Origin: Rhizorhabdus histidinilytica
GTDB lineage: Bacteria > Pseudomonadota > Alphaproteobacteria > Sphingomonadales > Sphingomonadaceae
Direction of reading: 5' to 3'
NCBI RefSeq assembly: GCF_900167915.1
Contig: NZ_FUYM01000001.1
Location: 620,001-684,000, forward strand
DNA: 64,000 nucleotides
Below the pieces are notes generated by a model. The model had not been told where the DNA came from and did no database searches. It saw nothing but the letters and a program-made list of their open reading frames with translations. Shown here piece by piece: positions 1-64,000 of the stretch. How positions within the stretch are numbered: the stretch's first letter is position 1; each line of letters starts with the position of its first letter. The translations under genes were made by a program, and so were the position numbers.

Positions 1-130
1 CCATCCGTTCCTCCATCGTTTCGGCGGAGCCTAATCGGAGGCAGGAGAGGGGACCACGCCGGGCGGCGGCGCCATCATGCTGATGATGAGTTTGCCGTGC
101 GGCGCGCGCATGATAGCCTGCGGGAAAGCG

Positions 131-364
131 ATGGAGGGAGAGGCCTTGAACAAGGATATCAGCGACGAGGAAAGCCGTCGCATCATGAACATGGCGACGG
201 ACGTGCGACCCGACGAGAACGTCCACCGCGATCCTGCGCTGGCGCCCCCGCCGGTGGCGAAGGCGCGGCCGGTCACCAGCCGGGAGAGCCGGATGATCAT
301 GGCGCTAGCGACCGACATGCGGCCGCTGGAGAATGTCCACCCGGAGCGTGACGAGGAGGCCTGA
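131..364 (+). CDS. Small acidic protein with an internal duplication, function unknown
   Basis: I do not recognise a family. The 77-residue product carries the same 18-residue unit twice, at about residues 15-32 and 53-70, with core ATD(V/M)RPxENVH. A proline/alanine linker joins the two units. The start at 131 is chosen because GGGA lies about six bases upstream; an in-frame ATG at 77 has no clear ribosome site. The differences between the units are partly synonymous, but the opposite-strand frame shares the same wobble positions, so this does not settle the strand. The acidic, natural-looking composition and the ribosome site favour this reading. It stands alone ahead of a repeat-filled gap. 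Confidence 0.5.
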   Translation: MEGEALNKDISDEESRRIMNMATDVRPDENVHRDPALAPPPVAKARPVTSRESRMIMALATDMRPLENVHPERDEEA

Positions 365-383
365 GATCGAGCTTCTGATCCGC

Positions 384-517
384 ACATCCTGAGGAGGGAC
401 TGAACGGAGGTGAAGGCCCGCCTCGAAAGTTATCAGGCCGTCATGTCCCCGGACATGACTGAAGACTCCTTCGAGACGCCATTTCGCCTTCGCTCAATGG
501 CTCCTCAGGATGAGCGG
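384..517. repeat. Long imperfect inverted repeat (sphingomonad-type intergenic element), copy 1a
   Basis: The left arm starts CATCCTGAGGAGGGACTGA and includes CTCGAA. The right arm runs CCTTCGAGACGCCATTTCG to CTCCTCAGGATGAG. The arms are reverse complements with mismatches, so the region can fold into one long hairpin. Close relatives lie at 534-694, 21463-21551 and 42399-42597. It fills the gap between the small + strand gene and the - strand SDR operon, where the two genes converge. Confidence 0.85.
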
Positions 518-533
518 AGCTCGGGGCAAGTTT

Positions 534-694
534 CTAGGGCGCCGTGCCTTAAACATGACCCGTTCACCCTGAGGAGCCACTGAGCTTGGCGAAGTGGCGT
601 CTCGAAGGGCTCTTCGAGACGGGCTTCGACTTCGCTCAGCCCTCCTCAAGGCGAGCGGATAAGGTGATCCCCGATTCACGGCGCGATGCTCTAG
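534..694. repeat. Palindromic intergenic element bounded by CTAG, copy 1b
   Basis: The element begins with CTAG at 534 and ends with CTAG at 691-694. Inside, arms with CCCTGAGGAGCCACTGAGC and GTCTCGAAGGG face TTCGAGACGGGCTTCGAC and GCTCAGCCCTCCTCAAGG. The outer segment GAGCGGATAAGGTGATC recurs in reverse complement at the second locus near 21480. With copy 1a this occupies most of the non-coding stretch 365-714. I see no gene in that stretch. Confidence 0.85.
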
Positions 695-714
695 GTTTGC
701 CGCAGGCTGCGAAC

Positions 715-1665
715 CTATCCCCGCTCCACGTCGGGGCCAAAGTCGGGACCGGCCGTGGCGGTCCAGGGGAAATGCTCGAAATAGCGCGCGCCGGCCTCGG
801 CCTGGTCATGGACCACGGTCAGCCGGCTCTCGTCGATGATCCGATCCAGCACGCCCGCGACCCGCTCGGCATCGAGGTCCGGATCGCAGACCTCGCCGGT
901 CTCGGCCATCACCAGGCTCGACAGCCGCCCGCCGCCGGTCAGCCAGATGCGGCCCGACATTGTGCAGTCGCGGCTCAGGAACCAGGCCATCGCCGCGGCG
1001 ACCTGTTCGGGCGCGAGGTGGTCGCGGAACCAAGCCACCGTCGCCGGGTCGGGGATCTGCTCGATCATCCGCGAATAGGAGGTCGGCATCACCGCGTTGA
1101 CGAGGATGCCGAGCGGCCGGCCCTCGATCGCGGCGTCGAGGGTGAGGCCGAGCATCCCCGCCTTGGCCGCCGCATAGGGCGCGTTGCCGCCGACGCCGAG
1201 CGCGCCGTTCGAGCTGACGTTGAGAATGCGGCCGTATTTCTGCACCGCCATCAGCGCCCACACCGCGCGCATCAGGTGATGGCCGCCGATCAGGTTGGTC
1301 GCGTAATGGCGCTCGACATCCTCGTCCCGATGGGCGGTGAAGGAGCCCGCCAGCGCGGTGCCGGCATTGTTGACGAGGATGTCGACCCGCCCGAACGCGT
1401 CGAGCGCGGCGCGGACGATGGCGCGGGCCGCGTCGGCGGTTCCCACGGCCTGGCCGTTCGCCTCGGCCTGGCCGCCGGCGGCGCGGATCTCTGCAACCAC
1501 CGCGTGCGCCGGACCGGGCGTGCCGTCCTGCTGGCCCAGCACGCCGCCGCCATAGTCGTTGACCAGCACCTGCGCCCCGCGCCGCGCCAGTTCGAGGGCA
1601 TAGGCGCGCCCCATGCCGCCGCCCGCGCCGGTGACGATCGCGACCTGGCCGTCGAAGCGGATCAT
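715..1665 (-). CDS. SDR family NAD(P)-dependent oxidoreductase (MFE-2 dehydrogenase-like)
   Basis: A 316-residue short-chain dehydrogenase. The nucleotide-binding motif TGAGGGMG is at residues 12-19, NNAG at about 99-102, catalytic Ser at 151/152 and YAAAK at 164-168. The NDYGG segment after beta-2 and an extended C-terminus resemble the 3-hydroxyacyl-CoA dehydrogenase domain of multifunctional enzyme 2. It likely oxidises a hydroxyacyl-CoA or cyclic alcohol; the substrate is unknown. The start at 1665 overlaps the stop of the preceding SDR by ATGA, so translation is coupled. It is the last gene of the Rieske/SDR operon (4662 to 715). Confidence 0.85.
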   Translation of the reverse strand: MIRFDGQVAIVTGAGGGMGRAYALELARRGAQVLVNDYGGGVLGQQDGTPGPAHAVVAEIRAAGGQAEANGQAVGTADAARAIVRAALDAFGRVDILVNNAGTALAGSFTAHRDEDVERHYATNLIGGHHLMRAVWALMAVQKYGRILNVSSNGALGVGGNAPYAAAKAGMLGLTLDAAIEGRPLGILVNAVMPTSYSRMIEQIPDPATVAWFRDHLAPEQVAAAMAWFLSRDCTMSGRIWLTGGGRLSSLVMAETGEVCDPDLDAERVAGVLDRIIDESRLTVVHDQAEAGARYFEHFPWTATAGPDFGPDVERG

Positions 1666-2543
1666 GATCCGGCCGCCTTGGCCAGCTCGGGCATCAGCTC
1701 GGCGCCTGAGGCGAAGGAGCTGGTCCATTCGGGCCTGGCTTCGAGCCGCGCCATCACCTCGTCGATCGGGCCGCTCGACAGATCCTCGATCGGTCCTTCA
1801 AGGATCTGGACGCGGCGGACATGACCGGCGCCGGCATGATAGATGCCGCCTGAGCCGCCGCAGCGATCGCTCGCCAGCCAGCCGACCACCGGTGCGACCC
1901 GGTCGGGAGAGGCGTAGTCGGCCCATTTCGCGTCGAAATGCGCCGCCGACATCGGCGTGTAGGCGGCCGGCGCGATCACGTTGATCCGGATGTCGGTGCC
2001 CTCGGGCACGTCCAGCGCGATCGAGCGGGCGAGGCCGACCATCGCCGCCTTGGAGGCGCCATAGGCGGGCGAGCGCATCTGGCCCCACAGGCCCGCGCTC
2101 GACGCGGTGAGGATGATCCGGCCATAGCCAGCCGCCGTCATCGCCGGCCACACCGCGTTCAGCCCATGGAGGCAGCCCCACAGGTTGATGTCGAACACCT
2201 CGCGCATCGCGTCGGCGGTGACGGCGCCGAACTCGCCCCAGCGCACCACCCCCGCATTGCTGACGAAGATGTCGATCCCGCCGAAGCGGCCGAGCGCGAG
2301 ATCGGCCATCTCGACCGCCGCCGCCTCGGATTCGACCGGCCCGTCATGCGCCACTGCGCGGCCGCCCGCCGCGACGATCTCGTCGACCGTCGCCTGCGCC
2401 GCCGAAGCGCCGTCCGCGGCGGGCCGGTTGCTGACGACCACCGCGCAGCCGCGCGCGGCGAGCCAGCGGGCATAGGCGCGGCCGAGGCCCTTGGCCGCGC
2501 CGGTGACGATCGCCGTCCGGCCCGTGAAATCGAGCTCCGCCAT
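1662..2543 (-). CDS. SDR family oxidoreductase
   Basis: A 293-residue SDR with cofactor motif TGAAKGLG at 14-21, SNAG at 95-98, Ser 148/149 and YGASK at 161-165. It is probably a cytoplasmic NAD(P)-dependent alcohol dehydrogenase or ketoreductase. The start at 2543 overlaps the previous SDR's stop by one base (TGATG), and its own stop overlaps the next gene (ATGA). It is the third gene of a four-gene operon headed by a Rieske oxygenase, so it should act on the hydroxylated product or an intermediate after it. Substrate and cofactor preference cannot be read from sequence. Confidence 0.85.
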   Translation of the reverse strand: MAELDFTGRTAIVTGAAKGLGRAYARWLAARGCAVVVSNRPAADGASAAQATVDEIVAAGGRAVAHDGPVESEAAAVEMADLALGRFGGIDIFVSNAGVVRWGEFGAVTADAMREVFDINLWGCLHGLNAVWPAMTAAGYGRIILTASSAGLWGQMRSPAYGASKAAMVGLARSIALDVPEGTDIRINVIAPAAYTPMSAAHFDAKWADYASPDRVAPVVGWLASDRCGGSGGIYHAGAGHVRRVQILEGPIEDLSSGPIDEVMARLEARPEWTSSFASGAELMPELAKAAGS

Positions 2544-3301
2544 CACAGCATCATCTGGCCGCCGTCGACGTTGATCGTCTGGCCGGTGACGTAGCGGCTG
2601 TCGTCGCTGGCCAAGAACAGCGCGGCGGGGCCGATATCCTCGGCGCAGTCGCCCAGATAGCCGAGCGCGACGAGCTTCATCACCTTCTCGGCCTCCTCGG
2701 GGAAGTCCTTGACCCATTGCTGGGCGATCGGGCTCAGCGCGGCGGGGCAGATCACGTTGACGCGGACCTTGTACTTGCCCAGTTCGCGCGCGGCGGTGCG
2801 CGACAGGCCGCGAATGGCCTCCTTGGTCGCGGCATAGGCGGCGAAGCCGACCCCGCCGTGGATGCCCTCATAGGATCCGAAGTTGATGATCGATCCGCCG
2901 CCGCGCTTCTTCATCGCGGGCAGCGCCGCCTGCATGTGCTGGAAGGTGCCGTAGAGCCCCGAATTGATCGTCAGCGCGAACAGATCGTCGTCGGTATCCT
3001 CGAACATCGCGCCGGGACGCGACGTCTGGGCATTATTGACCAGGATATCGAGGCCGCCGAACAGCTCGACCGCCTTGGCGACCGCCGCCTCGGCGTCGGC
3101 GCGGACCCCGGCGGTGCCGGCGATCCAGGCGGCATCGCCGCCGGCCGCCTTGAGCTCGGTGACCGCCGCTTCCAGCTTGTCGGGAGTGCGGCCGGTGATC
3201 AGGACCTTGGCGCCTTCGCGCGCGAATACCTGGGTGATGCCCTGGCCGACGCCCTGGCCGCCGCCGGTGATGATCGCGACCTTGCCGCTGAGCCTGCCCA
3301 T
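2543..3301 (-). CDS. SDR family oxidoreductase
   Basis: A classical 252-residue SDR: TGGGQGVG at 12-19, NNAQ replacing the usual NNAG at 89-92, Ser143, YAATK at 156-160, and the typical C-terminal VTGQTINVDGG. The start at 3301 has GGGAGAC about seven bases upstream. It lies 17 bp downstream of the Rieske oxygenase gene and is coupled to the next SDR. A role in dehydrogenating the oxygenase product is the simplest inference. Three consecutive SDRs in one operon suggest sequential oxidations or stereospecific steps. Confidence 0.87.
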   Translation of the reverse strand: MGRLSGKVAIITGGGQGVGQGITQVFAREGAKVLITGRTPDKLEAAVTELKAAGGDAAWIAGTAGVRADAEAAVAKAVELFGGLDILVNNAQTSRPGAMFEDTDDDLFALTINSGLYGTFQHMQAALPAMKKRGGGSIINFGSYEGIHGGVGFAAYAATKEAIRGLSRTAARELGKYKVRVNVICPAALSPIAQQWVKDFPEEAEKVMKLVALGYLGDCAEDIGPAALFLASDDSRYVTGQTINVDGGQMML

Positions 3302-3318
3302 CTTCGTCGTCTCCCGAT

Positions 3319-4662
3319 CTATTCGCTGATGAATTCGCGCAAGGCGCGGTGGAAATTGGACACGCTCTTCTCCTGGACCGGGTTGGTGCGCGATCCGGTG
3401 AAGCCCCGCGAACGCATGCCGCGCTGCACCTCGGTCATGTTCTGGAAATCCTGCTCGAGGATCAGGCCCCAGCCGTCGTGATCCTTCCAGTCCGCGAAAT
3501 ATTGCCGTTCGAGCGGCGGCTCCTCGCCCTCGGGGTAGAGCAGCAGCGAATAGACCTCGAAGATGCAGCGCTCGGGATCGTCGCGGTCGGGCCGCGCGCG
3601 ATAGGCGAGCATCGCGTCGGGTGCCGGCAGGAACACCATGTTGGGGAAGAGGTGCCAGTCGGCGCCGGCCCGGCCGATCTCCTCGGGGGTCAAAGCGGGG
3701 AAGGGGATGCCGCGCTCGCCGGCCGCCTCATGGGCGATCTGGCCGTATTTCATCAGCACATCGAGCAGGCTGGCGTCGGCTGGAAGCTCGTCGACCAGCC
3801 GGTCCATCAGCTCCGACATGTGCGGCGGGATCGAGGCCTTCAGGTCCTGTTCGAGCATCAGCACGAAGTCGCGGACATTGTGCCGGTAGTCGACCGCCCT
3901 GGCGGCCAGCCGCGGCGATCGCTCGCCCAGCGAGATGCGGCCGGGGGCGAGCTGGTAGCTGCCGTGCCGGCCCTCGGCATGGGCCAGCGCCTCGTCGTCG
4001 TGGACGGGCAGCAACTGGCTGTGAGTGGTCTGGACGTGATAGCCCTCGTTGAAGGCCTCCAGCGCGGTCTTCCAGTTGCAGGCGATGCCGGTCGACTTGT
4101 ACCAGCGGTAGCGCATCTTCTCGAACGGATAGTTGCGGAACACGTCGGGCAGCGGCGCCAGGAATTCGAGCAGCGGCTCGGTCTCCTCGCTCATGCAGAC
4201 GAACACCCAGCCGCCCCAGCGGTCGACCCGTACCTTGGGCAGGGCGATGTCCTCGTCCTTCAGGCTGCCGTCCCAATTGTCGCGGTCGACGACATGGGCG
4301 ATCGTCCCGTCGAGCTTCCACGACCAGCCATGGAAACGGCAATGGAGCCGGGCGGCATGGCCGCAACCTTCGGTCAGCCGGCGGCCGCGATGCTGGCAGG
4401 CATTGTGATAGGCGGCGATGCGGTCGGGCGCGGTGCGGACGACGATGATCGACTCGTCGAGCACGTCATAGGTCACATAGTCGCCGACGCGGGGGATCTC
4501 CTCCTCGCGGCAGGCCATCTGCCAGGTCCGCGGCCAGAGCCGCTCGGTCTCGCGCCGGGCGAAGTCGCGCGAGACGTAATCCTCCTTGGGGATGAAGTCG
4601 TCCGGCCCGGCCTTGGCACGCCGGGTGATCTCGGGCTGCAACTGTTGCACTGGCTGATCCAC
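3319..4662 (-). CDS. Rieske [2Fe-2S] aromatic ring-hydroxylating oxygenase, alpha subunit
   Basis: A 447-residue oxygenase component. The Rieske ligands are Cys89-x-His91 and Cys108-x2-His111. The mononuclear iron site includes His209 and His214 in EGYHVQTTH, with a probable acidic ligand in the C-terminal EQD segment. The domain order, Rieske then catalytic START-like domain, is normal. The start is GTG at 4662 with GAGAGGA upstream. No beta subunit, ferredoxin or reductase is adjacent, so electrons must come from elsewhere; the ferredoxin at 30080-30397 is one candidate by location only. It heads an operon with three SDRs and is divergent from another SDR gene. Confidence 0.93.
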   Translation of the reverse strand: MDQPVQQLQPEITRRAKAGPDDFIPKEDYVSRDFARRETERLWPRTWQMACREEEIPRVGDYVTYDVLDESIIVVRTAPDRIAAYHNACQHRGRRLTEGCGHAARLHCRFHGWSWKLDGTIAHVVDRDNWDGSLKDEDIALPKVRVDRWGGWVFVCMSEETEPLLEFLAPLPDVFRNYPFEKMRYRWYKSTGIACNWKTALEAFNEGYHVQTTHSQLLPVHDDEALAHAEGRHGSYQLAPGRISLGERSPRLAARAVDYRHNVRDFVLMLEQDLKASIPPHMSELMDRLVDELPADASLLDVLMKYGQIAHEAAGERGIPFPALTPEEIGRAGADWHLFPNMVFLPAPDAMLAYRARPDRDDPERCIFEVYSLLLYPEGEEPPLERQYFADWKDHDGWGLILEQDFQNMTEVQRGMRSRGFTGSRTNPVQEKSVSNFHRALREFISE

Positions 4663-4750
4663 GTCGCGATCCTCTCCCGGCGGACGCGAAGAAAGGACAG
4701 TGGCGACCCCTTCGCGTCAATGCGTTAAGGCGCCTTCCTGCACGCTCATC

Positions 4751-4765
4751 ACCAATCTGATCGGT
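4751..4765. promoter_or_regulatory. Short inverted repeat in a divergent promoter region
   Basis: ACCAATC-T-GATCGGT is an inverted repeat with one mismatch. It lies in the 171-bp gap between the divergent Rieske (4662, -) and SDR (4834, +) genes and could be an operator. No regulator gene is adjacent, so the assignment is weak. Confidence 0.3.
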
Positions 4766-4833
4766 TGGCGGGGCCGATTGTGCCGCCCGGCAAAGCCCTC
4801 GATGGTCCGCCCGACACCAGAGGAGGGAGCGGC

Positions 4834-5631
4834 ATGGCGCAGCGATGGTTCGTCACCGGCGTGACCGGCGGATTGGGGCAGGCACTGGCGACGGCGCTGC
4901 TCGATCGCGGCGATGTCGTCATCGGAACCGCACGGCGCGTCGCCGAGGCGGAGGCTTTCGCCGGCAGCCGGCCGGGCGCCGCGCTCGGCATCGCGCTCGA
5001 CCTCGACGACCATGCCCGCATCCCGGCGGCGGTCGAGCAGGCGATGGGGCTGGCAGGTGGCAGGATCGACGTCGTCGTCAACAATGCCGGACGCAGCCTG
5101 TTCGCGCCGGTCGAGGAGACGCCGCTCGACGACGCCAAGGCGCTGTTCGCGACCAACGTCTTCGGGCCGATGGCGGTGATGCAGGCCTTCCTGCCGCATG
5201 TCCGCCGGCAGGGGCGGGGGACCTTCGTCAACATCTCCTCGGGCTGCGGGCTGATGGGCGTACCGGGCCTCGGGGCCTATTGCGCCAGCAAGTTCGCGCT
5301 CGAAGGCCTTTCCGAGACGGTGGCGATCGAGATGGCCGGCTTCGGCGGCCGGGTGATGCTGGTCGAGCCGGGCGCGGTGCGGACCCGTTTCATCAGCCAT
5401 GGCACCGCCGAGGTCGGCGCGCGGGGCGGCCATTACGGTACTCTCGACGGCGGCAAGGGGCTGCTCGACGCCTATTATCAGGACAAGGCGATGGCGCCCG
5501 AGGCGGTGGTCGCCGCGATCCTGGCGGCGCTGGACGGCGGCGATCCGCCGCCGCGCCTGGTGCTGGGTGAGGATACGCGGCCGGGCGCGCGGGCGAAGTT
5601 CCAGGCGCTCGCCGATCTGCTGGCCGATTGA
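4834..5631 (+). CDS. SDR family oxidoreductase
   Basis: A 265-residue SDR with TGVTGGLG at 8-15, NNAG at 83-86, SS at 135-136 and YCASK at 149-153. The layout resembles the group annotated as oxidoreductase/SDR 'classical, retinol-DH-like'. The start at 4834 is set by AGGAGG six bases upstream; an in-frame ATG at 4765 lacks a site and would add a non-conserved leader. It is followed 13 bp later by a DUF1214 gene, a pairing of SDR and DUF1214 that recurs at 18321-20412. Function inferred only as NAD(P)-dependent alcohol/ketone conversion. Confidence 0.87.
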   Translation: MAQRWFVTGVTGGLGQALATALLDRGDVVIGTARRVAEAEAFAGSRPGAALGIALDLDDHARIPAAVEQAMGLAGGRIDVVVNNAGRSLFAPVEETPLDDAKALFATNVFGPMAVMQAFLPHVRRQGRGTFVNISSGCGLMGVPGLGAYCASKFALEGLSETVAIEMAGFGGRVMLVEPGAVRTRFISHGTAEVGARGGHYGTLDGGKGLLDAYYQDKAMAPEAVVAAILAALDGGDPPPRLVLGEDTRPGARAKFQALADLLAD

Positions 5632-5644
5632 CGGGAGAAGGACG

Positions 5645-6832
5645 ATGACAGGCACCGACGCCGCCTGGGCCGATTATCAGCGCGTGATCGACCAAGCGCG
5701 CACCCGCGCGATGACGTCGAGCTGGGCGAGCACGCCGCAGCTTCGCGCGCAGGCGGCCTATTATATCTCGATGCTGCAGGCGTTCGGCTTCAACCTCTAC
5801 ATGGCGCCGCGGCAGGCCTATCCGACCTTCTTCTCGCACACCATCTTCACGCCGGTGGAATATCAATGGGGGGCGCCGAGCCCGGATTTCCGCTACCACT
5901 GGACCGCGATCGACGGCCGCCGCACCTACCGGATCTGGGGCCGGCGCGGCAATACGCGCTGGCTCGACATCCAAGCGCAGCATGGCTGGTGGGGAGACGC
6001 CGACCAGCGCAACCTGGCCAATTGGGATATCGACGAGTTCGAGCTGGGCGCTGACGGCAGCTTCGAGGCGATCGCCTCCGCCGATCCGCAGCCCGGCAAC
6101 TGGATGAAGCTCGATCGCGACAGCCACAATATCTGCCTGCTGGTGCGCGACGTCTGGGACGACTGGGCCAATGCCGACGGCGCCACCATCCACATCGAAT
6201 GCATCGACCGCGCGCCGTCCGACACCGTGCTGCTGAGCGAGGCGCAGATCGCCGAACGGCTCGGCAAGATCGCGCATATGACCAGCTTCTCGGTCGACTG
6301 GTACCAGGACATGTCGGACACGGTGCTGCGCGAGGCGGGCGGGTCCAACCGCCTGTGGCTGCCGACCATGTCGGTGTCGAACGTCGGCGGCAATCCGCGC
6401 GCGGTCTATATCCAGATGATCTACGACCTGGCCGAGGACGAGGCGCTGATCATCGACAGCGAAATCCCCGACTGCAAATATTGGTCGCTCCAGCTCGCCG
6501 ATCCCTGGTTCCAGACCACCGACTATCGCTTCCACGCCAGCTCGATCAACGACAAGCAGGCGCGCCGCGACGCCGACGGTCGCGTGCGGATCGTGCTGAG
6601 CCCGCGCGATCCCGGCGTGCCCAACTGGGTCGATACGGCGGGCCTGCTCAAGGGATTGGGGATGTGGCGCTGGTATCTCTCGCCGAGCCATCCGGTGCCG
6701 GCGACCAGCAAGGTCAAGCTGGCCGAGGTGCGCGATCACCTGCCGGCCGATACGCCGACCGTTTCCCCGGCCGAACGCGCGGAGATGCTGGCGACCCGAC
6801 AGGCCCAGGTCGCGCGGCGGTTCGGTTTCTGA
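5645..6832 (+). CDS. DUF1214 domain protein
   Basis: A 395-residue protein with the C-terminal DUF1214 signature RDPGVPNWVDT followed by an aromatic-rich segment. The N-terminal half is a beta-rich region shared with the other two copies in the window (19240-20412, 42594-43847). No signal peptide is evident. The function of the family is not established. The start at 5645 has GGGAGAAGG upstream and the gene follows the SDR by 13 bp. Its repeated placement beside SDR, CoA-ligase or sulfotransferase genes points to a catabolic or transport-related role, which is inference. Confidence 0.8.
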   Translation: MTGTDAAWADYQRVIDQARTRAMTSSWASTPQLRAQAAYYISMLQAFGFNLYMAPRQAYPTFFSHTIFTPVEYQWGAPSPDFRYHWTAIDGRRTYRIWGRRGNTRWLDIQAQHGWWGDADQRNLANWDIDEFELGADGSFEAIASADPQPGNWMKLDRDSHNICLLVRDVWDDWANADGATIHIECIDRAPSDTVLLSEAQIAERLGKIAHMTSFSVDWYQDMSDTVLREAGGSNRLWLPTMSVSNVGGNPRAVYIQMIYDLAEDEALIIDSEIPDCKYWSLQLADPWFQTTDYRFHASSINDKQARRDADGRVRIVLSPRDPGVPNWVDTAGLLKGLGMWRWYLSPSHPVPATSKVKLAEVRDHLPADTPTVSPAERAEMLATRQAQVARRFGF

Positions 6833-6839
6833 GGGCCGA

Positions 6840-7283
6840 TCAGCGCGGCTCGTGGTCGACGATCAGGCGGGTCAGCTTCATCGTCGTGATCAGCCATCGG
6901 CCGTCGCGCTTCTCATAGCTCTCGTGATAATGGCCGAAGCCGTGCAGGCGGCGCAGCGGCGCAGCGGGATCGTCGTCGTCCCAGCGGAGGATGTCCTCCA
7001 TCGCCCAGATCGCCCGCGCCTCGGTGGGCGACAGGATCTCGACCTCGGGACAATGGCCGTGATGGACGCTGCGGCAGCGGGCGAGCGGGGTGCTCGCCGC
7101 CTCGACGATCGCGGCGCGGCCGCGGATGACGCCGCCCGGCACGTCGTCGCTGATGTCGAACAGCGCGTCCTCCGCGAACAGCGCGGCGAAGCCGGCCCAG
7201 TCCTTGGTGTCGACGCAGCGGAAATAGCGCGCCTTGACCGCGCGGACCTCCTCGATCGCCAGCAGCGTCTCGATCGCGTCCAT
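6840..7283 (-). CDS. Nuclear transport factor 2-like (SnoaL-type) protein
   Basis: A 147-residue single-domain protein of the NTF2-like fold. It has an N-terminal helical region with KARYF and the D-x-W-F-x-x-L-F-A-D pattern, then a beta-sheet ending in RDGRWLI. Members include ketosteroid isomerases, dehydratases and unassigned small-molecule binders; the catalytic residues are too variable for a firm call. The start at 7283 overlaps the upstream SDR's stop (TGATG). It converges with the DUF1214 gene, leaving only seven bases between the two stops. Two more NTF2-like genes occur in the window (9170 and 21548). Confidence 0.78.
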   Translation of the reverse strand: MDAIETLLAIEEVRAVKARYFRCVDTKDWAGFAALFAEDALFDISDDVPGGVIRGRAAIVEAASTPLARCRSVHHGHCPEVEILSPTEARAIWAMEDILRWDDDDPAAPLRRLHGFGHYHESYEKRDGRWLITTMKLTRLIVDHEPR

Positions 7284-8080
7284 CAGGCCGCTCCCGCGGC
7301 GGCGATCGACGCCATGATCTCGGCGCTGGTCGGGTTGCGGCGCAGCGTCAGCCCGCCGGTGACGTGGAAGGTCTCGCCGGTCATGAAGCATTCGTCGCCA
7401 GCCATGAACAGCGCGGCGTTGGCGACGTCGTCGACCGTACCGATCCGGCCCAGCGGATATTCGCGCGCATAGGCCTCGGCCATGCCGGGCACGTCGTAGG
7501 CGCCCAGCATCGGCGTGATGGTGAGGCCCGGCGACAGGATATTGGCGCGGATGCCATGCCGGCCATATTCATAGGCGACGAAACGGGTCATGTGGTTGAG
7601 CCCGGCCTTGGCGCCCATATAGCTGCAGTGGTTCTCCGACATGATGTCGGCGACGGCCGAGGAGACGGTGATGATCGATCCGCCCCGGCCGACGGGGCGC
7701 TTCATCCGCCCTACCATCGCCTGCATGAAGAACAGGCCGCCCTTGAAGATGATCGACAGCATCTCGTCGACCTGTTCCTCGGTCTCCTCCTCGAAGGGAG
7801 CGAGCGCGCCGGTCGCCGCGGCGTTGACCGCGATGTCGAGGCCGCCATGGCGGGCGACCACGGCATCGGCCAGCGTCTCGATCTCGGCGCGGCGGCGGAC
7901 GTCGCAGGGGAGGGCGGTGGCGCCGGTCTCGGCGGCAAAGGCGTCGAGACCCTCGCGCCCGCGCCCGGAGACGACCACGGTCGCCCCTTCGTCGATGAAG
8001 CGCCGGGCGATCGCCTGGCCCATATTGCCCGCGCGCGTCGCGCCCATGATCAGCGCGACCTTGCCGTCCAGCCTGCCCAT
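7283..8080 (-). CDS. SDR family oxidoreductase
   Basis: A 265-residue SDR. The cofactor motif is an atypical GATRAGNMG at 13-21, NAAA stands for NNAG at 86-89, Ser140/141 and YMGAK at 154-158. The start at 8080 has AAGAGGG upstream. It is coupled to the NTF2-like gene by TGATG and divergent from the crotonase gene at 8261. The longer glycine loop resembles enoyl-reductase-like SDRs, but the YxxxK spacing is that of classical SDRs. Substrate unknown. Confidence 0.83.
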   Translation of the reverse strand: MGRLDGKVALIMGATRAGNMGQAIARRFIDEGATVVVSGRGREGLDAFAAETGATALPCDVRRRAEIETLADAVVARHGGLDIAVNAAATGALAPFEEETEEQVDEMLSIIFKGGLFFMQAMVGRMKRPVGRGGSIITVSSAVADIMSENHCSYMGAKAGLNHMTRFVAYEYGRHGIRANILSPGLTITPMLGAYDVPGMAEAYAREYPLGRIGTVDDVANAALFMAGDECFMTGETFHVTGGLTLRRNPTSAEIMASIAAAGAA

Positions 8081-8260
8081 ATCACCCTCTTCCTATGAGG
8101 ACCGCGATCATGCGCCGGATGGAAAGCGCGGTACCAGCCGCCGGCGTCGAACATCACAGCCATGATCGACGAGGGCGGCCGGCCGTTCGGGCTCGCTTCG
8201 CCTTGCCGCGCTATGTCATGTGTCGCCGGGCAAGGACAAGGATCGCGGAGAGGGCGTGTC

Positions 8261-9169
8261 ATGGGCATGAAATGGCTGAAGTCGACGGATTGCGTGGCGT
8301 TCGACGTGCGCGACAATGTCGCCCGGGTCACGCTGAACCGGCCCGAGAAGCGCAATGCCCTGTCCGCCCAGACGATCCGCGAGCTGCACGAGGCGCTGCT
8401 GGAGGCCGACGACCGGCGCGACGTCAACGCGATCCTGCTGTCGGGCGCCGGCAAGGATTTCTGCGCGGGATACGACCTGACCGACAGCTATGGCGGCGCG
8501 GCCGCGGCGGCGCCCGATTATGACGTCGACCAATATCGCACCCGCGCCGGCACCCTCGACGACGACATCTGGAATCTCGAGCGGCAGCAGGAACTCACGC
8601 TGATCATGCTCGATCTGCACAAGCCGATCGTCGCCAAGATCCAGGGCAATTGCCTGGCCGGCGGCACCGACCTGGCCTTTTCCTGCGATATCGTCCTCGC
8701 CGCCGATGATGCCCGGATCGGTTTTCCGGCGGCGCGCGCCAACGGCACCCCGCCGACCAATTTGTGGTTCTATCATTGCGGCCCGCAATGGTCGAAGCGG
8801 ATGCTGTTCACCGGCGATACCATCAGCGGGATCGATGCCGCGCGGATCGGCCTGGTGCTGGAAGCCTATCCCGCCGAGGAGATCGACGCCGAGGCTGACG
8901 AGGTGGTGCGTCGCATCGCCTGTGTGGATGCCGAGATATTGGCCACCCACAAGCGGGTGATCAACATGCAGATGGAACTGGCGGGCGCCAAGCTGTCGCA
9001 GCGCTATGCTGCCGAACTCGACGCGCGCGCCCATCTCAGCCAGGGACCGCGCCGCAGCCAGTTCCGCAAGGACATGGCGGAAAAGGGGCTCAAGGAGGCA
9101 CTGACCAACCGCGACGCGCCGTTCGGCAACAGCCGGGTAGCACTCCGGGCGCGCCGTCCGGTGAGCTGA
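8261..9169 (+). CDS. Crotonase-superfamily protein lacking both classical hydratase glutamates
   Basis: A 302-residue enoyl-CoA hydratase/isomerase-fold protein. The N-terminal VTLNRPEKRNAL and the oxyanion-hole region LAGGTDLAFSCD are clear. Where hydratases carry the first catalytic Glu this protein has Asp137, and the second Glu position in FPAARANG is Ala (about 157). It is therefore probably not a simple hydratase. Isomerase, hydrolase, decarboxylase or C-C cleavage chemistry are alternatives. The start at 8261 has GGAGAGGG upstream. Its stop directly abuts the stop of the convergent NTF2-like gene (shared TGATCA). Confidence 0.8.
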   Translation: MGMKWLKSTDCVAFDVRDNVARVTLNRPEKRNALSAQTIRELHEALLEADDRRDVNAILLSGAGKDFCAGYDLTDSYGGAAAAAPDYDVDQYRTRAGTLDDDIWNLERQQELTLIMLDLHKPIVAKIQGNCLAGGTDLAFSCDIVLAADDARIGFPAARANGTPPTNLWFYHCGPQWSKRMLFTGDTISGIDAARIGLVLEAYPAEEIDAEADEVVRRIACVDAEILATHKRVINMQMELAGAKLSQRYAAELDARAHLSQGPRRSQFRKDMAEKGLKEALTNRDAPFGNSRVALRARRPVS

Positions 9170-9598
9170 TCACCCCAGCGCCCGACCCCAGAATGCCTGG
9201 GCGTCGGCATCGAGCATGTCCGCGCCATAGGTGATGCGGCCGTCCTCGACGCGATAGAGCATCGCCCATTCATAACGTATGTCCTCGCCGGTCGCGCGGC
9301 TGCGGCGATAAGCGCGGGCCTGGACCAGCGCGCACTGCTCGTCGATCCCATGGATCGCGACGATCTCGTCGCTACGCTCGGAGATCGCCGCCGCGCAGCG
9401 GGCGACAAAATCTAGAAAGGCGTCGCGACCGACCAGCATCTCCTTTGTGCCGGAAGGACCGAACAGGCTGTAGCGGGCGTCGGGATGGATATGCGCCCAA
9501 CTGTCGGCGCGCGAACGGTCGATCGTCGCGATCGCATCCCATTCCTCGGCAGCGCCGAAGCGAAACACCGTCCGCAGCAGCTTCTCCGCTTCGTTCAT
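9170..9598 (-). CDS. NTF2-like (SnoaL-type) protein
   Basis: A 142-residue NTF2-fold protein with AAEEWDAIATIDR near the N-terminus and YRVEDGRITYG near the C-terminus. The ATG at 9598 is preferred because GAGGAAGG lies about five bases upstream; a TTG at 9613 is the alternative. It is the last gene after the crotonase, DUF35 and thiolase-like genes, 11 bp downstream of the latter. It may be an isomerase or dehydratase acting on the same intermediates, but no catalytic residue can be assigned. Confidence 0.75.
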   Translation of the reverse strand: MNEAEKLLRTVFRFGAAEEWDAIATIDRSRADSWAHIHPDARYSLFGPSGTKEMLVGRDAFLDFVARCAAAISERSDEIVAIHGIDEQCALVQARAYRRSRATGEDIRYEWAMLYRVEDGRITYGADMLDADAQAFWGRALG

Positions 9599-9609
9599 GC
9601 CAACCTTCC

Positions 9610-10761
9610 TCAACCGCGGGCGAGCACCACCGTCGCCTCGCTCGACAACACCCCGCCATTGCCATGCGCCACCGCCAGTTCGGCGCGCTTCAACTGACGC
9701 TCGCCGGCTTCGCCCCGCAACTGCCGGACCGCCTCGACCAGCAGGAACAGCCCGTACATGCCGGGATGCACGCAGGAGAGGCCACCGCCGTTGGTGTTGA
9801 CCGCCAGCCGTCCGCCCGGCGCGATCGCGCCGTCGGCGACGAAGCGGCCGCCTTCGCCCTTGGGGCAGAAGCCGAGATCCTCAAGGAACAGGATCGGGGT
9901 GATGGTGAAGGCGTCGTAGACCATCGCCAGATCGATGTCGGCCGCCGTCACCCCCGCCTGGGCGAAAGCCTGCGGACCTGAGATCGCAGCTCCCGTCACC
10001 GTCAGGTCGGGCATCGAGCTGATCTCACGATGGGTGACGGCATGCGCCGCGCCCAGCACCGGAATCGGCCGCCTGGCGCAGTCCCTGGCCCGGTCGGCCC
10101 GCACCATCACCACCGCCGCGGCGCCGTCGTTGAACAGGCAGCAGTCCCGCACGCTCAGCGGATCGGAGACCATCCGCGCCGCCAGCACCTCGTCGATCGT
10201 CAGCGGATCGCGCACCGCGGCCTCGGGGTTGAGCTGCGCCCAGCGCCGCGCCGCCACCGCCACCTCGGCGAGTTGGGCGCGCGTGGTGCCGTAGAGATGC
10301 ATGTGCCGGCTTGCCGCCAGCGCATAGGAGGAGATCGGTGCGACCGGCCGGTAGGGGGCTTCCCACGGGCTCTGGCGGGTCATGCCGACGCCGGGCGGCG
10401 GGTTGCTCGCCGGATTCGAGCCATAGGCGATCAGCGCGCAATCGATCAGCCCCGCTTCGAGCGCGAGCGCCGCCTGCTGGACATAGACCTCGAACGCCGA
10501 GCCGCCGGTGCGGTTGCAATCGACGACCTTTGGAGTGAGCCCGAGATATTCGGAAAGCTCCATGCCTCCCAACGCCTCATAGGGCGCCGAGGTGTAGAGC
10601 GCGTCGACGTCGGCCAGCGACAGGCCGGCATCGGCGAGCGCCAGCATCGCCGCGCGCGCGGCCATGTCGACGGCCGAGACGCCGGGGCACCTGCCGATGC
10701 CGAAGGTGGCGGCGCCGACGATCGCGGTGCGCCCGCGCGGGAAACCATGGCTCATGCTCAT
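9610..10761 (-). CDS. Thiolase-like protein without the cysteine nucleophile (possible retro-aldolase)
   Basis: A 383-residue protein with the SCP-x/lipid-transfer thiolase fold. The position that holds the nucleophilic Cys in true thiolases reads N84-R-T-G-G-S. The C-terminal Cys is also missing (AHGNGG), while the histidine motif CVHPG remains. Cys-less thiolase-like proteins paired with DUF35 partners are known in steroid side-chain degradation (Ltp2 with ChsH2), where they act as aldolases. The start overlaps the DUF35 gene's stop by ATGA, supporting a complex. Aldolase function is an inference; acyltransferase activity of the classical kind is unlikely. Confidence 0.8.
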   Translation of the reverse strand: MSMSHGFPRGRTAIVGAATFGIGRCPGVSAVDMAARAAMLALADAGLSLADVDALYTSAPYEALGGMELSEYLGLTPKVVDCNRTGGSAFEVYVQQAALALEAGLIDCALIAYGSNPASNPPPGVGMTRQSPWEAPYRPVAPISSYALAASRHMHLYGTTRAQLAEVAVAARRWAQLNPEAAVRDPLTIDEVLAARMVSDPLSVRDCCLFNDGAAAVVMVRADRARDCARRPIPVLGAAHAVTHREISSMPDLTVTGAAISGPQAFAQAGVTAADIDLAMVYDAFTITPILFLEDLGFCPKGEGGRFVADGAIAPGGRLAVNTNGGGLSCVHPGMYGLFLLVEAVRQLRGEAGERQLKRAELAVAHGNGGVLSSEATVVLARG

Positions 10762-11126
10762 GCCGGCACGAAGACGAGCAGCGGCTTGTCCCCCTCCTGG
10801 ACGATGCGCGCGGCGACATCCATGCCGATGCGGACCGCATCCACATCGGCCCCGTCGATCCGGCTCATCAGTCGCGGGCCCTCGGCCAGGTCGACCAGCA
10901 CGACATTGTAGCTGTCCGCGGGGTCCTTCTTGCGGACGACGGTGACGGCGTGGACGACGCCCTTGCCCGACGCCTCCACCCATTCGAGGTCGTCGGCGCC
11001 GGTGCCGGGCTCGACGATACGCGGGTAGAAGACATGGCCGCCAGTCGACCGGCTGCGCTGGATCATGAAGCGCCCTTCGGCCAGATGCGCGCGCCACTCC
11101 GCTTCGGGGTGGATCATAGCGGTCAT
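10758..11126 (-). CDS. DUF35-type OB-fold protein lacking the zinc-ribbon cysteines
   Basis: A 122-residue OB-fold protein of the DUF35/ChsH2 C-terminal type. It has the FYPRIVEPGTG segment, the central SGKGVVHAVTVVR and a C-terminal DVAARIVQEGDKPLLVF. The four Cys of the usual N-terminal rubredoxin-like zinc ribbon are absent, so only the OB-fold is preserved. It overlaps the crotonase stop upstream and the thiolase-like start downstream (ATGA both times). DUF35 proteins bind acyl-CoA substrates and partner thiolase-like enzymes, and that is the expected role here. An ATG at 11117 is an alternative start. Confidence 0.83.
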   Translation of the reverse strand: MTAMIHPEAEWRAHLAEGRFMIQRSRSTGGHVFYPRIVEPGTGADDLEWVEASGKGVVHAVTVVRKKDPADSYNVVLVDLAEGPRLMSRIDGADVDAVRIGMDVAARIVQEGDKPLLVFVPA

Positions 11127-11893
11127 TCTCCCCTGAAGACCGGCTTGCGCTTCTCGCGGAAGGCGCGGAGGCCTTCCTCATGGTCCTCGCTGCGGCTCGC
11201 GATCGGCTGCATGGTGAACTCCATGTCGAGATATTGCTCGAAGCCGGCGTTCCAGGAGAGGTCGAACTGGCGCTTGGCGAGGCCCATCGCGATGCTCGGG
11301 CCGGCGGCGAAGCTCTCGGCCAGCTCCATCGCGCGTTCCATCAGCTTGTCGTCGGTGGTCTTCTCGAGCACCAGGCCCAGCGACAGCGCCTCGTCTGCGC
11401 CGATGATCCGGCCCGAATAGACCAGCTCCTTGGCCTTCTGGACGCTGATCTGCTGGCGGAGCTGCCAGACCAGGCCGCCGTCCGGCGCCAGCGCGATGTT
11501 GCGGAAGATCGCGGCGAACCGGGCCTTCTCGGCCGCCAGCACGACGTCGCAGGCGAGCGCGTAGGACCAGCCTACCCCGACGCACACGCCCGGCACCGCC
11601 GCGATGGTCGGCTTCTTGAGCGTGTGGATCGCCCGCGCGATGCGGTTGAGCGTGTGCATACGGTCCATCGATCCGACCACGCCGCCCCGGCCCATGCCGC
11701 CGACGTCCATGCCCGAGCAGAAGGCGCCGTTCGCGCCGGTCAGGATCGCGGCGCGGATCTCATGGTCGAGCGCGATCTGCTCGAAGGCGCCATAGAGCTG
11801 GCCACGCATCTCCTGGGTGATCGCGTTCCTGGTTTCGGGGCGGTCGAGCGTCACGATCGCGACCGCTCCCCGCTTCTCCACACTGATCGTCAT
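11123..11893 (-). CDS. Enoyl-CoA hydratase/isomerase family protein, isomerase-like active site
   Basis: A 256-residue crotonase. The N-terminus has VTLDRPETRNAI. The first hydratase Glu is replaced by Ser110, but Asp138 in IALAPDGG matches the catalytic Asp of PaaG and dodecenoyl-CoA isomerases. Double-bond isomerisation is therefore more likely than hydration. The start at 11893 removes a long unconserved leader. It leads the four-gene cluster with DUF35, the thiolase-like protein and the NTF2-like protein, and is divergent from the thiolase at 12055. Confidence 0.83.
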   Translation of the reverse strand: MTISVEKRGAVAIVTLDRPETRNAITQEMRGQLYGAFEQIALDHEIRAAILTGANGAFCSGMDVGGMGRGGVVGSMDRMHTLNRIARAIHTLKKPTIAAVPGVCVGVGWSYALACDVVLAAEKARFAAIFRNIALAPDGGLVWQLRQQISVQKAKELVYSGRIIGADEALSLGLVLEKTTDDKLMERAMELAESFAAGPSIAMGLAKRQFDLSWNAGFEQYLDMEFTMQPIASRSEDHEEGLRAFREKRKPVFRGE

Positions 11894-12054
11894 CTGGGCG
11901 CTCCAAGCCGAATTTCGACGCCCGGTGTGTTGGCGCGGGGTGCGATGGTCAAGCGAGCCGGGAAACATCGCAGACGTGATGAGCGCGGCCGACGATGGCA
12001 AGCGGCGGGCCCGGCGATTATCTCGCGCTCAGGTTGCGGGAGGACAGGACGGAC

Positions 12055-13233
12055 ATGAAGGAAGCGGCGATCGTCGCCACCGCGCGGACCCCGATCGGCA
12101 AGGCCCATCGCGGTTCGCTCAACAACGTCCATGGCGCCACCATGGCCGGCCATGCGATCGCGGCCGCGGTGTCGCGCGCCGGGATCGATCCGGGCGAGGT
12201 CGAGGACGTGCTGCTCGGCTCGGCGCGCTGCGAAGGCGCGGTCGGATCGAATATCGCGCGGCAGGCGGCGCTGCGGGCCGGCCTGCCGGTCGAGGTGTGC
12301 GGCGTCACGCTCGACCGCAAATGCTCGTCGGGCCTGCAGACCATCGCCTTCGCCGCCCAGCGCATCCGGGCCGGAGAGGGCGGCATCTACGTCGTCGGCG
12401 GCGTCGAGACGGTGTCGCTGGTCGATCCGCACCGCAACGCGTTCCGCACCCGGGACGACTGGCTGGTCGAGCACAAGCCCGAAATCTACATGGCGATGAA
12501 CCTGACCGGCGACATCGTCGCCCGCCGCTACGGCGTCAGCCGCGAGGCGCAGGACGAATTCGCGGTGGCGAGCCAGGCGCGCGCCGCCGCCGCCCAGGAG
12601 CTGGGCCATTTCGATGCGGAGATCGTGCCGATCGACGTCACCCGCAACCTCGTCGACAAGGCGCTGGCGGTGACCGGGCAGGAGGAGGTCCGGTTCGGGC
12701 GCGACGAGTGCAACCGGCCGGGCACCGACGTCGAAGGGCTGGCGAGGCTCCAGCCGCTGTTCGAGGGCGGCACCGTCACCGCCGGCAATTGCAGCCAGCT
12801 TTCGGACGGGTCGAGCGTCTGCGTGGTGATGGACGCCGACGAGGCGGCACGGCGCGGCATCCCGATCCTCGGCCTCTACAAGGGGATGCAGGTCGCGGGT
12901 TGCGAGCCCGACGAGATGGGGATCGGCCCGGTGTTCGCGGTGCCGAAGCTGCTCGATCGCGCGGGGCTGTCGGTCGACGACATCGACCTGTGGGAGCTCA
13001 ACGAGGCCTATGCCAGCCAGGCGCTCTATTGTCGCGATCGGCTTGGCATCCCGCAGGAACGGCTCAACGTCGACGGCGGCGCGATCGCGCTCGGCCATCC
13101 ATTCGGCATGACCGGTTCCCGGATGACGGGCCATGCCCTGCTCGCCGGCCGCCGGCTCGGCGCCCGCAATGCGGTGGTGACGATGTGCATCGGCGGCGGG
13201 ATGGGGGCGGCGGCGCTGTTCGAGCTGGTCTGA
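12055..13233 (+). CDS. Thiolase (acetyl-CoA acyltransferase)
   Basis: A 392-residue thiolase with all catalytic landmarks: nucleophile Cys90 in DRKCSSGLQ, His in ALGHPFGMTG and the C-terminal Cys in MCIGGGMG. It should cleave 3-oxoacyl-CoA to acetyl-CoA (or propionyl-CoA) and a shortened acyl-CoA. The start at 12055 has AGGACAGG upstream. It is separated from the divergent crotonase by 161 bp and followed after 132 bp by the E1-alpha gene, so the next genes may have their own promoter. Confidence 0.93.
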   Translation: MKEAAIVATARTPIGKAHRGSLNNVHGATMAGHAIAAAVSRAGIDPGEVEDVLLGSARCEGAVGSNIARQAALRAGLPVEVCGVTLDRKCSSGLQTIAFAAQRIRAGEGGIYVVGGVETVSLVDPHRNAFRTRDDWLVEHKPEIYMAMNLTGDIVARRYGVSREAQDEFAVASQARAAAAQELGHFDAEIVPIDVTRNLVDKALAVTGQEEVRFGRDECNRPGTDVEGLARLQPLFEGGTVTAGNCSQLSDGSSVCVVMDADEAARRGIPILGLYKGMQVAGCEPDEMGIGPVFAVPKLLDRAGLSVDDIDLWELNEAYASQALYCRDRLGIPQERLNVDGGAIALGHPFGMTGSRMTGHALLAGRRLGARNAVVTMCIGGGMGAAALFELV

Positions 13234-13365
13234 CACCGGCGCGAGGCCAAGCCTTCACAACCGCGATATCCTTCCGCGCCGGCCGCGCGGGGACTGCCAA
13301 GCGACGCCGAACATGGCAGAGCAGGGTTCGAACGACCGGTGCGCCGGAAACAGAAAGGCTGATCG

Positions 13366-14346
13366 ATGACCAACAGGGCCGTGCCCGACGCCGGGACCCA
13401 GATCGAGATCTACCGCCGCATGGCGCTGATCAAGGCCAATGACGAACGCTCGCGCAAGGTGATCATGACCGGCCGCCTGGTCATGCCCTATTACAGCCCG
13501 CGCGGGCAGGAGGTGATCCCCAGCGCGATCTCGGTCAACCTGACCGACGAGGATTATGTCTGCACCATCTATCGCGGCAGCCATGACCAGCTCGCCAAGG
13601 GGCTGCCGCTCAAGGACCTGTGGGCCGAGGTCGCCGGACGCACCACCGGCACCTGCAAGGGCAAAGGCGGCCCGATGCACGTCACCTACCCGACCAAGGG
13701 GATCATGGTGACGACCGGCATCGTCGGATCGACCATGCCGATCGCCAACGGCCTCGCCTGGGCCTCGCAGCTGCGTGGCGACGGACGGGTGACGGTCGCC
13801 AATTTCGGCGACGGCGCCGCGAATATCGGCGCCTTCCACGAATCGCTCAACCTGGCGTCGGTGTGGAAGCTGCCGGTGATCTTCGTGTGCCAGAACAACG
13901 AATGGGGCGAGCACACCGCCTATGACAAGACCAGCAACGTCAGGGTCGCCGATCGCGCCGCCGCCTATGGGATTCCGGGCGAGCGCGTCGACGGCAACGA
14001 TCCCTTCGCGATGTACGCCGCCGCCCGCGAGGCGATCGAGCGCGCCCGCGCCGGCGAGGGGCCGACGCTGATCGAGGCGATGACCTACCGTTTCCACGGT
14101 CACGTCTTCGGCGACCAGGACGCCTATATGGACAAGGAGCGCAAGGCGCGGGCGATGGCCGATGATCCGGTGCCCCGTTTCCGCGCCCGGCTGATCGCCG
14201 ACGGCGTCGCCAGCGAGGAGCAGCTCGCCGAGATGGAGGCCGGAATCGAGGCGCAGATCGACGAAGCGGTCGAATTCGCGCTCGCCAGCGACTTCCCCGG
14301 TGTCGAGGAACTGAAGCGCGACGTGTTCGCGGAGGAGCTCAACTGA
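13366..14346 (+). CDS. Thiamine-diphosphate-dependent dehydrogenase E1, alpha subunit
   Basis: A 326-residue E1 alpha of the pyruvate/acetoin/branched-chain 2-oxoacid dehydrogenase group. The ThDP motif starts with GDG at 148-150 and ends with NN at 177-178. KGKGGPMH near residue 99 is typical of pyruvate/acetoin E1. The stop overlaps the E1-beta start (TGATG). The partner genes are E1 beta and a lone lipoyl domain; no E2 or E3 is nearby. Substrate could be a 2-oxoacid or acyloin produced by the surrounding pathway. Confidence 0.92.
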   Translation: MTNRAVPDAGTQIEIYRRMALIKANDERSRKVIMTGRLVMPYYSPRGQEVIPSAISVNLTDEDYVCTIYRGSHDQLAKGLPLKDLWAEVAGRTTGTCKGKGGPMHVTYPTKGIMVTTGIVGSTMPIANGLAWASQLRGDGRVTVANFGDGAANIGAFHESLNLASVWKLPVIFVCQNNEWGEHTAYDKTSNVRVADRAAAYGIPGERVDGNDPFAMYAAAREAIERARAGEGPTLIEAMTYRFHGHVFGDQDAYMDKERKARAMADDPVPRFRARLIADGVASEEQLAEMEAGIEAQIDEAVEFALASDFPGVEELKRDVFAEELN

Positions 14347-15350
14347 TGGCTACCCAGACCGCTGCCAAGCCCGCCAAGGCCAATATCCTCCAGGCGATCA
14401 ACGCCGCCATCGCCGACGCGATGGAGGCCGACGACAATGTCGTGGTGCTCGGCGAGGATGTCGCCGATCCCGAGGAAGGGGGCGTCTGCGGGGTGACCAA
14501 GGGCCTGTCGTCGCGCTTCGGCGATGCGCGCGTCCGTTCGACCCCGATCTCCGAGCAGGCGATCGTCGGCGCCGCGATCGGCGCTTCGCTGGTCGGCTTC
14601 AAGCCGGTCGCCGAGATCATGCTGATGAACTTCACGACGGTGGCGATGGACATGATCGTCAACCACGCCGCCAAGCTGCGCTTCATGTCGGGCGGCCAGA
14701 CCCATGTGCCGATCGTGATCCGCACCATGACGGGCACCGGCTTCGCCTCAGGCGGGCAGCATTGCGACTATCTGGAGGCGTGGTTCGCCCACACCGCCGG
14801 GATCAAGGTGGTGGCGCCGTCAAGCCCGCGCGACGCCTATGGACTGATGCGCAGCGCGATCGACGATCCCGATCCGGTGCTGTTCATCGAGAATCTGCCG
14901 ACCTACTGGACACCGGCCGAGGCGCCCGAGAAGGACCATCGCGTGCCGATCGGCAAGGCGAACCTGCTCAGCGAGGGCAACGACGTCACCATCATCGCCT
15001 ATGCCCGGATGATCCAGGAGGCGATGCCGGCGGTAGCCCAGCTCGCCGAGGCGGGGATCTCGGCCGAGCTGATCGACCTGCGCACCATCGCGCCCTGGGA
15101 TCGCGACACTGTGCTGGCGTCGGTCGCCAAGACCGGCCGGGCGATGATCGTGCATGAGGCCGTCACCCCGTTCGGGGTCGGCGCCGAGATCGCCTCGGTG
15201 CTGAACGAGGAGCTGTTCGGCAAGCTCAAGGCGCCGGTGAAGAGACTCGGCGGCGCCTTCTGCGCGGTGCCCTTCTCCAAGCCGCTGGAGACGGCCTTCG
15301 CGCCGCAGACCGCCGATATCGCCGCCGCCGCCAAGGCGTTGATGGCTTGA
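14346..15350 (+). CDS. Thiamine-diphosphate-dependent dehydrogenase E1, beta subunit
   Basis: A 334-residue transketolase-like E1 beta. The pyrimidine-binding domain starts with ILQAINAAIADAM and VVVLGEDV. STPISEQAIVGAAIG carries the conserved Glu that activates the thiamine, and the C-terminal domain has DLRTIAPWD. Translation is coupled to E1 alpha. A short alanine/lysine-rich N-terminus of about 12 residues is extra compared with many homologues. With E1 alpha it should form an alpha2beta2 decarboxylating component delivering an acyl group to a lipoyl domain. Confidence 0.92.
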   Translation: MATQTAAKPAKANILQAINAAIADAMEADDNVVVLGEDVADPEEGGVCGVTKGLSSRFGDARVRSTPISEQAIVGAAIGASLVGFKPVAEIMLMNFTTVAMDMIVNHAAKLRFMSGGQTHVPIVIRTMTGTGFASGGQHCDYLEAWFAHTAGIKVVAPSSPRDAYGLMRSAIDDPDPVLFIENLPTYWTPAEAPEKDHRVPIGKANLLSEGNDVTIIAYARMIQEAMPAVAQLAEAGISAELIDLRTIAPWDRDTVLASVAKTGRAMIVHEAVTPFGVGAEIASVLNEELFGKLKAPVKRLGGAFCAVPFSKPLETAFAPQTADIAAAAKALMA

Positions 15351-15389
15351 AGATTTTAGCCTGACGATTTTCCAGGGGAGTTACCGAAG

Positions 15390-15620
15390 ATGGCTGTTGA
15401 GGTTCTGTTGCCGAAGCTCGGCTTTTCGATGAACGAGGGCGTGCTCGCCGAGTGGCTGGTCGCCGACGGCGGCCAGGCGGTCGAGGGCGCGCCGCTCTAT
15501 GCGCTCGAATCCGAGAAATCGACCCAGGAGGTCGAGAGCCCGGCGACGGGTACGCTCAAGATCGTCGCCCAGGTCGGCGAGACCTATGAGGTCGGCGCGG
15601 TGCTGGCCGTGATCGAATGA
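15390..15620 (+). CDS. Stand-alone lipoyl/biotinyl-attachment domain protein
   Basis: The 76-residue product is a single lipoyl-type domain. The swinging-arm lysine is Lys43 in ESEKSTQEV, flanked by the usual hairpin, and the N-terminal VLLPKLGFSMNEG is characteristic of E2 lipoyl domains. Peripheral-subunit-binding and acyltransferase domains are absent. AGGGGAG lies upstream of the ATG. It follows E1 alpha/beta by 39 bp. It may act as a free acyl carrier, or supply an E2 encoded elsewhere. It overlaps the next gene by ATGA. Confidence 0.9.
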   Translation: MAVEVLLPKLGFSMNEGVLAEWLVADGGQAVEGAPLYALESEKSTQEVESPATGTLKIVAQVGETYEVGAVLAVIE

Positions 15621-15919
15621 CGGCGCGCTACAAATTGCATGTCTCCTCGCGTGCCCTGCCGGGCCGCGAAGAGGATTATGACCGCTGGTATGCCGAGACC
15701 CATGTCGCCGACATGCTGGCGCTGCCGGGCTTCCTCGCCTGCGACCGCTATCGCCAGCTCGATATGGAGGGGCGGCCGACCGGCGTATTCGTCGCCCTCT
15801 ACGAAGTGGAGACCGACGATCCCGCCGCGTTGCTGCAAAGCGTTTTCGCGGCGGTGCCGACAATGCGGCTGACCGACGCGATCGATCCCGACAGCGCGGC
15901 CTTCGCCTTCCTGCAATGA
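15617..15919 (+). CDS. EthD/dimeric alpha-beta barrel (ferredoxin-like fold) protein
   Basis: A 100-residue protein with the pattern YDRWYAETHVADMLALPGF, which is typical of EthD-like and related dimeric alpha+beta barrel proteins. Such proteins often accompany catabolic oxidoreductases, and some act as isomerases or decarboxylases. It overlaps the lipoyl gene upstream and the quinone reductase-like gene downstream (ATGA at both ends), so it belongs to the same translation unit. A specific reaction cannot be assigned. Confidence 0.75.
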   Translation: MTARYKLHVSSRALPGREEDYDRWYAETHVADMLALPGFLACDRYRQLDMEGRPTGVFVALYEVETDDPAALLQSVFAAVPTMRLTDAIDPDSAAFAFLQ

Positions 15920-16824
15920 CGATGCGCGCGGTCGCGATCCGAGGCTATGGCGGGCCGGACGTGCTCGAGTTCTGCACCTGGCCGCACCCCGTGCCGAAAC
16001 CCGGCGAGGCGGTGGTCGCGATCCGCGCCGCAGCGGTCAATCCGGCCGACGGCAAGTGGCGCGCCGGCATGTTCGCAAGCTTCGCGCCCGTCTCCTTTCC
16101 CCATATCCTCGGCTATGACATCGCCGGGGTGATAGTTGGCGGCGCGGGCCTTACGCCCGGAACCCGTGTGGCGGCCATGCTCGATCCATTCACCAAGGGC
16201 GGCTACGCCGAATATGTCGCGGTGGCCGCCGACAGGCTCGCCGCGATCCCGGATGGCCTGTCGTTCGAAACCGCGGCGGCGGTGCCGACGGCGGGGCTGA
16301 CCGGCGCCCAACTCGTCGAGCGCGCGGTCGACGCGCAGCCGGGCCAGAGCATCCTGCTGACCGGCGCGGTCGGCGCGGTCGGGCGTTTCGCGCTCGATGC
16401 GGCGCGGCGGCGCGAGGTGAAGGTCGTAGCGGCGGTGCGCGGGACGCGGAAGGACGAGGCGCTGGCGCTCGGCGCGGCGCAGGCGATCGCGCTTGGCGAG
16501 GAGGATTGGTCGGGCGCGCCCTTCGATCATGTCGTCGACACGGTCGGCGGCGATGCGGTCGCGGCGCTGTGCCGGCACCTCCGCCCCGGCGGCCGGATCG
16601 CCACCGCAGCGACCACGCCGATCGATCCGCAGGGCCTGGCCGCCACCCCCGAATTCTACGCCGTGGTCGCCGACGCCGAGCGGCTCGGGCGGCTGCTGGA
16701 CGCGGTGCGGAAGGGCGAGGTCGCGGTGCCGATCGCGCGGGTGATGCCGCTGGAGGAGGCCGCCGAGGCGCAGCGCCTCACCGATGCCGGCGGGGCCGGC
16801 GGCAAGATCATCCTGATGCCTTGA
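15916..16824 (+). CDS. Medium-chain (zinc-free) NADP-dependent quinone/alkenal oxidoreductase
   Basis: A 302-residue MDR-superfamily protein. The N-terminal GroES-like domain has VNPADGKWRAGMF and the YDIAGVI strand. The Rossmann domain has TGAVGAVGRFALDAA for NADP binding. The zinc ligands of alcohol dehydrogenases are missing, which points to the quinone-oxidoreductase or enoyl-reductase subfamily. It is the last gene of the E1/lipoyl operon. Its 3' end overlaps the end of the convergent CoA-ligase gene by 17 bp. Confidence 0.87.
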   Translation: MTMRAVAIRGYGGPDVLEFCTWPHPVPKPGEAVVAIRAAAVNPADGKWRAGMFASFAPVSFPHILGYDIAGVIVGGAGLTPGTRVAAMLDPFTKGGYAEYVAVAADRLAAIPDGLSFETAAAVPTAGLTGAQLVERAVDAQPGQSILLTGAVGAVGRFALDAARRREVKVVAAVRGTRKDEALALGAAQAIALGEEDWSGAPFDHVVDTVGGDAVAALCRHLRPGGRIATAATTPIDPQGLAATPEFYAVVADAERLGRLLDAVRKGEVAVPIARVMPLEEAAEAQRLTDAGGAGGKIILMP

Positions 16825-18328
16825 TCCGTTCCTCGCGCAGCGCCGAGCGCCGGACCTTGCCGGCTTCGTCGCGGATCGGGCGGCAGGTGAACTCGGCCGA
16901 GCGCGGCCGCTTCAGCCCCGGCAGCCGGTTGGCGAGCGCGGCGAGGAAGGCGTCGACGTCCTCGGGCACATCGCCCGGTGCCGCGACCTCGACGATCGCG
17001 TGCAGCCGGTTGCCCATGTCGGCGTCGGGCAGGCCGATCACGGCGCAACCGCGCACGCCGGGCAAAGCCTCGATCGCTGCTTCGATCTGGGCCGGATAGA
17101 TGTTGATGCCGCCGACCAGCACCATGTCGGTGCGGCGATCGGCGATGTGGAGATAGCCGGCCTCGTCGAGCCAGCCCATGTCGCCGAAGCTGTCGATGTC
17201 GCCCTTCACCCGGTCGGCCGCGCCGATATAGGCATAGCTGGTGGCGACGCCGCCGGCCTTGCGGAAGTGGATCTCACCGATCGTCCCGGTCGGCAGCGGC
17301 GCGCCCTGCTCGTCGGTGATCAGGATCTGCTGGCCAGGGCTCGCCTTGCCGACCGTGCCCGGATGCTCCAGCCATTCGGCGCCGCCGATGGTGGTGACGC
17401 CGATCCGCTCGGTGCCGCCATAGACCTCCCAGACCCGCTCCGCGCCGATGCGGTCGATCCACCAGCGCTTCACCTCGGGCGGGCAGGGCGCGGCCATGTG
17501 GAGCAGGGTGCGGATGGTCGAGAGGTCACGGCCTTCGGTTTCGGCAGCGGGCAGGCGCGCGATCCGCGCCATCATTGTCGGCACCATATAGGCATAGTCG
17601 ACGCCATGCCGCTCGACCGCGTCGAGCCAGCCATGCGGGTCGAAGCGATCGAGGCAGACGATATGGCTACCCTGCGCCAGCGCCATCGTCGTCGTGTTGA
17701 ACGGCGCCGAATGGTAGAGTGGACCGGGGTTGAGCAGCGTCAGCCGCGGCCCGCGCCGGCAGCCCTCCTTGTCGGGCCCCCAGACCGAGGGCAGCGGATC
17801 GACGATCAGCTTGGGCCGGCCGGTGCTGCCGCCGCTGTTGGCGATCTTGCCGGGCGTGGCGATGGCGGGCGGCAGGGGACTGTCGTCGATGCCGTCGGGC
17901 AGCGGATCGTCGATGGCGTAGAGCCGGCCGGCATCGACCGGCAGGCCGGGCGCCCCGATCACCGCGCGGGGATCGGCGAGTGCGAAGATCTCGGCGAACT
18001 CGGCCGGCGCCAGCCGTTCGGAGACAGGGCAGGGCGTCGCGCCGATCTTCCACAGCGCGAAGGCGCCTTCCAGATAGTCGGAACGGTTGGCCATCGCCAG
18101 GATCACGCGATCGCCCGCCGCGATGCCCCACCCGGCCAGATGCCGCGCGCGCCGGTTGGCGCGCCGATCGAACGCGGCGAAGCTCAGGCTGGTCGGGCCC
18201 AGGGTGAAGGCCGGCCGGTCGGGCGTCGCGGCGGCGTGGGCGCTGAGCAACATGCCGAGCGGCGCGCCGGCGACCGGTTGGCCGCTGGCGAGATCGATCC
18301 AGTCGGCGGGGTCGACGGGATCAGCCAT
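16808..18328 (-). CDS. AMP-forming acyl-CoA synthetase/ligase (ANL superfamily)
   Basis: A 506-residue adenylating enzyme. The phosphate loop NSGGSTGRPK is at about 164-173, the YGGTERIG substrate/AMP motif in the middle, and DMGWLDEAGYLHIADRR plus GGINIYPAQIEA mark the hinge and C-terminal domain. A catalytic Lys is probably the one in DEAGKVRR. It should activate a carboxylic acid to its CoA thioester, feeding the crotonases, acyl-CoA dehydrogenases and thiolase. The start at 18328 overlaps the SDR stop by 8 bp. It is the last gene of the DUF1214/SDR/ligase operon. Confidence 0.9.
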   Translation of the reverse strand: MADPVDPADWIDLASGQPVAGAPLGMLLSAHAAATPDRPAFTLGPTSLSFAAFDRRANRRARHLAGWGIAAGDRVILAMANRSDYLEGAFALWKIGATPCPVSERLAPAEFAEIFALADPRAVIGAPGLPVDAGRLYAIDDPLPDGIDDSPLPPAIATPGKIANSGGSTGRPKLIVDPLPSVWGPDKEGCRRGPRLTLLNPGPLYHSAPFNTTTMALAQGSHIVCLDRFDPHGWLDAVERHGVDYAYMVPTMMARIARLPAAETEGRDLSTIRTLLHMAAPCPPEVKRWWIDRIGAERVWEVYGGTERIGVTTIGGAEWLEHPGTVGKASPGQQILITDEQGAPLPTGTIGEIHFRKAGGVATSYAYIGAADRVKGDIDSFGDMGWLDEAGYLHIADRRTDMVLVGGINIYPAQIEAAIEALPGVRGCAVIGLPDADMGNRLHAIVEVAAPGDVPEDVDAFLAALANRLPGLKRPRSAEFTCRPIRDEAGKVRRSALREERIKASG

Positions 18329-19220
18329 CGCCGTCGCGGTACATGCGCTCGAGCGTCCCGGCGAGCGGCACCGGCACGAAGCCGTCGCCGAACGGCCAGT
18401 CGAGGAAGCCCGCCGCCGCCATCGTGCCGCCGTCGACATGCAGCGTCGTGCCCGAGACGAAGCGGGCGAGGTCGGACGCCAGGAACAGCACCGCGTCGGC
18501 CAGCGCTTCGGGCGGCGGCTGCTCGCCGCGCGGGATGTACATCGTCATGCCCTGCGGCTTCACCGCATCGGGCAGGCGCATGAACGCCTCGCCATATTCG
18601 GGCGGCAGGCCGTTCATATTGCCCCGGCTCGGGGTGGTGTCGGGCGCGATGCAGTTGAGCCGGATCTTCTCCTTGCCCAACTCGACCGCCATCGCGCGGG
18701 TGAAGTTGGTGGTCGCCGCCTTGGCGCCGGCATAGACCGAGAAGCCGGCCGCGCCGCGATGCGCCTCGATCGTGGTGAAGCTGATGATGCTGCCGCCGTC
18801 GCCCGATCGGCGGATCAGCGGCACCGCGCGCTGCACCGACTGGACGACATAGCCGTAGTTGCGCTGGATATCGTCGGCGATGGCGGCGCGGCTCGCCTCC
18901 ATGAAGCTGCGCCGCCGGGTCCCGCCGGCGACGTTGACGAGGATGTCGAGGCGGCCGAAATCCTTGGCGAGCTGATCGTAATAGGCGTCGAGCGCGGCCT
19001 CGTCGGTCGCGTCGACATGGCGCGTAGTGACGGTGCGGCCGAGCGCGCGGGCCGCTTGCGCTGTCTCCTCCATCGCCGCCGCGTCGATGTCGCAGATCGC
19101 CAGGTCGACCCCGGCCTCGGCCAATGCGGTCGATATCGCCGCGCCGATCCCGAAACCGCCGCCGACCACCGCCGCGACCTTGCCGCCGAGCCCCGCGCGT
19201 TCGTCGAGGAAACCCGCCAT
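18321..19220 (-). CDS. SDR family oxidoreductase
   Basis: A 299-residue SDR. The cofactor motif is GGGFGIG at 20-26, NVAG at 96-99 and YAGAK at 163-167. A Thr (149/150) stands where the catalytic Ser usually is. The C-terminal tail after VDGGT is about 30 residues longer than normal. Of two adjacent ATGs the second (19220) is chosen for spacing to GGGAG. The gene lies 19 bp after a DUF1214 gene and overlaps the CoA ligase gene. Confidence 0.85.
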   Translation of the reverse strand: MAGFLDERAGLGGKVAAVVGGGFGIGAAISTALAEAGVDLAICDIDAAAMEETAQAARALGRTVTTRHVDATDEAALDAYYDQLAKDFGRLDILVNVAGGTRRRSFMEASRAAIADDIQRNYGYVVQSVQRAVPLIRRSGDGGSIISFTTIEAHRGAAGFSVYAGAKAATTNFTRAMAVELGKEKIRLNCIAPDTTPSRGNMNGLPPEYGEAFMRLPDAVKPQGMTMYIPRGEQPPPEALADAVLFLASDLARFVSGTTLHVDGGTMAAAGFLDWPFGDGFVPVPLAGTLERMYRDGDG

Positions 19221-19239
19221 CATCCTTCTCCCGTCTGGC

Positions 19240-20412
19240 TTACCATTTGCGGCGGAGCTGCGATCCGATCCGGCGGCGGCGCAGCGCTTCGGCGCGCTCA
19301 TCGCTGTCGATCCGGGCCACGCCCTCGGGCAGGTGCCGGTCGAGATCGGCGAATTTCACCCGGGTGACGCTCGGCGTCGGGTGTCCCGAGCAGCGATACC
19401 AGCGCCCGATCAGCATGCCGTAGAGATTGCCGCCGGTATCGAGCCAGTTGGCGACGCCGGGGTCGCGATGCGCCAGCACCGCACGGAACTTGCCGTCGGC
19501 GTCGACCTTGGCCTGGAGGCCGTTGAGGCTCGACTGGCGATAGACATAGTCGACCTGGTTCCACAGCCCGTCGATCACCTGGATGTTCCAATAGGGCCGT
19601 TGCTCGGGCAGCTCGGATTCGATGATCAGCGCCTCGTCCTCGGCGATGTCGAACACCGTCTCCCAATAGGCCTGGGGCCAGTCCTTGCCGTTGCCCAGCT
19701 CCTGGAAGCTGGTCAGGTTGAAGCGGTTGACGAAGCCCTGCTCGGCGCAGCGGACGACCGCGCCGATCGAAATCTGCGACAGGTTGCGCGCATAGCCGCC
19801 GAACAGATGGGCGAGCTTCGCGTCGACCTGCGCCGGGGTGAGGGCCGGGCGGATCGGCGGCGCGTCGAGCCGTTCGATCGCGAGGCGGACGTCGCGCTCA
19901 TTGCCCCAGTCGTAGGAGAATTGGCGGACCAGGATGAAGTCAGCTTCCTCAGGCAATTTCAGCCAGTTGCCCTGATAAGCTGCGGGGCGTTCGGAACTGA
20001 AGATCACCTCGAAGCGTCCGTTGGAGTCGATCTCCAGATCGTCGAAGTCGTAATTGCCGAGGCCTTTGCCGGGCAGCGGGTCCATACCGATGATCTTGTT
20101 GCCCAGCGCGAAGCCGGCGACCGGCGCATTGCCGCGCTCGCCGGTCACCCGATAGGTGCCGCTGCCGTCGATCGGGGCGTAATAATAGACCGCGTCGGGG
20201 TTGGGCTGGGCCAGGAACACCGAATTCTCGAAGGGCGCGAATTCGGGATGGTCGGGGGTCGACTGGAACAGCAGGAAATAGCCCTGCGACAGGTTCATCG
20301 CGAACTGGCGCCACAGTTGCGCCTGCATCGCCTCGCTGTCGGGGGAATGGGTGCGGGCGAGCAGGTCCGCCGCCGGTTTCAGCAGGTCCGCATAATCGGC
20401 CCAGTTCCGCAT
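19240..20412 (-). CDS. DUF1214 domain protein
   Basis: A 390-residue DUF1214 protein, homologous to those at 5645 and 42594. The C-terminal signature is RDPGVANWLDTGG followed by GRWY. The N-terminal part holds repeated beta-strand segments such as GSGTYRVTGERGNAP. The start at 20412 has AGGAGAG upstream. It heads an operon with an SDR and a CoA ligase and is divergent from a LysR regulator, which probably controls it. The molecular function is unknown. Confidence 0.82.
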   Translation of the reverse strand: MRNWADYADLLKPAADLLARTHSPDSEAMQAQLWRQFAMNLSQGYFLLFQSTPDHPEFAPFENSVFLAQPNPDAVYYYAPIDGSGTYRVTGERGNAPVAGFALGNKIIGMDPLPGKGLGNYDFDDLEIDSNGRFEVIFSSERPAAYQGNWLKLPEEADFILVRQFSYDWGNERDVRLAIERLDAPPIRPALTPAQVDAKLAHLFGGYARNLSQISIGAVVRCAEQGFVNRFNLTSFQELGNGKDWPQAYWETVFDIAEDEALIIESELPEQRPYWNIQVIDGLWNQVDYVYRQSSLNGLQAKVDADGKFRAVLAHRDPGVANWLDTGGNLYGMLIGRWYRCSGHPTPSVTRVKFADLDRHLPEGVARIDSDERAEALRRRRIGSQLRRKW

Positions 20413-20512
20413 CCTGTCTCTCCTCACCGGTCGCCGGGCGAGAAAAGCAGTCGCCTGCGGGCATGGACAGTCCGCCGGCCGATCCACCGCATCCGTGATG
20501 GGCGGCCTTCTC

Positions 20513-20539
20513 CCATTATTCGATTGTCGATGATAATGG
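20513..20539. promoter_or_regulatory. Probable LysR-type operator in the DUF1214/LysR divergent promoter
   Basis: CCATTAT and ATAATGG form a perfect 7-bp inverted repeat with a 13-bp spacer, centred in the 160-bp gap between the divergent genes. LysR regulators typically bind an AT-rich interrupted dyad of about this size next to their own gene. The region is markedly more AT-rich than its surroundings. Assignment follows from position and symmetry. Confidence 0.6.
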
Positions 20540-20572
20540 ATATGCGGCAAGGGCCACTATTCGGGAATGGTG

Positions 20573-21466
20573 ATGGATCGACTGACGGCGATGGAAGCCT
20601 TCGTGGCGGTGGCGGAGCTGGGCTCCTTCTCGCGCGCCGCGGCGCGGATGCGGATGTCGGCGGCGATGATGACGCTCCACGTAGCGCGGTTGGAGGAGCA
20701 TCTCGGCGTCCGCCTGTTCAACCGCACCACCCGCCGCGTCGACCTGACCGAAGATGGCCGTGCGCTGCTCGACCATGCGCGCGCAGCGCTCCATGCCTAT
20801 GTCCAGGCGGAGAACGCGCTGAAGCCCGGCAGCGGCCTGACCGGCCGGGTGAGCATCGACGCGCCCGCCTCGATCGGCCACGGCTTCGTCGTCCCCGCGC
20901 TCGAACATTTCCACCGGCTCCATCCCGACATCGTCGTCGATCTCAGCCTCGGCGATCGCGGCACCGTGTTCCGCGCCGACGGCTTCGACATATTGCTGCG
21001 GGTGGGGGAGGCGCCGCTCGCGGGATGGATCGCCGTGCCGCTCGGCGCCACGCGGCTCACCTGCCTCGCCGCGCTCGACTATCTCGATCGCCACGGCACG
21101 CCCGAGACGCCCGAGGACCTCAACGAACATCGCTGCATCCTCTATGCGAGCGTCGAGGGGCCGGGCGGCAATCCGTGGAGCTTCGTCCGCAACGGCCGGC
21201 GGGTGCGCATCCGCCCGCCCGCCGCCTTCACCTTCAACGATGGCGCCGCGATCATGGCGATGACCGCCGCGGGCCTCGGCATCGCCCAGAATCTGGAGAT
21301 GCTGGCGCATGACGCGCTGCAATCGGGCACGCTGCGGCGCGTGCTGGAGGATTGGACGACACCGACCCTGCCGGTGGTGCTGATGAGTGCCAAGGACCGC
21401 TACGCGCTGCCCTATGTGCGCGCGGCGATGGATTTCCTGGCCGAGCGGATCGACTGGCGGCTTTAG
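20573..21466 (+). CDS. LysR-family transcriptional regulator
   Basis: A 297-residue LTTR. The winged helix-turn-helix occupies residues 1-60 (FVAVAELGSFSRAA and ARLEEHLGVRLFNRTTR). The effector domain follows, with a RDG-type C-terminal half. The ATG at 20573 is preferred because GGGA lies about six bases upstream; the ATG at 20567 has no spacing. It is divergent from the DUF1214/SDR/CoA-ligase operon, the usual arrangement for an LTTR and its target. The TAG stop lies in the end of a palindromic repeat. Confidence 0.92.
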   Translation: MDRLTAMEAFVAVAELGSFSRAAARMRMSAAMMTLHVARLEEHLGVRLFNRTTRRVDLTEDGRALLDHARAALHAYVQAENALKPGSGLTGRVSIDAPASIGHGFVVPALEHFHRLHPDIVVDLSLGDRGTVFRADGFDILLRVGEAPLAGWIAVPLGATRLTCLAALDYLDRHGTPETPEDLNEHRCILYASVEGPGGNPWSFVRNGRRVRIRPPAAFTFNDGAAIMAMTAAGLGIAQNLEMLAHDALQSGTLRRVLEDWTTPTLPVVLMSAKDRYALPYVRAAMDFLAERIDWRL

Positions 21467-21551
21467 AGCATCGCGGCCTTAAATCGAGATCACCTTATCC
21501 GCTCAGCCCTCCTCAGGGTGAGCGGGTCATATCCAAGGCGCGACACTCTAG
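21463..21551. repeat. Palindromic intergenic element supplying both flanking TAG stop codons, copy 2
   Basis: An 89-bp element running from TTAGAGCATCGCGGCC to AAGGCGCGACACTCTAG, with related inverted ends and a GCTCAGCCCTCCTCAGGGTGAGC core. The TAG at its left end is the LysR stop codon. The CTAG at its right end is the TAG stop of the - strand NTF2-like gene. It shares outer and inner segments with the loci at 384-694 and 42399-42597. It may also serve as a bidirectional terminator. Confidence 0.85.
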
Positions 21552-22096
21552 CCCCGGTCGCGGGTCAGCGGGCGGAGATAGGAGATGTCGCCCTTGTCGC
21601 GGCGGTTGGGGCCGGATTTATAGAGCATCGCCTCGGCCTCCTCCGGCAGGCGGTTCTCCATGAACAGCCCCGCCTTCTCGTTGACGCAGACGCGGTGCGC
21701 GATCCGCCATTCGCCGTCGCGCTTCTCGAAGCGGTCGACATAGCGGCCGAAGGCGAGGGTGGGCGGGCCCATCCGGTTCTCGCCCCAGAAGACGTAGTAG
21801 GTCTCGCCATGGGCGGTGTCGCCGTCCAGCTCCAGGCTGTGGTTGGCGATGATATGCTGGTGCCTGGTCTGATATTCGCCGTGCCAGCCGATCGCCCAGT
21901 CGACGAAGTCGGCGGCCTCGCCCTCGGCGACCCCATGCTCGTCGAAGGCGTCGGGCCAATAGGCGGACAGCATCAGATCGCGATCGTGCCGGTCGACGCC
22001 ACGGGTGTAGCGCAGCAGGCATTGCTGGATGTCGAAGCGGTCCTTCTGCTCGCGCATGAAGGCAACCAGCTCGGGCGTCAGCGCGGCATCGGACAT
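21548..22096 (-). CDS. SnoaL-like (NTF2-fold) protein
   Basis: A 182-residue protein of the SnoaL_4 type. RFDIQQCLLRYTRGVDRHD is the conserved N-terminal helix with the putative catalytic Asp/His pair. YVDRFEKRDGEWRIAHR is the typical strand pair. Relatives include scytalone-dehydratase-like and ring-hydroxylating-dioxygenase-associated proteins. The start at 22096 has AAGGA upstream. It is the last gene of the long - strand run that begins at the TetR gene, 23 bp after the amidohydrolase. Confidence 0.83.
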   Translation of the reverse strand: MSDAALTPELVAFMREQKDRFDIQQCLLRYTRGVDRHDRDLMLSAYWPDAFDEHGVAEGEAADFVDWAIGWHGEYQTRHQHIIANHSLELDGDTAHGETYYVFWGENRMGPPTLAFGRYVDRFEKRDGEWRIAHRVCVNEKAGLFMENRLPEEAEAMLYKSGPNRRDKGDISYLRPLTRDRG

Positions 22097-22119
22097 GGCT
22101 GTTCCTTCGGTTCGGTCGG

Positions 22120-23853
22120 TCAGGCGGCGACGGGGGCGGAGCGGCCGCCGCGGACGAGGCGGCCGGGCAGTGCGCCGGTCGGCTCGCCGTTGCGATAGGT
22201 GACCACGCCGCTGACGATCGTCGCTTCATAGCCGTCGGCGCGCTGTGACAGCCGCCGCCCGCCCGTCGGCAAGTCGTAGCTCGCATGCGGCGCATGGAGG
22301 TGCAGCCGGTCCATGTCGATCACGTTGAGGTCGGCCTTGTAGCCGGGCTTGATCAGACCGCGGTCGTTGAGGCCCACCGTCTGCGCCGGCTCGTAGGCGA
22401 GCTTGCGGATCGCATAGGGCAGTTCGATGCGGCGGTCGGGCTCAGCGTCGCGGACCCAGTAGGTCAGGAAATAGGTGGTGTAGGCCGCGTCGCAGATCAT
22501 GCTGTAATGCGCGCCGCCGTCGCCCAGCGCCGGCACCGTATAGGGGTGCTTGATCAGGTTGCGGCCCGAGCTTTCGAACTTGTCGCCCTCGGCATTGCCC
22601 ATCGGCCGGTAGAGCACCTCATGGCCGTCGCGTTCGAGCAAGGCATCGTAGATCAACTCCTTGGGATCGATCCCTCGCGCGCGCGCCTTGGCGGCGATGC
22701 TGTCCTCGGCGCGCGGATTGTAGTTGGGCGGATCGCCCAGCACGAACAGGCAGTCGAGATCGGATACGATGAATTTGAAGAAGGGCTGCGGATCCTCGGG
22801 CGATTCGGAGATCAGCCGCTTGCGAAATTCGGGATCGCGCATCCGGGCGACCTTCTGGTCGAGCGGCAGATTCTCGATCTCGCGGAAGCTGGGGTTCAGC
22901 GCGAAGGGATGGAGCGACAGCTCCAGCCCGAGCAGGCCGCCGGTCGGGCGCGGGATCACCTGCCCGCGAATCTCCAGCCCTTCCTTGTTGGCCTGCTCCA
23001 GGTCGGCCAGCGTCTCGCGCCAGTCGCCCGGCGTCTGCGGCGTCTGCATGAAGGTGAAGGAGACCGGCCGGCCCGAGGTTTTCGCGATGTCGCGCAGCAG
23101 GTCGAAGCGCTGGCGCGCGGTGACGTCGTAGCTCGGCACCATCTGGAACACGCCCTTGCCGGCGTCGCGGAGGCCGGCGGCGAGCGCCAGCACCTCCTGG
23201 TCCTCGGTCGGCACCGACGGCGCCAGCTCGCCGGTGCGGAAGCGGTGGGCGTAGCTGCGCGAGGTGGTGACCCCCAGCGCGCCGGCCTCGATCGCCTCGG
23301 CGGTCAGCCGCCGCATTTCAGCCAGGTCCTGCTCGGTCGGCGGCTCCAGATGCGCGCCGCGCTCGCCCATCACGTAGACGCGGAGCGGCGAGTGGGGGAG
23401 CTGCGCGGCGAAATCGATATCGCTCTCCCGCTTGTCGAGTGCGTCCAGATAGTCGGGGAAGCTCTCCCAGTTGAACGGCACGCCCTCGGCCATCACCACC
23501 TCGGGGATGTCCTCGACGCCTTCCATCAGCTTGATCATCAGATGATGGTCGCCCGGTTTCACGGGAGCGAAGCCGACGCCGCAATTGCCCATCACCACCG
23601 TGGTCACGCCATGGTCGGACGAGGGCGCAAGCCGGTTCTCCCAAGTGATCTGGCCGTCATAATGGGTGTGGACGTCGACGAAGCCGGGGGTGACGATCCG
23701 GCCGCGCGCGTCGATCTCCTCGGCGCCCTTTCCCTCGACCGCGCCGACCGCGACGATCCGCCCATCCTTGACCGCCACGTCGGCGGTGAAAGGTTCGCCG
23801 CCGGTGCCGTCGAACAGCGATCCGCCGCGGATGACGATATCGAACTCAGCCAT
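22120..23853 (-). CDS. Amidohydrolase-family protein (N-acyl-D-amino-acid deacylase-like)
   Basis: A 577-residue metal-dependent amidohydrolase. The HTHYD motif with His62 and His64 gives the first metal ligands. The N-terminal composite beta-domain and the C-terminal GLIKPGYKADLNVID are typical of the D-aminoacylase/dihydroorotase group. The start at 23853 has AGGAG eight bases upstream; the ATG-equivalent at 23868 is less likely. Close annotated relatives act on amide bonds of D-amino acids, but in catabolic clusters the true substrate is usually unknown. Confidence 0.87.
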   Translation of the reverse strand: MAEFDIVIRGGSLFDGTGGEPFTADVAVKDGRIVAVGAVEGKGAEEIDARGRIVTPGFVDVHTHYDGQITWENRLAPSSDHGVTTVVMGNCGVGFAPVKPGDHHLMIKLMEGVEDIPEVVMAEGVPFNWESFPDYLDALDKRESDIDFAAQLPHSPLRVYVMGERGAHLEPPTEQDLAEMRRLTAEAIEAGALGVTTSRSYAHRFRTGELAPSVPTEDQEVLALAAGLRDAGKGVFQMVPSYDVTARQRFDLLRDIAKTSGRPVSFTFMQTPQTPGDWRETLADLEQANKEGLEIRGQVIPRPTGGLLGLELSLHPFALNPSFREIENLPLDQKVARMRDPEFRKRLISESPEDPQPFFKFIVSDLDCLFVLGDPPNYNPRAEDSIAAKARARGIDPKELIYDALLERDGHEVLYRPMGNAEGDKFESSGRNLIKHPYTVPALGDGGAHYSMICDAAYTTYFLTYWVRDAEPDRRIELPYAIRKLAYEPAQTVGLNDRGLIKPGYKADLNVIDMDRLHLHAPHASYDLPTGGRRLSQRADGYEATIVSGVVTYRNGEPTGALPGRLVRGGRSAPVAA

Positions 23854-23923
23854 CTGTCCACTCCTCATGTCGCGCCAAGCCTATTCCCACGTCCGCCGCG
23901 CGACAAACGCGCGGCGCCAGCCT

Positions 23924-25033
23924 TCAGCCCTGTGATATCTGCGCGAAGAAGCGCCCGACATTGTCGGCGAAGGCGGCCGGCTCCTCCAGCGCGGCGAAAT
24001 GGCCGCCCGCCTTCATCTCCCGCCAGTCGGCCACGTTGAAGGCGCGTTCGGCCGCGCTGCGCGGCGGATAGGGCATGAACTCGGCGGGGTAGAGGGCGAG
24101 GCCGGTCGGCACCCCGATCCGCTTGCCGGGCCGCGCCTCGGTGAAGATCGTATGGTACATCCAGATCGCCGACTGCACCGCGTCGTTGACCAGATAGGTC
24201 ATGATATTGTCGAGCAGCCAGTCCTTGGAGAAGCGGCTCTCTATGTCGCCGCCGGTGTCGCCCCAGCCGTGGAATTTCTCGCAGACCCAGGCGGCGAAGC
24301 CGATCGGCGTGTCGGCCAGCGCCAGGCCGATCGTCTGCGGCTTGGTGGCATGTTCCATCATATAGGCGGATTCGCGGAGCTGGATCGCCGACAGCTTCTG
24401 CCGATAGGCGGTCGTCTCGGCATCGTCGCCCTCGGTCGCGGGCGGCGCCATGAACAGGTTCAGATGGATCGCGCTCACCACGTCGCCATGCTCGGCGCCG
24501 AGCGCGGCGGTCACCGCCGATCCCCAGTCGCCGCCCTGCGCGCCGAAACGCGGATAGCCGAGCGCCTCGGTCATCAGCTTGCGCCACAGCCGGGCGACGC
24601 CGGCGGGCCCGATCGGCCGGGGCGGCCGGGGCGAGAAGCCGTAGCCGGGCAGCGACGGGATGACGAGATCGAAGCCCATTGCGGTCAGCGGCTCGATCAC
24701 GCCGAGGAATTCGAGCACCGATCCCGGCCAGCCATGGGTCAGGAGCAGCGGGAAGGGGCGGGCCGGCCCGGCGCCGCGCACATGGATGAAGTGGATGTCG
24801 ATCCCGTCGATCCGCGTGCGGAAATGGGGCAGCCGGTTGAGCGCGGCCTCGCAGCGGCGCCAATCGTAGCGGGTCCGCCAATGATCGAGCAGCCCGGCCA
24901 GCCAGCGCGCGTCGGTGCCGTAGCGCCAGTCGGCGTCGTCCTCGGGCGCGTAGCCGACCTCGGACAGGGCGAGCCGGGCGGCGATGCGGTCGAGCTTCGC
25001 CTGCGGGACGTCGATGCGGAAAGGGGTGACCAT
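23924..25033 (-). CDS. Epoxide hydrolase (alpha/beta hydrolase with N-terminal EHN domain)
   Basis: A 369-residue enzyme. Residues 1-100 match the epoxide-hydrolase N-terminal domain. HGWPG at 100-104 forms the oxyanion hole, the nucleophile is Asp169 in GGDWGS, and the catalytic His is probably in GGHFAALEEP near the end. It should open an epoxide to a diol. The gene is 5 bp after the PF10118 gene and two genes downstream of a P450, so a P450-generated epoxide is an obvious candidate substrate. The start at 25033 gives the normal family length. Confidence 0.92.
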   Translation of the reverse strand: MVTPFRIDVPQAKLDRIAARLALSEVGYAPEDDADWRYGTDARWLAGLLDHWRTRYDWRRCEAALNRLPHFRTRIDGIDIHFIHVRGAGPARPFPLLLTHGWPGSVLEFLGVIEPLTAMGFDLVIPSLPGYGFSPRPPRPIGPAGVARLWRKLMTEALGYPRFGAQGGDWGSAVTAALGAEHGDVVSAIHLNLFMAPPATEGDDAETTAYRQKLSAIQLRESAYMMEHATKPQTIGLALADTPIGFAAWVCEKFHGWGDTGGDIESRFSKDWLLDNIMTYLVNDAVQSAIWMYHTIFTEARPGKRIGVPTGLALYPAEFMPYPPRSAAERAFNVADWREMKAGGHFAALEEPAAFADNVGRFFAQISQG

Positions 25034-25038
25034 CGCCG

Positions 25039-25887
25039 TCAGGCCGCCACGCGGCCCATGTCGCCGCCCTTCTCGAACCGCTTGAGATAGTCGGCCATGC
25101 CGTGCGGCTCGGGCCGGCGGGCGGGGTTGTAGAAGGGCGAGAAGATCTTGAGGATTTCCGCCCCGGCAGTGCTCCGCATATGCGCCTGGAACTGCTTCAC
25201 GCGCGCCTTGGAGCGCTCGACCTCCTCGGGTGTCATCGACCGGCGATCGGCGTCGATCAGCGTCTGGGCGACGCGGTTGGTATAGGCGCCGAGATGGCGG
25301 ACCGTGCGGACGAAGCCGTAGCAGCGATAGAGCCAGCCGTTCCAGAAGCGGCCCCACAGGCTGCGGGCGTAGAGCGCGCGGAACAGCTGGAAGCACACCT
25401 CGCGATGCTCATATTCCTCGGCCATGTGCCATTTCCACAGCGCGACGGCTTCATAGTCGGCGCCCTCCAGATAGGGCGTGTACTTGTCGAACCACATCAC
25501 CGCGCCGAGCGAGCCCAGTGCCTCGAACCCCTCCGAATAGGCGAGGCAATATTTCAGCGAGCGATGGTCGAGCATCTCCTGATATTCGCGCTCGATCCGC
25601 TGCTCATGCTCGACGATCTCGGGATAGGCCTCGCGGATGTGGCGGTTGAAGCCGGCATGCTGGCGATAATGCTGGGCCTCCTGCGCGATGAAGATGTCGA
25701 TCGCCGCATGGAGTCGGGTCTCGCTGGCCGGCAGCACCGCCTTGGCCTTGTTCATCACCTTGATCAGCCAGGGCTCGACGAACACCGGGATCGTCGAGGA
25801 GGCGTTGACGTTATGCGCGAACTCGCGGTTCGGTGCCCAGTGCGGGCGGACATGCGAATAATCGATCTTCGGGATACGGGCTTTCAT
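25039..25887 (-). CDS. PF10118-type predicted metal-dependent hydrolase
   Basis: A 282-residue mostly helical protein. The first metal-site helix contains E70, H73 and H77 in QEAQHYRQH, and the second has EEYEHREV. The arrangement resembles ferritin-like di-iron proteins, although the family is annotated only as a predicted metal-dependent hydrolase. The start at 25887 has AGGAGAGG. It lies between P450 and epoxide hydrolase genes, with gaps of 20 bp and 5 bp, and probably shares their pathway. An oxygen-activating role is possible. Confidence 0.83.
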   Translation of the reverse strand: MKARIPKIDYSHVRPHWAPNREFAHNVNASSTIPVFVEPWLIKVMNKAKAVLPASETRLHAAIDIFIAQEAQHYRQHAGFNRHIREAYPEIVEHEQRIEREYQEMLDHRSLKYCLAYSEGFEALGSLGAVMWFDKYTPYLEGADYEAVALWKWHMAEEYEHREVCFQLFRALYARSLWGRFWNGWLYRCYGFVRTVRHLGAYTNRVAQTLIDADRRSMTPEEVERSKARVKQFQAHMRSTAGAEILKIFSPFYNPARRPEPHGMADYLKRFEKGGDMGRVAA

Positions 25888-25907
25888 CGGTCCTCTCCTC
25901 GTTGCCC

Positions 25908-27203
25908 TCAGCCCCAGGCGACCGGGAGCCGGCGGCGGCCCCAGTACATCCAGCTATCGATCCGCTCGGTCTCGCCGGTCAGGCGCAGGTGGGGCAGCCG
26001 TTCGACCAGCTTTCGCAGGCCGATCTGCGCCTCCAGCCGGGCGATCGGCGCGCCCAGGCAGAAATGGACGCCATAGCCGAAGGAGAGATGGCGCTTCACC
26101 TGGTTGAGCGGGCGATCGATCCTGAACGTGTCGGGATCCTCGAAGATGGCGGGATCGCGGTTGGCGCCCATCATCGAGAACATGAGCTTGCTGCGCTCGG
26201 GCAGTTCGGCGCCGTGCATCGTCACCGGACACAGGCTGGTGCGGAAATGCGAGTTGATCGGCGGATCGAAGCGCAGGCTCTCCTCGATCGCGTTCTCGAC
26301 CAGGTCGGGATCGGCCTTGAGCTGCTCCCACAGTTCCGGCTTTTCCAGCAGCCGCCACACCACGTTGGTCAGCAGGCTGGTGGTTGTCTCCTGCCCGCCG
26401 GTCAGGAAGGCGGTGCAGATCTGGAACAGTTCCTGGTCGTTGAAGCGCCGCCCCTCGACCCGGCTGACCAGGCCGAGCGAGATATAGTCGAAGGGCAGCA
26501 CCGTGCCCCAATGCTCATGGGTCGGATCGTCGATGCCGGCGTCGCGCAGCAGCGTCTTGCGCTCCTCGATCAGGCCCATGAAGTGCGGCATGATCTCGGC
26601 GATCAGCGACTGCTCTGCGGCCGGGTTCTTGTCGTTGAACAGCAGCGACTGGAGCTCGTCGGCCCAGCGCTTGTAGTCGGCGTACATCGCCTGATCGGCG
26701 CCCAGCATGAAGCACATGGTGCGCGCGGGCAGCGGCAGGGCGAACAGGTCATGGAAATTGCCGCTCTTGTCGGCGCGCGCCTCGAGACCGGCGACCAGTT
26801 CCTCGGCGATCGCCTCGACCTCGGGCTGGTAGAACTTCATCCGTGACGGGGTCATGCCCTTGCGCAGCGCCGCGATATATTCGAGGTGGAAGGGCGGATC
26901 GGTCAGGATGCCGAAATCGCTGAACTCGGCCCAGTCGATCGGTCCGTCGCCCCATTTGAACGACCACACCGGATTATCGGACAGGACCTTGTCCCGGATC
27001 TCCTTGTAATCGCTGGTGATGTAGAACTGATATTCGTCGCCCTGATAATGGTAGAAGGGGCATTTGGCGGCGAGCTCGGAATAGGCCGGACCGGGATTGC
27101 GCACCGTCTCCGGATCGAGCGGATCGAAGGCGTGATCGGCCCTGGTCTTGAGCTGCCGTTCAACCACCTCGTCGCGTGGCCTGGCCTGCGCCGCACCCGT
27201 CAT
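25908..27203 (-). CDS. Cytochrome P450
   Basis: A 431-residue soluble bacterial P450. The heme-thiolate Cys382 lies in FGYGVHFCLGAP. The I-helix has GGQETT at about 269-274 and the ExxR motif is E308-R311. The usual acid-alcohol pair reads Glu-Thr. The start at 27203 is chosen from GGAGG five bases upstream; earlier in-frame ATGs lack this. It is separated from the MarR gene by 75 bp, so it may have its own promoter. It requires a ferredoxin; one is encoded at 30080. Confidence 0.93.
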   Translation of the reverse strand: MTGAAQARPRDEVVERQLKTRADHAFDPLDPETVRNPGPAYSELAAKCPFYHYQGDEYQFYITSDYKEIRDKVLSDNPVWSFKWGDGPIDWAEFSDFGILTDPPFHLEYIAALRKGMTPSRMKFYQPEVEAIAEELVAGLEARADKSGNFHDLFALPLPARTMCFMLGADQAMYADYKRWADELQSLLFNDKNPAAEQSLIAEIMPHFMGLIEERKTLLRDAGIDDPTHEHWGTVLPFDYISLGLVSRVEGRRFNDQELFQICTAFLTGGQETTTSLLTNVVWRLLEKPELWEQLKADPDLVENAIEESLRFDPPINSHFRTSLCPVTMHGAELPERSKLMFSMMGANRDPAIFEDPDTFRIDRPLNQVKRHLSFGYGVHFCLGAPIARLEAQIGLRKLVERLPHLRLTGETERIDSWMYWGRRRLPVAWG

Positions 27204-27278
27204 CCCGTCCTCCATTATCTGGTGCGGGAAATTTACGCCGGGCCGGGCCGCCAATTGAACGGCGAATTGTTTAGGGTC

Positions 27279-27812
27279 CTAATCATCGCTGTGGGGCACG
27301 CCCACGAAATCGCGGTCGAGCTGTTCGTGCATCTCGCCGAGAATCCGGCTCAACGCCTCGCGGTCGGCGGTCGCCAGGCGGCGGAACAGCTGGACGATCT
27401 TCGCCTCGCTGGCGATCAGCCATATCGCATCCTTGATGAGCGTGCGGCCCTTGTCGGTCAGGTGCAGCTCGAAGGCGCGCTTGTCGTCGTCGCACCGTTC
27501 GCGGACCAGCAGGCCGTCCTTCTCCAGCCGGGCCACCCGCGTCGAGAGCACGGCGTTGGAGACATAGAGGATCGAGGTGAGATCGGTCGCCCGCAGTGCG
27601 CGGCGACGATCACGGCCGAGGCTGCCGAGCAGATGGACGTCGGCGAAGCTGTAGCCGAGCTTGCGGGCTATCCGGTCGAGATCGGTCGCAACGAGGTGGC
27701 CGACCGTCGACAGGTGCCACATCGTCGCGAAATATTCGACGTCGAGTTCGGGCAGCAGCCGCGCATAATAGTCGCGGCCGGCCTCCAGCTCCTCGATCGG
27801 TTTCTTGGGCAT
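27279..27812 (-). CDS. MarR-family transcriptional regulator
   Basis: A 177-residue MarR protein. The winged helix covers roughly residues 55-125, with LTSILYVSNAVLSTRVARLEKDGLL as recognition region and DDKRAFELHLTDKG as the wing. It lies 27 bp after a P450 gene in the same direction and 75 bp before another. It could therefore sense a pathway intermediate and control the downstream P450/PF10118/epoxide hydrolase segment. The ATG at 27812 gives a normal length. Confidence 0.88.
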   Translation of the reverse strand: MPKKPIEELEAGRDYYARLLPELDVEYFATMWHLSTVGHLVATDLDRIARKLGYSFADVHLLGSLGRDRRRALRATDLTSILYVSNAVLSTRVARLEKDGLLVRERCDDDKRAFELHLTDKGRTLIKDAIWLIASEAKIVQLFRRLATADREALSRILGEMHEQLDRDFVGVPHSDD

Positions 27813-27839
27813 GGCGGCGGTTGTGCCACCGGCCGGCGA

Positions 27840-29060
27840 TCAGGGCCAGACCAGTTCCAGCCGCAGCACCCCATTGACCATGCCGGTCGCCAGCACCGGC
27901 CGGGTGCCCGGCTTGATCCGGAAGTCGGGGATGCGGCTCAGCCATTCCTGCAGGAAGATGCGGATCTCGCGCCGGGCGAGCACCGCGCCGGGGCAGGCAT
28001 GGGCGCCGTTGCCGAAGGCGGCGTGGACCGGCTTCTCACGCGAGAAGTCCACCACCAGCGGATCGGGATTGATCCGGTCGTCGACGCCGACGAACAGGTT
28101 GGCGGGCAGGATGCGATCACCGGCGCGGAAGCTGACGCCCTTATAGTCGAAGTCGCTGGCGATGACGCGCGCGGTGTTGGCGAGGCCGTGGCGGCGGACC
28201 ATCTCCTCGATCGCGTTCTTGACGAAGGCGTCGTCGTCGAGCCGCTCGACGAGCTGGCGGCGCTGCTCGGGATTCTGGGCCAGGAAGCGGGCGATGAACG
28301 CGATCATGCCGGCCACCGTGTCGAGCCCGCCGAACAGGACGAGCGTGGCGTAGGAGGTCGCCTCGGCCTCGGAGATGCGCTCGCCGCCGATGTCGACGTT
28401 GACGAGCTTGCTGAGCAGATCGTTGCCCGGCATCTCGCGGCGCGCGCGGATCCAGGGGAGCAGATAGGCGCCCATGAGCTGCTGCGATCGGCCGCGTGTC
28501 TCGGCATCGCGCCCGCGCACCGAATCCTCGGCGAGGGCCAGCAGATAGGCCTTGTCGTCGAGCGGCAGCTCGACCAACTCGAGGAAGACGTGGATCGGCA
28601 GGACCTTGGCGAAATCCTCGACGAACTCGCACTCGCCGCGCGGCAGCAGCCGTTCCACCGCATCGATCGCAACCTGCCGTACCTTCGACTCCAGCTCGGA
28701 GACGATCGACGGCAGCAGCGCCTGCATCAGCGGGCGGCGATAGCGGGCATGCTCGGGCGGGTCCATCTCCAGCGGAATCTGGCGCGGCGCGTCCGGCATC
28801 GGCGGCAGCACGATATGCTGGTGCGAGAAGCGGTTATAGTCGCGCTGCATCTCGACGATGTCCTCGCCCCGCGTGGCGACCCAGTGGCCGCCATTGTGCG
28901 GCGTCCAGAAGATGTCGGGCGACGCCTGCTGGATGGCGCGATAGGCGGCCTGGATGTCCTCGGCGGCGCCGGGGATGTCGTAGAGGTCGAAATCGCGGAC
29001 CAGTTCGGCCGGGACATGCTCCGGCCGGGGGGCGAGCGTCCTTTCCATCACGTCTTGCAT
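27840..29060 (-). CDS. Cytochrome P450
   Basis: A 406-residue P450. Heme-ligand Cys356 is in FGNGAHACPGA, the I-helix carries FGGLDT at 243-248 with the acid-alcohol pair Asp247-Thr248, and ExxR is E286-R289. The sequence RYRRPLMQALLPS is the typical C-helix. GGAGGAG precedes the ATG. It is in the same run as an SDR and a ferredoxin and ahead of the MarR gene. Its general look is that of bacterial terpene- or camphor-hydroxylating P450s, which is an impression rather than a proven assignment. Confidence 0.93.
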   Translation of the reverse strand: MQDVMERTLAPRPEHVPAELVRDFDLYDIPGAAEDIQAAYRAIQQASPDIFWTPHNGGHWVATRGEDIVEMQRDYNRFSHQHIVLPPMPDAPRQIPLEMDPPEHARYRRPLMQALLPSIVSELESKVRQVAIDAVERLLPRGECEFVEDFAKVLPIHVFLELVELPLDDKAYLLALAEDSVRGRDAETRGRSQQLMGAYLLPWIRARREMPGNDLLSKLVNVDIGGERISEAEATSYATLVLFGGLDTVAGMIAFIARFLAQNPEQRRQLVERLDDDAFVKNAIEEMVRRHGLANTARVIASDFDYKGVSFRAGDRILPANLFVGVDDRINPDPLVVDFSREKPVHAAFGNGAHACPGAVLARREIRIFLQEWLSRIPDFRIKPGTRPVLATGMVNGVLRLELVWP

Positions 29061-29083
29061 CGAATGCTCCTCCGATCTCGGCG

Positions 29084-30076
29084 TCAGGCGGCGGGAATGG
29101 CGGCCGCGTCGCGTTCGCGCGCGGCGGCGGCGACGGCGTTGAACTCGTCATAGACGGTCATCGGCCGATGCAGCGTGGTGGCGTCGCATATCCGGTCGAA
29201 CTGCTCGGCGACATCCTCCACGCTTGGCGCGTCGGAGCCTGCCGGGGAAATCCAGCCCTGGGTCGCCTGGATCAGCACCTGGGCATAGCGGCCGCCATTG
29301 GCGCTGAAGATGCCGTGGGTCGCCTGGCACCGCTCGCTGGCGAGGTAGAGGGCGAGGGGGGTGTTGAACGCCGGCAGCAGCCGGTCCTGCACCGCCGAAT
29401 AATCGGCCTCCTGCACCGACCGGGCGAAGTCCGGTATCTCCATGAAACCGTCGTCCATCTCGGCCATCAGCCGCGACTGGGCGGTCGGCATGAGCAGGTT
29501 GGACGTGATGCCATAGGCCGATCCCTCGATCGCGACGATATGGCTCAGCCCCATCAGCCCGCCCTTGGCGGCGGCATAGTTGGCCTGCCAGGCATGGCCG
29601 AACATCGCGCTGGCCGATCCGGTGAAGACGAAACGGCCATAGCCGTTGCGCCGCATGATCCGATAGGCGGGCTGGGCGACGTAGAAGGCGCCTTTCAGAT
29701 GGACGTCGACCAGCGCGTCGAGCCGGGCGTCGTCGATATCCTCGAAACGCGCGTTGCGCAGGAAGCCGGCATTGCTGATGACGATGTCGACCTTGCCGAA
29801 CGCCTCGACCGCGGCGGCGACGATCGCCTCGCCGCCGGCGCGGGTGGCGACGCTGTCGTAACTGGCGGCTGCCTTGCCGCCCGCGGCGCGGATCTCGTCC
29901 ACCACCGCGTCGGCGGCGTTGTGCGACGCGCCGAGGCCGGCGCCGCTGCCGCCCAGGTCGTTGACCAGCACCGCGCCGCCGCGCCGCGCGATCTCCAGCG
30001 CATAGTCGCGGCCGAGCCCGTTGCCGGCGCCGGTGATGACGGCGACGCGGCCGTCGAAGCGGATATCCCCGGCCAT
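29084..30076 (-). CDS. SDR family dehydrogenase (MFE-2-like)
   Basis: A 330-residue SDR with TGAGNGLG at 15-22, NDLGGSGAG after beta-2, SNAG at 101-104, Ser154 and YAAAK at 167-171. Its NDLGG signature matches the 17-beta-HSD type 4/MFE-2 group and the SDR at 715-1665. The start at 30076 has GGAGGA. It is three bases after the ferredoxin stop and 23 bp before the P450 gene, so the secondary alcohol made by one P450 is a plausible substrate. Confidence 0.87.
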   Translation of the reverse strand: MAGDIRFDGRVAVITGAGNGLGRDYALEIARRGGAVLVNDLGGSGAGLGASHNAADAVVDEIRAAGGKAAASYDSVATRAGGEAIVAAAVEAFGKVDIVISNAGFLRNARFEDIDDARLDALVDVHLKGAFYVAQPAYRIMRRNGYGRFVFTGSASAMFGHAWQANYAAAKGGLMGLSHIVAIEGSAYGITSNLLMPTAQSRLMAEMDDGFMEIPDFARSVQEADYSAVQDRLLPAFNTPLALYLASERCQATHGIFSANGGRYAQVLIQATQGWISPAGSDAPSVEDVAEQFDRICDATTLHRPMTVYDEFNAVAAAARERDAAAIPAA

Positions 30077-30079
30077 GGC

Positions 30080-30397
30080 TCAATCCTCCGGCGCGATGGC
30101 GACGCGCAGGCCGGCGAGGCCGTCGTCGATGGTGATCTGGCACGACAGGCGCGAGGTCTCGTCGCGATGGTCCGAGCTGTCGAGCAGGTCGCTCTCGTCC
30201 TCGCTCATCGGCGGTAGCTTGGCGAGGAAGGCGGGCTCCACCTTCACGTGGCAGGTTGCGCAGGAACAGCAGCCGCCGCACAGCGCCAGCAGCTCGTCGG
30301 CGCCGCCGTCGCGGATCACCTCCATCAGCGACAGGCCGTTGTCGGCCTCGAGGCTCAGTTCCTGACCGTCACGGGTGGTGACGAGGATGGTCGGCAT
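30080..30397 (-). CDS. [2Fe-2S] ferredoxin, putidaredoxin/adrenodoxin type
   Basis: A 105-residue ferredoxin. Cluster ligands Cys40, Cys46, Cys49 and Cys86 have exactly the spacing of putidaredoxin (C-x5-C-x2-C-x36-C). There are two extra Cys (43 and 44) in the loop. It lies 4 bp after one P450 gene and upstream of a second, so it should shuttle electrons to P450s. No ferredoxin reductase is present in the window, so a reductase elsewhere is implied. Confidence 0.95.
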
Positions 30398-30401
30398 GCG
30401 G

Positions 30402-31643
30402 TCAGTCTCCGAAACGGACGTAGAGATGCCTGGGTACACGCATCATCGAACCCTGGATCTGCGGAGGCGCCTTGTCCGGATCGAAGCGCAGCCCCGGCAG
30501 GTGATCGAGCGCGGCATGCAGCGCACGGGTCATCTCCACCCGCGCCAGATGCTGGCCGACGCAGATGTGCGGCCCGCGCGAGAAAGCGAAATGGGGCTTG
30601 CGATCGCGGAAGATGTCGAAGCGATCGGGATCGGCGTAGATCTCCGGATCACGGTTGGCGGCGCCCGCAACCACGTCCAGCAGCGACCCGGCCGGAATGG
30701 CGACGCCGGCCAGCTCGGTGTCGACCGCCGCCATCCGCATCTGCACCGCCACCGGCCCGTCCCAACGCAACGCCTCCTCGATCGCCTGCGGGATAAGCCC
30801 GCGGTCGGCGCGGATCGCCTCCATCTGGTCGGGATGTTCGAGCAGCGCGGTCAGCAGGATGCTGGTGCCGCGATAGGTGGTGTCGCCAGCCGCGTTCATG
30901 AGCTGGCGCAGGAAGGAGATCAGCACCTCGTGCGGCAGATATTCGCCGTCGACCTCGGTCAGCGCCAGCAAACTGACGAGATCTTCGCCCGGATCGCGCC
31001 GGCGCTCCTCGACCAGCGCGGTGAAATAGTCGCCGAGCTTGCGGCCCGCCTCGATCGCCTTCTCATGGTTCACATAGTCGGTCTGGCCGAGCGCGAGCCG
31101 CTGGAAGGTGTGGACGTCCTCCTCGGGCAGGGCGAGCTGGTGGTAGATGACCTCGAACGGATAGCGCAGCGTGAACTGCTCGATCAGGTCGGCGTGGCCG
31201 AGCGGCAGGAACTTGTCCATCAGCCCGTGGACCACGGGGTCGACGATCGTCTCGCCCCATTTCTTCACATATTGGGGCAGGAATATCTTCTGGAAGATCC
31301 GGCGCCAGCGGCCATGCTCCGGATTGTCCATGGTGCTGATGCTGCCCTGGCCGAAGGTGACGCCCAGGTTGAACTTGTAGCCCGCGTTGGAGAAGCGATC
31401 GGTATCGGTGAGCACCTCGTTCACCTCGCTCGATCCGACGACGGTGAACATCTTGCGGTCGGGGTAGAGCGCCGCGGGCAGGCCCATCAGCGGGCGATAG
31501 CCGCCCTCGATCACAGGCGCCTCGGCGCGCCAGCGCGCGATCAGCGGATAGGGATCGGCATGATCGCCGAAATTGATCTCGTCGGAATTGAACGGATCAT
31601 AGTTCGGATCGTCGAACTCCTGGATCCGGACGGCGCTCTCCAT
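30402..31643 (-). CDS. Cytochrome P450
   Basis: A 413-residue P450 with heme-ligand Cys361 in [12 protein letters not shown]-helix AAGDTT at 251-256 and ExxR E290-R293. It leads the P450/ferredoxin/SDR/P450/MarR run. Between its start and the TetR gene lies a palindrome that recurs at another promoter, so it is probably TetR-controlled. The closest resemblance is to soluble class I P450s with putidaredoxin-type partners, encoded here by the next gene. Confidence 0.93.
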
Positions 31644-31655
31644 CGCTCACCACCT

Positions 31656-31678
31656 TATATGAAGTGGTCACTACATAA
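31656..31678. promoter_or_regulatory. Putative TetR operator 1
   Basis: The imperfect palindrome TATGAAGTGGTCACTACATA lies 13 bp upstream of the P450 start and 20 bp below the TetR gene's 3' end. A 20-base site at 35157-35176 matches it at 16 positions. Symmetric half-sites AGTG and CACT flank a two-base centre. It is best read as the operator of the TetR protein encoded alongside. Confidence 0.65.
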
Positions 31679-31697
31679 GAGTGCGCCGTCGCCGCTG

Positions 31698-32336
31698 TCA
31701 ATCGGAGCGGCCCCGCCACATCATATCCGCGATCATTTGCTCGAGCGCCGCGATCAGCGCCTCGCGGTCGGTGTGTGGCGGGAACAGCATCGGCTGGAAC
31801 AGCACCGCCGAGGCGATCATGCCGAAGCCCAGCCGCACCGCGATCGCGGTATCGGCGCGGGTCGCGCCGTCCTGGGCGGCATAGGTGGTCGATTTCTCGA
31901 AGAAATTGTCGAGGCCGCCGAAGGGCAGGGCGGGTTGTGCCCGGCCGTCGGCCGGCATCTGGAACAGCAGCGCGCGGAACATCTCCTGGTTCTGCTCGAA
32001 CAGGGTGTAGACGGCCCGGACGAAACGCCGCGCATCGGCGTCCCGGTTGGGGTCGCGCGGGTCGGGGTGGAGGGCGACGAAATCCTCCATCAGCCGGTTG
32101 AAAGGCGCCGTAACCACTTCGTCGAACAGGGTCGCCTTGTCGCCATAATAGCGGAACAGCAGGGTCTCGCTGACGTCGGCGAGACGGGCGATCTCCTTGG
32201 TCGTCGCGAAGGCATAGCCGCGCTCGGCGAACAGCTCGCGCGCCGCGGCGCGGATGCGCTCGACCACGTCCTCGCGGGTGCGGCGGCGGCGGCGGGTGCG
32301 GGGCTCGGGGGCGGCGTCGATCGCGGCGTTGCTCAT
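31698..32336 (-). CDS. TetR-family transcriptional regulator
   Basis: A 212-residue TetR protein. The DNA-binding domain at about residues 22-68 shows AARELFAERGYAFATTKEIARLADVS split around the helix-turn-helix, followed by LLFRYYGDK. The C-terminal ligand domain is not conserved, as usual. It sits between the GMC oxidase gene and the P450/ferredoxin run on the same strand. Two similar palindromes next to the P450 promoter and the 35.1-kb divergent promoter are candidate targets. Confidence 0.92.
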   Translation of the reverse strand: MSNAAIDAAPEPRTRRRRRTREDVVERIRAAARELFAERGYAFATTKEIARLADVSETLLFRYYGDKATLFDEVVTAPFNRLMEDFVALHPDPRDPNRDADARRFVRAVYTLFEQNQEMFRALLFQMPADGRAQPALPFGGLDNFFEKSTTYAAQDGATRADTAIAVRLGFGMIASAVLFQPMLFPPHTDREALIAALEQMIADMMWRGRSD

Positions 32337-32376
32337 GGCCGCTTTAGACCGTCTCGCGAGGGCCGAGTCCAGCGCA

Positions 32377-33972
32377 CTAGCGGTTGCGTCCTTCGAGGAT
32401 CAGCGAAGCGGCGTGCCAGGCTGCGGCCATGATCGGGCCGTTGGTGTTGGCCGAAACCATGGTCGGCATGATCGAGCCGTCGACGACGCGTAGCCCGTCG
32501 ACGCCGCGCACGCGCAGCTTCTCATCGAGCACGGCATCGTCGAAATCGCCCATCCGGCAGGTCCCGCAGGCATGGTAGCCGGCCTGCCCCTGGCTGCGGA
32601 AGGCGGAGAGAATCTCCTCGTCGGTCCGCATCGAGCGGCTCGGCTCGCGCTCGCCGATCACCATCGGCGCGATCGCCGGCTGGTGCATCCATTCGCGGAT
32701 GTAGCGGTGCATCGCCACGGTGACAGCGCAGTCATAGGGATCGGTCAGATAGCCGGCGTGAATCTGCGCCGGCTGGTTCGGATCGGCCGATGCGATCCGT
32801 ACCCAGCCTTCGCTGCGCGACCGCAGCGGATAGCCGAACAACTGGACGCTGTGGGCGCGATCGACGACCATGTTGCCCTTGTCGTCAGGCATCGCCACCG
32901 CAGGCGAGAACAATATCTCGATGTCCGATGTCTCGGATTCCGGCAGCACCCTGGCGAAGGCGCCGACCGTGCCATAGGCCACCGCCATCATCCCCGATCG
33001 ATTGAGATAGTAGCGCAGGACGTTGGCGGCGAGGCGCAGGCCCCGAAGCTGGGGATTGTGGCTGTGCGGCACGCTGATGTCGAACTGCATCATCATCAGC
33101 CGATGCTCGAGCAGATGCTCGCCCACGCCGGGGCTGTCGACCACCGGGGCGATGCCGAGCGCCTGGAGATGCGCGGCATTGCCGACGCCCGAGCGTTGGA
33201 GGATCTGCGGCGACATTAGCGATCCCGCGGAAAGGATGACCTCGCCCTCCGCGTCGAAGCGCCGTGGCGCGCCGCCGACCGTCGCAGCGACGCCGATCGC
33301 GCGGCGGCCGTCGAACAGGATGCGGTCGACCGTGGCGCCGGTGACGACGCGCAGGTTGGGCCGCCCGCGCGCCTGCTTGAGGAAGGTCTGCGCCGTGCTC
33401 TGGCGGCGGCCCTTCCAGATGGTGCGGGTGGCGTAGCCGACGCCCTCCTGCCGGGGCCGGTTGAGATCCTCGACGCGGGGCAGGCCCATCTGCTCGCCGG
33501 CGGCGATGAACGCCTCGGTCAGCGGGGTCCGTTCGCGCTCGACGCTGATGCCGAGCGGGCCGCCGCCGCCGCGCACCTCGTCCTCGCCCAGTTCGTGCCG
33601 CTCGATCGCGCGGAAGGCCGCACCCATCGCGCTCCAGCCCCATCCCCTGGCGCCGAGCTTCTCCCAACCGTCATAATCCTCGGGCTGGCCCCGGAAATAC
33701 ATCATCCCGTTCACCGAGGAGGAGCCGCCGAGCATCTTGCCGCGGATCCAGGTCTCGGACGGCACGTCGTCATGCGCCTCGGTCTGGAAATACCAGACGT
33801 GGCGCGGATCGGTGTAGAGCTTGGCGACACCGCGCGGCATGTGGATGAAGGGGCTGCGGTCCTCGGGCCCCGCCTCCAGCAGCAGCACCCGGTTCGCCGG
33901 ATTGACGGACAGCCGATCGGCCAGGACGCAGCCGGCCGAGCCGGCGCCGACGATGATGTAATCCCAGCTCAC
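32377..33972 (-). CDS. GMC-family FAD-dependent alcohol oxidase/dehydrogenase
   Basis: A 531-residue GMC oxidoreductase. The FAD-binding IIVGAGSAGCVLADRL is at the N-terminus, the GMC signature around GKMLGGSSSVNGM, and a catalytic His in YHACGTCRM followed by MPTMVSANTNGP near the C-terminus. The start is GTG at 33972, which overlaps the upstream stop as GTGA, so translation is coupled. It should oxidise a primary or secondary alcohol, perhaps one released by the adjacent serine hydrolase. Confidence 0.92.
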   Translation of the reverse strand: MSWDYIIVGAGSAGCVLADRLSVNPANRVLLLEAGPEDRSPFIHMPRGVAKLYTDPRHVWYFQTEAHDDVPSETWIRGKMLGGSSSVNGMMYFRGQPEDYDGWEKLGARGWGWSAMGAAFRAIERHELGEDEVRGGGGPLGISVERERTPLTEAFIAAGEQMGLPRVEDLNRPRQEGVGYATRTIWKGRRQSTAQTFLKQARGRPNLRVVTGATVDRILFDGRRAIGVAATVGGAPRRFDAEGEVILSAGSLMSPQILQRSGVGNAAHLQALGIAPVVDSPGVGEHLLEHRLMMMQFDISVPHSHNPQLRGLRLAANVLRYYLNRSGMMAVAYGTVGAFARVLPESETSDIEILFSPAVAMPDDKGNMVVDRAHSVQLFGYPLRSRSEGWVRIASADPNQPAQIHAGYLTDPYDCAVTVAMHRYIREWMHQPAIAPMVIGEREPSRSMRTDEEILSAFRSQGQAGYHACGTCRMGDFDDAVLDEKLRVRGVDGLRVVDGSIMPTMVSANTNGPIMAAAWHAASLILEGRNR

Positions 33973-35111
33973 AGCGCGGCCCGGATCACATCGCCGATCA
34001 AGGTGCGGCTGTCCTGGTTGATCTCGATCGTGTCGAACATGCGGTTGTGGCAGAAGGCGACCGCGAGCTTGCGGTCGGGATCGGCCCAGCCGATCGATCC
34101 GCCCATGCCGGGATGACACAGCGCGCGCATGTTGCGCGGGCTGGAGACGGGCGGGGCCTCCGCGCCGCCCAGCCAGAATCCCGCCCAGCCGATCGGCACC
34201 TTCATGCCGAAGAATACCGGATCGGCATCGTCGAAATGCGGGCGCGGGCCGGCGAAGCTCGCCACCCGTTCCTCGGACAGCAGGCGGACGCCGCCGAGCT
34301 GCCCGCCATTAGCGAGCATCGCCCAGAAACGTGCCTCGCTGCGCGCGTTGAAGATGCCGCCCACCGCTGGGATGCAGGCGCGGCGGACATAAGGACGCTC
34401 GAACGGATCGGGCATCAGGTCGACGACGAGCGGCTGCGCCTCTCGCATCGCGTTGCCGTCGGGCATCACATAGACGGCGACGGCGTCGAGCCGGGCGATG
34501 CGCGGCTCGACCTCGGCGGGAATGCCGAACCACAGGTCGGTCGCGCCCAGCGGCTCGGCGATCTCCTCGCGGACGAACTGGCCGAACGGGCGCCGCTTGG
34601 GATCGGTGCGGCGGACCACCTCGCCGACCAGCCAGCCGAAGGTCATCGACTGGTAGGAGGAACGGCTGCCGGCTGGATAGGCGCCCGGCATCTCGGCAAT
34701 GCGGCCGCACATCCAGTCCCAGTTGGTCATCAGCTCGGGGGTGACGTCGGGCGGCATGCGCAGCACGCCGGAGACATGACCGAGAACGTGGCGAACAGTG
34801 ACGTCGCCCTTGCCGGCCTGTGCAAAGTCGGGCCAGTAAGTGGCTACAGGAGCATCATAATCGACCAGGCCTCGTTCGGCCTGGATATGGAGTGCCGTGG
34901 CCGTCACCGCCTTCGACACCGAATAGACGTTGAACAGGGTGTCGCCATCGACCGGTCGGCCGGTCTCGGGGTCGGCGATGCCCGCCCAGCAATCGACGAC
35001 CTGCTCCTCGCCGACCCAGGCCGCGACCTGCACGCCGATCTCGCGCCCGTCGGCGACGAGCGAATCGAGCGTGCGCTGCACCGCCTCGTTGACCTTGTTC
35101 GCCACCGCCAT
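33969..35111 (-). CDS. Serine hydrolase of the class C beta-lactamase/EstB esterase fold
   Basis: A 380-residue protein. The nucleophile motif S64-V-S-K67 sits in the expected context, and a Tyr motif YQSMTFGW is the second element. There is no signal peptide, so a cytoplasmic esterase is more likely than an antibiotic-degrading lactamase. GGGAGAGG precedes the ATG at 35111. It shares a 100-bp divergent promoter region with the crotonase at 35212 and is translationally coupled to the GMC oxidase. Confidence 0.9.
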   Translation of the reverse strand: MAVANKVNEAVQRTLDSLVADGREIGVQVAAWVGEEQVVDCWAGIADPETGRPVDGDTLFNVYSVSKAVTATALHIQAERGLVDYDAPVATYWPDFAQAGKGDVTVRHVLGHVSGVLRMPPDVTPELMTNWDWMCGRIAEMPGAYPAGSRSSYQSMTFGWLVGEVVRRTDPKRRPFGQFVREEIAEPLGATDLWFGIPAEVEPRIARLDAVAVYVMPDGNAMREAQPLVVDLMPDPFERPYVRRACIPAVGGIFNARSEARFWAMLANGGQLGGVRLLSEERVASFAGPRPHFDDADPVFFGMKVPIGWAGFWLGGAEAPPVSSPRNMRALCHPGMGGSIGWADPDRKLAVAFCHNRMFDTIEINQDSRTLIGDVIRAAL

Positions 35112-35156
35112 ATCGCGCCTCTCCCTCTGGCCTCGTCTCTTCCGTTCGCCCCACTT

Positions 35157-35195
35157 ATCAAGTACGCACTACATAGTATAGTGTGCGGCGGAGCA
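35157..35195. promoter_or_regulatory. Putative TetR operator 2 in a divergent promoter, plus a second dyad
   Basis: TATCAAGTACGCACTACATA at 35157-35176 matches the site beside the TetR/P450 promoter at 16 of 20 positions. Immediately overlapping is CACTA-N7-TAGTG, a perfect interrupted dyad. The element lies between the divergent serine hydrolase (35111) and crotonase (35212) starts, so one regulator could control both directions. Confidence 0.62.
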
Positions 35196-35211
35196 GCCGA
35201 AGGGAGAGGTC

Positions 35212-35958
35212 ATGGGCGGAAAATACGAGACAATCGCGCTGCGGCGCGAGGGCGACATCCTCGAGCTGCGAATCCATCACAAGGGTGAAGCCGCGCGCTG
35301 GGGACTGTGGGGCGGGCTGCATCGCGAACTGGGGCTGGCCTTCGCCGAGATTGCCTCCGATCCCGATCTCCGCGCGTTGATCCTCACCGGCACCGGCGAC
35401 AGATTCTGTGCCGAATTCGACATGGAAGGGGAGATGCCGCCGCCCATGTCCCCGGCGGTCTGGGACGTGATCTTCCGCGAGGGTCGGAGCCTGCTCAACA
35501 ACCTGCTCGCGATCGAGGTGCCGGTCATCGCCGCGGTCAATGGTCCCGCCTTCATCCATGCCGAGCTGGCGGTGCTGGCCGATATCGTGCTCGCGTCCGA
35601 CACGGCCGTGTTCGCGGACAAGGCGCACGGCGTGGCCGGGGTGGTGCCCGGCGACGGCGTCCATACGATCTGGCCGATGCTGCTCGGGCCCAACCGCGGC
35701 CGCTATTTCCTGCTGACCGGTCAGGAAATCGGTGCGCAGGAAGCGCTGGCGCTGGGTATCGTCGGCGAGGTGCTGCCGCGCGACGCGCTGCTCGATCGTG
35801 CGTGGGAGCATGCCCGCGCGATCGCCGCGCGCCCACCGCTGGCGATGCGCTACACCCGGATCGCCCTGACCACCCGACTGCGCGAGCAGGTGGCCCGCGA
35901 GCTGGGGCCGGGCCTGATGCTCGAAGGCATGGCGGTACTGGCGGGGCAGGGCAACTGA
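35212..35958 (+). CDS. Crotonase-fold beta-diketone hydrolase, 6-oxocamphor hydrolase-like
   Basis: A 248-residue crotonase-fold protein that closely resembles Rhodococcus 6-oxocamphor hydrolase as I remember that sequence: LLNNLL(A)IEVPVIAAVNGP, DIVLAS and NRGRYFLLTGQE are shared. The residues I recall as active-site residues there are all present: Trp30, His37, His116, His139, Asp148 and Glu238. It should hydrolyse a carbon-carbon bond of a cyclic 1,3-diketone to give a keto acid. AAGGGAGAGG precedes the start. It leads the + strand operon with OYE, TauD and Mo-enzyme genes. Confidence 0.87.
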   Translation: MGGKYETIALRREGDILELRIHHKGEAARWGLWGGLHRELGLAFAEIASDPDLRALILTGTGDRFCAEFDMEGEMPPPMSPAVWDVIFREGRSLLNNLLAIEVPVIAAVNGPAFIHAELAVLADIVLASDTAVFADKAHGVAGVVPGDGVHTIWPMLLGPNRGRYFLLTGQEIGAQEALALGIVGEVLPRDALLDRAWEHARAIAARPPLAMRYTRIALTTRLREQVARELGPGLMLEGMAVLAGQGN

Positions 35959-36058
35959 TTATTCTGGAATATTGAAAAGTATCTTCAAAAACGAAGGGAT
36001 TATATCGTCGGGGCGACGGGCTTATCCTCCACCCCAAGACATAAGGAGGGAGAGGAGC

Positions 36059-38047
36059 TTGGACTTCCCACATCTGTTCGCGCCGTTCGCGATTCGCGAC
36101 CTGCGCCTGAAGAACCGCATCGTCATGGCGCCGATGGAGAGCCATCTCGGCAATGCCGACGGTTCGGTCTCGAAGGAGGCGATCGCCTATTATCGCGAGC
36201 GAGCGCTGGGCGGTGTCGGCATGGTCGTGGTCGAATATACCTGCGTCGACGGGCAGGAGGGTTTCAGCTCGATGGCGCCGCAGCTGCGCCTCGATTCCCC
36301 TTTCTACCGCTCAGGCCATGGCAAGCTGGCGGCGGCGATCCAGTCGGCCGGGGCGCGGGCTTGCGTCCAGCTCAGCCACGCCGGCCGCCAGTCGCGCGAA
36401 TCGGTGCTGGGGCGCCAGCCCGTCGCTCCCTCGGCGGTGCCGCTGTCGTCGCTTTATCTGAACGCGGTGCCGCGCGCACTGGAAGCGGACGAGATAACCC
36501 GCATCGTCCGGCGCTACGCCGATGCCGCCGCGCTCGCCGCGCAGGTCGGTTATGACGCGGTGATGCTCCATGGGGCGCACGGCTATCTGCTCCAGCAATT
36601 CCTCTCCCCCCTGGTCAACCGGCGCGACGACGAATGGGGCGGCGATTTCGAGCGACGGCTGCGCTTTCCGCTGGAGGTGGTGAAAGCGGTCCGGGCCGCG
36701 ATCGGCAACATGCCGCTGCTCTACCGCATGTCGGTCTCCGACTTCATCGATGGCGGGCTGACGATCGAGGACAGCGAGCGGATCGCGCCGCGCCTGTGCG
36801 AGGCGGGCGTCGATGCGATCGACATCTCCTGTGGTTCGCTCGACCGGGTCGATGTGATCGTCGAGCCGATGTCGATCGAGGAGGGCTGGCGCCTGCCGAT
36901 GGCGCGGCGCATCCGCGCGGCGACCGGCAAGCCGGTGATCTGCGCGGGGGTGATCCGCCGGCCGGAGATGGCCGAAGCGGCCATCGAGGCCGGCGATACC
37001 GACATGATCTCGCTCGGCCGCGCGCTGCTCGCCGATCCGCTGTGGCCGAACAAGGCGCGGATGGGGCGGGCCCAGGACATCCGCCCCTGCACGTCGTGCA
37101 ACTGGTGCATCAAGGAAACCGGCGGCAATCGCGGGGTGAGTTGCGCCGAGAATCCGCGCTGCGGCCATGAGACCGACCCGCCGATCGACGCCTTCGGGCG
37201 CGGCCTGCGCGCAGTGGTGGTCGGCGCGGGGCCGGGCGGGATCGCCGCCGCGCTGCTGCTCGATCAGGCCGGCTTCGCGGTGACGCTGTTCGAGAAGCGC
37301 GGCTCGGCGGGCGGCAACCTGATCACCTCGGCGACGCCTCCGAACAAGGAGAAGCTGTTCTGGTATCACGACTTCCTCCAGCGGCGGCTGGCGGCGAGCG
37401 GGGTCGACCTGCGGCTCGGCACCGAGGCGACCGCGGAGAGGGTCGGCGACGAGCGGCCCGACGTGGTGGTGGTCGCAGGCGGATCGCGCCTCGCACCGCT
37501 GGACCTGGGCGGGGCGGGCGGGCTGCCGGTCCACCCCGCCTTCGCGCTGCTGCTGGGCGACGTCGAGCTGCCGCCGTCCTCGCCCGAGCGCCCGATCCTG
37601 ATCTACGGCGGCGGCGAGACCGGCACCGAGACTGCCGAGCATCTCGCCAAGCAGGGCCACCATGTCCTGCTGGCCACCCGCTCCGACGCAGCGATGCTCG
37701 CCCGCAACGCCGAGCCGCTCTACCGCATCCACCTGCTCCAGCGGCTGCGCGCCAACGCCGCGATTGCCGTCGCCGACCATAGCCTGCTGACCGCGATCGA
37801 AGGCGACCACGTCCTGCTCGAAAGCCGGGGCGAGACACGGCGCCAGCCGGCGGCGGCGGTGCTGCTGGCGCATGGGTTGGTGCCCGATACGACCATCGCC
37901 GAAGCGCTGCTCGACCTGCCGGTGCCGGTGGTGCCGATCGGCGATGCGGTGCGGGTCGGCCGCATCGGCGAAGCGGTGCGCGACGCCTATCGCTGCGTCC
38001 AGGATCTACGAAGGACCATATATCAACCGGAGGCCATAGCATGCTGA
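36059..38047 (+). CDS. Old-yellow-enzyme/FAD fusion oxidoreductase (2,4-dienoyl-CoA reductase/TMADH-like)
   Basis: A 662-residue two-domain flavoprotein. The FMN TIM barrel covers residues 1 to about 335, then iron-sulfur ligands C344, C347, C350 and C362, spaced as in trimethylamine dehydrogenase. The FAD/NAD(P) domain begins with VVVGAGPGGIAAAL. The start is TTG at 36059, with AAGGAGGGAGAGG just upstream, and it matches the family N-terminus. It should reduce an enone or dienoyl-CoA. It overlaps the TauD-type gene by 7 bp. Confidence 0.92.
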   Translation: MDFPHLFAPFAIRDLRLKNRIVMAPMESHLGNADGSVSKEAIAYYRERALGGVGMVVVEYTCVDGQEGFSSMAPQLRLDSPFYRSGHGKLAAAIQSAGARACVQLSHAGRQSRESVLGRQPVAPSAVPLSSLYLNAVPRALEADEITRIVRRYADAAALAAQVGYDAVMLHGAHGYLLQQFLSPLVNRRDDEWGGDFERRLRFPLEVVKAVRAAIGNMPLLYRMSVSDFIDGGLTIEDSERIAPRLCEAGVDAIDISCGSLDRVDVIVEPMSIEEGWRLPMARRIRAATGKPVICAGVIRRPEMAEAAIEAGDTDMISLGRALLADPLWPNKARMGRAQDIRPCTSCNWCIKETGGNRGVSCAENPRCGHETDPPIDAFGRGLRAVVVGAGPGGIAAALLLDQAGFAVTLFEKRGSAGGNLITSATPPNKEKLFWYHDFLQRRLAASGVDLRLGTEATAERVGDERPDVVVVAGGSRLAPLDLGGAGGLPVHPAFALLLGDVELPPSSPERPILIYGGGETGTETAEHLAKQGHHVLLATRSDAAMLARNAEPLYRIHLLQRLRANAAIAVADHSLLTAIEGDHVLLESRGETRRQPAAAVLLAHGLVPDTTIAEALLDLPVPVVPIGDAVRVGRIGEAVRDAYRCVQDLRRTIYQPEAIAC

Positions 38048-39018
38048 TCGAAGACACCAGGGCCGAGGGCCTGACCATCCGCCCGCTGGCGCCGGGCTTC
38101 GGCGCCGAGATCGTCGGCGTCGACCTGAGCCGGCCGATCGACACCGCGACCGAGGAGGCGATCCGCGCCGCCTGGATCGAGCATGGCATATTGCTGTTCC
38201 GCGGCGAGGACCAGGACGACGCGGCGCAGATGCGGCTGAGCGCGATCTTCGGCGAGATGGAGCCCGCCGCCACCGCCGACATGAACGATCCCAACAACAA
38301 GTTCATGATGACGCTGGCCTATGATCCGGACGACAAGGCGCCGCGTTTCCAGCAGCACTACAATGTCGGCGGGATCGATCGCGCCGGCTGGCTCGGCTGG
38401 CATTGGGACCAGGCCTTCATGCCGACGATCGTACGCGGCGCGGTGCTGCGGATGGAGATGCCTTCGCCCGAAATGGGCGAGACCGGCTTCATCGACGCGG
38501 TCGGCGCGTGGGACCGGCTGCCCGACGATCTGAAAGCGCGGATCGAGGGGCTCGAGGTCGTCTATCTGTTCAACCCCGATTTCGTCTCGGGCCAATATGG
38601 CTTTCCCGAGGACATCCGCGCGCTGCCGCGCGAGCGGCCGTCGAAGGAGCCGTCCTACGACTTCCCGCCGGTGGTCCATCCGATGGTGATCACCCAGGTC
38701 GAGACCGGCCGGAAGGTGCTCAAGCTCTCGCCGATGCACGCGCGCTACATCCTCGGCATGGACGCGGCCGAGAGCGACGCGCTGCTCAAGGAGGTGGCCG
38801 CCCACCTCGTCAATCCGGCCCATGCCTATTTCCATGACTGGCAGAAGAACGACATGGTCGTCTGGGACAATTGGCGGGTGATCCACGGCGCCAACGGCGT
38901 GCCGCTCCACTGCGCCCGCCGCGCGCGCCGCACCACGATCATGGGTGACTATAAAGTCGGCCGCTACCTCGACCCGACGCTCGACCGCGATCGCAAGGTG
39001 AAGCGGCTGGTCGACTGA
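38041..39018 (+). CDS. TauD/TfdA-family 2-oxoglutarate/Fe(II) dioxygenase
   Basis: A 325-residue non-heme iron dioxygenase. The metal triad is His121-x-Asp123 in WHWDQAF and His281 in NWRVIHGAN; the 2-oxoglutarate-binding Arg is probably in ARRARRTTI near 295. CGGAGG precedes the ATG, which lies inside the end of the OYE gene. Family members hydroxylate taurine, phenoxyacetates or alkyl sulfates, releasing a group through an unstable hemiacetal. Its partner genes suggest use on a pathway ether, sulfonate or alicyclic acid, unspecified. Confidence 0.92.
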   Translation: MLIEDTRAEGLTIRPLAPGFGAEIVGVDLSRPIDTATEEAIRAAWIEHGILLFRGEDQDDAAQMRLSAIFGEMEPAATADMNDPNNKFMMTLAYDPDDKAPRFQQHYNVGGIDRAGWLGWHWDQAFMPTIVRGAVLRMEMPSPEMGETGFIDAVGAWDRLPDDLKARIEGLEVVYLFNPDFVSGQYGFPEDIRALPRERPSKEPSYDFPPVVHPMVITQVETGRKVLKLSPMHARYILGMDAAESDALLKEVAAHLVNPAHAYFHDWQKNDMVVWDNWRVIHGANGVPLHCARRARRTTIMGDYKVGRYLDPTLDRDRKVKRLVD

Positions 39019-39073
39019 GCGACGGAAGCGGCCCGCTTCGCCAGGAGGCGGGCCGTCCGGTGGGAGAGGGGAG

Positions 39074-41260
39074 ATGCGCGAGACGCGGACCAGCCTGTGC
39101 CGGTTGTGCACGGCCTATTGCCCGATCATCGTCACGGTGGAGGAGGGGCGGGCCGTCGCCGTTGCCGGCAACCCGGAGGCCCCGCTCTATGGCGGCTATA
39201 TCTGCCCCAAGGCGCGCGCGCTGCCCGAGCAGCATTATGGCCCGTCGCGGCTGACCCGGCCGCTCCGGCGGCGGGCGGACGGCGGCCATGATCCGATCGC
39301 GTCGGGCCAGGCGCTCGACGAGATCGCCGCGCGGCTCGGCGCGATCGTCGACCACCATGGCCCGCGTTCGGTGGCGGTCTATGTCGGCATGGGCAGCGTG
39401 CCCTTCATCGCCAGCTACGCGATCGCGGCCGGCTGGCTACGCGCGCTGGGATCGCCCATGTTCTTCACCGCCGGGTCGATCGACAAGCCCGGCATCCTGA
39501 TCGCGCTGGCCATGCACGGCATGTGGCAGGCCGGGCAGCCGCCGGTGGATACGGCTGACGCCTGGCTGTTCGTCGGGATCAATCCGGTGATCAGCAAGTC
39601 GCCCGGCTTTCCCGGCCAGAATCCGGGCCTGTACCTCAAGCGGCTGGTCGACCGGGGCGCCAAGCTGATCGTCATCGACCCGCGCCGCACCGAGACCGCG
39701 AAGCGCGCCCATATCCATCTTCAGCCGCGTCCCGGCGAGGATCCGACGCTGCTCGCGGGCCTGATCCACGTCATCCTGGAGGAAAAGCTGTTCGACCAGG
39801 CGTTCGTCACGGCGAATGCGCAGGGGCTGGAGGCGTTGCGCGCGGCCGTGGCGCCCTTCACCCCGGCCTATGTCGCCGCGCGCGCCGACGTGCCTGAGGC
39901 CGACCTGATCGAGGCGGCGCGGGTCTTCGCGCGCGCCGGCCATTCGGGGGTCAGTTGCGGCACCGGGCCGAGCTTCGCCACCCATTCGACGCTCACCGAA
40001 TATCTCGCCCTGTGCCTCACCACCCTTTGCGGGCGTTGGGCTCGCGCCGGCGAGCGGCTGACCAAGCCCAATGTGCTGCTGCCCGGCTTCGAGGCGCGGG
40101 CGCAGCCCTGGCCGGCCTTCCAGGGCTGGGGCTTCGAGCCCCGGCTGCGCGTCCGCGGCCTCGGCGGGTGCGTCAGCGGCCTTTCCGCCGCCGCGCTGGC
40201 CGACGAGATATTGCTGCCGGGCGAGGGCAAGGTCCGCGCGCTGGTGGTTTGCGGCGGCAATCCGATGATGGCCTGGCCCGACCAGATGAAGGCTCATGCG
40301 GCGCTCAACGATCTCGACCTGCTCGTCACCATCGACACGGAGATGACGGCGACCGCCGAGCTGTCCGATTATGTGATCGCGCCGAAGCTGACGCTCGAGA
40401 CACCGATGACCACCTACATGCCCGAGAGCGTCAAATATTACGGCACCACGCGTGGCTTCGACCAGCCTTATGCTGCCTATACGCCGGCTATCGTCGATCC
40501 GCCCTCCGGCCATGACCTGATCGAGGATTGGGAATTCTTCTGGGGCCTGGCGGAAAGGCTGGGCTTCCCGATCCCGGTCACCACCTATTTCGGCAATGGT
40601 CCCCAGGCCGAGCATGCGCCGGTCACCTTCACCCTCGATCCGAAGGGGCCGAAGCCGACCACCGATCAACTGATCGCGATGGCGCATCGATCCTCGCGCG
40701 TGCCGCTGGAGCAGGTGAAGCAGAATCCCAACGGCCAGATCTTCGAGAGCGACCAGCGGGTGGCGCCGCGCGCGCCGGGCAATGACGACCGGCTGGAACT
40801 GGCCGCCGCGCCGATGATCGACGAGCTGGCCGCCGTGCTGGCCGAGGACAATCGCGCCATCGAGGCGGACTATCCCTTCCGGCTGCTGCCGCGCCGTCTC
40901 AACAATATCCTGAATTCCTTCGGGCGTCGTTATGCGCAGCTCGCGCGGAAGCCCTATAATCCGGCGTTCATGAACCCCGAGGACATGGCGGCGCTGGGCC
41001 TCGCCGAGGGAGACGCGATCCGCATCACCTCCCCGCATGGCGAGATCGTCGGCATCGCCGAGGGCGAGGCGGCGTTGCGGCCCGGCACCGTCTCGATGGC
41101 GCACGGCTTCGGCCGCAATCCGGGCGAGGAGGACCCACGTGGCAGCGGCGCCAATACCGGCCGGCTGATGTCCGCCGAGGTCGACTATGATCCCATTACC
41201 GGCATCCCGCGCATGGGTGCGCTGCCGGTGCGGATCGCACCCTTCATGGTTCAGGGATAG
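39074..41260 (+). CDS. Molybdopterin-dependent oxidoreductase (formate dehydrogenase/nitrate reductase superfamily)
   Basis: A 728-residue catalytic subunit of the DMSO-reductase superfamily. The N-terminal [4Fe-4S] ligands are C9, C12, C16 and C44. GINP and IDPRRTETA belong to the bis-MGD domains, and the C-terminal GDAIRITSPHG is the molydopterin-dinucleotide-binding beta barrel. No Tat signal is visible, so it is cytoplasmic. No small or membrane subunit is adjacent. GGGAGAGGGGAG precedes the ATG. The physiological substrate is unknown; the operon suggests a role in the same alicyclic pathway. Confidence 0.9.
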   Translation: MRETRTSLCRLCTAYCPIIVTVEEGRAVAVAGNPEAPLYGGYICPKARALPEQHYGPSRLTRPLRRRADGGHDPIASGQALDEIAARLGAIVDHHGPRSVAVYVGMGSVPFIASYAIAAGWLRALGSPMFFTAGSIDKPGILIALAMHGMWQAGQPPVDTADAWLFVGINPVISKSPGFPGQNPGLYLKRLVDRGAKLIVIDPRRTETAKRAHIHLQPRPGEDPTLLAGLIHVILEEKLFDQAFVTANAQGLEALRAAVAPFTPAYVAARADVPEADLIEAARVFARAGHSGVSCGTGPSFATHSTLTEYLALCLTTLCGRWARAGERLTKPNVLLPGFEARAQPWPAFQGWGFEPRLRVRGLGGCVSGLSAAALADEILLPGEGKVRALVVCGGNPMMAWPDQMKAHAALNDLDLLVTIDTEMTATAELSDYVIAPKLTLETPMTTYMPESVKYYGTTRGFDQPYAAYTPAIVDPPSGHDLIEDWEFFWGLAERLGFPIPVTTYFGNGPQAEHAPVTFTLDPKGPKPTTDQLIAMAHRSSRVPLEQVKQNPNGQIFESDQRVAPRAPGNDDRLELAAAPMIDELAAVLAEDNRAIEADYPFRLLPRRLNNILNSFGRRYAQLARKPYNPAFMNPEDMAALGLAEGDAIRITSPHGEIVGIAEGEAALRPGTVSMAHGFGRNPGEEDPRGSGANTGRLMSAEVDYDPITGIPRMGALPVRIAPFMVQG

Positions 41261-41273
41261 GCGCGGATGCCCC

Positions 41274-41300
41274 CGATGCCGGGCAAGTGCCCCGGCATCG
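41274..41300 (+). terminator. Strong GC-rich hairpin after the molybdoenzyme gene
   Basis: CGATGCCGGG and CCCGGCATCG form a perfect 10-bp stem around a 7-base loop, 13 bases after the stop at 41260. There is no T-run after it, so it may act as a Rho-assisted terminator, an mRNA-stabilising structure or a regulatory hairpin before the alpha/beta hydrolase gene. Confidence 0.5.
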
Positions 41301-41415
41301 GCAAGCGGCCCGCCCATCTCATCGAATGGGTGATGAGGTGGGCGCCGGCCTTCAGCTCGGCCGCCGGATGAGGCACGGTCCGCTCCTATCCGAAGGAGAG
41401 GCGGGGAGCGCGACT

Positions 41416-42402
41416 ATGCAGCGGATCGAGCGGCGGATCGACGTGAGCGAGGCAGCGGGGCTGGGCGAACCGGTCGAGATGGCGGTGAGCATCTTCCTGC
41501 CCGATCCGGCGGACGTGCCGGAACGACCCGTTGCGATCTTCGCGGTGCCGGGCGGCGGCTATTCGCGGGCCTATTATTATCTGAGCTTCGCCAGTCATGA
41601 AGGCTATGACGAGGCCGCCTGGCATGTCGCGCGCGGCACCATCCATGTCGCTATCGACCATGTGGGAGTGGGCGAGAGCAGCATCCCCGACCTGTCGCGG
41701 ATCAGTTTCCAGACGCTGGCCGCGACCCATGACAGCTGCGTCCGCAAGGTCGCCGCGATGATCGAGCGGGGCAGTCTCGCACCCGGCTTCCCGGCTTGTC
41801 CGGGCTTGTTCCGCGTCGGCATGGGCCAGTCGATGGGCGGCGGCGTCACCATCCTCGCGCAGGGGCGCTTCGCCACCTTCGACGCGATCGCGCCCTGCGG
41901 CGTCAGCGCGATCCACACCGCGTTGCCGCAGCGCAGCGCCGAGGAGTTCGAACTCGGCAAGCGCCGCTTCGCCCAGGTCAGCGTCGGCGACGCCAGCCAG
42001 AGCCACCTGACCACCAGCCATGAGGGCGTGGACTATGTCTATCCCTTTCACTGGGAGGACGTGCCGGCCGACATATTGGAAGCCGACATGGCGGGCGGCT
42101 ATCCGATCCGCCAGACGGCGCCGGCGTTCGGCAGCCTGACCATCCCGCATTGCGCGGTGCAGATGATGACGCCGGGCTGCTTCGCCGAGGATGCGGCGCG
42201 GATCGAGGTGCCGGTGCTGGTCGCGGTCGGCGAGCGCGACACCTGTCCCGATCCGCGCGCCGAGCCTTCGGCCTATCGCGCGTCACCCGACATCGGCGTG
42301 TTCATCGTGCCGCGCATGGCCCACATGCACAATTTCGCCTCGACCCGCGAAATGTTGTGGCAGCGCCTCCATGGCTGGAGCCGGATGCTGGCGGCGGCTT
42401 AG
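41416..42402 (+). CDS. Alpha/beta hydrolase
   Basis: A 328-residue alpha/beta hydrolase. The nucleophile elbow is GMGQSMGGG with Ser139, the oxyanion strand IFAVPGGGYS, an acid probably in VGERDTCPD and the catalytic His in MAHMHNF near the C-terminus. The start at 41416 has GGGGAG eight bases upstream; earlier ATGs give poor leaders. It ends the + strand operon, 155 bp after the molybdoenzyme. The TAG stop lies in the end of a repeat element. It is probably an esterase, thioesterase or C-C hydrolase. Confidence 0.83.
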   Translation: MQRIERRIDVSEAAGLGEPVEMAVSIFLPDPADVPERPVAIFAVPGGGYSRAYYYLSFASHEGYDEAAWHVARGTIHVAIDHVGVGESSIPDLSRISFQTLAATHDSCVRKVAAMIERGSLAPGFPACPGLFRVGMGQSMGGGVTILAQGRFATFDAIAPCGVSAIHTALPQRSAEEFELGKRRFAQVSVGDASQSHLTTSHEGVDYVYPFHWEDVPADILEADMAGGYPIRQTAPAFGSLTIPHCAVQMMTPGCFAEDAARIEVPVLVAVGERDTCPDPRAEPSAYRASPDIGVFIVPRMAHMHNFASTREMLWQRLHGWSRMLAAA

Positions 42403-42597
42403 AATATCGGGCGCTTCACCTGACCCACTCATCCTGAGGAGGGACTGAGCCTGGCGAAGGCCCATCTCGAAGGATATTTCCAGCCTCGAACGTCCCTTCG
42501 AGACAGCATTTCGCCTACGCTCAATGCTTCCTCAGGGCGAGCGGGGGCTTTTGAGTCAGACTCTCAGGATGGGCGGAACGGGAGCGTCTCGTTCTAG
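42399..42597. repeat. Palindromic intergenic element supplying both flanking TAG stop codons, copy 3
   Basis: A 199-bp element that starts with TTAG and ends with CTAG. It contains CATCCTGAGGAGGGACTGAG facing CCTTCGAGACAGCATTTCGC and a TCCTCAGGGCGAGCGG end. The left TAG is the stop codon of the alpha/beta hydrolase, and the right CTAG holds the stop of the convergent DUF1214 gene. It is clearly related to copies 1a, 1b and 2 and can fold into a long hairpin between two convergent operons. Confidence 0.85.
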
Positions 42598-43847
42598 ACG
42601 GTCGTCCGCCGGTCCCATTCGCGCTGCCGCCGGGCGATGCGCGCGGCGCGTTCGGCGGCGTCGATGCGGGTTGTATCGGCGGGGATATGCCGGTCGATCT
42701 CGGCGAAGGGCACGATGTCGAGCCAGTGACGCGGCCCCTCGCGGACCTGGGTGGTGGGGATACCCTGCCAGCGGATCATCGGCAGCAGGTCCCTGAGCCC
42801 GCCGGTGTCGACCCAGTTGGCGATCCCCGGATCGCGCGCGGAAACGACCAGGCTGATCGTGCCGTCGGCATCATGCTCGGCCTGGGCGGCGGTGAGGCCC
42901 GACTGGATGCGGTGCGCGTCGATCGAACGGTACCACCACATCGCCATCTGGAAGCTGTTGTAGCAGGCGCCCGCCGGATCGAAGCGGACGATCGCGGCCT
43001 GGTCGTCCTCCAGATGGAAATGGCCGAGGCTGCTCGCCTGGGTGACGAGGCCACCATAGCCGGCGACCCGGATAGGCTGGACCATTGTGTTGACCGGCTT
43101 GCCCGCCGAGAGGCGGAAGAACCAGTAATAGAGAGGCACGTCCTCGCGCATCCGGCGCAGCGCCTCGTCGAGCCGCTGTTCGAGGTCCAGCGGGGCGGCG
43201 TCGTCAAGCCGCTCGATGCTGAGGTCGAGCGGGGTCTCGCGCCCCCAGTCCATCATGCTGTCGCGGATGAACAGGAATTTGGTGCGCGGCGTGCTGGTCA
43301 GGTGATTGGACCGGCCATCGGCAGGTTCGCCATCGATGCTGATCGTGAAGCTACCGTCCTCGTCGAGGGCGATGCCGGGCAGTTCAAGCGTCTGGGCGGT
43401 GACCGACGTCCCCCAATTCTCGACCAGGGTGAAGGAGGCATGGGCGGGGCGGGCGTCAAGGATGCGCCCGCTGACCCGATAGCGGCCCCCCGGCGCGATG
43501 CCGGCCAAACGGTAGCAATTGTCGGGATTGTCGCCGCCCATGCGCGCGTCCGGCACGTCGCCGCCCTGCCAGCGATAGCCGGGCATGAAGTTGCGGACGA
43601 TGCGCGGCGCGGCCGGATCGATCGCCGTCGCCTTGAACAGATAGTTGGTGACCCAGCCGTCCATCGCGCTGTCGAAGCTGTCGAGCAGGCCGTCGGGGAT
43701 GTCGGTGCCGTGGCCGACGCGCCAGAGCTGCGCGGCATGGTCGCGCGCGGCGCGGGTCTGCGGCAACGCCCACATGTGCCGTACTTCCTCCTCGGCCGCG
43801 AACTGGCCGGCATTGGCGATCGGATTGGGCGCGATCGGATCGGTCAT
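42594..43847 (-). CDS. DUF1214 domain protein
   Basis: A 417-residue DUF1214 protein with signature RDPGIANWVDTGG. GRYRVSGRI and similar strands occupy the N-terminal half, and a C-terminal AARIARRQREWDRR is charged. It is homologous to the proteins at 5645 and 19240. The start at 43847 overlaps the sulfotransferase stop by ATGA, so the two are co-translated. The convergent end lies in a palindromic repeat. Molecular function is unknown. Confidence 0.82.
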   Translation of the reverse strand: MTDPIAPNPIANAGQFAAEEEVRHMWALPQTRAARDHAAQLWRVGHGTDIPDGLLDSFDSAMDGWVTNYLFKATAIDPAAPRIVRNFMPGYRWQGGDVPDARMGGDNPDNCYRLAGIAPGGRYRVSGRILDARPAHASFTLVENWGTSVTAQTLELPGIALDEDGSFTISIDGEPADGRSNHLTSTPRTKFLFIRDSMMDWGRETPLDLSIERLDDAAPLDLEQRLDEALRRMREDVPLYYWFFRLSAGKPVNTMVQPIRVAGYGGLVTQASSLGHFHLEDDQAAIVRFDPAGACYNSFQMAMWWYRSIDAHRIQSGLTAAQAEHDADGTISLVVSARDPGIANWVDTGGLRDLLPMIRWQGIPTTQVREGPRHWLDIVPFAEIDRHIPADTTRIDAAERAARIARRQREWDRRTTV

Positions 43848-45055
43848 GCGAATTTCCCGAGGCCGAAGCGCCGGCAATAGCCCTCGAACGCGCTCTCGAT
43901 CATCTCCCGCGTCAGGCCATAGGGCTCCATCGTGTAGCGATAACGGCCATAGCGATCAGGCGCATTGGTGGGATCGGCGAGCCACGCTTTCATCCGCGCC
44001 TCGAATTCCGGGCCATAATCGAGTCCCCATTGGCCATAGGCCTTGCGGACGATCGCGATCGGATCGCGCACCAGTTCGCGAAAATCGACGTGCAGGATGC
44101 GCGGGTCGTCGGCGAAGGGGCTTTCGATCGCCTGCGCGACCGATTGGGCGATGCCCTGGACGAACGCCGGGCCGAGCTCCCTGAAATCCATCTGCCAGTT
44201 GGTGATGGCGCCATAGAGCACCGCGGTGATCGCCATGGTCGACGGATGCACCTCCACCGGGTCGCGATGCGGCCAGATGCAGAGCGCGTCGGGATAGGCC
44301 TCGAACAACTCCTCCAGCACGAACTGGTGGTAGATGCCCTTGACCACCCAATGCTTCGGCTCCTGGTTCCACTGGAGATGCTGGAGGAACTGGCGGTGGA
44401 AGCCATAGGCCTCGCGCGCATTGCCGGCGTCGAGGATCATCGCCAGCGCCGGCATGCGGTAGAGCAGGGTGGGATAGGCGTTCTGGAAATCGAGGGTGAA
44501 GATCTCCTCATCCTCGATCAGGCAGTGGCCGCGCTTGTCCCAATAGGGATGCATGGTCAGCAGGCCCGGCGTTTGTGCGACCAGCCGGTCGAGCTCCTTG
44601 CCGGTATATTCGATCCGCTCCGGCACCACCGGCACCTCGCCGGGGGGCGGGGAGGGGTCATGGGTTTGCCACCACAGCGGCGCGCGGGCGTTGGGGTCCT
44701 CGGCCAGCAAGGAGTGGATCAGCGTGGTGCCGGTGCGGGCGAAGCCGATCACGAAGATCGGACGCTCGATCCGCTCATCGGCGATCGCGGGGATGCGCTT
44801 GCGGTCGGCCGCGAGCCGCAGCCGCGTCGCGAGCAGCTTGCGGAGCTGGAGCTCGACCTCCTCCTTGCGTTCGTCGGCCATGACGACCTGCCCGTTGACC
44901 CACGACACCAGCTTCTCGACCCGGCCACGCAGGCCATCATCGAGCGTGTCGAAGGAACCGCTGATGATCCTGGCGCTGTGGAACAGCCGTTCGACGTCGA
45001 TCGGCGTCCCGTCACCGGCGTTGTCGGTCCTGATGTCGGGTGATCTGCTGTGCAT
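43844..45055 (-). CDS. Sulfotransferase-family protein
   Basis: A 403-residue protein with the PAPS 5'-phosphosulfate loop GFARTGTTLIHSLLA near residues 105-120, a later 3'-phosphate region around IWPHRDPVEVHPS, and the C-terminal HVDFRELVRDP. It resembles the large bacterial sulfotransferase group often found near lipid or steroid catabolism. The ATG at 45055 is preferred over 45073 because GAGAGGA lies nine bases upstream. It is coupled to a DUF1214 gene. A sulfated substrate or product is implied. Confidence 0.87.
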   Translation of the reverse strand: MHSRSPDIRTDNAGDGTPIDVERLFHSARIISGSFDTLDDGLRGRVEKLVSWVNGQVVMADERKEEVELQLRKLLATRLRLAADRKRIPAIADERIERPIFVIGFARTGTTLIHSLLAEDPNARAPLWWQTHDPSPPPGEVPVVPERIEYTGKELDRLVAQTPGLLTMHPYWDKRGHCLIEDEEIFTLDFQNAYPTLLYRMPALAMILDAGNAREAYGFHRQFLQHLQWNQEPKHWVVKGIYHQFVLEELFEAYPDALCIWPHRDPVEVHPSTMAITAVLYGAITNWQMDFRELGPAFVQGIAQSVAQAIESPFADDPRILHVDFRELVRDPIAIVRKAYGQWGLDYGPEFEARMKAWLADPTNAPDRYGRYRYTMEPYGLTREMIESAFEGYCRRFGLGKFA

Positions 45056-45221
45056 CGACGGGCGTCCTCTCATCCTCGGCCGGACCGGCGCCGGCCGTCG
45101 ACGATTTCGTAGGATGGTTCGCCAGGTTTCTCAATTGTCGCAGCGGCGCCATCGCATATGTGAATGACGTAGCGATATTCTCAATGGAATGGCCGTGCGG
45201 AGAAGGGCGGTGGGAATATGA

Positions 45222-45239
45222 AAAGAACGATCGTTCTTT
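45222..45239. promoter_or_regulatory. Perfect 18-bp palindrome upstream of the sulfotransferase operon
   Basis: AAAGAACGATCGTTCTTT is perfectly symmetric. It overlaps the stop of the MarR-type gene and lies 166 bp upstream of the sulfotransferase start. A hairpin would have almost no loop, and the symmetric AACGATCGTT core looks like a repressor operator. The 182-bp gap 45056-45237 otherwise holds an AT-richer promoter-like region and no gene that I can see. Confidence 0.55.
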
Positions 45240-45987
45240 ATTGATCTTCCGGTTCCGCATCGATCAGCGCTTGCGCGGCCTGAAGGGCGTCGAGCATCAC
45301 CCGATAATCCTGTCCGGGCAGCGCCGTCGGCCACATGATGTGGGACGAGTGGCGATCGAGCTCGACGAGGCGCTGGAGCAGCGCGATTCCGTTCTGGGTG
45401 AGCTGGACGAGCATGCCGCGCCGGTCGTCGGGATTGGGCACCCGCTCGATCAGACCGAGCGCAAGCAGCCGTTCGAGCCGCTTGGCGACGCCCGCGAGCG
45501 AGATGACGAAATGCTTCTTGAGCGCGGTGGGCGCGAGCCGGTGCGGCGGACCGGCGCGGAACAGCGTGTCGAGCACCAGCACCTCGCCCGCCGTCAGCCC
45601 CTCGCTGGCCGCCGTCCGGGCAAGGCCGATCTCGATGCTGCGCGCGAGCCGCAGCAACCGCACCGTCATCATATAGGCGCGGGTCAGCTCGCCGTCATAG
45701 CCGGTGGACCACCGCTCCATCGCTTCATCGAGGCCGGCATCGGACGTCGGCGGCAAGGGGCTCGAATGAAAGGCGGGCCCCGGTCGCAGCCGCCGGTCCG
45801 CCGACCAGGCGAGCACCCCGGCCTCGACCAGTTCGCCCACTCGCCGGGCCGCCGACGACTTGCTGGCATAACCCCAGAGCCGGGCGAGCCCTGCCATCGA
45901 GGGGATCGTGCCGTGCCGGGCGTGATGCGCCTCCAGCGCCGCGCGGCACGCGTCGATCATGGGAGCGGTCGTCCGGCTTCGGGGCAT
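45238..45987 (-). CDS. MarR-type regulator with an extra N-terminal winged helix
   Basis: A 249-residue regulator. Residues 8-60 (IPSMAGLARLWGYASKSSAAR) resemble a LexA-type DNA-binding domain. Residues from about 105 on form a MarR domain with LTAGEVLVLDTLF, VAKRLERLLALGLI and the wing NPDDRRGMLVQLTQNG. Two DNA-binding modules in one chain are unusual for MarR proteins, which normally dimerise through one domain each. The start at 45987 is approximate. It lies between acyl-CoA dehydrogenase and sulfotransferase genes. Confidence 0.78.
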   Translation of the reverse strand: MPRSRTTAPMIDACRAALEAHHARHGTIPSMAGLARLWGYASKSSAARRVGELVEAGVLAWSADRRLRPGPAFHSSPLPPTSDAGLDEAMERWSTGYDGELTRAYMMTVRLLRLARSIEIGLARTAASEGLTAGEVLVLDTLFRAGPPHRLAPTALKKHFVISLAGVAKRLERLLALGLIERVPNPDDRRGMLVQLTQNGIALLQRLVELDRHSSHIMWPTALPGQDYRVMLDALQAAQALIDAEPEDQ

Positions 45988-46030
45988 GACGCCATCATGG
46001 CGTCCCAAAGGCGGCGAGGGAAGCCGTCGA

Positions 46031-47158
46031 TCAGGCGAACAGGCTGTCGCCGAAACGCTCGGTGTGGCGGACCAGGTCGCCATATTGCTTTTCGAGGCTC
46101 ATCAGCCGGCGGAAATAATGGCTGACTGCATATTCGTCGGTCAGCCCGTAACCGCCATGGACCTGAATGCCGCTGCGCGATACGAGCTGCCCGGCTTCGC
46201 CGATCACGATCCGCGCGGCCGACAAGGCGGCGGCGCGCTCGGCGGCGGGGCGGTTGCTGTTGGCGATCGCGTGGTAGAGCATCGAGCGCGCCTGGTGGGT
46301 CGCGACGAACATGTCGGCCAGGATGTGCTGGATCGCTTGGAACGAGCCGATCGCGGCGCCGAACTGCTTGCGCTCCCTGGCATAGTCGCCGCAGATGCGG
46401 ATGCAGGCTTCCATCGCGCCGACCGCCTGCGCCATCAGCGCCACGCCGGCGCGATGGATCGCCTCGTCGAGCACCGCCTCGCCGCGATTGCTGCCGATCA
46501 GCAGCGCGTCGGCGGAAAGCGCGACGTTGGTCAGCCGGATATCGGCGGCGCGGGTGCCGTCGATCAGCGGATAGGCGTCGACGGTGAGGCCATCGGCATC
46601 GGCCGGCACCAGGAACAGCGCGACCCCGTCCTCATCCTCGATCCGTGCCGAGAGGATCAGTTGCGCCGCGCTAGGTGCGTCGGCGGCCATCAGCTTGGCG
46701 CCCGTCAGGACGAAGCCGTCGGCGGTACGCCGCGCTACGGTGACGACCGCCTCGGTCGACAGCGGATCGGCACCGGGTTCCTGATGGGCGAGGGCGACGC
46801 GCAGCGTGCCGCTGGCGATCTCGCCCATCAGCGCGTCGGCGCGGCCCCGGTCGGCGGCCTGGCGGAGGATCTGGCTCGCCAGCACGACGGAGCTGACATA
46901 GGGCTCGGTGGCGAGCGACTTACCCAGCGCGATGTTGAGCAGGGCGACGTCCTCGATCGTGCCGTCGAGCCCGCCGGCCGCCTCGGGCAGCGGCAGCGCC
47001 AGCCAGCCCAGCTCGGCGAACTGGGCCCAGCGGCCTTCGTCGAAACCGAGCGGATCGTGGCGCCGCTCGCGCCAATATTCGACGCCCGAGCTGTCGGCCA
47101 GCAGCCGCTCGGCGCTGTCGAGCAGCATCGTCTGAATGTCGGATTTGGCGAAATCCAT
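46031..47158 (-). CDS. Acyl-CoA dehydrogenase family protein
   Basis: A 375-residue acyl-CoA dehydrogenase. LALPLPEAAGGLDGTIED is the N-terminal FAD/substrate region, ARERKQFGAAIGSFQAIQH the C-terminal FAD-binding helix, and IQVHGGYGLTDEYAVSHYFRR the conserved end. The usual catalytic Glu position is not obvious. The start at 47158 has GAGGAT. It is 9 bp after the other acyl-CoA dehydrogenase gene. The pair resembles the alpha2beta2 acyl-CoA dehydrogenases of steroid side-chain catabolism. Confidence 0.9.
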   Translation of the reverse strand: MDFAKSDIQTMLLDSAERLLADSSGVEYWRERRHDPLGFDEGRWAQFAELGWLALPLPEAAGGLDGTIEDVALLNIALGKSLATEPYVSSVVLASQILRQAADRGRADALMGEIASGTLRVALAHQEPGADPLSTEAVVTVARRTADGFVLTGAKLMAADAPSAAQLILSARIEDEDGVALFLVPADADGLTVDAYPLIDGTRAADIRLTNVALSADALLIGSNRGEAVLDEAIHRAGVALMAQAVGAMEACIRICGDYARERKQFGAAIGSFQAIQHILADMFVATHQARSMLYHAIANSNRPAAERAAALSAARIVIGEAGQLVSRSGIQVHGGYGLTDEYAVSHYFRRLMSLEKQYGDLVRHTERFGDSLFA

Positions 47159-47167
47159 GGGTGATCC

Positions 47168-48367
47168 TCAGAGTCCGTAGGCCAGCTTGGCGAGGATGTT
47201 CTTCTGCACCTGCTTGGTGCCGCCATAGATGGTGGCGGCGCGGGTGATCAGGGCGATGGTGGTGCGGCCGGGCACATGCTCGGCCCAGTCGGCGCTGGGC
47301 GTGGGGGCTTCGGGGCCGGGCTCGTAATAGCGCAGCGACTTGGCGCCGAGCGCGTCGAGCTGGAGCATGGTGATCTCCTGCTGCAGCTCCGACCCGCGGA
47401 TCTTCAGCACCGAGGCGGCGGCCGCCTCGGGAAAGCCGGTCTCTTCATGGGCCAACACGCGCAGCACCGACCATTCGAGCGCGATCAGGTCGGCCTGCAC
47501 CCGGGCGAAGCGCGCGCGGTAGGCGGGATCGTCGCACACGCGCCGCCCGCCGACCCTCTCGTGGCGGGCGATCTCCTTGGCGCGCTCCAGCTCGCGCTTG
47601 CTCCAATAGATGAAGCTCGACGTCGTGCGCTCATGCTCGAGCAGGAATTTGGCGTAGGTCCAGCCCATGCCCGGCTCGCCGACGAGCTGGTCGGCCGGCA
47701 CCTCGACATTGTCGAGGAACACTTCGCACAGATGCGCCTCGCCGTTAATCTGCGGAATCTGCCGGACAGTGACGCCGGGGCTCGCCATGTCGATGATCAG
47801 GAAGGAGATGCCCTTTTGCGGCTTCACCGTCTTGTCGGTGCGCACCAGGAAGAAGCCCCAGCGCGCATGGGCGGCGCCGCTCGTCCAGATCTTCTGGCCG
47901 TTGACGATATATTTGTCGCCGACCAGCTCGGCCGAGGTGCGCAGCGAGGCGAGGTCGGAGCCCGAACCCGGCTCGGAGAAACCTTGCGCCCAATAGGTTT
48001 CGCCGTTGCGGATCATCGGCAGGAAGCGTTCGCGCAACGCCTCCGACCCGAAGGTGTAGAGCACCGGACCCAGCATATGCGTGCCGCCCCAGTCGAACTC
48101 GGGCGCGTCGGCAGCGTAGAGCTCCTCGTTGAAGATGAAGAGCTGCTGCGGGGTCCAGTCACACCCGCCATATTCCTTCGGCCAGTGCGCCACCGCGCGG
48201 CCATGGCCGTTCAGGATGCGCATCCATTCCTGCTGGTCCTGGATGGTCGCGTTGTTCTGGACCTTGGTGCGCTGCCGTGCCTTCATCTCGGCTGGCAGGA
48301 CCTCGTCGATGAAGGCCCGGATTTCCTTGCGAAAGCTTTCCAGTTCCGGATCGTGCAGCAGTTCCAT
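47168..48367 (-). CDS. Acyl-CoA dehydrogenase family protein
   Basis: A 399-residue acyl-CoA dehydrogenase. WPKEYGGCDWTPQQLFIF marks the N-terminal region, YWAQGFSEPGSGSDLASLRT the flavin-binding strand and TIYGGTKQVQKNILA the C-terminal helix. IYGGTxxxQxxI is typical of the FadE-type enzymes. The start at 48367 has GAGG six bases upstream. With the next gene it should introduce the alpha,beta double bond into a long or cyclic acyl-CoA, fed by the CoA ligase. Confidence 0.92.
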   Translation of the reverse strand: MELLHDPELESFRKEIRAFIDEVLPAEMKARQRTKVQNNATIQDQQEWMRILNGHGRAVAHWPKEYGGCDWTPQQLFIFNEELYAADAPEFDWGGTHMLGPVLYTFGSEALRERFLPMIRNGETYWAQGFSEPGSGSDLASLRTSAELVGDKYIVNGQKIWTSGAAHARWGFFLVRTDKTVKPQKGISFLIIDMASPGVTVRQIPQINGEAHLCEVFLDNVEVPADQLVGEPGMGWTYAKFLLEHERTTSSFIYWSKRELERAKEIARHERVGGRRVCDDPAYRARFARVQADLIALEWSVLRVLAHEETGFPEAAAASVLKIRGSELQQEITMLQLDALGAKSLRYYEPGPEAPTPSADWAEHVPGRTTIALITRAATIYGGTKQVQKNILAKLAYGL

Positions 48368-48503
48368 TGGATACCTCGAACAATATGGCCATCCCATGAC
48401 GCCAGCCCTGGCGGGGCGCAAGCGGGGCCCGGTTCCCATCATCAATGCGATGGAGCGGGGCGCTGGTTTGACACGCCGGAGCCCTGGTGATGCTATAGTT
48501 TGC

Positions 48504-49265
48504 ATGCAACATGCGGATAGCCTGATCTGGATTTCGGGCGCGACCGAGGGGATCGGCCTCGGCTTGTCGCGCAACGTTCCCTATGCCGAGGCGCGGGTGA
48601 TCAACCTGTCGCGGCGCACGCATCCGGCGATCGAGAGCGTCCACCTCGATCTCGCCGATCCGTCGAGCTGGAACGCGGTGGCCGCCCATTTCCGCGAGAC
48701 GCTCGCCGGCTTCCGGGGCAAGCGCGCGATCTTCGTCCAGAATGCGCATCTGAAAGGGATGACCGGTTTCGCCGGCGAGGTCCCGGCAGCGGATTATGCG
48801 CGTGACCTGACCGCCAACATGGTCGCGCCGATCCGATTGGGCGAGGCCTATCTGCGCGCCGTGATCGACAGCGGCTATACCGGCGAGGCCGGGTTGGTGA
48901 TGATGTCGTCTGCCTCGGCGCGGTCGCCCTATGAGGGCCAGTCGGTCTATTGCGCGGGCAAGGCGGCGCTGGAGATGTGGGTGCGGGTGGTGCGGCGCGA
49001 GCTGCTCCAACGCGGACGCGAAACCATCTGGGTGACGGCGGTGCGTCCCGGCTTCGTTGATACGGGGCTGACCCGCCATGTCGCGGCGATGGCCGATCGC
49101 GACTATCCGGTCGCCTCGATGCTGCGTGGACAGATCGAGCGCGGGGAAGGCGTGATGGATATCGATACCGCCGCGCGACACATCTGGGCGGCGTTGCCGG
49201 CCGACCGTTCGCTGCTGCTGTTCGGCGATCAGGTGCAGGTCGATCGCGCGGGGAGTCCGGCATGA
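48504..49265 (+). CDS. SDR family oxidoreductase
   Basis: A 253-residue SDR with SGATEGIG at 11-18, an altered NNAG (QNAH, 79-82), SS at 135-136 and YCAGK at 149-153. The cofactor motif starts close to the N-terminus, which fixes the start near 48504, but no strong ribosome site is visible. It is divergent from the acyl-CoA dehydrogenase operon with 136 bp between. Its stop overlaps the ATG of the following broken SDR gene (ATGA), so the two were once an operon. Confidence 0.8.
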   Translation: MQHADSLIWISGATEGIGLGLSRNVPYAEARVINLSRRTHPAIESVHLDLADPSSWNAVAAHFRETLAGFRGKRAIFVQNAHLKGMTGFAGEVPAADYARDLTANMVAPIRLGEAYLRAVIDSGYTGEAGLVMMSSASARSPYEGQSVYCAGKAALEMWVRVVRRELLQRGRETIWVTAVRPGFVDTGLTRHVAAMADRDYPVASMLRGQIERGEGVMDIDTAARHIWAALPADRSLLLFGDQVQVDRAGSPA

Positions 49266-49357
49266 GCGGATTCCCGGTCGAGGACCGCACCGCCTAGGTC
49301 ACTGGCGGAGCGAGGGGAATTGGGCTGGGGATGGCGCGCGAAGGCAGACGGCTTTAA
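49262..49357 (+). pseudogene. Remnant of an SDR gene, interrupted by an in-frame TAG
   Basis: Reading from the ATG that overlaps the previous stop gives MSGFPVEDRTA, then TAG at 49295-49297, then VTGGARGIGLGMAREGRRL and TAA. The VTGGARGIGLG segment is the SDR cofactor motif at its proper distance from the start. This is an SDR gene start with a nonsense codon and the rest deleted. It is joined to an AT-rich stretch with no coding trace. Too short for routine gene finding. Confidence 0.75.
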
Positions 49358-49443
49358 GTTCGATAATATATATTATGTTAAATATCAATATGGGCAATAT
49401 CGCTATTTTCAGGGATTTTCGAGCCCTCTCAATGGCTTCCGAT
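49358..49443. other. AT-rich junction between catabolic region and housekeeping operon
   Basis: An 86-bp non-coding stretch far more AT-rich than its neighbours. It includes the perfect 14-bp palindrome ATAATATATATTAT (49363-49376). It separates the truncated SDR remnant from the 3' end of the conserved operon. The composition and the adjoining truncated gene suggest an old deletion or insertion junction. Confidence 0.5.
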
Positions 49444-49620
49444 CTATAATCCCCGGCCGAGCAGCAGCACGATCGCCGTCGCCGCCATGAAGATCACCGC
49501 CCATATCAGCGCGAGCCGAACCAGCCGTCCCGCCGGCAACTGCCGGCGAGCCAGCGCTGGCGCCACGAGAATCAGCATCGCGACGATTGCGATCAGCCCG
49601 ACGATCCTGTCTCCACTCAT
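49444..49620 (-). CDS. Small two-helix membrane protein
   Basis: A 58-residue protein with two hydrophobic segments: about residues 6-24 (IVGLIAIVAMLILVAPAL) and 36-54. A positively charged loop (ARRQ, GRLVR) lies between them. The ATG at 49620 overlaps the stop of the MBL-fold gene by ATGA, which supports translation. It is the last gene of the housekeeping operon. I do not recognise a named family. Confidence 0.75.
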   Translation of the reverse strand: MSGDRIVGLIAIVAMLILVAPALARRQLPAGRLVRLALIWAVIFMAATAIVLLLGRGL

Positions 49621-50381
49621 GGCTGCATCTCCAGTCCGTCATAAGCCGGCTCGACGCCGTCCGGCAGGCTTTCGCCAAGCCGCGCATAGTCCATCGACTG
49701 GTCCATGTGCGTCAACAGCGCGCGACCCGGCGCGCACATCCGGATCGCGTCCAGCGTCATGGCGAGATGCGCATGGGTCGGATGAGGCCGCACGCGCAGC
49801 GCATCGACAACCCAGATGTCGACACCGCTGAACAGGTCGATCATCTCATCGGTAAATTCATGGAAATCAGTGGAATAGCCGATCGACTTGCTATCATGAT
49901 CGAAGCGTAGTCCGGCGCTGAATATCGATCCGTGCGGCTGCGCCACGCAGCGGACACGGATGTCGCCGATCGTCATGTCCGGCTGAAGCAGCCGGGGTTC
50001 CACCGTCGGCGGATAGCCGTCGCGCCCGGTGAAGACATAGTCGAAGCGCCGCCTGAGCTGCTGCATCGCCTCGGCAAAGGCGTAGCCGGGCACCGGCGCG
50101 CGGCGCGCATGATATATCTGCCGGACATCGTCGATGCCGTGGCAATGATCGGCATGGTCGTGCGTCCACAGGATCGCGTCGATCGCGATGACGTCGGCGT
50201 CGAGCAGTTGCTGGCGCATGTCCGGCGTGGTGTCGACGAGCAGCCGGGTCGTGGCGCTTTCGATCAGGATCGAGGCCCGGCTGCGGCGGTTGCGTGGCTC
50301 CGCCGGATCGCAATCGCCCCAGTCATTGCCGATCCTGGGGACACCCGACGAGGTTCCACAACCCAGGACCCGGATCTTCAT
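49617..50381 (-). CDS. MBL-fold metallo-hydrolase (PhnP/RNase Z-like)
   Basis: A 254-residue beta-lactamase-fold hydrolase. The metal motif THDHADH is at residues 73-79, with GCGTSSGVPRIG at the N-terminus as in PhnP-type phosphodiesterases. Later metal ligands are probably in PHGSIFSAG and STDFHEF. It is likely a phosphodiesterase; which cyclic or nucleotide substrate is unknown. It overlaps tatD upstream and the small membrane gene downstream (ATGA both times). Confidence 0.9.
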   Translation of the reverse strand: MKIRVLGCGTSSGVPRIGNDWGDCDPAEPRNRRSRASILIESATTRLLVDTTPDMRQQLLDADVIAIDAILWTHDHADHCHGIDDVRQIYHARRAPVPGYAFAEAMQQLRRRFDYVFTGRDGYPPTVEPRLLQPDMTIGDIRVRCVAQPHGSIFSAGLRFDHDSKSIGYSTDFHEFTDEMIDLFSGVDIWVVDALRVRPHPTHAHLAMTLDAIRMCAPGRALLTHMDQSMDYARLGESLPDGVEPAYDGLEMQP

Positions 50382-51154
50382 CTCGTCGCTTTCGTGAACA
50401 AATTGAAGAAGTTCGCACTGGTTCTCGCGGCCAGGTCCTCGATATCCCAGTCGAGCTCGTTCGCCAGCATGCGCGCCGTATCGACGACGAAGGCCGGCTC
50501 ACACGGCTTGCCCCGGTGCGGCACCGGAGCGAGGAACGGGCTGTCCGTCTCGATCAGCAACCGGTCGCGCGGGATGAGATGCGCGGTTCGGCGCAGGTCG
50601 CCGGCATTCTTGAAGGTCACGATCCCTGACAGCGAGATGAAGAAGCCGAGGTCGAGCATCGCGCGGGCGAGATCCGCGCTGCCGGTGAAGCAGTGGATAA
50701 CGGCGGTAAACGCCCCCTTCCCCATCTCCTCGGCCATGATCGCCTTGGTGTCCTCCTCCGCCTCGCGGGTGTGGACGATCAGCGGCAGGCCGGTCTGTCG
50801 GGCGGCCGCGATGTGGCGGCGGAAGCTGGCCCGCTGCCGATCGCGGTCCGACTTGTCGTAATAGAAATCGAGTCCGGTCTCCCCGATACCGACGACGCGC
50901 GGATGCTCGGCCCGCTCGACCAGCAGCGCGGTCTCGACGTCGGCATGGGTGTCGGCATCGTGCGGATGGATGCCGACGCTGGCCCAGACGTCGGGCTCAT
51001 GCTCGGCGGTCGCCAGCACCGCGCTCCATTCGGATGCCCGGGTCGAGATGTTGAGCATCGTCGATACGCCGGCCGCGCGCGCTGCCGCGAGCACCTCCTG
51101 CTGGCGATCGGCCAGCCCGGAATAGTTGAGGTGGCAATGGCTGTCGACGAACAT
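50378..51154 (-). CDS. tatD: TatD-family metal-dependent hydrolase (DNase)
   Basis: A 258-residue TatD/YcfH-type protein with the N-terminal metal motif DSHCHLN, GETGLDFYYDKS in the middle, HTREAEEDT and a C-terminal IETDSPFLAP. These give the amidohydrolase-fold two-metal site. Family members are 3'-5' exonucleases acting on damaged DNA or quality-control deoxyribonucleases. Its position between metG and the MBL gene is common in alphaproteobacteria. It overlaps metG by one base (TGATG). Confidence 0.93.
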   Translation of the reverse strand: MFVDSHCHLNYSGLADRQQEVLAAARAAGVSTMLNISTRASEWSAVLATAEHEPDVWASVGIHPHDADTHADVETALLVERAEHPRVVGIGETGLDFYYDKSDRDRQRASFRRHIAAARQTGLPLIVHTREAEEDTKAIMAEEMGKGAFTAVIHCFTGSADLARAMLDLGFFISLSGIVTFKNAGDLRRTAHLIPRDRLLIETDSPFLAPVPHRGKPCEPAFVVDTARMLANELDWDIEDLAARTSANFFNLFTKATR

Positions 51155-52713
51155 CAGGCGTCCGCCGTTTCCAGCTCGAGCCGTGGGAACAGCGGCACCG
51201 GCTGCGCCACGCGATAGTCCGAGGCCCGCAGCTCGTCATACCAGGCCTGGCTCTCGATCGCCGCGAAGTCGCGCGCGTCGGCGGCGACGCCCATCTGGTC
51301 GAGCAGCTTGCCCGCGCTGTCGGGAATGACCGGCAGGATCGCGATGGCGAGGTCGCGGATGACGCTGAACAGCGTACCGAGCACCGTCCTCATCCGCTCC
51401 GGGTCGGTCTTGCGCAGCGCCCAGGGCGCCTGGGCGTCGACATATTGGTTGCAGGCGAACACCGCCTTCATCCACGCCTCGATCCCCACCGAGAAGGCGA
51501 GCTGCTCGAAGGCGCGGGGCGTCTCGTCGAGGCAGGCCGCCGCGACCGTCCGGATCAGCGCCGCATCCTCCTCGGTACGGTCGAGCGCGGGCAACTCGCC
51601 GTCGAGATTCTTGAAAATCATCGACAGGGTGCGCTGCGCCAGATTGCCGAAGCTGTTCGCCAGCTCGGCATTGGCGCGGTTGACGATCGCTTCATGGCTG
51701 TAGCTGCCGTCCTGCCCGAAGCTGACCTCGCGCAGCAGGAAATAGCGGAGCTGGTCGACGCCGTAGCGCTCCGCCATCGCCATCGGATCGACCACGTTGC
51801 CGACCGACTTCGACATCTTCTCGCCCTTGTTGAGCAGGAAGCCGTGGCCGAACACCTGCTTCGGCAGCGGGATCTTCGCCGACATCAGGAAGGCCGGCCA
51901 ATAGACGGTGTGGAAGCGGACGATGTCCTTGCCGATCAGGTGCAGGTTCGCCGGCCAGTATTTCGCCAGCGCCGCGTCACGGTCGGGATAGCCGATGCCG
52001 GTCAGGTAATTGGTCAGCGCGTCGACCCAGACATACATGACATGGCCGGGGCTGCCCGGCACCGGCACGCCCCAGTCGAAGCTGGTGCGCGACACCGACA
52101 GGTCGCTGAGTCCGCCCGAGACGAAGCTGACGATCTCGTTGCGACGGGTTTCCGGCCGGATGAAGTCGGGCTGGTCGCGATAGAGCTGGAGCAGCGGCTC
52201 CTGATAGCGGGACAGCCGGAAGAACCAACTCTCCTCCTTGGTCCATTCGACCGGGGTGCCCTGAGGCGACAGCTTCTGCCCCCCTTCCCCCTCGGTCAGC
52301 TCCTTCTCGTCGTAGAAGGCCTCGTCGCGAACCGAATACCAGCCCTCGTAGCGATCGAGATAGAGATCGCCATTGGCCTCCATCGCCTGCCAGATCGCCT
52401 GGCTGGCGGCGTGATGGTCGGCGTCGCTGGTGCGGATGAAGCGATCGCAGGAGATGTTGAGAGTGTCGCACATCTCCTTGAAATAGGACGACATCTCATC
52501 AGCCAGTGCGCGCGGTGTGATATCGCGGGCGCGCGCCGCCTGCGCCATTTTCAGGCCATGCTCGTCGGTCCCGGTCTGGAAACGGACGTCGCGGCCCATC
52601 GACCGCTGGAAGCGCGCGATCGTGTCCGCCGCGATCGCCTCATAGGCATGGCCGATATGCGGGCGACCGTTGGGATAGCTGATCGCGGTGGTGATGTAAT
52701 AAGGTTCCGACAT
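51154..52713 (-). CDS. metG: Methionyl-tRNA synthetase
   Basis: A 519-residue class I aminoacyl-tRNA synthetase. HIGH is at 19-22, TGTDEHG confirms the methionine enzyme and KMSKSVGN is the second signature. The zinc-knuckle cysteines of the E. coli form are absent, as in the short alphaproteobacterial subgroup, and there is no C-terminal tRNA-binding extension. It attaches Met to tRNA-Met and is essential. The tatD gene overlaps its end; a 70-bp gap separates it from holB. Confidence 0.97.
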   Translation of the reverse strand: MSEPYYITTAISYPNGRPHIGHAYEAIAADTIARFQRSMGRDVRFQTGTDEHGLKMAQAARARDITPRALADEMSSYFKEMCDTLNISCDRFIRTSDADHHAASQAIWQAMEANGDLYLDRYEGWYSVRDEAFYDEKELTEGEGGQKLSPQGTPVEWTKEESWFFRLSRYQEPLLQLYRDQPDFIRPETRRNEIVSFVSGGLSDLSVSRTSFDWGVPVPGSPGHVMYVWVDALTNYLTGIGYPDRDAALAKYWPANLHLIGKDIVRFHTVYWPAFLMSAKIPLPKQVFGHGFLLNKGEKMSKSVGNVVDPMAMAERYGVDQLRYFLLREVSFGQDGSYSHEAIVNRANAELANSFGNLAQRTLSMIFKNLDGELPALDRTEEDAALIRTVAAACLDETPRAFEQLAFSVGIEAWMKAVFACNQYVDAQAPWALRKTDPERMRTVLGTLFSVIRDLAIAILPVIPDSAGKLLDQMGVAADARDFAAIESQAWYDELRASDYRVAQPVPLFPRLELETADA

Positions 52714-52783
52714 GGCTCAGCCATTAGGCAGCGCTTCGGTAATCCGCAACGCCTCGATTGCCCGGAAGTGCCGCCGATGCCGC

Positions 52784-53761
52784 TTATCGACCGGGCGCGG
52801 GCGCCAGTTTGGCGAGCATCGTCGCCAGCTCGAACACCGTGGTCGACTGGTCGAGCGAGAGGTGGACCGCGCTCTCGCCGATCCGGCGGGCGTCCTCCCA
52901 CAATGCGATCGCTTCGGCCAGCGCCGGTCCATGGCGGCGCCGCGCCTCGGCGGCGATGCGTGCGGGCACCCGTTCCAGATAGGCTTCGTAGCGCGCCTGC
53001 GCCGCCTTGGTGCCGAGCTGCTTCGACAGGATCGCCCGGATCGCGTTGGTGGGATCGCCCTGCTCCACCAGCCGGTCCATCGCCGCGTCGAGCGTCGCGA
53101 TCTCGAGCCCGGCAAAGCCAAGCGCCCGGCCCGGCGAGCCATTGCCGACGCCGACCAGCGCATCGATCTCCTCCGCCGGCTCCTCGGGCAGCGCGCGACA
53201 GAGCGCCAGCCGCATGTCGGCATCGCCGAGCGGCGCGAAGCGGAGCTGGCGGCAGCGCGAGCGGATCGTCGGCAGCAGCCGGCCGGGCGCGTGGCTGATC
53301 AGGAAGAATGTTGTGCCGGCGGGCGGCTCCTCCAGATTCTTGAGCAGCGCGTTCGCGGCGGGGCGTTCGAGGTCGTCGATCGCGTCGATGATCACGACGC
53401 GGCGTGGCGACAGGCTGGGCGTGGTCGCGAACAGGCTCTGGAGCGAGCGGACCTGCTCGATGCTGATCGACCGTGCCAGGTCGTCCGACTTGTCCTTGGT
53501 CAGCCGCGCGAGGATGCGGATGTCGGGATGACTGCCGGCGCGGATATAATTGACGATCGGATGATCGTCGGGCGTCTCGATGCCGGGCAGGCCAACCCGC
53601 GGTCCCGCCGCGTCGGCCAGCAGCCGGGTCGCCGCCGCGAGCGCGAAGCTGGCCTTGCCGACGCCTTCGGGCCCGGTCAGCAGCCAGGCATGGTGGAGCC
53701 GCCCCGAATCCGCCGCCTCGCGAAACGCCGCCACCTGCTCGTCATGACCGACCAGGCTCAT
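52784..53761 (-). CDS. holB: DNA polymerase III, delta-prime subunit
   Basis: A 325-residue clamp-loader subunit of the AAA+ fold. The modified P-loop GPEGVGKASF is at about 30-39. VVIIDAIDDLERPAANALLKNLEEPP is the Walker B/sensor region, and SHAPGRLLPTIRSRCR corresponds to sensor 1 and arginine finger. The ATGA overlap with tmk is typical. It functions in loading the beta clamp at the replication fork. Confidence 0.95.
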   Translation of the reverse strand: MSLVGHDEQVAAFREAADSGRLHHAWLLTGPEGVGKASFALAAATRLLADAAGPRVGLPGIETPDDHPIVNYIRAGSHPDIRILARLTKDKSDDLARSISIEQVRSLQSLFATTPSLSPRRVVIIDAIDDLERPAANALLKNLEEPPAGTTFFLISHAPGRLLPTIRSRCRQLRFAPLGDADMRLALCRALPEEPAEEIDALVGVGNGSPGRALGFAGLEIATLDAAMDRLVEQGDPTNAIRAILSKQLGTKAAQARYEAYLERVPARIAAEARRRHGPALAEAIALWEDARRIGESAVHLSLDQSTTVFELATMLAKLAPAPGR

Positions 53762-54387
53762 GGCAGCAGGTCCGCCAGCGCCTCGATCAGCCGCGCGGTC
53801 ACTTCCTGTGGCGATCCTTGCGCGTTGATCGTGCGGATCCGTACCGGTTCCTGCGCGGCAATCCTGCGGAAGCTCTCCGCGACGCGATCGTGGAAGGCCT
53901 CGTCGCGCTTCTCGAACCGATCGCTGTTGGCGATTCCCGCTTCGGCCTGCCGGAACGCCGCGTCGAACACCGGCATGTCGAGCAGCAGGGTCCGATCGGG
54001 CAGGCAGCCGGCGCTACCGATCGCGTGCAGCGTGCGGATCGCCTCATCGCCAAGCCCGTCGGCACCGCCCTGATAGGCGATCGAGCTGTCAAGGAAACGG
54101 TCGCACACCACCCAGCGGCCGGCCTCGATCGCCGGCCGGATCGTCCGTGCGACATGGTCGGCGCGCGCGGCGGCGAACAGCAACGCCTCGGCGCGCGCGT
54201 TCCAGCGGTCGACAGCGCCTTCGAGCAGCAGGCGGCGGATCGCCTCGGCCCCGTCGCTGCCGCCGGGCTCGCGCGTTTCGACGACATCGAGCCCGCGCGC
54301 GCGCAATGCGGCGGCCAGCGCCTTCGCCTGGGTCGACTTGCCGACCCCCTCCCCGCCCTCGAGCGTAATGAACCTGCCCGGCTTCAC
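53758..54387 (-). CDS. tmk: Thymidylate kinase
   Basis: A 209-residue dTMP kinase. The P-loop GGEGVGKST is at 11-19, the DR(F/Y) motif in CDRFLDSSIAYQG, and a lid region follows. The start is GTG at 54387, 4 bp after the carboxypeptidase stop. It phosphorylates dTMP to dTDP for DNA synthesis. The gene order tmk-holB-metG-tatD is conserved in many alphaproteobacteria. Confidence 0.96.
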   Translation of the reverse strand: MKPGRFITLEGGEGVGKSTQAKALAAALRARGLDVVETREPGGSDGAEAIRRLLLEGAVDRWNARAEALLFAAARADHVARTIRPAIEAGRWVVCDRFLDSSIAYQGGADGLGDEAIRTLHAIGSAGCLPDRTLLLDMPVFDAAFRQAEAGIANSDRFEKRDEAFHDRVAESFRRIAAQEPVRIRTINAQGSPQEVTARLIEALADLLP

Positions 54388-54391
54388 GGCC

Positions 54392-55570
54392 TCAGGCGAG
54401 GCCGAACAGCCAGCGCAGGCCCGCCATCATGCGGTCGAAGAAGCCGGCGGTGCCGACGTCCTGGTCGGCGACGAGCGGCAGCTTCTGCGGCGCCATGTCG
54501 GGGCCGCTGACGACGAGATCGGCGATATGGTCGCCCTTCTTGAACGGCGCCTTGATCGGCCCCTGATAGACCACCTTGGTCTTCAGGTCCGAACCCAGTC
54601 CGGCGGGGACGGTCACGACCAGATCCTTCGGCGCGACCAGGCCGACCTCGCGCTCGTCGCCGAGCTGGACCTCGGCCACCTGCACCTTGCGGCCCTTCGG
54701 CACGACCGGCTTCGACTGCCAGGCGCGGAAGCCCCAGTTCATGAAGGAGACCGACTGGTCGATCCGCTGGTTGAACGAGGTCAGCCCCGACATGACCATG
54801 ACGAGGCGACGGCCGTTCTGCTCGGCCGAGCCGGTGAAGCCGAAGCCGGCCTCCTCGGTATGGCCTGTCTTGAGACCGTCGGCGCCCGCGACGCGGCCGA
54901 GCAGCGGATCGCGGTTCGCCTGGGTGATCGCCTGGCCCGACCCCATCGTCTTGCCCCAGGTGAAGTTCGGACGGCTGTAGAAGGTCTTGTAGAGCTTGGG
55001 ATGATCCTCGATGGTCCGTTCGGCCAGGGTCGCCAGGTCGCGCGCGGTGACGTAGGTGACGCCGCCGTCGGGCCAGCCGTTCGATGTGCCGAAATGGCTG
55101 TTGGTCAGCCCCATCTCCTTCGCACGCCGGTTCATCAGCGCGACGAAGGCCTGCTCGGTGCCCGAGATATGCTCGGCCAGCACGACGCAGGCGTCGTTGC
55201 CCGACAGGGTGACGATGCCGAACAGCAGGTTGGCGACGCTCACCTGTTCGCCGGGCGACAGGAACATGGTCGATCCGGCCGACGGGCCGTGCCACTGCTT
55301 CCACGTCTCGGGCCGGACGGTGGCCATCGCGTCGAGCTTGAGCTCGCCCTTCTTGATCAGGTCGAACGCGACATAGACGGTCATCATCTTCGCCATCGAC
55401 GCCGGCGGCATGCGCAGATCGGGATTCTTGGCGTAGAGGATCGCGCCCGACGACAGGTCCTTCAGGAACGCGACCGGCGCGGGCGTGTCGAACGGCGGCG
55501 CGGCGGCCTCGGCCGGGATGGCCGCCATCAGGAAAACAGCCGAAAGCAGGGCGATCTTGCTGCGCGTCAT
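54392..55570 (-). CDS. D-alanyl-D-alanine carboxypeptidase (penicillin-binding protein 5/6 type)
   Basis: A 392-residue periplasmic serine peptidase. A signal peptide covers residues 1-23 (cleaved near AEA). The catalytic motifs are S58-M-A-K61, S123-G-N125 and K234-T-G236. The C-terminal half holds the PBP5-type beta domain and ends with an amphipathic, Trp/Phe-rich helix (MMAGLRWLFGL), which may anchor it to the membrane. It trims pentapeptide side chains in peptidoglycan. The start overlaps the rlpA-like gene's stop (ATGA). Confidence 0.95.
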   Translation of the reverse strand: MTRSKIALLSAVFLMAAIPAEAAAPPFDTPAPVAFLKDLSSGAILYAKNPDLRMPPASMAKMMTVYVAFDLIKKGELKLDAMATVRPETWKQWHGPSAGSTMFLSPGEQVSVANLLFGIVTLSGNDACVVLAEHISGTEQAFVALMNRRAKEMGLTNSHFGTSNGWPDGGVTYVTARDLATLAERTIEDHPKLYKTFYSRPNFTWGKTMGSGQAITQANRDPLLGRVAGADGLKTGHTEEAGFGFTGSAEQNGRRLVMVMSGLTSFNQRIDQSVSFMNWGFRAWQSKPVVPKGRKVQVAEVQLGDEREVGLVAPKDLVVTVPAGLGSDLKTKVVYQGPIKAPFKKGDHIADLVVSGPDMAPQKLPLVADQDVGTAGFFDRMMAGLRWLFGLA

Positions 55571-56487
55571 TGCCTGGAAATTCCCTCCGAACCTTGCATG
55601 TCGACCGAACCGTTGCCACCGGCGATACGGACCAGCCGGGCATCCTGATAGCCGTAGGACCGGGCCTGCGCCAGCGCGGTCGTGGCCTCCTGCTCATTCT
55701 TGTACGGGCCCATCCGCACCCGCCAGAGATTGCCGACCGGCTCGACCCGGCCGGCGACGATCTCGGCGATCTCCTCGGCGCGGGCGCGGCTGCCGACCGC
55801 CGTCACCTGGATGAACCAGCCACCGACCGGCACTGCCTCGTCGGGCACCGCGGCGGCGACCCGCGCGGGCGCCCTGGGCTCGGCCGGACGCGTCGCGAAG
55901 CGGCGGTTGAGCGCGGCCAGTTCGGACGAGGAGGCATAGGCCCGATCGGACGCCGGCCGGCCCCAGCGCAGCGCGAGCCGGTCGGCATCGGACGGATAGA
56001 CCCGGCGCACCCGGACCCGCGAGACCCCGGCCCGCTCTATGCCGAGCAGCTGGGCCGATCGGCGCGACAGGTCGATGATGCGGTTGGTGACGAACGGGCC
56101 GCGATCGTTGATGCGGACGACGATCGTCCGGCCGGTGTCGAGCGCGGTCACCTCGACATAGCTGGGCAGCGGCAGCGTCTTGTGCGCGGCGCCGACCCGA
56201 TCCATGTCGAACTGCTCGCCATTGGCGGTCTGCCCGCCGTGGAACTGCGCGCCGTACCAGGAGGCGAGCCCGACCTCGTCATAGCTCCCATCGTCGGACG
56301 GGTAATACCAGACGCCCGCGACCTGATAGGGCTTGCCGACCTTGACCGGCGTGTCCGACGCCGGCCCCTGCGGCTTCGACGGCATCGGCCGGTGCGCAGG
56401 GCCCGGCCGGCCCGGACGCGGAACGCCGCAGCTCGCCAGCAGCAGGGCCAGGCCGAGGAGCGCGGCGCTGTTCGACGCGCGCATCAT
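55567..56487 (-). CDS. rlpA: RlpA-type septal ring lipoprotein with SPOR domain
   Basis: A 306-residue lipoprotein. The lipobox LLASC puts the acylated Cys at residue 20. The double-psi beta-barrel with GLASWYGAQFHGGQTANGE begins near residue 72, and VRINDRGPF belongs to the same domain. The C-terminal SPOR domain is at about 220-295, with FIQVTAVG and the final beta strand, and binds denuded peptidoglycan at the septum. It overlaps both neighbours by ATGA. It is either a lytic transglycosylase or a structural septal protein, depending on the species. Confidence 0.93.
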   Translation of the reverse strand: MMRASNSAALLGLALLLASCGVPRPGRPGPAHRPMPSKPQGPASDTPVKVGKPYQVAGVWYYPSDDGSYDEVGLASWYGAQFHGGQTANGEQFDMDRVGAAHKTLPLPSYVEVTALDTGRTIVVRINDRGPFVTNRIIDLSRRSAQLLGIERAGVSRVRVRRVYPSDADRLALRWGRPASDRAYASSSELAALNRRFATRPAEPRAPARVAAAVPDEAVPVGGWFIQVTAVGSRARAEEIAEIVAGRVEPVGNLWRVRMGPYKNEQEATTALAQARSYGYQDARLVRIAGGNGSVDMQGSEGISRQ

Positions 56488-57602
56488 TCGACGATCGCGT
56501 CGCCGAGCAGGCCGACCGAGAGCGCGTAGAAATTGGAGCAGTTATAATCGAGGATCGAGCGGTAGTTGGTGGTCAGCAGATAGCCGGTATTGCCGTTGCC
56601 GTCGGGCTCGATCAGCGTCGCCAGCTCGTCCTCGGCGGGCACCCGGCCGCTCAGCATCATCAGTCCCTTGTCGCGCCATTCGGCGATGGTCAGCCAGCGG
56701 CTCTGCCGGGCGAACACGCGCGGGCAGCGCGGCGAGGACAGGGGCGAACGGATCGCCGCCCGGTCGATCCCCTCGGGAACACGCACCGCCACACCCCAGG
56801 GGACGCCCTTCTTCCAGCCCGCGTCGCGCAGATAATTGCCGATCGAGGCGAGCGCGTCGGGCTCGCTGCGCCAGATGTCGGCCTTGCCGTCATTGTCGCC
56901 GTCGATGGCGAGGCGGAGGTAGACGCTCGGCAGGAACTGCGGATAGCCGGTGGCGCCCGCCCAGCTTCCCTTGAGCTGGCTGCGGGGCACGCCCCGGTTC
57001 ATTAGCAGCAGCGTCTTGAGGAACTCGTCGGCGAACAGCTCGCGCCGGCGGCCCTCATAGGTCAGCGTGCCGAGCGCGTTGAGCAGGTCGAAATTGCCGG
57101 TGAAGGTGCCGTAGCCGGTCTCGTGCCCGTAGATGGCGAGCATGATCTGCTCGGGAACCCCCGTCTCCTGCTCGATCCGCAGCAGCAGCGGGCGGAGCGA
57201 GCCGTAGCGCGAACGGCCCATGTTGATCCGGACCCGGTCGACATGGCTGGCGAGATAGGGCGCGAAGGGTGGTGGCGCGGCGGCGCTGCCGGGCGTCGCG
57301 CCGGGCTGACCGCGATCGAGCCGAACCACCCGCGCGTTGAAGCTGAGCGTCGGCAGGGTCGCGTCGAACAGGGTCGGCGAAATCCCCATCGCCAGCGCGC
57401 GCGGGCGCAGCGTGGCGATGAAGGCGCGCATCCGGCTGTCCTCGGTCGGAACCGCGGCGGCGGGGGCGTCGGTCAGCCGCGCCGCATCGTCGGGCGCCTG
57501 CCCCTCTTCCAGCACCGGCTGCGCGACCGCCGGCATCGCCCCGGCCACCGCCGCCATCAAAGCCAAGGCGGCAACCGCCCCACGCAACACCGAACTTCGC
57601 AT
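56484..57602 (-). CDS. Lytic murein transglycosylase (MltB-type)
   Basis: A 372-residue protein. The signal peptide is about residues 1-27 (cleaved near AVAQ). The catalytic Glu is in IYGHETGYGTFTG, then SWAGATGYPQFLPS and the typical WKKGVPWGVAVRVP. It lacks the lipobox of E. coli MltB and so is soluble in the periplasm. The start at 57602 has AAGGGG upstream. It leads the operon through rlpA, the carboxypeptidase, tmk and holB. The gap to the tRNA remnant (57603-57726) should contain its promoter. Confidence 0.93.
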   Translation of the reverse strand: MRSSVLRGAVAALALMAAVAGAMPAVAQPVLEEGQAPDDAARLTDAPAAAVPTEDSRMRAFIATLRPRALAMGISPTLFDATLPTLSFNARVVRLDRGQPGATPGSAAAPPPFAPYLASHVDRVRINMGRSRYGSLRPLLLRIEQETGVPEQIMLAIYGHETGYGTFTGNFDLLNALGTLTYEGRRRELFADEFLKTLLLMNRGVPRSQLKGSWAGATGYPQFLPSVYLRLAIDGDNDGKADIWRSEPDALASIGNYLRDAGWKKGVPWGVAVRVPEGIDRAAIRSPLSSPRCPRVFARQSRWLTIAEWRDKGLMMLSGRVPAEDELATLIEPDGNGNTGYLLTTNYRSILDYNCSNFYALSVGLLGDAIVE

Positions 57603-57726
57603 TCCAACCCCTTTGTCCGCAGCCTGCTTGCCACAGCTTGGACCGGGGGTGAAATGCTTTGATCGCGCGACTTGCACGAAAGGCCGCAGCGGCGATAAGG
57701 GCGGACATCCCTCGGGCTGGCCCGAC

Positions 57727-57768
57727 GGAGAGGTGGCCGAGTGGTTTAAGGCAGCGGTCTTGAAAACC
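57727..57768 (+). tRNA. tRNA-Ser, 5' part only (cut in the anticodon arm)
   Basis: GGAGAGGTGGCCGAGTGGTT is the acceptor/D-arm start of a tRNA-Ser(UGA). The anticodon stem and loop continue as GCGGTCTTGAAAACC. After this the sequence no longer pairs: ACCCC replaces the expected ACCGC, and no long variable arm, T-arm or CCTCTCC acceptor follows. The break coincides with a change to prophage-like DNA, which indicates a site-specific integration site. Confidence 0.85.
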
Positions 57769-57906
57769 CCTTGACGAGAACATGGGGTTCGCCGCGCCAA
57801 CCTCGGAAATCAGCCGAAAGCCAGTGTTTACCGCGCTTCCACGATCACGCGATACGCGCGTTTCGGCTTTGTTCGCGCGGAACAGATTGGCGCAAAGGAC
57901 GGCACA

Positions 57907-58095
57907 GTGAACAGCCACGAATTTTTGAATCGCCTGAAGAGCCTCTTCAATATTGACGGCTATCAGTTGCCAGAGTTGACCGACGAGCAGCAGCGCGATT
58001 TCGTCCGCGATCCGGTTCATTATCTCATGCGCTCCTCCGATGATCACGCCGACGCGATCTGGCGCGAAGTGGAGAAGCGGCAGGTGGCGGCATGA
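57907..58095 (+). CDS. Small hypothetical protein of the element
   Basis: A 62-residue acidic protein, starting with GTG at 57907; AAAGGA lies seven bases upstream. It contains LTDEQQRDFVRDPVHYLMRS. The ATG of the next gene overlaps its stop (ATGA), which supports real translation. It is not recognised. The first gene inside the element may belong to an early or regulatory operon. Confidence 0.65.
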   Translation: MNSHEFLNRLKSLFNIDGYQLPELTDEQQRDFVRDPVHYLMRSSDDHADAIWREVEKRQVAA

Positions 58096-58862
58096 CCGGG
58101 GCCGCACAACTCGCCGAGGGCAAGTTCAAGGGCCCCGTTCGCTTCTACGACGGGCGCGGCGGATGGGCTCGGCAGGATTTCGAGAGCATCGACAATCCTC
58201 GTTTCGGTTACGCGTGGCAGCGCGAGAACCGCAAGGACAAGGGCCGCCAGTGGTTCATGGTCGATGGTGCGGAGGTCAAGAACTTCGATGAGGCCGACCG
58301 GTTGCTGGCCCTACCGCCTGCCTCCGACAGCCCCACAGAGAAGATGCGCCGGGAACTCGACGAGTTTCGTGCGTCGCCGAAAATCGGCATGGCCACCCGC
58401 GCACTGAGTGAAGCGCAGTGCAACGCGGCTGTCGGCCCCTTCGCGAGCCAGAGAGCCACAATGCAACGCGCGGATCATGGCTGGCACGTTGGGATCAACA
58501 GCTACGCCGACAAGTTGCGCAAGGATGGCAAGCCGCATCCTGGTGGGCTCTACAATGCCAAGACTGCGGCGCATGAGGCGTATCGGTCGATGTATCTGTG
58601 GGCTGGCGACCGCGAGAAAGATACTGGCCTTCAATGCGCACTCGGCAAGAAGTGCCGTGCCTGCCCGATCCTTCAAGAGGTCGAAGCCGCCATCATCGCA
58701 AATAGGGATGCGGAGAAATTCGGCCGCCCCGAAATCGAGGTTGAGGACATCGACTTCGCTAAGACATGGACCTGCATCGGCCACATTCTACAAGAGCGCC
58801 CGAACGAGTTCTTCGACGGGCACTTCTTCACGACTGCCGAGGATCGGAAGCATCGATGGTAA
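58092..58862 (+). CDS. Hypothetical protein of the element
   Basis: A 256-residue soluble protein. A Cys-rich segment CALGKKCRACP near residue 185 and CIGH near 230 could hold a metal. The region GMATRALSEAQCNAAVGPF and YNAKTAAHEAYRSMYLW are helical. No known family is obvious. It is translationally coupled to the preceding small gene. It may be a phage-encoded regulator or DNA-associated protein, but I cannot support one. Confidence 0.65.
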   Translation: MTGAAQLAEGKFKGPVRFYDGRGGWARQDFESIDNPRFGYAWQRENRKDKGRQWFMVDGAEVKNFDEADRLLALPPASDSPTEKMRRELDEFRASPKIGMATRALSEAQCNAAVGPFASQRATMQRADHGWHVGINSYADKLRKDGKPHPGGLYNAKTAAHEAYRSMYLWAGDREKDTGLQCALGKKCRACPILQEVEAAIIANRDAEKFGRPEIEVEDIDFAKTWTCIGHILQERPNEFFDGHFFTTAEDRKHRW

Positions 58863-58891
58863 CCCCCTCCCCCACCCCTAGGAGACGAATG

Positions 58892-59068
58892 ATGTCTGAT
58901 CTGTTGGAGTTGGCGGAGCGGTGCGAGGACAAGGCCATCCGCGCCACTCGTTATGCAGTTAATCCGCCCGGTGGATACAGTGGCACTCATGAACGCGCCG
59001 AGGCAGCCCAATGGTTCGCAATTGCAGCCGCCCTCAGAGCCCGCGCCCAATCGGTCAAACCAAAATGA
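58892..59068 (+). CDS. Short phage-type hypothetical protein
   Basis: A 58-residue protein with LLELAERCEDKAIRATRY at the N-terminus, a pattern seen in small phage proteins. AGGAG precedes the start by seven bases; an adjacent ATG at 58889 is the alternative. It ends inside the first copy of a 35-bp direct repeat. Function unknown. Confidence 0.6.
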   Translation: MSDLLELAERCEDKAIRATRYAVNPPGGYSGTHERAEAAQWFAIAAALRARAQSVKPK

Positions 59069-59082
59069 AGCCGTAAGGCTAC
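59048..59082 (+). repeat. 35-bp direct repeat, copy 1
   Basis: The unit begins CAATCGGTCAAACCAAAATG and ends AAGGCTAC. A copy with two mismatches is at 61653-61687. The pair brackets the tRNA-like region and the acyltransferase gene. Each copy also covers the 3' end of a small gene. Confidence 0.85.
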
Positions 59083-59149
59083 CGTGGGGGCAGGGAATCG
59101 AACCCTGCGATGCTGGTAATGCAGCCCGGATCGTTCGCGACCTCCCCGG
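59082..59149 (-). tRNA. tRNA-like sequence, degenerate (1)
   Basis: On the - strand a strong T-arm, GCAGGGTTCGATTCCCTGC, is followed by CCCCCAC. A 68-base fold is possible, but the acceptor stem is imperfect and no good D-arm is seen. A clear anticodon cannot be assigned. It is either a decayed phage tRNA or a tRNA mimic. Confidence 0.35.
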
Positions 59150-59253
59150 ACCTTAACGCCAGCCAGCGAACCCGCGCTAACCCCGTCTCGGTAACTGTCG
59201 GCCGCCTACGGCCATACGGATTTGTGATGCAGGCCGGGCTTGATACCGGCTTA

Positions 59254-59323
59254 TCTCCGCGTCAGGATTCGAACCTGAGTAACTGGTTATCCAGCTTCCA
59301 GTATGAGCCAGCTTCGCGCGGAG
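59254..59323 (-). tRNA. tRNA-like sequence, degenerate (2)
   Basis: On the - strand the ends CTCCGCG and CGCGGAG form a perfect 7-bp acceptor stem. TCAGGTTCGAATCCTGA is a perfect T-arm, and AGCT/AGCT can pair as a D-stem. The whole is 70 bases, a few short of normal, and the anticodon stem does not form a standard 7-base loop. It is probably a prophage tRNA gene or its relic. The rest of 59069-59444 contains nothing else that I can support. Confidence 0.45.
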
Positions 59324-59444
59324 GAAGCGCCTGGAATAACGAGCGTGCGTGTCCATCCACGCCGCCGCATCACGTTTCCTACCTACCAAATTCCCTCGAA
59401 TCCGGCAACTGGACAAGTAGGATTTCCGGCGCTCCACAATAAGC

Positions 59445-59621
59445 ATGTCTGAAGCCAACGAACGCCTCATCGCCACATTCTTCCACGCCTCGCGCGCGGC
59501 ATCCAAGCGCAAGGACAGCCCGGCCGTCGAGAAGATATTCGAGGCGTTGAAGGCTAGGGCGCAGCTTGTTAATGTCAGTGATGGCCTTTCACCAGAGCAC
59601 TCCCCCTGCCGCGAAAAGTGA
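59445..59621 (+). CDS. Small hypothetical protein of the element
   Basis: An open frame of 58 residues, MSEANERLIATFFHASR at the start, acidic/basic mixed with an amphipathic helix around VEKIFEALKARAQ. No strong ribosome site is present. It is supported only by the frame and composition, so it is weakly held. Confidence 0.4.
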   Translation: MSEANERLIATFFHASRAASKRKDSPAVEKIFEALKARAQLVNVSDGLSPEHSPCREK

Positions 59622-59637
59622 GATGTAGGATTCGGCC

Positions 59638-59853
59638 ATGATAAGAAAAATGCGGCCAACGATCTTTTGGCGAATGGGGCATATTATGCGGAAGCTTATC
59701 CATCGCCTGGTGCAATTGGTGCAATGCCCGTTTGGCAGGCATCACCGATCAAAATCGGCCGCCTATACGGACGGGTCGCAGTTGCGCAGTAAATGTCGCG
59801 GCTGCGGAAGGCCGATGCATAAGGGGCGCGATGGATGGGTGATCACGAAATGA
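59638..59853 (+). CDS. Small zinc-ribbon-like phage protein
   Basis: A 71-residue protein. CPFGRHH and SKCRGCGRPMHK provide two potential zinc pairs, and a final GWVI follows, a layout common in tiny phage proteins. The N-terminus is basic and hydrophobic. An internal ATG at 59686 with GGGG upstream is a plausible alternative start. It converges with the acyltransferase gene. Confidence 0.6.
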   Translation: MIRKMRPTIFWRMGHIMRKLIHRLVQLVQCPFGRHHRSKSAAYTDGSQLRSKCRGCGRPMHKGRDGWVITK

Positions 59854-59860
59854 CCTTTGA

Positions 59861-61603
59861 TCACCAGCGCTGAAGCATATTCTCGAACAGGGGCTCCAGT
59901 CGCCGGGCGCCTGTGAGCGTCAGATGATCACCATCAAAATAGAGCAGCGCTCCATCCGGATTGACGACGCTGCATTTCCCCCTCTCGCAGAATGCCGGAG
60001 TTGGATCGACAACATTGCGGAGATGGGCCTTCACCAAGCCGATTGCCGAACTGCCGTCCTCTCGCACCAGGCTTTCCCGACTACCGTGCCGCATCCTATA
60101 GATCGTTGCGGGAACGTGCTTTGTATATTCCGGCGCTGGCAGGATGAACACATATTTTGAGCCCTTGAGAGCCTCTTCGGCTGCCGTCACCAGCTCGGCG
60201 TCTATGTCCCTGATAGCGTAGTGGAGAATTGCCCCTTGCACCTCCGGTCGCGAGATTTCCCGTTTGAGCCACTTTGCCCCGAAACGCGGGTCCATCAAGG
60301 CCGCTTTGGTGACTGCGAAGCGCACGCCATAGCCATGTCTGGCGGCAACGGTGACAAGGGTGCTCTTGATCGCGTCGGCGTGGCTATCCCCCACCAGGAA
60401 GATTTGCCCTTTCGGCCCGGAGGACAGGTCGCAGGTCGTTGAGGTCGGCGACAGGATACGCGCCATCTTCCCGCACCGATAGGTGGCCCGGTCGGCCCAC
60501 GCCGCGAAGATCAGCCGGTCAGCCCTGCTGAAACGCATGTCCTGAACCAAGGGCATGGCGAGGGCCACGCCGATCAGCAGGGCGGATGCCAAGGCGCAGT
60601 TCTTCCAGTTGACGAAGCGTGGCCCGTTACGCTCGACCCAGCGATAGAGCGCGATCGACGCAACCATGAATATGGCTGTAGCGGCCAGAGGTAGAACGAC
60701 CGTGCCATTACCGAGCCGCGTACCGCTAAAGGGCTGGTAGCTTAGCAGGACGATGACCGGGAAATGTGCCAGATATAAGGAATAGCTTATATCTCCAATC
60801 CGCTCTCCTGCACGTCCGATCGCACTCTTGATCAACTGAACGGGGAGTCCAAGCCACAGGATCGCGGCTGTCAGAAATGTCGCGCCGATCGCGCCCAACC
60901 CCGGATGGCCGTTGATGACGCTGAGCGCGGTGCCGTCGATGGGCAGGAACGCAAGCACCAATATGCTCGCGAGCGCGCATAGCCCGATCCACCCACCGCG
61001 CGGGTCGGTCGGGGCGTAACGGGCCACCAACATGCCTGCCGCGAATTGCCATAGCCGCAACGGCATCATGAAGAACGATGTTTTCGGGCTGATCGTTACC
61101 ACGAACAGACAGGCGATCATGGACAGGATCAAGATCAATGGGATGGCAATCTTGTACCGGCGCCCCAACAGCCATAGCATCGGGAAGATCAGGTAGAATT
61201 GCAACTCGACGCCCAGCGACCAGAGGTGCAGCATCGGGTTGAATTCAGCCTTGTTGAAGTAGGAGCTTTGCGACCAGAAGCCGATATTGGACGAGAACAG
61301 CGACGCGTATACCGCTTGCGTCACAACCTGGCCGAAATCAGTTGGAAGCGTGATGAAGAACGCCCCAACAAGAGTGGCGAGAATCGCTGTATAATAGGCT
61401 GGGAGGAGGCGTTTCGCTCGTCGGATATAGAACCCTGACGGGCCGTCCTCCGCCTTGTAGAGCTTCTGCATCAGGAAGCCCGATATGACGAAGAACACAT
61501 CGACGCCGATAAAGCCTGCGTGGACCGGAGCGCCGAGATGGTAGAGTATGACGAGCGTGACGGCTACGGCCCGCATGAACTGGATATCAGCGCGATACTG
61601 CAT
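59861..61603 (-). CDS. Membrane acyltransferase with C-terminal SGNH domain (O-antigen acetylase type)
   Basis: A 580-residue protein. Residues 1 to about 345 form an acyltransferase-3 domain with some ten membrane helices; HLGAPVHAGFIGVDVFFVISGF contains the catalytic His region. Residues from about 390 form a periplasmic SGNH domain, FLVGDSHADA and DGDHLTLTGA giving Ser and Asp/His. OafA-like enzymes acetylate lipopolysaccharide or exopolysaccharide. In a prophage it is a typical conversion gene that alters the receptor. It is flanked by 35-bp direct repeats and has lower GC. Confidence 0.92.
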   Translation of the reverse strand: MQYRADIQFMRAVAVTLVILYHLGAPVHAGFIGVDVFFVISGFLMQKLYKAEDGPSGFYIRRAKRLLPAYYTAILATLVGAFFITLPTDFGQVVTQAVYASLFSSNIGFWSQSSYFNKAEFNPMLHLWSLGVELQFYLIFPMLWLLGRRYKIAIPLILILSMIACLFVVTISPKTSFFMMPLRLWQFAAGMLVARYAPTDPRGGWIGLCALASILVLAFLPIDGTALSVINGHPGLGAIGATFLTAAILWLGLPVQLIKSAIGRAGERIGDISYSLYLAHFPVIVLLSYQPFSGTRLGNGTVVLPLAATAIFMVASIALYRWVERNGPRFVNWKNCALASALLIGVALAMPLVQDMRFSRADRLIFAAWADRATYRCGKMARILSPTSTTCDLSSGPKGQIFLVGDSHADAIKSTLVTVAARHGYGVRFAVTKAALMDPRFGAKWLKREISRPEVQGAILHYAIRDIDAELVTAAEEALKGSKYVFILPAPEYTKHVPATIYRMRHGSRESLVREDGSSAIGLVKAHLRNVVDPTPAFCERGKCSVVNPDGALLYFDGDHLTLTGARRLEPLFENMLQRW

Positions 61604-61652
61604 GCTAATCCCCTGCCTGTCGGCGAGGAATAAGCCTGCTTCAAATCAACAT

Positions 61653-61687
61653 CAATCGGTCAAACCAAAATGGAGCCGAAAGGCTAC
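61653..61687 (+). repeat. 35-bp direct repeat, copy 2
   Basis: Nearly identical to 59048-59082, with two mismatches (A/G and T/A) in the unit that starts CAATCGGTCAAACCAAAATG. The copy overlaps the 3' end of the 54-residue gene on the - strand. Confidence 0.85.
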
Positions 61688-61848
61688 GACTTCGGCTTGC
61701 GCTTCTTCAAGAGGCCGTCCACGGCATCCACGGCCTCCGCCACCTCGATCGCGGCGGCCACCGGGGGTACGGCTTTGGGGGCGATGAGGGCGACCAAAGG
61801 CGAGATGCCTTTGAGTTTGCCAAGCAATTTTCCGATCTTGATCTTCAT
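61684..61848 (-). CDS. Small hypothetical protein of the lysis region
   Basis: A 54-residue protein that starts MKIKIGKLLGKLKG and has a hydrophobic central helix VALIAPKAVPPVAAAI. GGAGG lies nine bases before the ATG at 61848, which overlaps the holin-like gene's stop by ATGA. The basic ends with a hydrophobic middle suggest membrane association. It is not covered by typical size cut-offs but the ribosome site is strong. Confidence 0.7.
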   Translation of the reverse strand: MKIKIGKLLGKLKGISPLVALIAPKAVPPVAAAIEVAEAVDAVDGLLKKRKPKS

Positions 61849-62072
61849 TGCTTTTCCTCCTGATTGGCCCGAACCACATCAAGCATCTTTTCCATGCGGC
61901 TGCCATTGTCGGCGGAGCCCTTGGAGGAGCCCAGCCAGAACCCCACGGCCAACATGACGATGTTCTTGAGCGTCTCTTCCAGCCCCTCGCTGTAATGGTT
62001 GAGAAGCGCCCATCCGAAATAGGCGACGATCACCGCAGACAGGGCTATGCGGGGGGCATCCTTGGCGGTCAC
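61845..62072 (-). CDS. Holin-like small membrane protein
   Basis: A 75-residue protein with two hydrophobic segments: IALSAVIVAYFGWALL and NIVMLAVGFWLGSS. A short loop and a charged C-terminal tail (MEKMLDVVRANQEEKQ) follow, as in class II holins. It lies directly after the endolysin gene, overlapping by four bases, the usual lysis-cassette arrangement. Pore formation is inferred. Confidence 0.72.
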   Translation of the reverse strand: MTAKDAPRIALSAVIVAYFGWALLNHYSEGLEETLKNIVMLAVGFWLGSSKGSADNGSRMEKMLDVVRANQEEKQ

Positions 62073-62668
62073 CGCTCATTCCTCGAAATGATACCCGGCG
62101 CCATGATCGGCAGCGGGATATGCGCCTGCGGTACGCCTGACGGCCATCGCCAGTCGGTGATGCGATCGAACGGGAAGTCAGAGATGTTCACCTGATTGCG
62201 CTGGTTGCCGCCGAGCCCCTTTATGGCTCCCGCTGCGGTCCTCCCTGCGGCAAAGGTGACGTGGCCGCCTCCCTCCCGCTCCATGACGCATACGGCGCCT
62301 ACCTGAGGCTCGCATTCGACGCCCCATGTCGCCCAATCGAGAGCACGCGGCGCGGTCTTTGGGATGGCGATCCCGGCATCCTTGAAACACGCGCCGATGA
62401 ACGCGCCGCACCATGCCACCTCATCCGTCTTATAGATGGCATAGCCGACGCGCGCGAAAAGGTTGACGATCACGTTGTTGTGCTGTGGGCCTGGAATCTC
62501 TGTCGTGCCGATCAGCTTGCGCGCTACGACCATCCATGCGGGATCGACGGAAGGAAGTTCCCAAGCCTTGGCGAGGGCGGCATTGATGTCGTCCACCTGC
62601 GCCTGTTTCAGGGGGCCCCAGCGTCGGCGCAGCTCGCCATAGAAAGCGGTATGATCGAACGCCGTCAT
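62069..62668 (-). CDS. Phage endolysin (TIGR02594/NlpC-P60-like)
   Basis: A 199-residue peptidase-like protein. The nucleophile is Cys87 in VAWCGAFIGAC, the general base His136 in GGGHVTF, and EIPGPQHNNVIVN is the family's upstream motif. There is no signal peptide, so it depends on a holin for export. The first 30 residues are a short helical extension. Its start overlaps the preceding gene (ATGA). It should cleave peptidoglycan cross-links during lysis. Confidence 0.85.
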   Translation of the reverse strand: MTAFDHTAFYGELRRRWGPLKQAQVDDINAALAKAWELPSVDPAWMVVARKLIGTTEIPGPQHNNVIVNLFARVGYAIYKTDEVAWCGAFIGACFKDAGIAIPKTAPRALDWATWGVECEPQVGAVCVMEREGGGHVTFAAGRTAAGAIKGLGGNQRNQVNISDFPFDRITDWRWPSGVPQAHIPLPIMAPGIISRNER

Positions 62669-62862
62669 CGCCCCCTCCCATGCTCGCGGAGCCATTCGCC
62701 CCAGACAATCTCCATGCGGTCCTCCAAGCGCTGGAGCCGCTTGTCCGTGTCCCCCTGAAAGGTCGAGTAGGCAGCGAAAGCCGTCATAGCGAGGCTGATC
62801 AATGTCAGCACCACCGAAGGCGTCAGCTGCCAATCATTCCTGGGGTTCCTCGGACTGTTCAC
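62665..62862 (-). CDS. Small membrane-anchored protein with coiled coil (spanin/holin-like)
   Basis: A 65-residue protein with one transmembrane segment (VVLTLISLAMTAFAAYS) followed by a charged helix (DTDKRLQRLEDRMEIVWGEW). The start is GTG at 62862, overlapping the previous stop as GTGA. The membrane helix plus coiled coil resembles an i-spanin or antiholin. It immediately precedes the endolysin gene. Confidence 0.65.
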   Translation of the reverse strand: MNSPRNPRNDWQLTPSVVLTLISLAMTAFAAYSTFQGDTDKRLQRLEDRMEIVWGEWLREHGRGR

Positions 62863-63314
62863 GGTTCCATGCCCGCCATGCCATGCGGGACAGGATGGTG
62901 AGGCCGACCGAAAAGCCGACGAATGCCAGCGCGAAGCCCACCTCCGATCCCCCATGTCGCGACGAGAAGGATCTGCACCCAAGCCAGTCGCGTCAGCCAG
63001 AGCCAGTAGGGATAGATGCCGTCCGGGTTGTTCGTCACGGCGAAGCAGAAGTGCATGACGATCTGCGCGATATAGACCCATCCGATCGCCGACTGCCATT
63101 TGCCCGCCGGGTTCCGCAGGATCACCAGCGCCGTCACGAAATCGACGCAGGCGAACCATGCCCAAGGTGCGAAATTGCCGGTCGATGCGACGAACAGGCT
63201 GTTGACCGCCCAATTGCCGAGCATGGCAAGCGAGACGCGCATCATCTGCCTGCTACGGCAGAGCGCCGAAAGCCCCAGCAGCACGACATAGGCGATGAGG
63301 AATTCGTACAACAT
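62859..63314 (-). CDS. Hypothetical membrane protein of the prophage
   Basis: A 151-residue protein with about four hydrophobic segments, the first at residues 3-18 and the last around WVQILLVATWGIGGG. The ATG at 63314 overlaps the stop of the 27-residue gene (TGATG). No family is recognised. It is located in the lysis/tail region and is probably part of the lysis cassette. Confidence 0.65.
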   Translation of the reverse strand: MLYEFLIAYVVLLGLSALCRSRQMMRVSLAMLGNWAVNSLFVASTGNFAPWAWFACVDFVTALVILRNPAGKWQSAIGWVYIAQIVMHFCFAVTNNPDGIYPYWLWLTRLAWVQILLVATWGIGGGLRAGIRRLFGRPHHPVPHGMAGMEP

Positions 63315-63397
63315 CACGAATTCTTCGGCGGCTTGGGCGGGGGCGGCGTTCCTCCGCTTTTGGGCTCCGGCCGGATCGGCTTGGGCCTCTTCGCCAT
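63314..63397 (-). CDS. Tiny proline-rich peptide of the prophage
   Basis: A 27-residue open frame, MAKRPKPIRP then a Pro-rich tail (TPPPPKPPKNS). GAAGGGG lies eight bases upstream of the ATG. It sits 2 bp after the preceding virion gene's stop and overlaps the next gene by TGATG. Both its ends being fitted to its neighbours supports translation. Confidence 0.55.
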   Translation of the reverse strand: MAKRPKPIRPEPKSGGTPPPPKPPKNS

Positions 63398-63399
63398 TC

Positions 63400-64000
63400 T
63401 CAATTCCCCTTCCTGCGGCTCATGGAGTTCTGGTTGGCCGGTGCCATGCGGTTGCGCCGCATCGTCGGCCGCTTGACGATGGGCTTGGCGGCGATCGGGT
63501 CCTGATCGTCGGCACCGGGATAAAGGGCCTCTTCCACCTGCTGCCGAAGCTTTCGGTCCCGCGCCTTTTCGGCCGCATATCGAGCGGTCCCCTTGACGCC
63601 GGGGATTTGCCCGAGAATGGACTTTTCAAGCTTCTGTAGGGCATCGACGACAACCCCGGCGGTGTTGGAGTAATTGATGGTGCCGGGTGGCGCCGTATAG
63701 GCAGCCTGCACCGTCGCATTAAGATCGCGGATTTCCTGCGCGCCCTTCTTACCGAAGATGTAATCAAGCTTTCCGGAGCTATCCAGATCGCGAACGATCG
63801 CATTGAACTTCGCGGGCGATGGGAAGGGGTTCCCCGCTGGATCGGTCGCGGGGCTCTTTGTCACCTGATCGCGGATATACTGGATGGTCTGGCCCTGAAG
63901 CTCCTTCCATGCCTGCTGGCCCGGCTCGCCGGTCTTTTTGAGGAGGCGCCCGACATTCATGGTATCGTCGAGCGACCCATCAAGGATGACGTGATCGAAT
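63400..64000 (-). CDS. C-terminal part of a large phage protein (runs off the window)
   Basis: The frame is open to the window edge, at least 200 residues, and lacks its start. It includes LLKKTGEPGQQAWKELQG, FGKKGAQEIRDLNATVQ and TAPPGTINYSNTAGV, a pattern that I associate with C-terminal regions of internal or tail-associated virion proteins of podovirus-like phages. This is an impression, not a database result. It is followed by the tiny proline-rich gene and the lysis cassette. Confidence 0.7.
   Translation of the reverse strand, partial: FDHVILDGSLDDTMNVGRLLKKTGEPGQQAWKELQGQTIQYIRDQVTKSPATDPAGNPFPSPAKFNAIVRDLDSSGKLDYIFGKKGAQEIRDLNATVQAAYTAPPGTINYSNTAGVVVDALQKLEKSILGQIPGVKGTARYAAEKARDRKLRQQVEEALYPGADDQDPIAAKPIVKRPTMRRNRMAPANQNSMSRRKGN

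Follow-up and report, generated by a model that had tools for sequence, protein, structure and literature searches.

The window, by which we mean the whole stretch of 64,000 nucleotides of the soil-type bacterium Rhizorhabdus histidinilytica analyzed here, contains a hydrolase gene on the plus strand that is followed by several genes of the same orientation. On the other side of a divergent promoter, the leftward gene order is EstA-type esterase, GMC oxidoreductase, TetR-type regulator, P450c, ferredoxin, SDR, P450b, MarR-type regulator and P450a. The features are as follows, with positions counted in the window; OCH denotes 6-oxocamphor hydrolase, and ABDH the beta-diketone hydrolase of Anabaena.

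25908-27254, minus strand: third cytochrome P450 (P450a)
27279-27812, minus strand: MarR-family regulator
27840-29060, minus strand: CYP101-like cytochrome P450 (P450b)
29084-30076, minus strand: SDR oxidoreductase
30080-30439, minus strand: 2Fe-2S ferredoxin with the putidaredoxin cysteine pattern Cx5Cx2C
30402-31643, minus strand: cytochrome P450 (P450c), containing AAGDT
31658-31677: second copy of an operator-like palindrome, TATGAAGTGGTCACTACATA, upstream of P450c
31698-32336, minus strand: TetR-family regulator, candidate operator binder
32377-34119, minus strand: GMC flavoprotein oxidoreductase, choline-dehydrogenase-like, with HxxGTCxM
33969-35111, minus strand: EstA/class C beta-lactamase-fold serine hydrolase with SxxK, whose closest relatives of known structure are carboxylesterases and fenoxaprop-ethyl hydrolase
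35156-35175: operator-like palindrome, TATCAAGTACGCACTACATA, in the divergent promoter between the EstA-type hydrolase and the OCH-family gene
35212-35958, plus strand: predicted CoA-independent C-C hydrolase of the OCH/ABDH family (crotonase fold), 248 aa, assigned from PDB matches, tree and residue alignment
35972-38047, plus strand: OYE/2,4-dienoyl-CoA-reductase-type flavoenzyme, start uncertain (TTG at 35972 or near 36059)
38041-39018, plus strand: TauD/TfdA Fe(II)/2-oxoglutarate dioxygenase, with HxD and distal His
39074-41260, plus strand: Mo-bisMGD oxidoreductase with an N-terminal 4Fe-4S motif
41287-42402, plus strand: putative alpha/beta hydrolase, a weak match under the Pfam cut-off

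The GMC oxidoreductase, the esterase, the P450s, the ferredoxin and the TauD-type protein all have intact catalytic motifs. A preliminary description of this DNA had placed the hydrolase at a divergent promoter shared with a serine hydrolase and a GMC oxidase and had pointed to a P450/ferredoxin system nearby, and both arrangements were found: the EstA/class C-type hydrolase and GMC genes are divergent from the hydrolase gene, with P450s and a 2Fe-2S ferredoxin close by. The true start of the GMC gene probably lies inside its open frame, because homology starts only at residue 50, and the OYE-type gene may start either at the TTG 13 bp past the hydrolase gene or at a better-spaced position about 100 bp further. 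To the left of the P450 genes (19240-25887) lie genes for a DUF1214 protein, an amidohydrolase, a SnoaL-like protein, an epoxide hydrolase and a predicted metal-dependent hydrolase.

The frame of the hydrolase is open and intact, has coding-type codon composition, and its ATG is directly preceded, a few bases upstream, by a good ribosome-binding site, GGGAGAGG. When the PDB was searched with phmmer, the best match was OCH (1o8u, E 1.4e-67; 1szo, 3.4e-66), ABDH (2j5g and 2j5s) followed at E about 4e-66, and the next crotonase appeared only at 1.9e-22, more than 40 orders of magnitude worse. In these alignments the identity is 51% to OCH (120/237) and 49% to ABDH (116/236). A maximum-likelihood tree split the OCH/ABDH family, including the hydrolase, from generic crotonases encoded by the same genome, with support of 100/99. 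The proposal that the protein is 6-oxocamphor hydrolase-like has thus been upheld at the family level, in that it groups with OCH and ABDH and not with enoyl-CoA hydratases, whereas the accompanying view that long stretches are near-identical to the Rhodococcus enzyme has to be withdrawn, since at 51% overall near-identity is limited to short blocks, among them LLNNLL.IEVPVIAAVNGP and RGRYFLLTGQE. Inside the family the hydrolase clusters with homologues from genome G175 and Sphingobium chungbukense (96/76), on a branch separate from both the ABDH clade and the OCH clade, the latter including a Rhodococcus plasmid homologue, and therefore the substrate preference of neither OCH nor ABDH can be transferred to it. 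The OCH family is rare. With strict thresholds, members turned up in 15 of the 299 genomes examined from the bacterial family, in 5 of 398 from the phylum and in 6 of 14 from the genus.

The alignment of active-site residues leads in the same direction as the tree. H37, H116, E118, D136, H139, D148, H151 and E238 of the hydrolase correspond to H45, H122, E124, D142, H145, D154, H157 and E244 of OCH and are all identical, so that the five His, Asp and Glu positions given in the preliminary description (37, 116, 139, 148 and 238) stand; the H122-x-Glu124 element of OCH is matched by H116-A-E118, and 1szo is seen in the alignment to be the H122A variant of OCH. Five of these residues (H37, H116, H139, D148 and E238) also align with H43, H121, H144, D153 and E243 of ABDH, whose catalytic residues have been given as H43, H144, D153 and E243 (PMC3584854), corresponding to H37, H139, D148 and E238 here. 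The sixth residue named in advance, Trp30, does align with OCH Trp40, but this equivalence is only probable: in the W40-H45 loop the window clade has WGLWGGLH against WTSTAH in OCH, with two extra residues and a second Trp, W33, as the alternative; ABDH has Phe at this position. Over 34 rows of the OCH family there is hardly any variation at H116, E118, D136, H139 and D148, and only three rows lack E238. Seven generic crotonases encoded elsewhere in the genome do not have these residues as a set. An AlphaFold2 model built from two sequences had a pLDDT of 45, too poor for a fold search or superposition.

These data bear directly on the possibility that the protein is a CoA-dependent crotonase (a hydratase, an isomerase or a CoA-ester ring-opener like EchA20) merely resembling OCH. 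Pfam assigns it only to ECH_1, NCBIfam models match below their cut-offs, the region around the gene has a CoA ligase and abundant CoA-handling genes, and steroid catabolism does have crotonase ring hydrolases, as exemplified by EchA20 (ScdY), which hydrolyses steroid ring D and is encoded in a catabolic cluster (PMC6678751). We nevertheless judge this explanation improbable, because no CoA-dependent crotonase in the PDB comes anywhere near as close as OCH and ABDH, and because the His/Asp/Glu set specific to OCH and ABDH is complete here and lacking in the seven generic crotonases compared.

Another check is to examine which neighbors have been kept with the hydrolase in other genomes. The whole block is present in G115 at 81-96% and in G175 at 92-99%, in the latter without the Mo gene. 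Sphingobium chungbukense DJ77 retains the hydrolase together with the left block, with little change in gene order and 57-86% identity (SDR 72%, moved; MarR 58%; P450b 79%; ferredoxin 73%; P450c 80%; TetR 57%; GMC 75%; EstA-type esterase, EstB, 76-86%; OCH-family hydrolase 69%), and the right block is missing. On a plasmid of Paraburkholderia sprentiae, P450c (60%), GMC (49%), OCH (51%) and EstA (56%) lie contiguously, in this order, on one strand, near a CYP101-like P450 (50%), an SDR, a ferredoxin and a flavin reductase. The distant genome G440 has P450c (61%), GMC (50%), OCH (55%) and the EstA-type esterase EstB (57%) contiguously and also possesses an SDR (53%), a CYP101-like P450 (45%) and a ferredoxin (41%). 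The conserved partners of the hydrolase are therefore the P450/ferredoxin/GMC/esterase set across the divergent promoter, and the fact that P450c, GMC, OCH and esterase have been kept together despite different gene orders argues for a functional link. No published description of a P450-GMC-hydrolase-esterase gene set was found in the literature searched.

The two palindromes give a second type of information. Using a pattern built from the two sites themselves and allowing at most two mismatches, a scan of the 5.47-Mb genome gave two hits and no more, both in the cluster, and the pair appeared in none of 100 shuffles. G175 and G115 have conserved copies at both positions, and the divergent site of S. 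chungbukense is a perfect palindrome, CTATCAAGTGTGTGCTTGATAG. The placement of the sites links the hydrolase with the genes on the P450/esterase side, and the most economical reading is that one regulator probably governs both transcription units, the TetR-type protein whose gene, at 31698-32336, lies between the two sites being the candidate. The motif was searched for in G440 and not found, which limits the regulatory link to the Sphingomonadaceae lineage.

The genes to the right of the hydrolase were the partners originally proposed, as an operon headed by the hydrolase and containing OYE, TauD and Mo-enzyme genes. These genes are indeed present and follow on the plus strand, and the operon itself is plausible though unproven; what did not hold is their weight as partners, since this is not the conserved side and the Mo gene is missing in G175. 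One could suppose that OYE, TauD and the Mo enzyme are the functional partners and that the P450/GMC side is a separate pathway, a view to which the shared strand, the close spacing, the OYE-type genes near several ABDH-clade relatives and a related Mo enzyme located directly 5' of an OCH-family gene in Novosphingobium pentaromativorans US6-1 (40% over 654 aa) all lend something; from this last adjacency, the pairing of the Mo gene with the hydrolase is maybe beyond chance. We regard this supposition as unlikely, however, because the trio is not beside the hydrolase in S. chungbukense, P. sprentiae or G440, where P450c, GMC and EstB have been kept, because G175, a relative with 96% identity, has a cluster that is syntenic except for the missing Mo gene, because the operator ties the hydrolase to the P450/esterase side, and because the US6-1 relative has no equivalents of H122 and W40. 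OYE and TauD genes downstream of the hydrolase were found only within its genus, and they are lineage-specific additions. In US6-1 (plasmid pLA3, L125 14553-17279) the Mo-enzyme gene is followed by an OCH-family gene lacking H122, E124 and W40 equivalents, which possibly represents a functionally different subgroup.

Taking the residue alignment, the gene conservation and the operator together, we think it likely that the product of 35212-35958 is a CoA-independent retro-Claisenase of the OCH/ABDH type, this activity being putative, and that it belongs to one regulon with the P450/GMC/esterase set. The members of this regulon would be the hydrolase, two P450s, the ferredoxin, the SDR, the GMC oxidoreductase and the EstA-type esterase, and a TetR-type regulator, probably that of 31698-32336, would bind the two operators. 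The retro-Claisen mechanism of OCH and ABDH is a published precedent, and by this precedent and the residue alignment, the substrate would be a cyclic 1,3-diketone, probably one that cannot enolise, held through its carbonyls by H37 and H116 with W30 or W33; water activated by the H139/D148 pair (H145/D154 in OCH) and E238 would attack one of these carbonyls, and the bond between the two ketones would then be cleaved to give an open-chain keto acid. As for the steps around it, whose order we infer, P450c or P450b with the ferredoxin would hydroxylate beta to an existing ketone, the GMC or SDR enzyme would oxidize the hydroxyl to the diketone, the hydrolase would open the ring, and a CoA ligase, acyl-CoA dehydrogenases and thiolases would carry the keto acid through beta-oxidation, while the esterase may serve to free an esterified substrate or to open a lactone. 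The logic of hydroxylation, oxidation to a diketone and C-C cleavage outlined in the preliminary description has gained support here from the conservation of the P450, GMC, hydrolase and esterase genes across lineages and from the genome-unique operator.

We next consider the substrate, for which the wider region should be taken into account. In addition to the genes listed above, the window contains the following.

3319-4662, minus strand: Rieske oxygenase alpha subunit, 54% identical to its counterpart in the Paraburkholderia cluster
13366-15614, plus strand: E1 alpha, E1 beta and lipoyl-domain protein of the 2-oxoacid-dehydrogenase type
46031-47158 and 47168-48574, minus strand: two acyl-CoA dehydrogenases that have counterparts in the clusters of Paraburkholderia and G440

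About 7.5-9 kb to the left of the window, beside a Rieske oxygenase gene, there is a gene for a KstD-like (3-ketosteroid-delta-1-dehydrogenase) protein that scores 877 bits against the NCBIfam cut-off of 789 (C24:610866-612521; L128 10866-12521). The Paraburkholderia plasmid and G440 have similar company of KstD, Rieske and acyl-CoA-dehydrogenase types, and the E1 alpha, E1 beta and lipoyl genes are kept in the wider cluster of all the module-bearing genomes checked. These three genes are 67-75% identical in the clusters of Azospirillum, Paraburkholderia, G440 and other sphingomonads. The window belongs to a larger catabolic region, and the KstD-like, Rieske and acyl-CoA dehydrogenase surroundings suggest an alicyclic or polycyclic terpenoid or a steroid-like ketone as the substrate. 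KstD-like proteins accept other ring ketones too, and the Rieske proteins gave no match to the KshA model, and therefore we do not claim a steroid substrate. No specific link to the cluster was found in the literature on tomatidine catabolism.

P450b has 163 of 396 residues (41%) in common with P450cam and retains the catalytic residues D251, T252 and C357; this identity lies above the 40% threshold for CYP101 members, the heme and acid-alcohol motifs are intact, and P450b is assigned to CYP101. Of the residues in P450cam, however, Y96, F87, F98 and D297 are replaced by P, V, Q and T, respectively, and Tyr96 with its bulky neighbors has been reported to mark the camphor-oxidising CYP101s and to be absent from the ionone-oxidising ones (PMC9655578). 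A true 6-oxocamphor hydrolase, acting after a CYP101 has hydroxylated camphor and an SDR or GMC enzyme has produced 6-oxocamphor (bornane-2,6-dione), and yielding campholinic acid, is thus very unlikely in spite of the identity to OCH with its catalytic set kept and the presence of a CYP101-like P450 and a putidaredoxin-like ferredoxin, because P450b has Pro in place of Tyr96, the hydrolase stands outside the OCH clade and the wider region is of the KstD/Rieske/acyl-CoA-dehydrogenase type. Returning to the putative retro-Claisenase, we tentatively propose, as a possibility rather than an expectation, that the P450-GMC pair makes a polycyclic (steroid- or di/triterpenoid-like) 1,3-diketone, that the OCH-type enzyme opens this free diketone through CoA-independent retro-Claisen cleavage, and that the P450-GMC-hydrolase-esterase set has spread among plant- and soil-associated Proteobacteria. 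To our knowledge, CoA-independent retro-Claisen C-C cleavage has not been described for polycyclic steroid- or terpenoid-like diketones.

The locus can be compared with four known systems. With OCH (1o8u/1szo) the hydrolase shares 51% identity over 237 residues, the eight identical His, Asp and Glu residues listed above and the gene logic of a P450 followed by an oxidase, but it differs in the two-residue insertion and extra Trp of the W40-H45 loop, in its separate branch and in its GMC/EstA/CYP101 context, and its substrate is probably not 6-oxocamphor. With ABDH (alr4455, 2j5g/2j5s) it shares 49% identity and the residues equivalent to H43, H144, D153 and E243, but ABDH has Phe where OCH and the hydrolase have Trp, and its branch and neighbors are others. 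EchA20 (ScdY), likened here by description, also opens a ring by hydrolysis with a crotonase in a catabolic cluster, but it acts on CoA thioesters, whereas the present hydrolase is predicted to be CoA-independent. The P450cam-putidaredoxin system (CYP101A1; CYP101B/C/D of Novosphingobium) has in common a CYP101-like P450 and a 2Fe-2S ferredoxin, but the CYP101-like P450 of the cluster has lost the camphor-contact residues, and the P450cam pathway proceeds by Baeyer-Villiger lactonisation with no hydrolase (PMC4097962).

The enzyme type is already known, and the hydrolase adds a member to the OCH/ABDH family; the new part is the gene set recurring in unrelated bacteria. Few OCH-family enzymes known to us have been characterized, and a natural role has been established for essentially one, and the conserved set with its shared operator makes it possible to search by experiment for a second natural substrate. 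The hydrolase is also a candidate biocatalyst for desymmetrising cyclic diketones, and the two-site operator and two natural losses should ease expression and growth tests.

These losses were found as follows. In G1228 (L107 13380-13520) the P450b-Fdx-P450c-GMC-EstB block is intact and both operators are present, and the hydrolase gene is reduced to its first codons, an apparent deletion when judged against S. chungbukense. In G115, a relative of the same genus (L028 11573-12406), the gene is split by an insertion of 833 bp with transposase-like sequence and inverted terminal ends, which by our own reading is of the IS5 type. The losses indicate that the hydrolase was probably ancestral in the lineage and has now been lost in places; together with Azospirillum B510, which like G1228 carries the P450-GMC-esterase set without the hydrolase, they also indicate that the hydrolase is dispensable in some strains.

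When the neighbors of 28 OCH-family loci were compared, as a control, with those of 20 loci encoding generic crotonases in the R. histidinilytica genome itself, P450 genes were found at 9/28 against 3/20, GMC genes at 6/28 against 1/20 and OYE genes at 6/28 against 2/20. No strong family-wide neighbor rule was seen across the 28 loci, and since P450 and GMC genes are only modestly commoner near OCH-family genes, the case for linkage rests on the specific conserved set. Two further observations on neighboring genes can be mentioned. The region 42594-45073 of the window encodes an uncharacterised protein paired with a sulfotransferase-like protein, and a similar pair adjoins an OCH-family gene in G679 (L063 6132-8593). 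In S. chungbukense, three more CYP101-like P450 genes, 42-48% identical to P450b, lie just to the right of the hydrolase gene (L043 10802-20155).

Follow-up and report, generated by a model that had tools for sequence, protein, structure and literature searches.

Results

Palindromic elements between convergent genes

The window analysed here is a stretch of 64,000 nucleotides from the genome of Rhizorhabdus histidinilytica. Within it, two pairs of convergent genes are each separated by a palindromic element whose ends lie in the stop codons of both neighbours, and a third locus holds two adjoining copies of the same repeat family. The features at the three loci are as follows:

379-518, no strand assigned: copy of the core that lacks recognisable terminal arms and carries an additional palindrome in its loop
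535-693, no strand assigned: third copy, bearing both terminal repeats and located at a CTAG site off stop codons
20567-21466, plus strand: LysR-family regulator (PF00126, PF03466), whose TAG stop forms the element's left end
21464-21550, no strand assigned: IS630-type MITE copy (TA + element + TA), both outer TAs within the TAG stops of the convergent neighbours; empty site in the same-genus genome G013 (L159)
21548-22096, minus strand: SnoaL/NTF2-like protein (PF13577), whose TAG stop forms the element's right end and is TAA at the empty site
41416-42402, plus strand: alpha/beta-hydrolase-like gene (PF12146, weak, below the Pfam cut-off), stop TAG at 42400-42402
42400-42596, no strand assigned: IS630-type MITE copy of the long-core variant, both outer TAs within the TAG stops of the convergent neighbours; empty site in the same-genus genome G008 (L160)
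42425-42577, no strand assigned: palindromic core of the long variant, conserved at 88-97% identity in about 20 other copies
42594-43847, minus strand: DUF1214-like gene (PF06742, weak, below the Pfam cut-off), stop TAG (CTA on the plus strand) at 42594-42596

A preliminary description of the window had reported that the ends of the repeat coincide with the stop codons at four gene ends of two loci, and the ends of the open reading frames bear this out. At the first locus, the LysR stop TAG is read at 21464-21466 and the minus-strand stop of the SnoaL/NTF2-like gene as CTA at 21548-21550. At the second, where the repeat had been placed at 42399-42597, the ends do fall on stop codons, but the repeat that had been recognised as belonging to the family is the core. 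The well-conserved part spans about 42425-42577, bordered on the outside by 20-30 bp of diverged terminal arm. The right arm of this copy is too decayed to be scored with the terminal-repeat profile, yet its TA is exact. In the family as a whole, CTAG is located at the tips of the arms, 20-40 bp outward of the core. The third locus, formerly taken as one element at 384-694 ending in CTAG, really comprises two copies; CTAG is found at both ends of the copy at 534-694, and the one at 379-518 lacks arms. It is not a case of stop coincidence because the gene on the left stops at 364 (TGA) and that on the right at 715. Stop coincidence at both ends was found at three loci, namely 641463 and 101150 in the table of ends and 662425 by direct reading, the right arm being unscorable there.

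A family of miniature elements with terminal inverted repeats

Searches with three copies, together with a scan of the stretches around hits to the terminal-repeat pattern, located 79 places of the family in the 5.47-Mb genome. A recognisable terminal repeat, with the consensus TAGAGCATCGWGCGTTTWAT, is kept in 51 of the 79, and in 28 the core stands without recognisable terminal arms (e.g. C28:251455 and C31:251717). Full copies are built of terminal arms around a palindromic core, CCGCTCATCCTGAGGAG...CTCCTCAGGATGAGCGG, to which a longer variant, including the copy at 42400-42596, adds an extra inner ring. Copies are 87-250 bp long, have terminal inverted repeats of 20-30 bp at both ends (profile over 68 arms; several copies are intact at both ends) and carry no transposase gene. 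An exact match to the terminal repeat at position 46275 of the window lies within coding sequence and was rejected as a chance occurrence. The Rfam search of the window returned no family, and plasmid-level matches were only two, both weak and confined to the core, in Sphingopyxis and Sphingobium.

Several peculiarities of the cores were also observed. For the places that retain only the core, decay of the arms and an independently moving core are both conceivable. The long variant (42425-42577 and about 20 copies in the genome) has a nested ring in which CCGCTCATCCTGAG occurs twice per arm, around GTCTGACCGGAAAGTGCCTTA / GGGACTTTTGAGTCAGAC, with GANTC (CcrM-type) sites within. In two copies, at 379-518 of the window and at C17:232912-233092 (L106), the loop contains an extra ATGTCCCCGGACAT-like palindrome adjoining GAAGACT, which looks like a different repeat inserted into the core. 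A short REP-like palindrome, CATCCCGGCC...GCCGGGATG, lies to the left of the element at 140871 (C17, about 140830-140860, L105).

Empty sites reveal stop codons that predate the element

The flanks of ten copies were joined around a single TA and queried against 40 related genomes. Empty sites with a single TA were obtained for five loci, all in genomes of the same genus. The LysR/SnoaL site is empty in G013 (CTTTA|GC, 95.6% flank identity) and the hydrolase/DUF1214 site in G008 (GCTTA|GG, 93.5% identity), the latter read from the pairwise alignment since the MAFFT alignment had misplaced the left flank. In both, as at C28:27858, which is empty in G008 and G013, there is only one TA and the junction is otherwise unchanged. 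The sites of C31:101150 (empty in G007 and G012) and C28:444108 (empty in G008, G013 and G009) likewise hold one TA, and some of their junctions show minor local differences.

In the two empty window loci (L159 and L160), the gene pairs overlap tail-to-tail by exactly 4 bp (TTAG), one gene stopping with TAG and the other with TAA. The stops, being present in this overlap, therefore predate the element. Insertion at both loci took place at the TA common to the two stops and duplicated it; in each pair, the TAA of one gene became TAG through the terminal G of the element, and neither protein was altered. At three further loci (C36:233487, C26:83600 and C17:210193), the relatives stop at the same codon with TGA, which indicates that the TA arose in the lineage of the present genome before insertion; the duplication is not directly readable there.

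The right end of the element at C28:27858-28001 (L090) differs in that the element supplies the last codons and the stop of the neighbouring gene, which ends a few codons inside it; in the relatives the two genes overlap tail-to-tail by 20 bp. This end is a mild case of an element-supplied C-terminus.

Insertion at TA within YTAR

Targets could be reconstructed for 14 copies and comprised CTAG (6), TTAG (2), CTAA (3), TTAA (1), GTAG (1) and CTAT (1), that is, YTAR in 12 of 14. Genome-wide, the TA is intact at 46 ends, with C or T before it at 41 of them, in keeping with the conserved ends that the preliminary description had presupposed. The same base preference was seen at all 20 terminal-repeat ends in four other genera, a mislocated row (L244) being left out, and three ends in G150 fall exactly on stop codons. 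The earlier suggestion that the element inserts at CTAG-like sites is thus upheld by the single-TA empty sites, by the YTAR targets and by the four CTAG locations of an autonomous IS630 element that shares the end (see below). A 4-bp duplication of CTAG was considered and rejected, as the outer bases differ between the ends of many copies (e.g. TTAG/CTAG or CTAG/CTAA) and the empty sites hold one TA.

Placement relative to stop codons

Genes were called with our own codon-usage model trained on this genome rather than with a published caller, and the expected open reading frames of the window were recovered. Of 74 recognised terminal-repeat ends, 63 face the 3' end of a gene and 21 lie at an offset of exactly 0 from the stop. 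Among the 51 ends within -60 to +10 of the facing stop, these 21 far exceed a uniform null (p about 1e-25), which confirms that chance is a poor explanation of the coincidence, and most recognised ends do face the 3' end of a gene as had been anticipated. The preliminary description had also considered that insertions might be tolerated only at stops. This was too strong: the terminal repeat ends exactly on a stop codon in 19 of 51 copies and lies off stop codons in the remaining 32, and in convergent gaps stops are struck about as often as predicted (16 of 36 insertions on a stop, where stop codons make up 9 of 23 YTAR sites).

We compared these placements with a background of 464 kb, made up of 400 kb of sequence selected without regard to elements and the 64-kb window; the background counts are small and depend on our gene caller, which probably misses some genes in this set. 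Convergent placement characterises 52 of the 79 element sites vs 44 of 337 background gene pairs (Fisher p 2e-20), and convergent gaps hold 36 of the 51 terminal-repeat-bearing insertions vs 14% of the non-coding YTAR sites. Stop codons account for 12% of non-coding YTAR and 20% of CTAG in the background, against which the 19 of 51 copies on stops are in excess (p 5e-6 and 0.004, respectively). The excess remains unless convergent placement is taken into account. A first background, in which 46% of non-coding CTAG were stops and target choice alone seemed to suffice, had been drawn from the flanks of elements and was discarded as biased.

An IS630-family insertion sequence with the same end

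A model search of the genome gave no match to an IS630/DDE_3/NF033545 transposase. The copies in this genome therefore look orphaned, and the partner was sought in relatives. The strict terminal pattern occurs in 12 of 150 genomes of the bacterial family. In G046, which belongs to another genus, it constitutes the terminus of an insertion sequence of 1,057 bp that is present in four identical copies, all in CTAG (L190:464-1520 and three more), and 20 of 20 positions of this end are identical to the consensus end of the element. The insertion sequence encodes a transposase (Pfam DDE_3, PF13358, E 2e-30; NCBIfam IS630, NF033545, E 3e-42, above the cut-off) in two overlapping frames, probably a frameshifted gene. 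The same-genus genomes G006 and G011 contain remnants of IS630 elements (L216, L217) whose ends are of this kind too. Between the same IS630-type ends, G150 (L194, L199, L189) and G040 (L182) carry other palindromic cores, e.g. GTGTCGAGCGAAGTCGAGACAC, which suggests that the cores of such elements are exchangeable. Because their end is identical to that of the IS630-family insertion sequence of G046, and they showed the features examined for IS630-type miniature transposons (MITEs), the palindromes are about 80 such MITEs.

Discussion

How stop codons come to be shared with the element

Taken together, we regard it as very probable that the palindromes are non-autonomous IS630 MITEs that insert at the TA of YTAR with TA duplication, and that their overlap with stop codons is a by-product of placement in convergent gaps. 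According to this model, terminal repeats of the type TAGAGCATCGWGC... enclose a variable palindromic core, and an IS630-type transposase would excise the element and insert it at the TA of YTAR, best in CTAG, the TA being duplicated to give x-TA-[GAGC...GCTC]-TA-y. The transposase would act in trans, and any current mobility of the copies in this genome would be putative. With G as its first and C as its last base, the element makes any target TA read TAG from either flank, so that a TA within a TAG or TAA stop still yields a stop after insertion, in both directions. In a convergent pair with a 4-bp overlap (TTAG/CTAG), one TA serves both stops, and its duplication provides a separate TAG for each gene. 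TA, which occurs in TAG and TAA stops, is rare in this GC-rich genome, as is YTAR, and copies are retained mainly in short convergent gaps, in which stops make up about 40% of the YTAR sites. The model thus explains the stop coincidences by insertion at YTAR together with survival mostly in short convergent gaps. We infer that the convergent bias itself is caused by purifying selection against insertions elsewhere.

Alternatively, the elements might be retained between convergent genes as bidirectional terminator or insulator hairpins, so that their location reflects mainly positive selection. The convergent bias (52/79 of all sites and 36/51 of those with terminal repeats) and the strong RNA hairpins predicted at both window loci (z -4.4 and -4.7) fit this idea, which we nevertheless consider unlikely, as purifying selection against insertions in operons and promoters predicts the same bias and as the same gene pairs occur in relatives without the element, where it is evidently dispensable. 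Moreover, the signature of an intrinsic terminator is absent from both window loci, neither of which has a U-tract terminator, and bidirectional termination by the predicted hairpin is possible but unsupported. Equally tentative is the notion that IS630-type MITEs act as splitters, in which duplication of the shared stop TA, combined with a strong hairpin, would convert overlapping convergent genes into separate, insulated units with intact proteins, and the elements would be retained for this reason.

A reading in which the insertion itself creates the coincidence, the element landing in the 3' part of a gene and truncating it with its terminal TAG, appears highly improbable. The TA followed by the G of the element does always read TAG, and the right-hand gene at C28:27858 does end inside the element. 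However, at the left end of C28:27858 as at the two window loci, the stop falls on the same codon in the empty-site relatives, and wherever both TAs are readable the original TA+y codon at the coincident end is TAA or TAG, never Tyr. The empty sites refute such truncation as a general explanation, and it survives only for single ends like the right one at C28:27858.

The least probable alternative, in which a RAYT tyrosine transposase would have moved the palindromes as REPs of the GTAG or CGTC super-families, could appeal to the occurrence of REPs between convergent genes, to the TAG stops often provided by GTAG REP termini and to the CGTC REPs reported in S. wittichii (PMC3733652), but is contradicted by the element length of 87-250 bp, the terminal inverted repeats of 20-30 bp, the TA duplication, the ends identical to those of a DDE (IS630) element and, by eye against the published description (PMC3733652), a core without the CGTC tag, the 8-9 bp stem starting with AT and the CCA tail of CGTC REPs.

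Insertion of IS630-type MITEs at a shared TA offers a simple mechanism by which small palindromic repeats come so often to provide their neighbours with TAG stops: if a transposon duplicates TA and has G as its outer base, every TAG or TAA stop is open to it from both directions, with no cost to the protein. A single insertion can also separate overlapping convergent genes and leave the two proteins whole. In GC-rich genomes, IS630-type elements are predicted to land most safely in CTAG/TTAG overlaps, and the five pairs of empty and occupied sites make this rule directly testable.

Comparison with known systems

In the part of the literature that was covered, we found no description of this family or of the splitting of overlapping genes as an outcome, and several known systems resemble it in one respect or another. 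In Caulobacter CIR repeats, one of the inverted repeats contains a GANTC (CcrM) site; in the window, the copy at 21464-21550 has no GANTC, and the long variant at 42400-42596 has GAGTC/GACTC only in its outer ring. The termini of GTAG REPs often give a TAG stop to the flanking ORFs, and these repeats are placed mostly in convergent or co-directional positions (PMC3733652). However, a GTAG REP is one short hairpin, associated with RAYT tyrosine transposases, in contrast to the TA-duplicating elements with long terminal repeats described here. IS870 of Agrobacterium exploits CTAG as a target to generate its own stop codon, according to a title cited in PMC6471742; there, the target completes the stop of the gene of the insertion sequence itself, whereas the MITE preserves the stops of the host genes on its flanks. 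RUP of Streptococcus pneumoniae is an IS630-type MITE of about 100 bp whose ends match an IS630 element and which targets TA (PMC2229807). Like RUP and other IS630-type bacterial MITEs, the elements in our study are short, have ends matching an IS630 element and use TA targets. Unlike RUP, which is reported to target regions of IS elements, they are found at the 3' ends of genes and in a host genome without a matching transposase. For IS630 of Shigella sonnei, the title of Tenzen and Ohtsubo 1991 (cited in PMC2170065) records insertion at TA with TA duplication and a preference for the TA in 5'-CTAG-3'. The elements of the type found in the window, 87-250 bp in length, differ from the IS630 family in encoding nothing and in having a palindromic core unrelated to the interior of the insertion sequence, but they share with it the preferred TA in CTAG and the TA duplication, and the partner insertion sequence in G046 carries the DDE_3 transposase.
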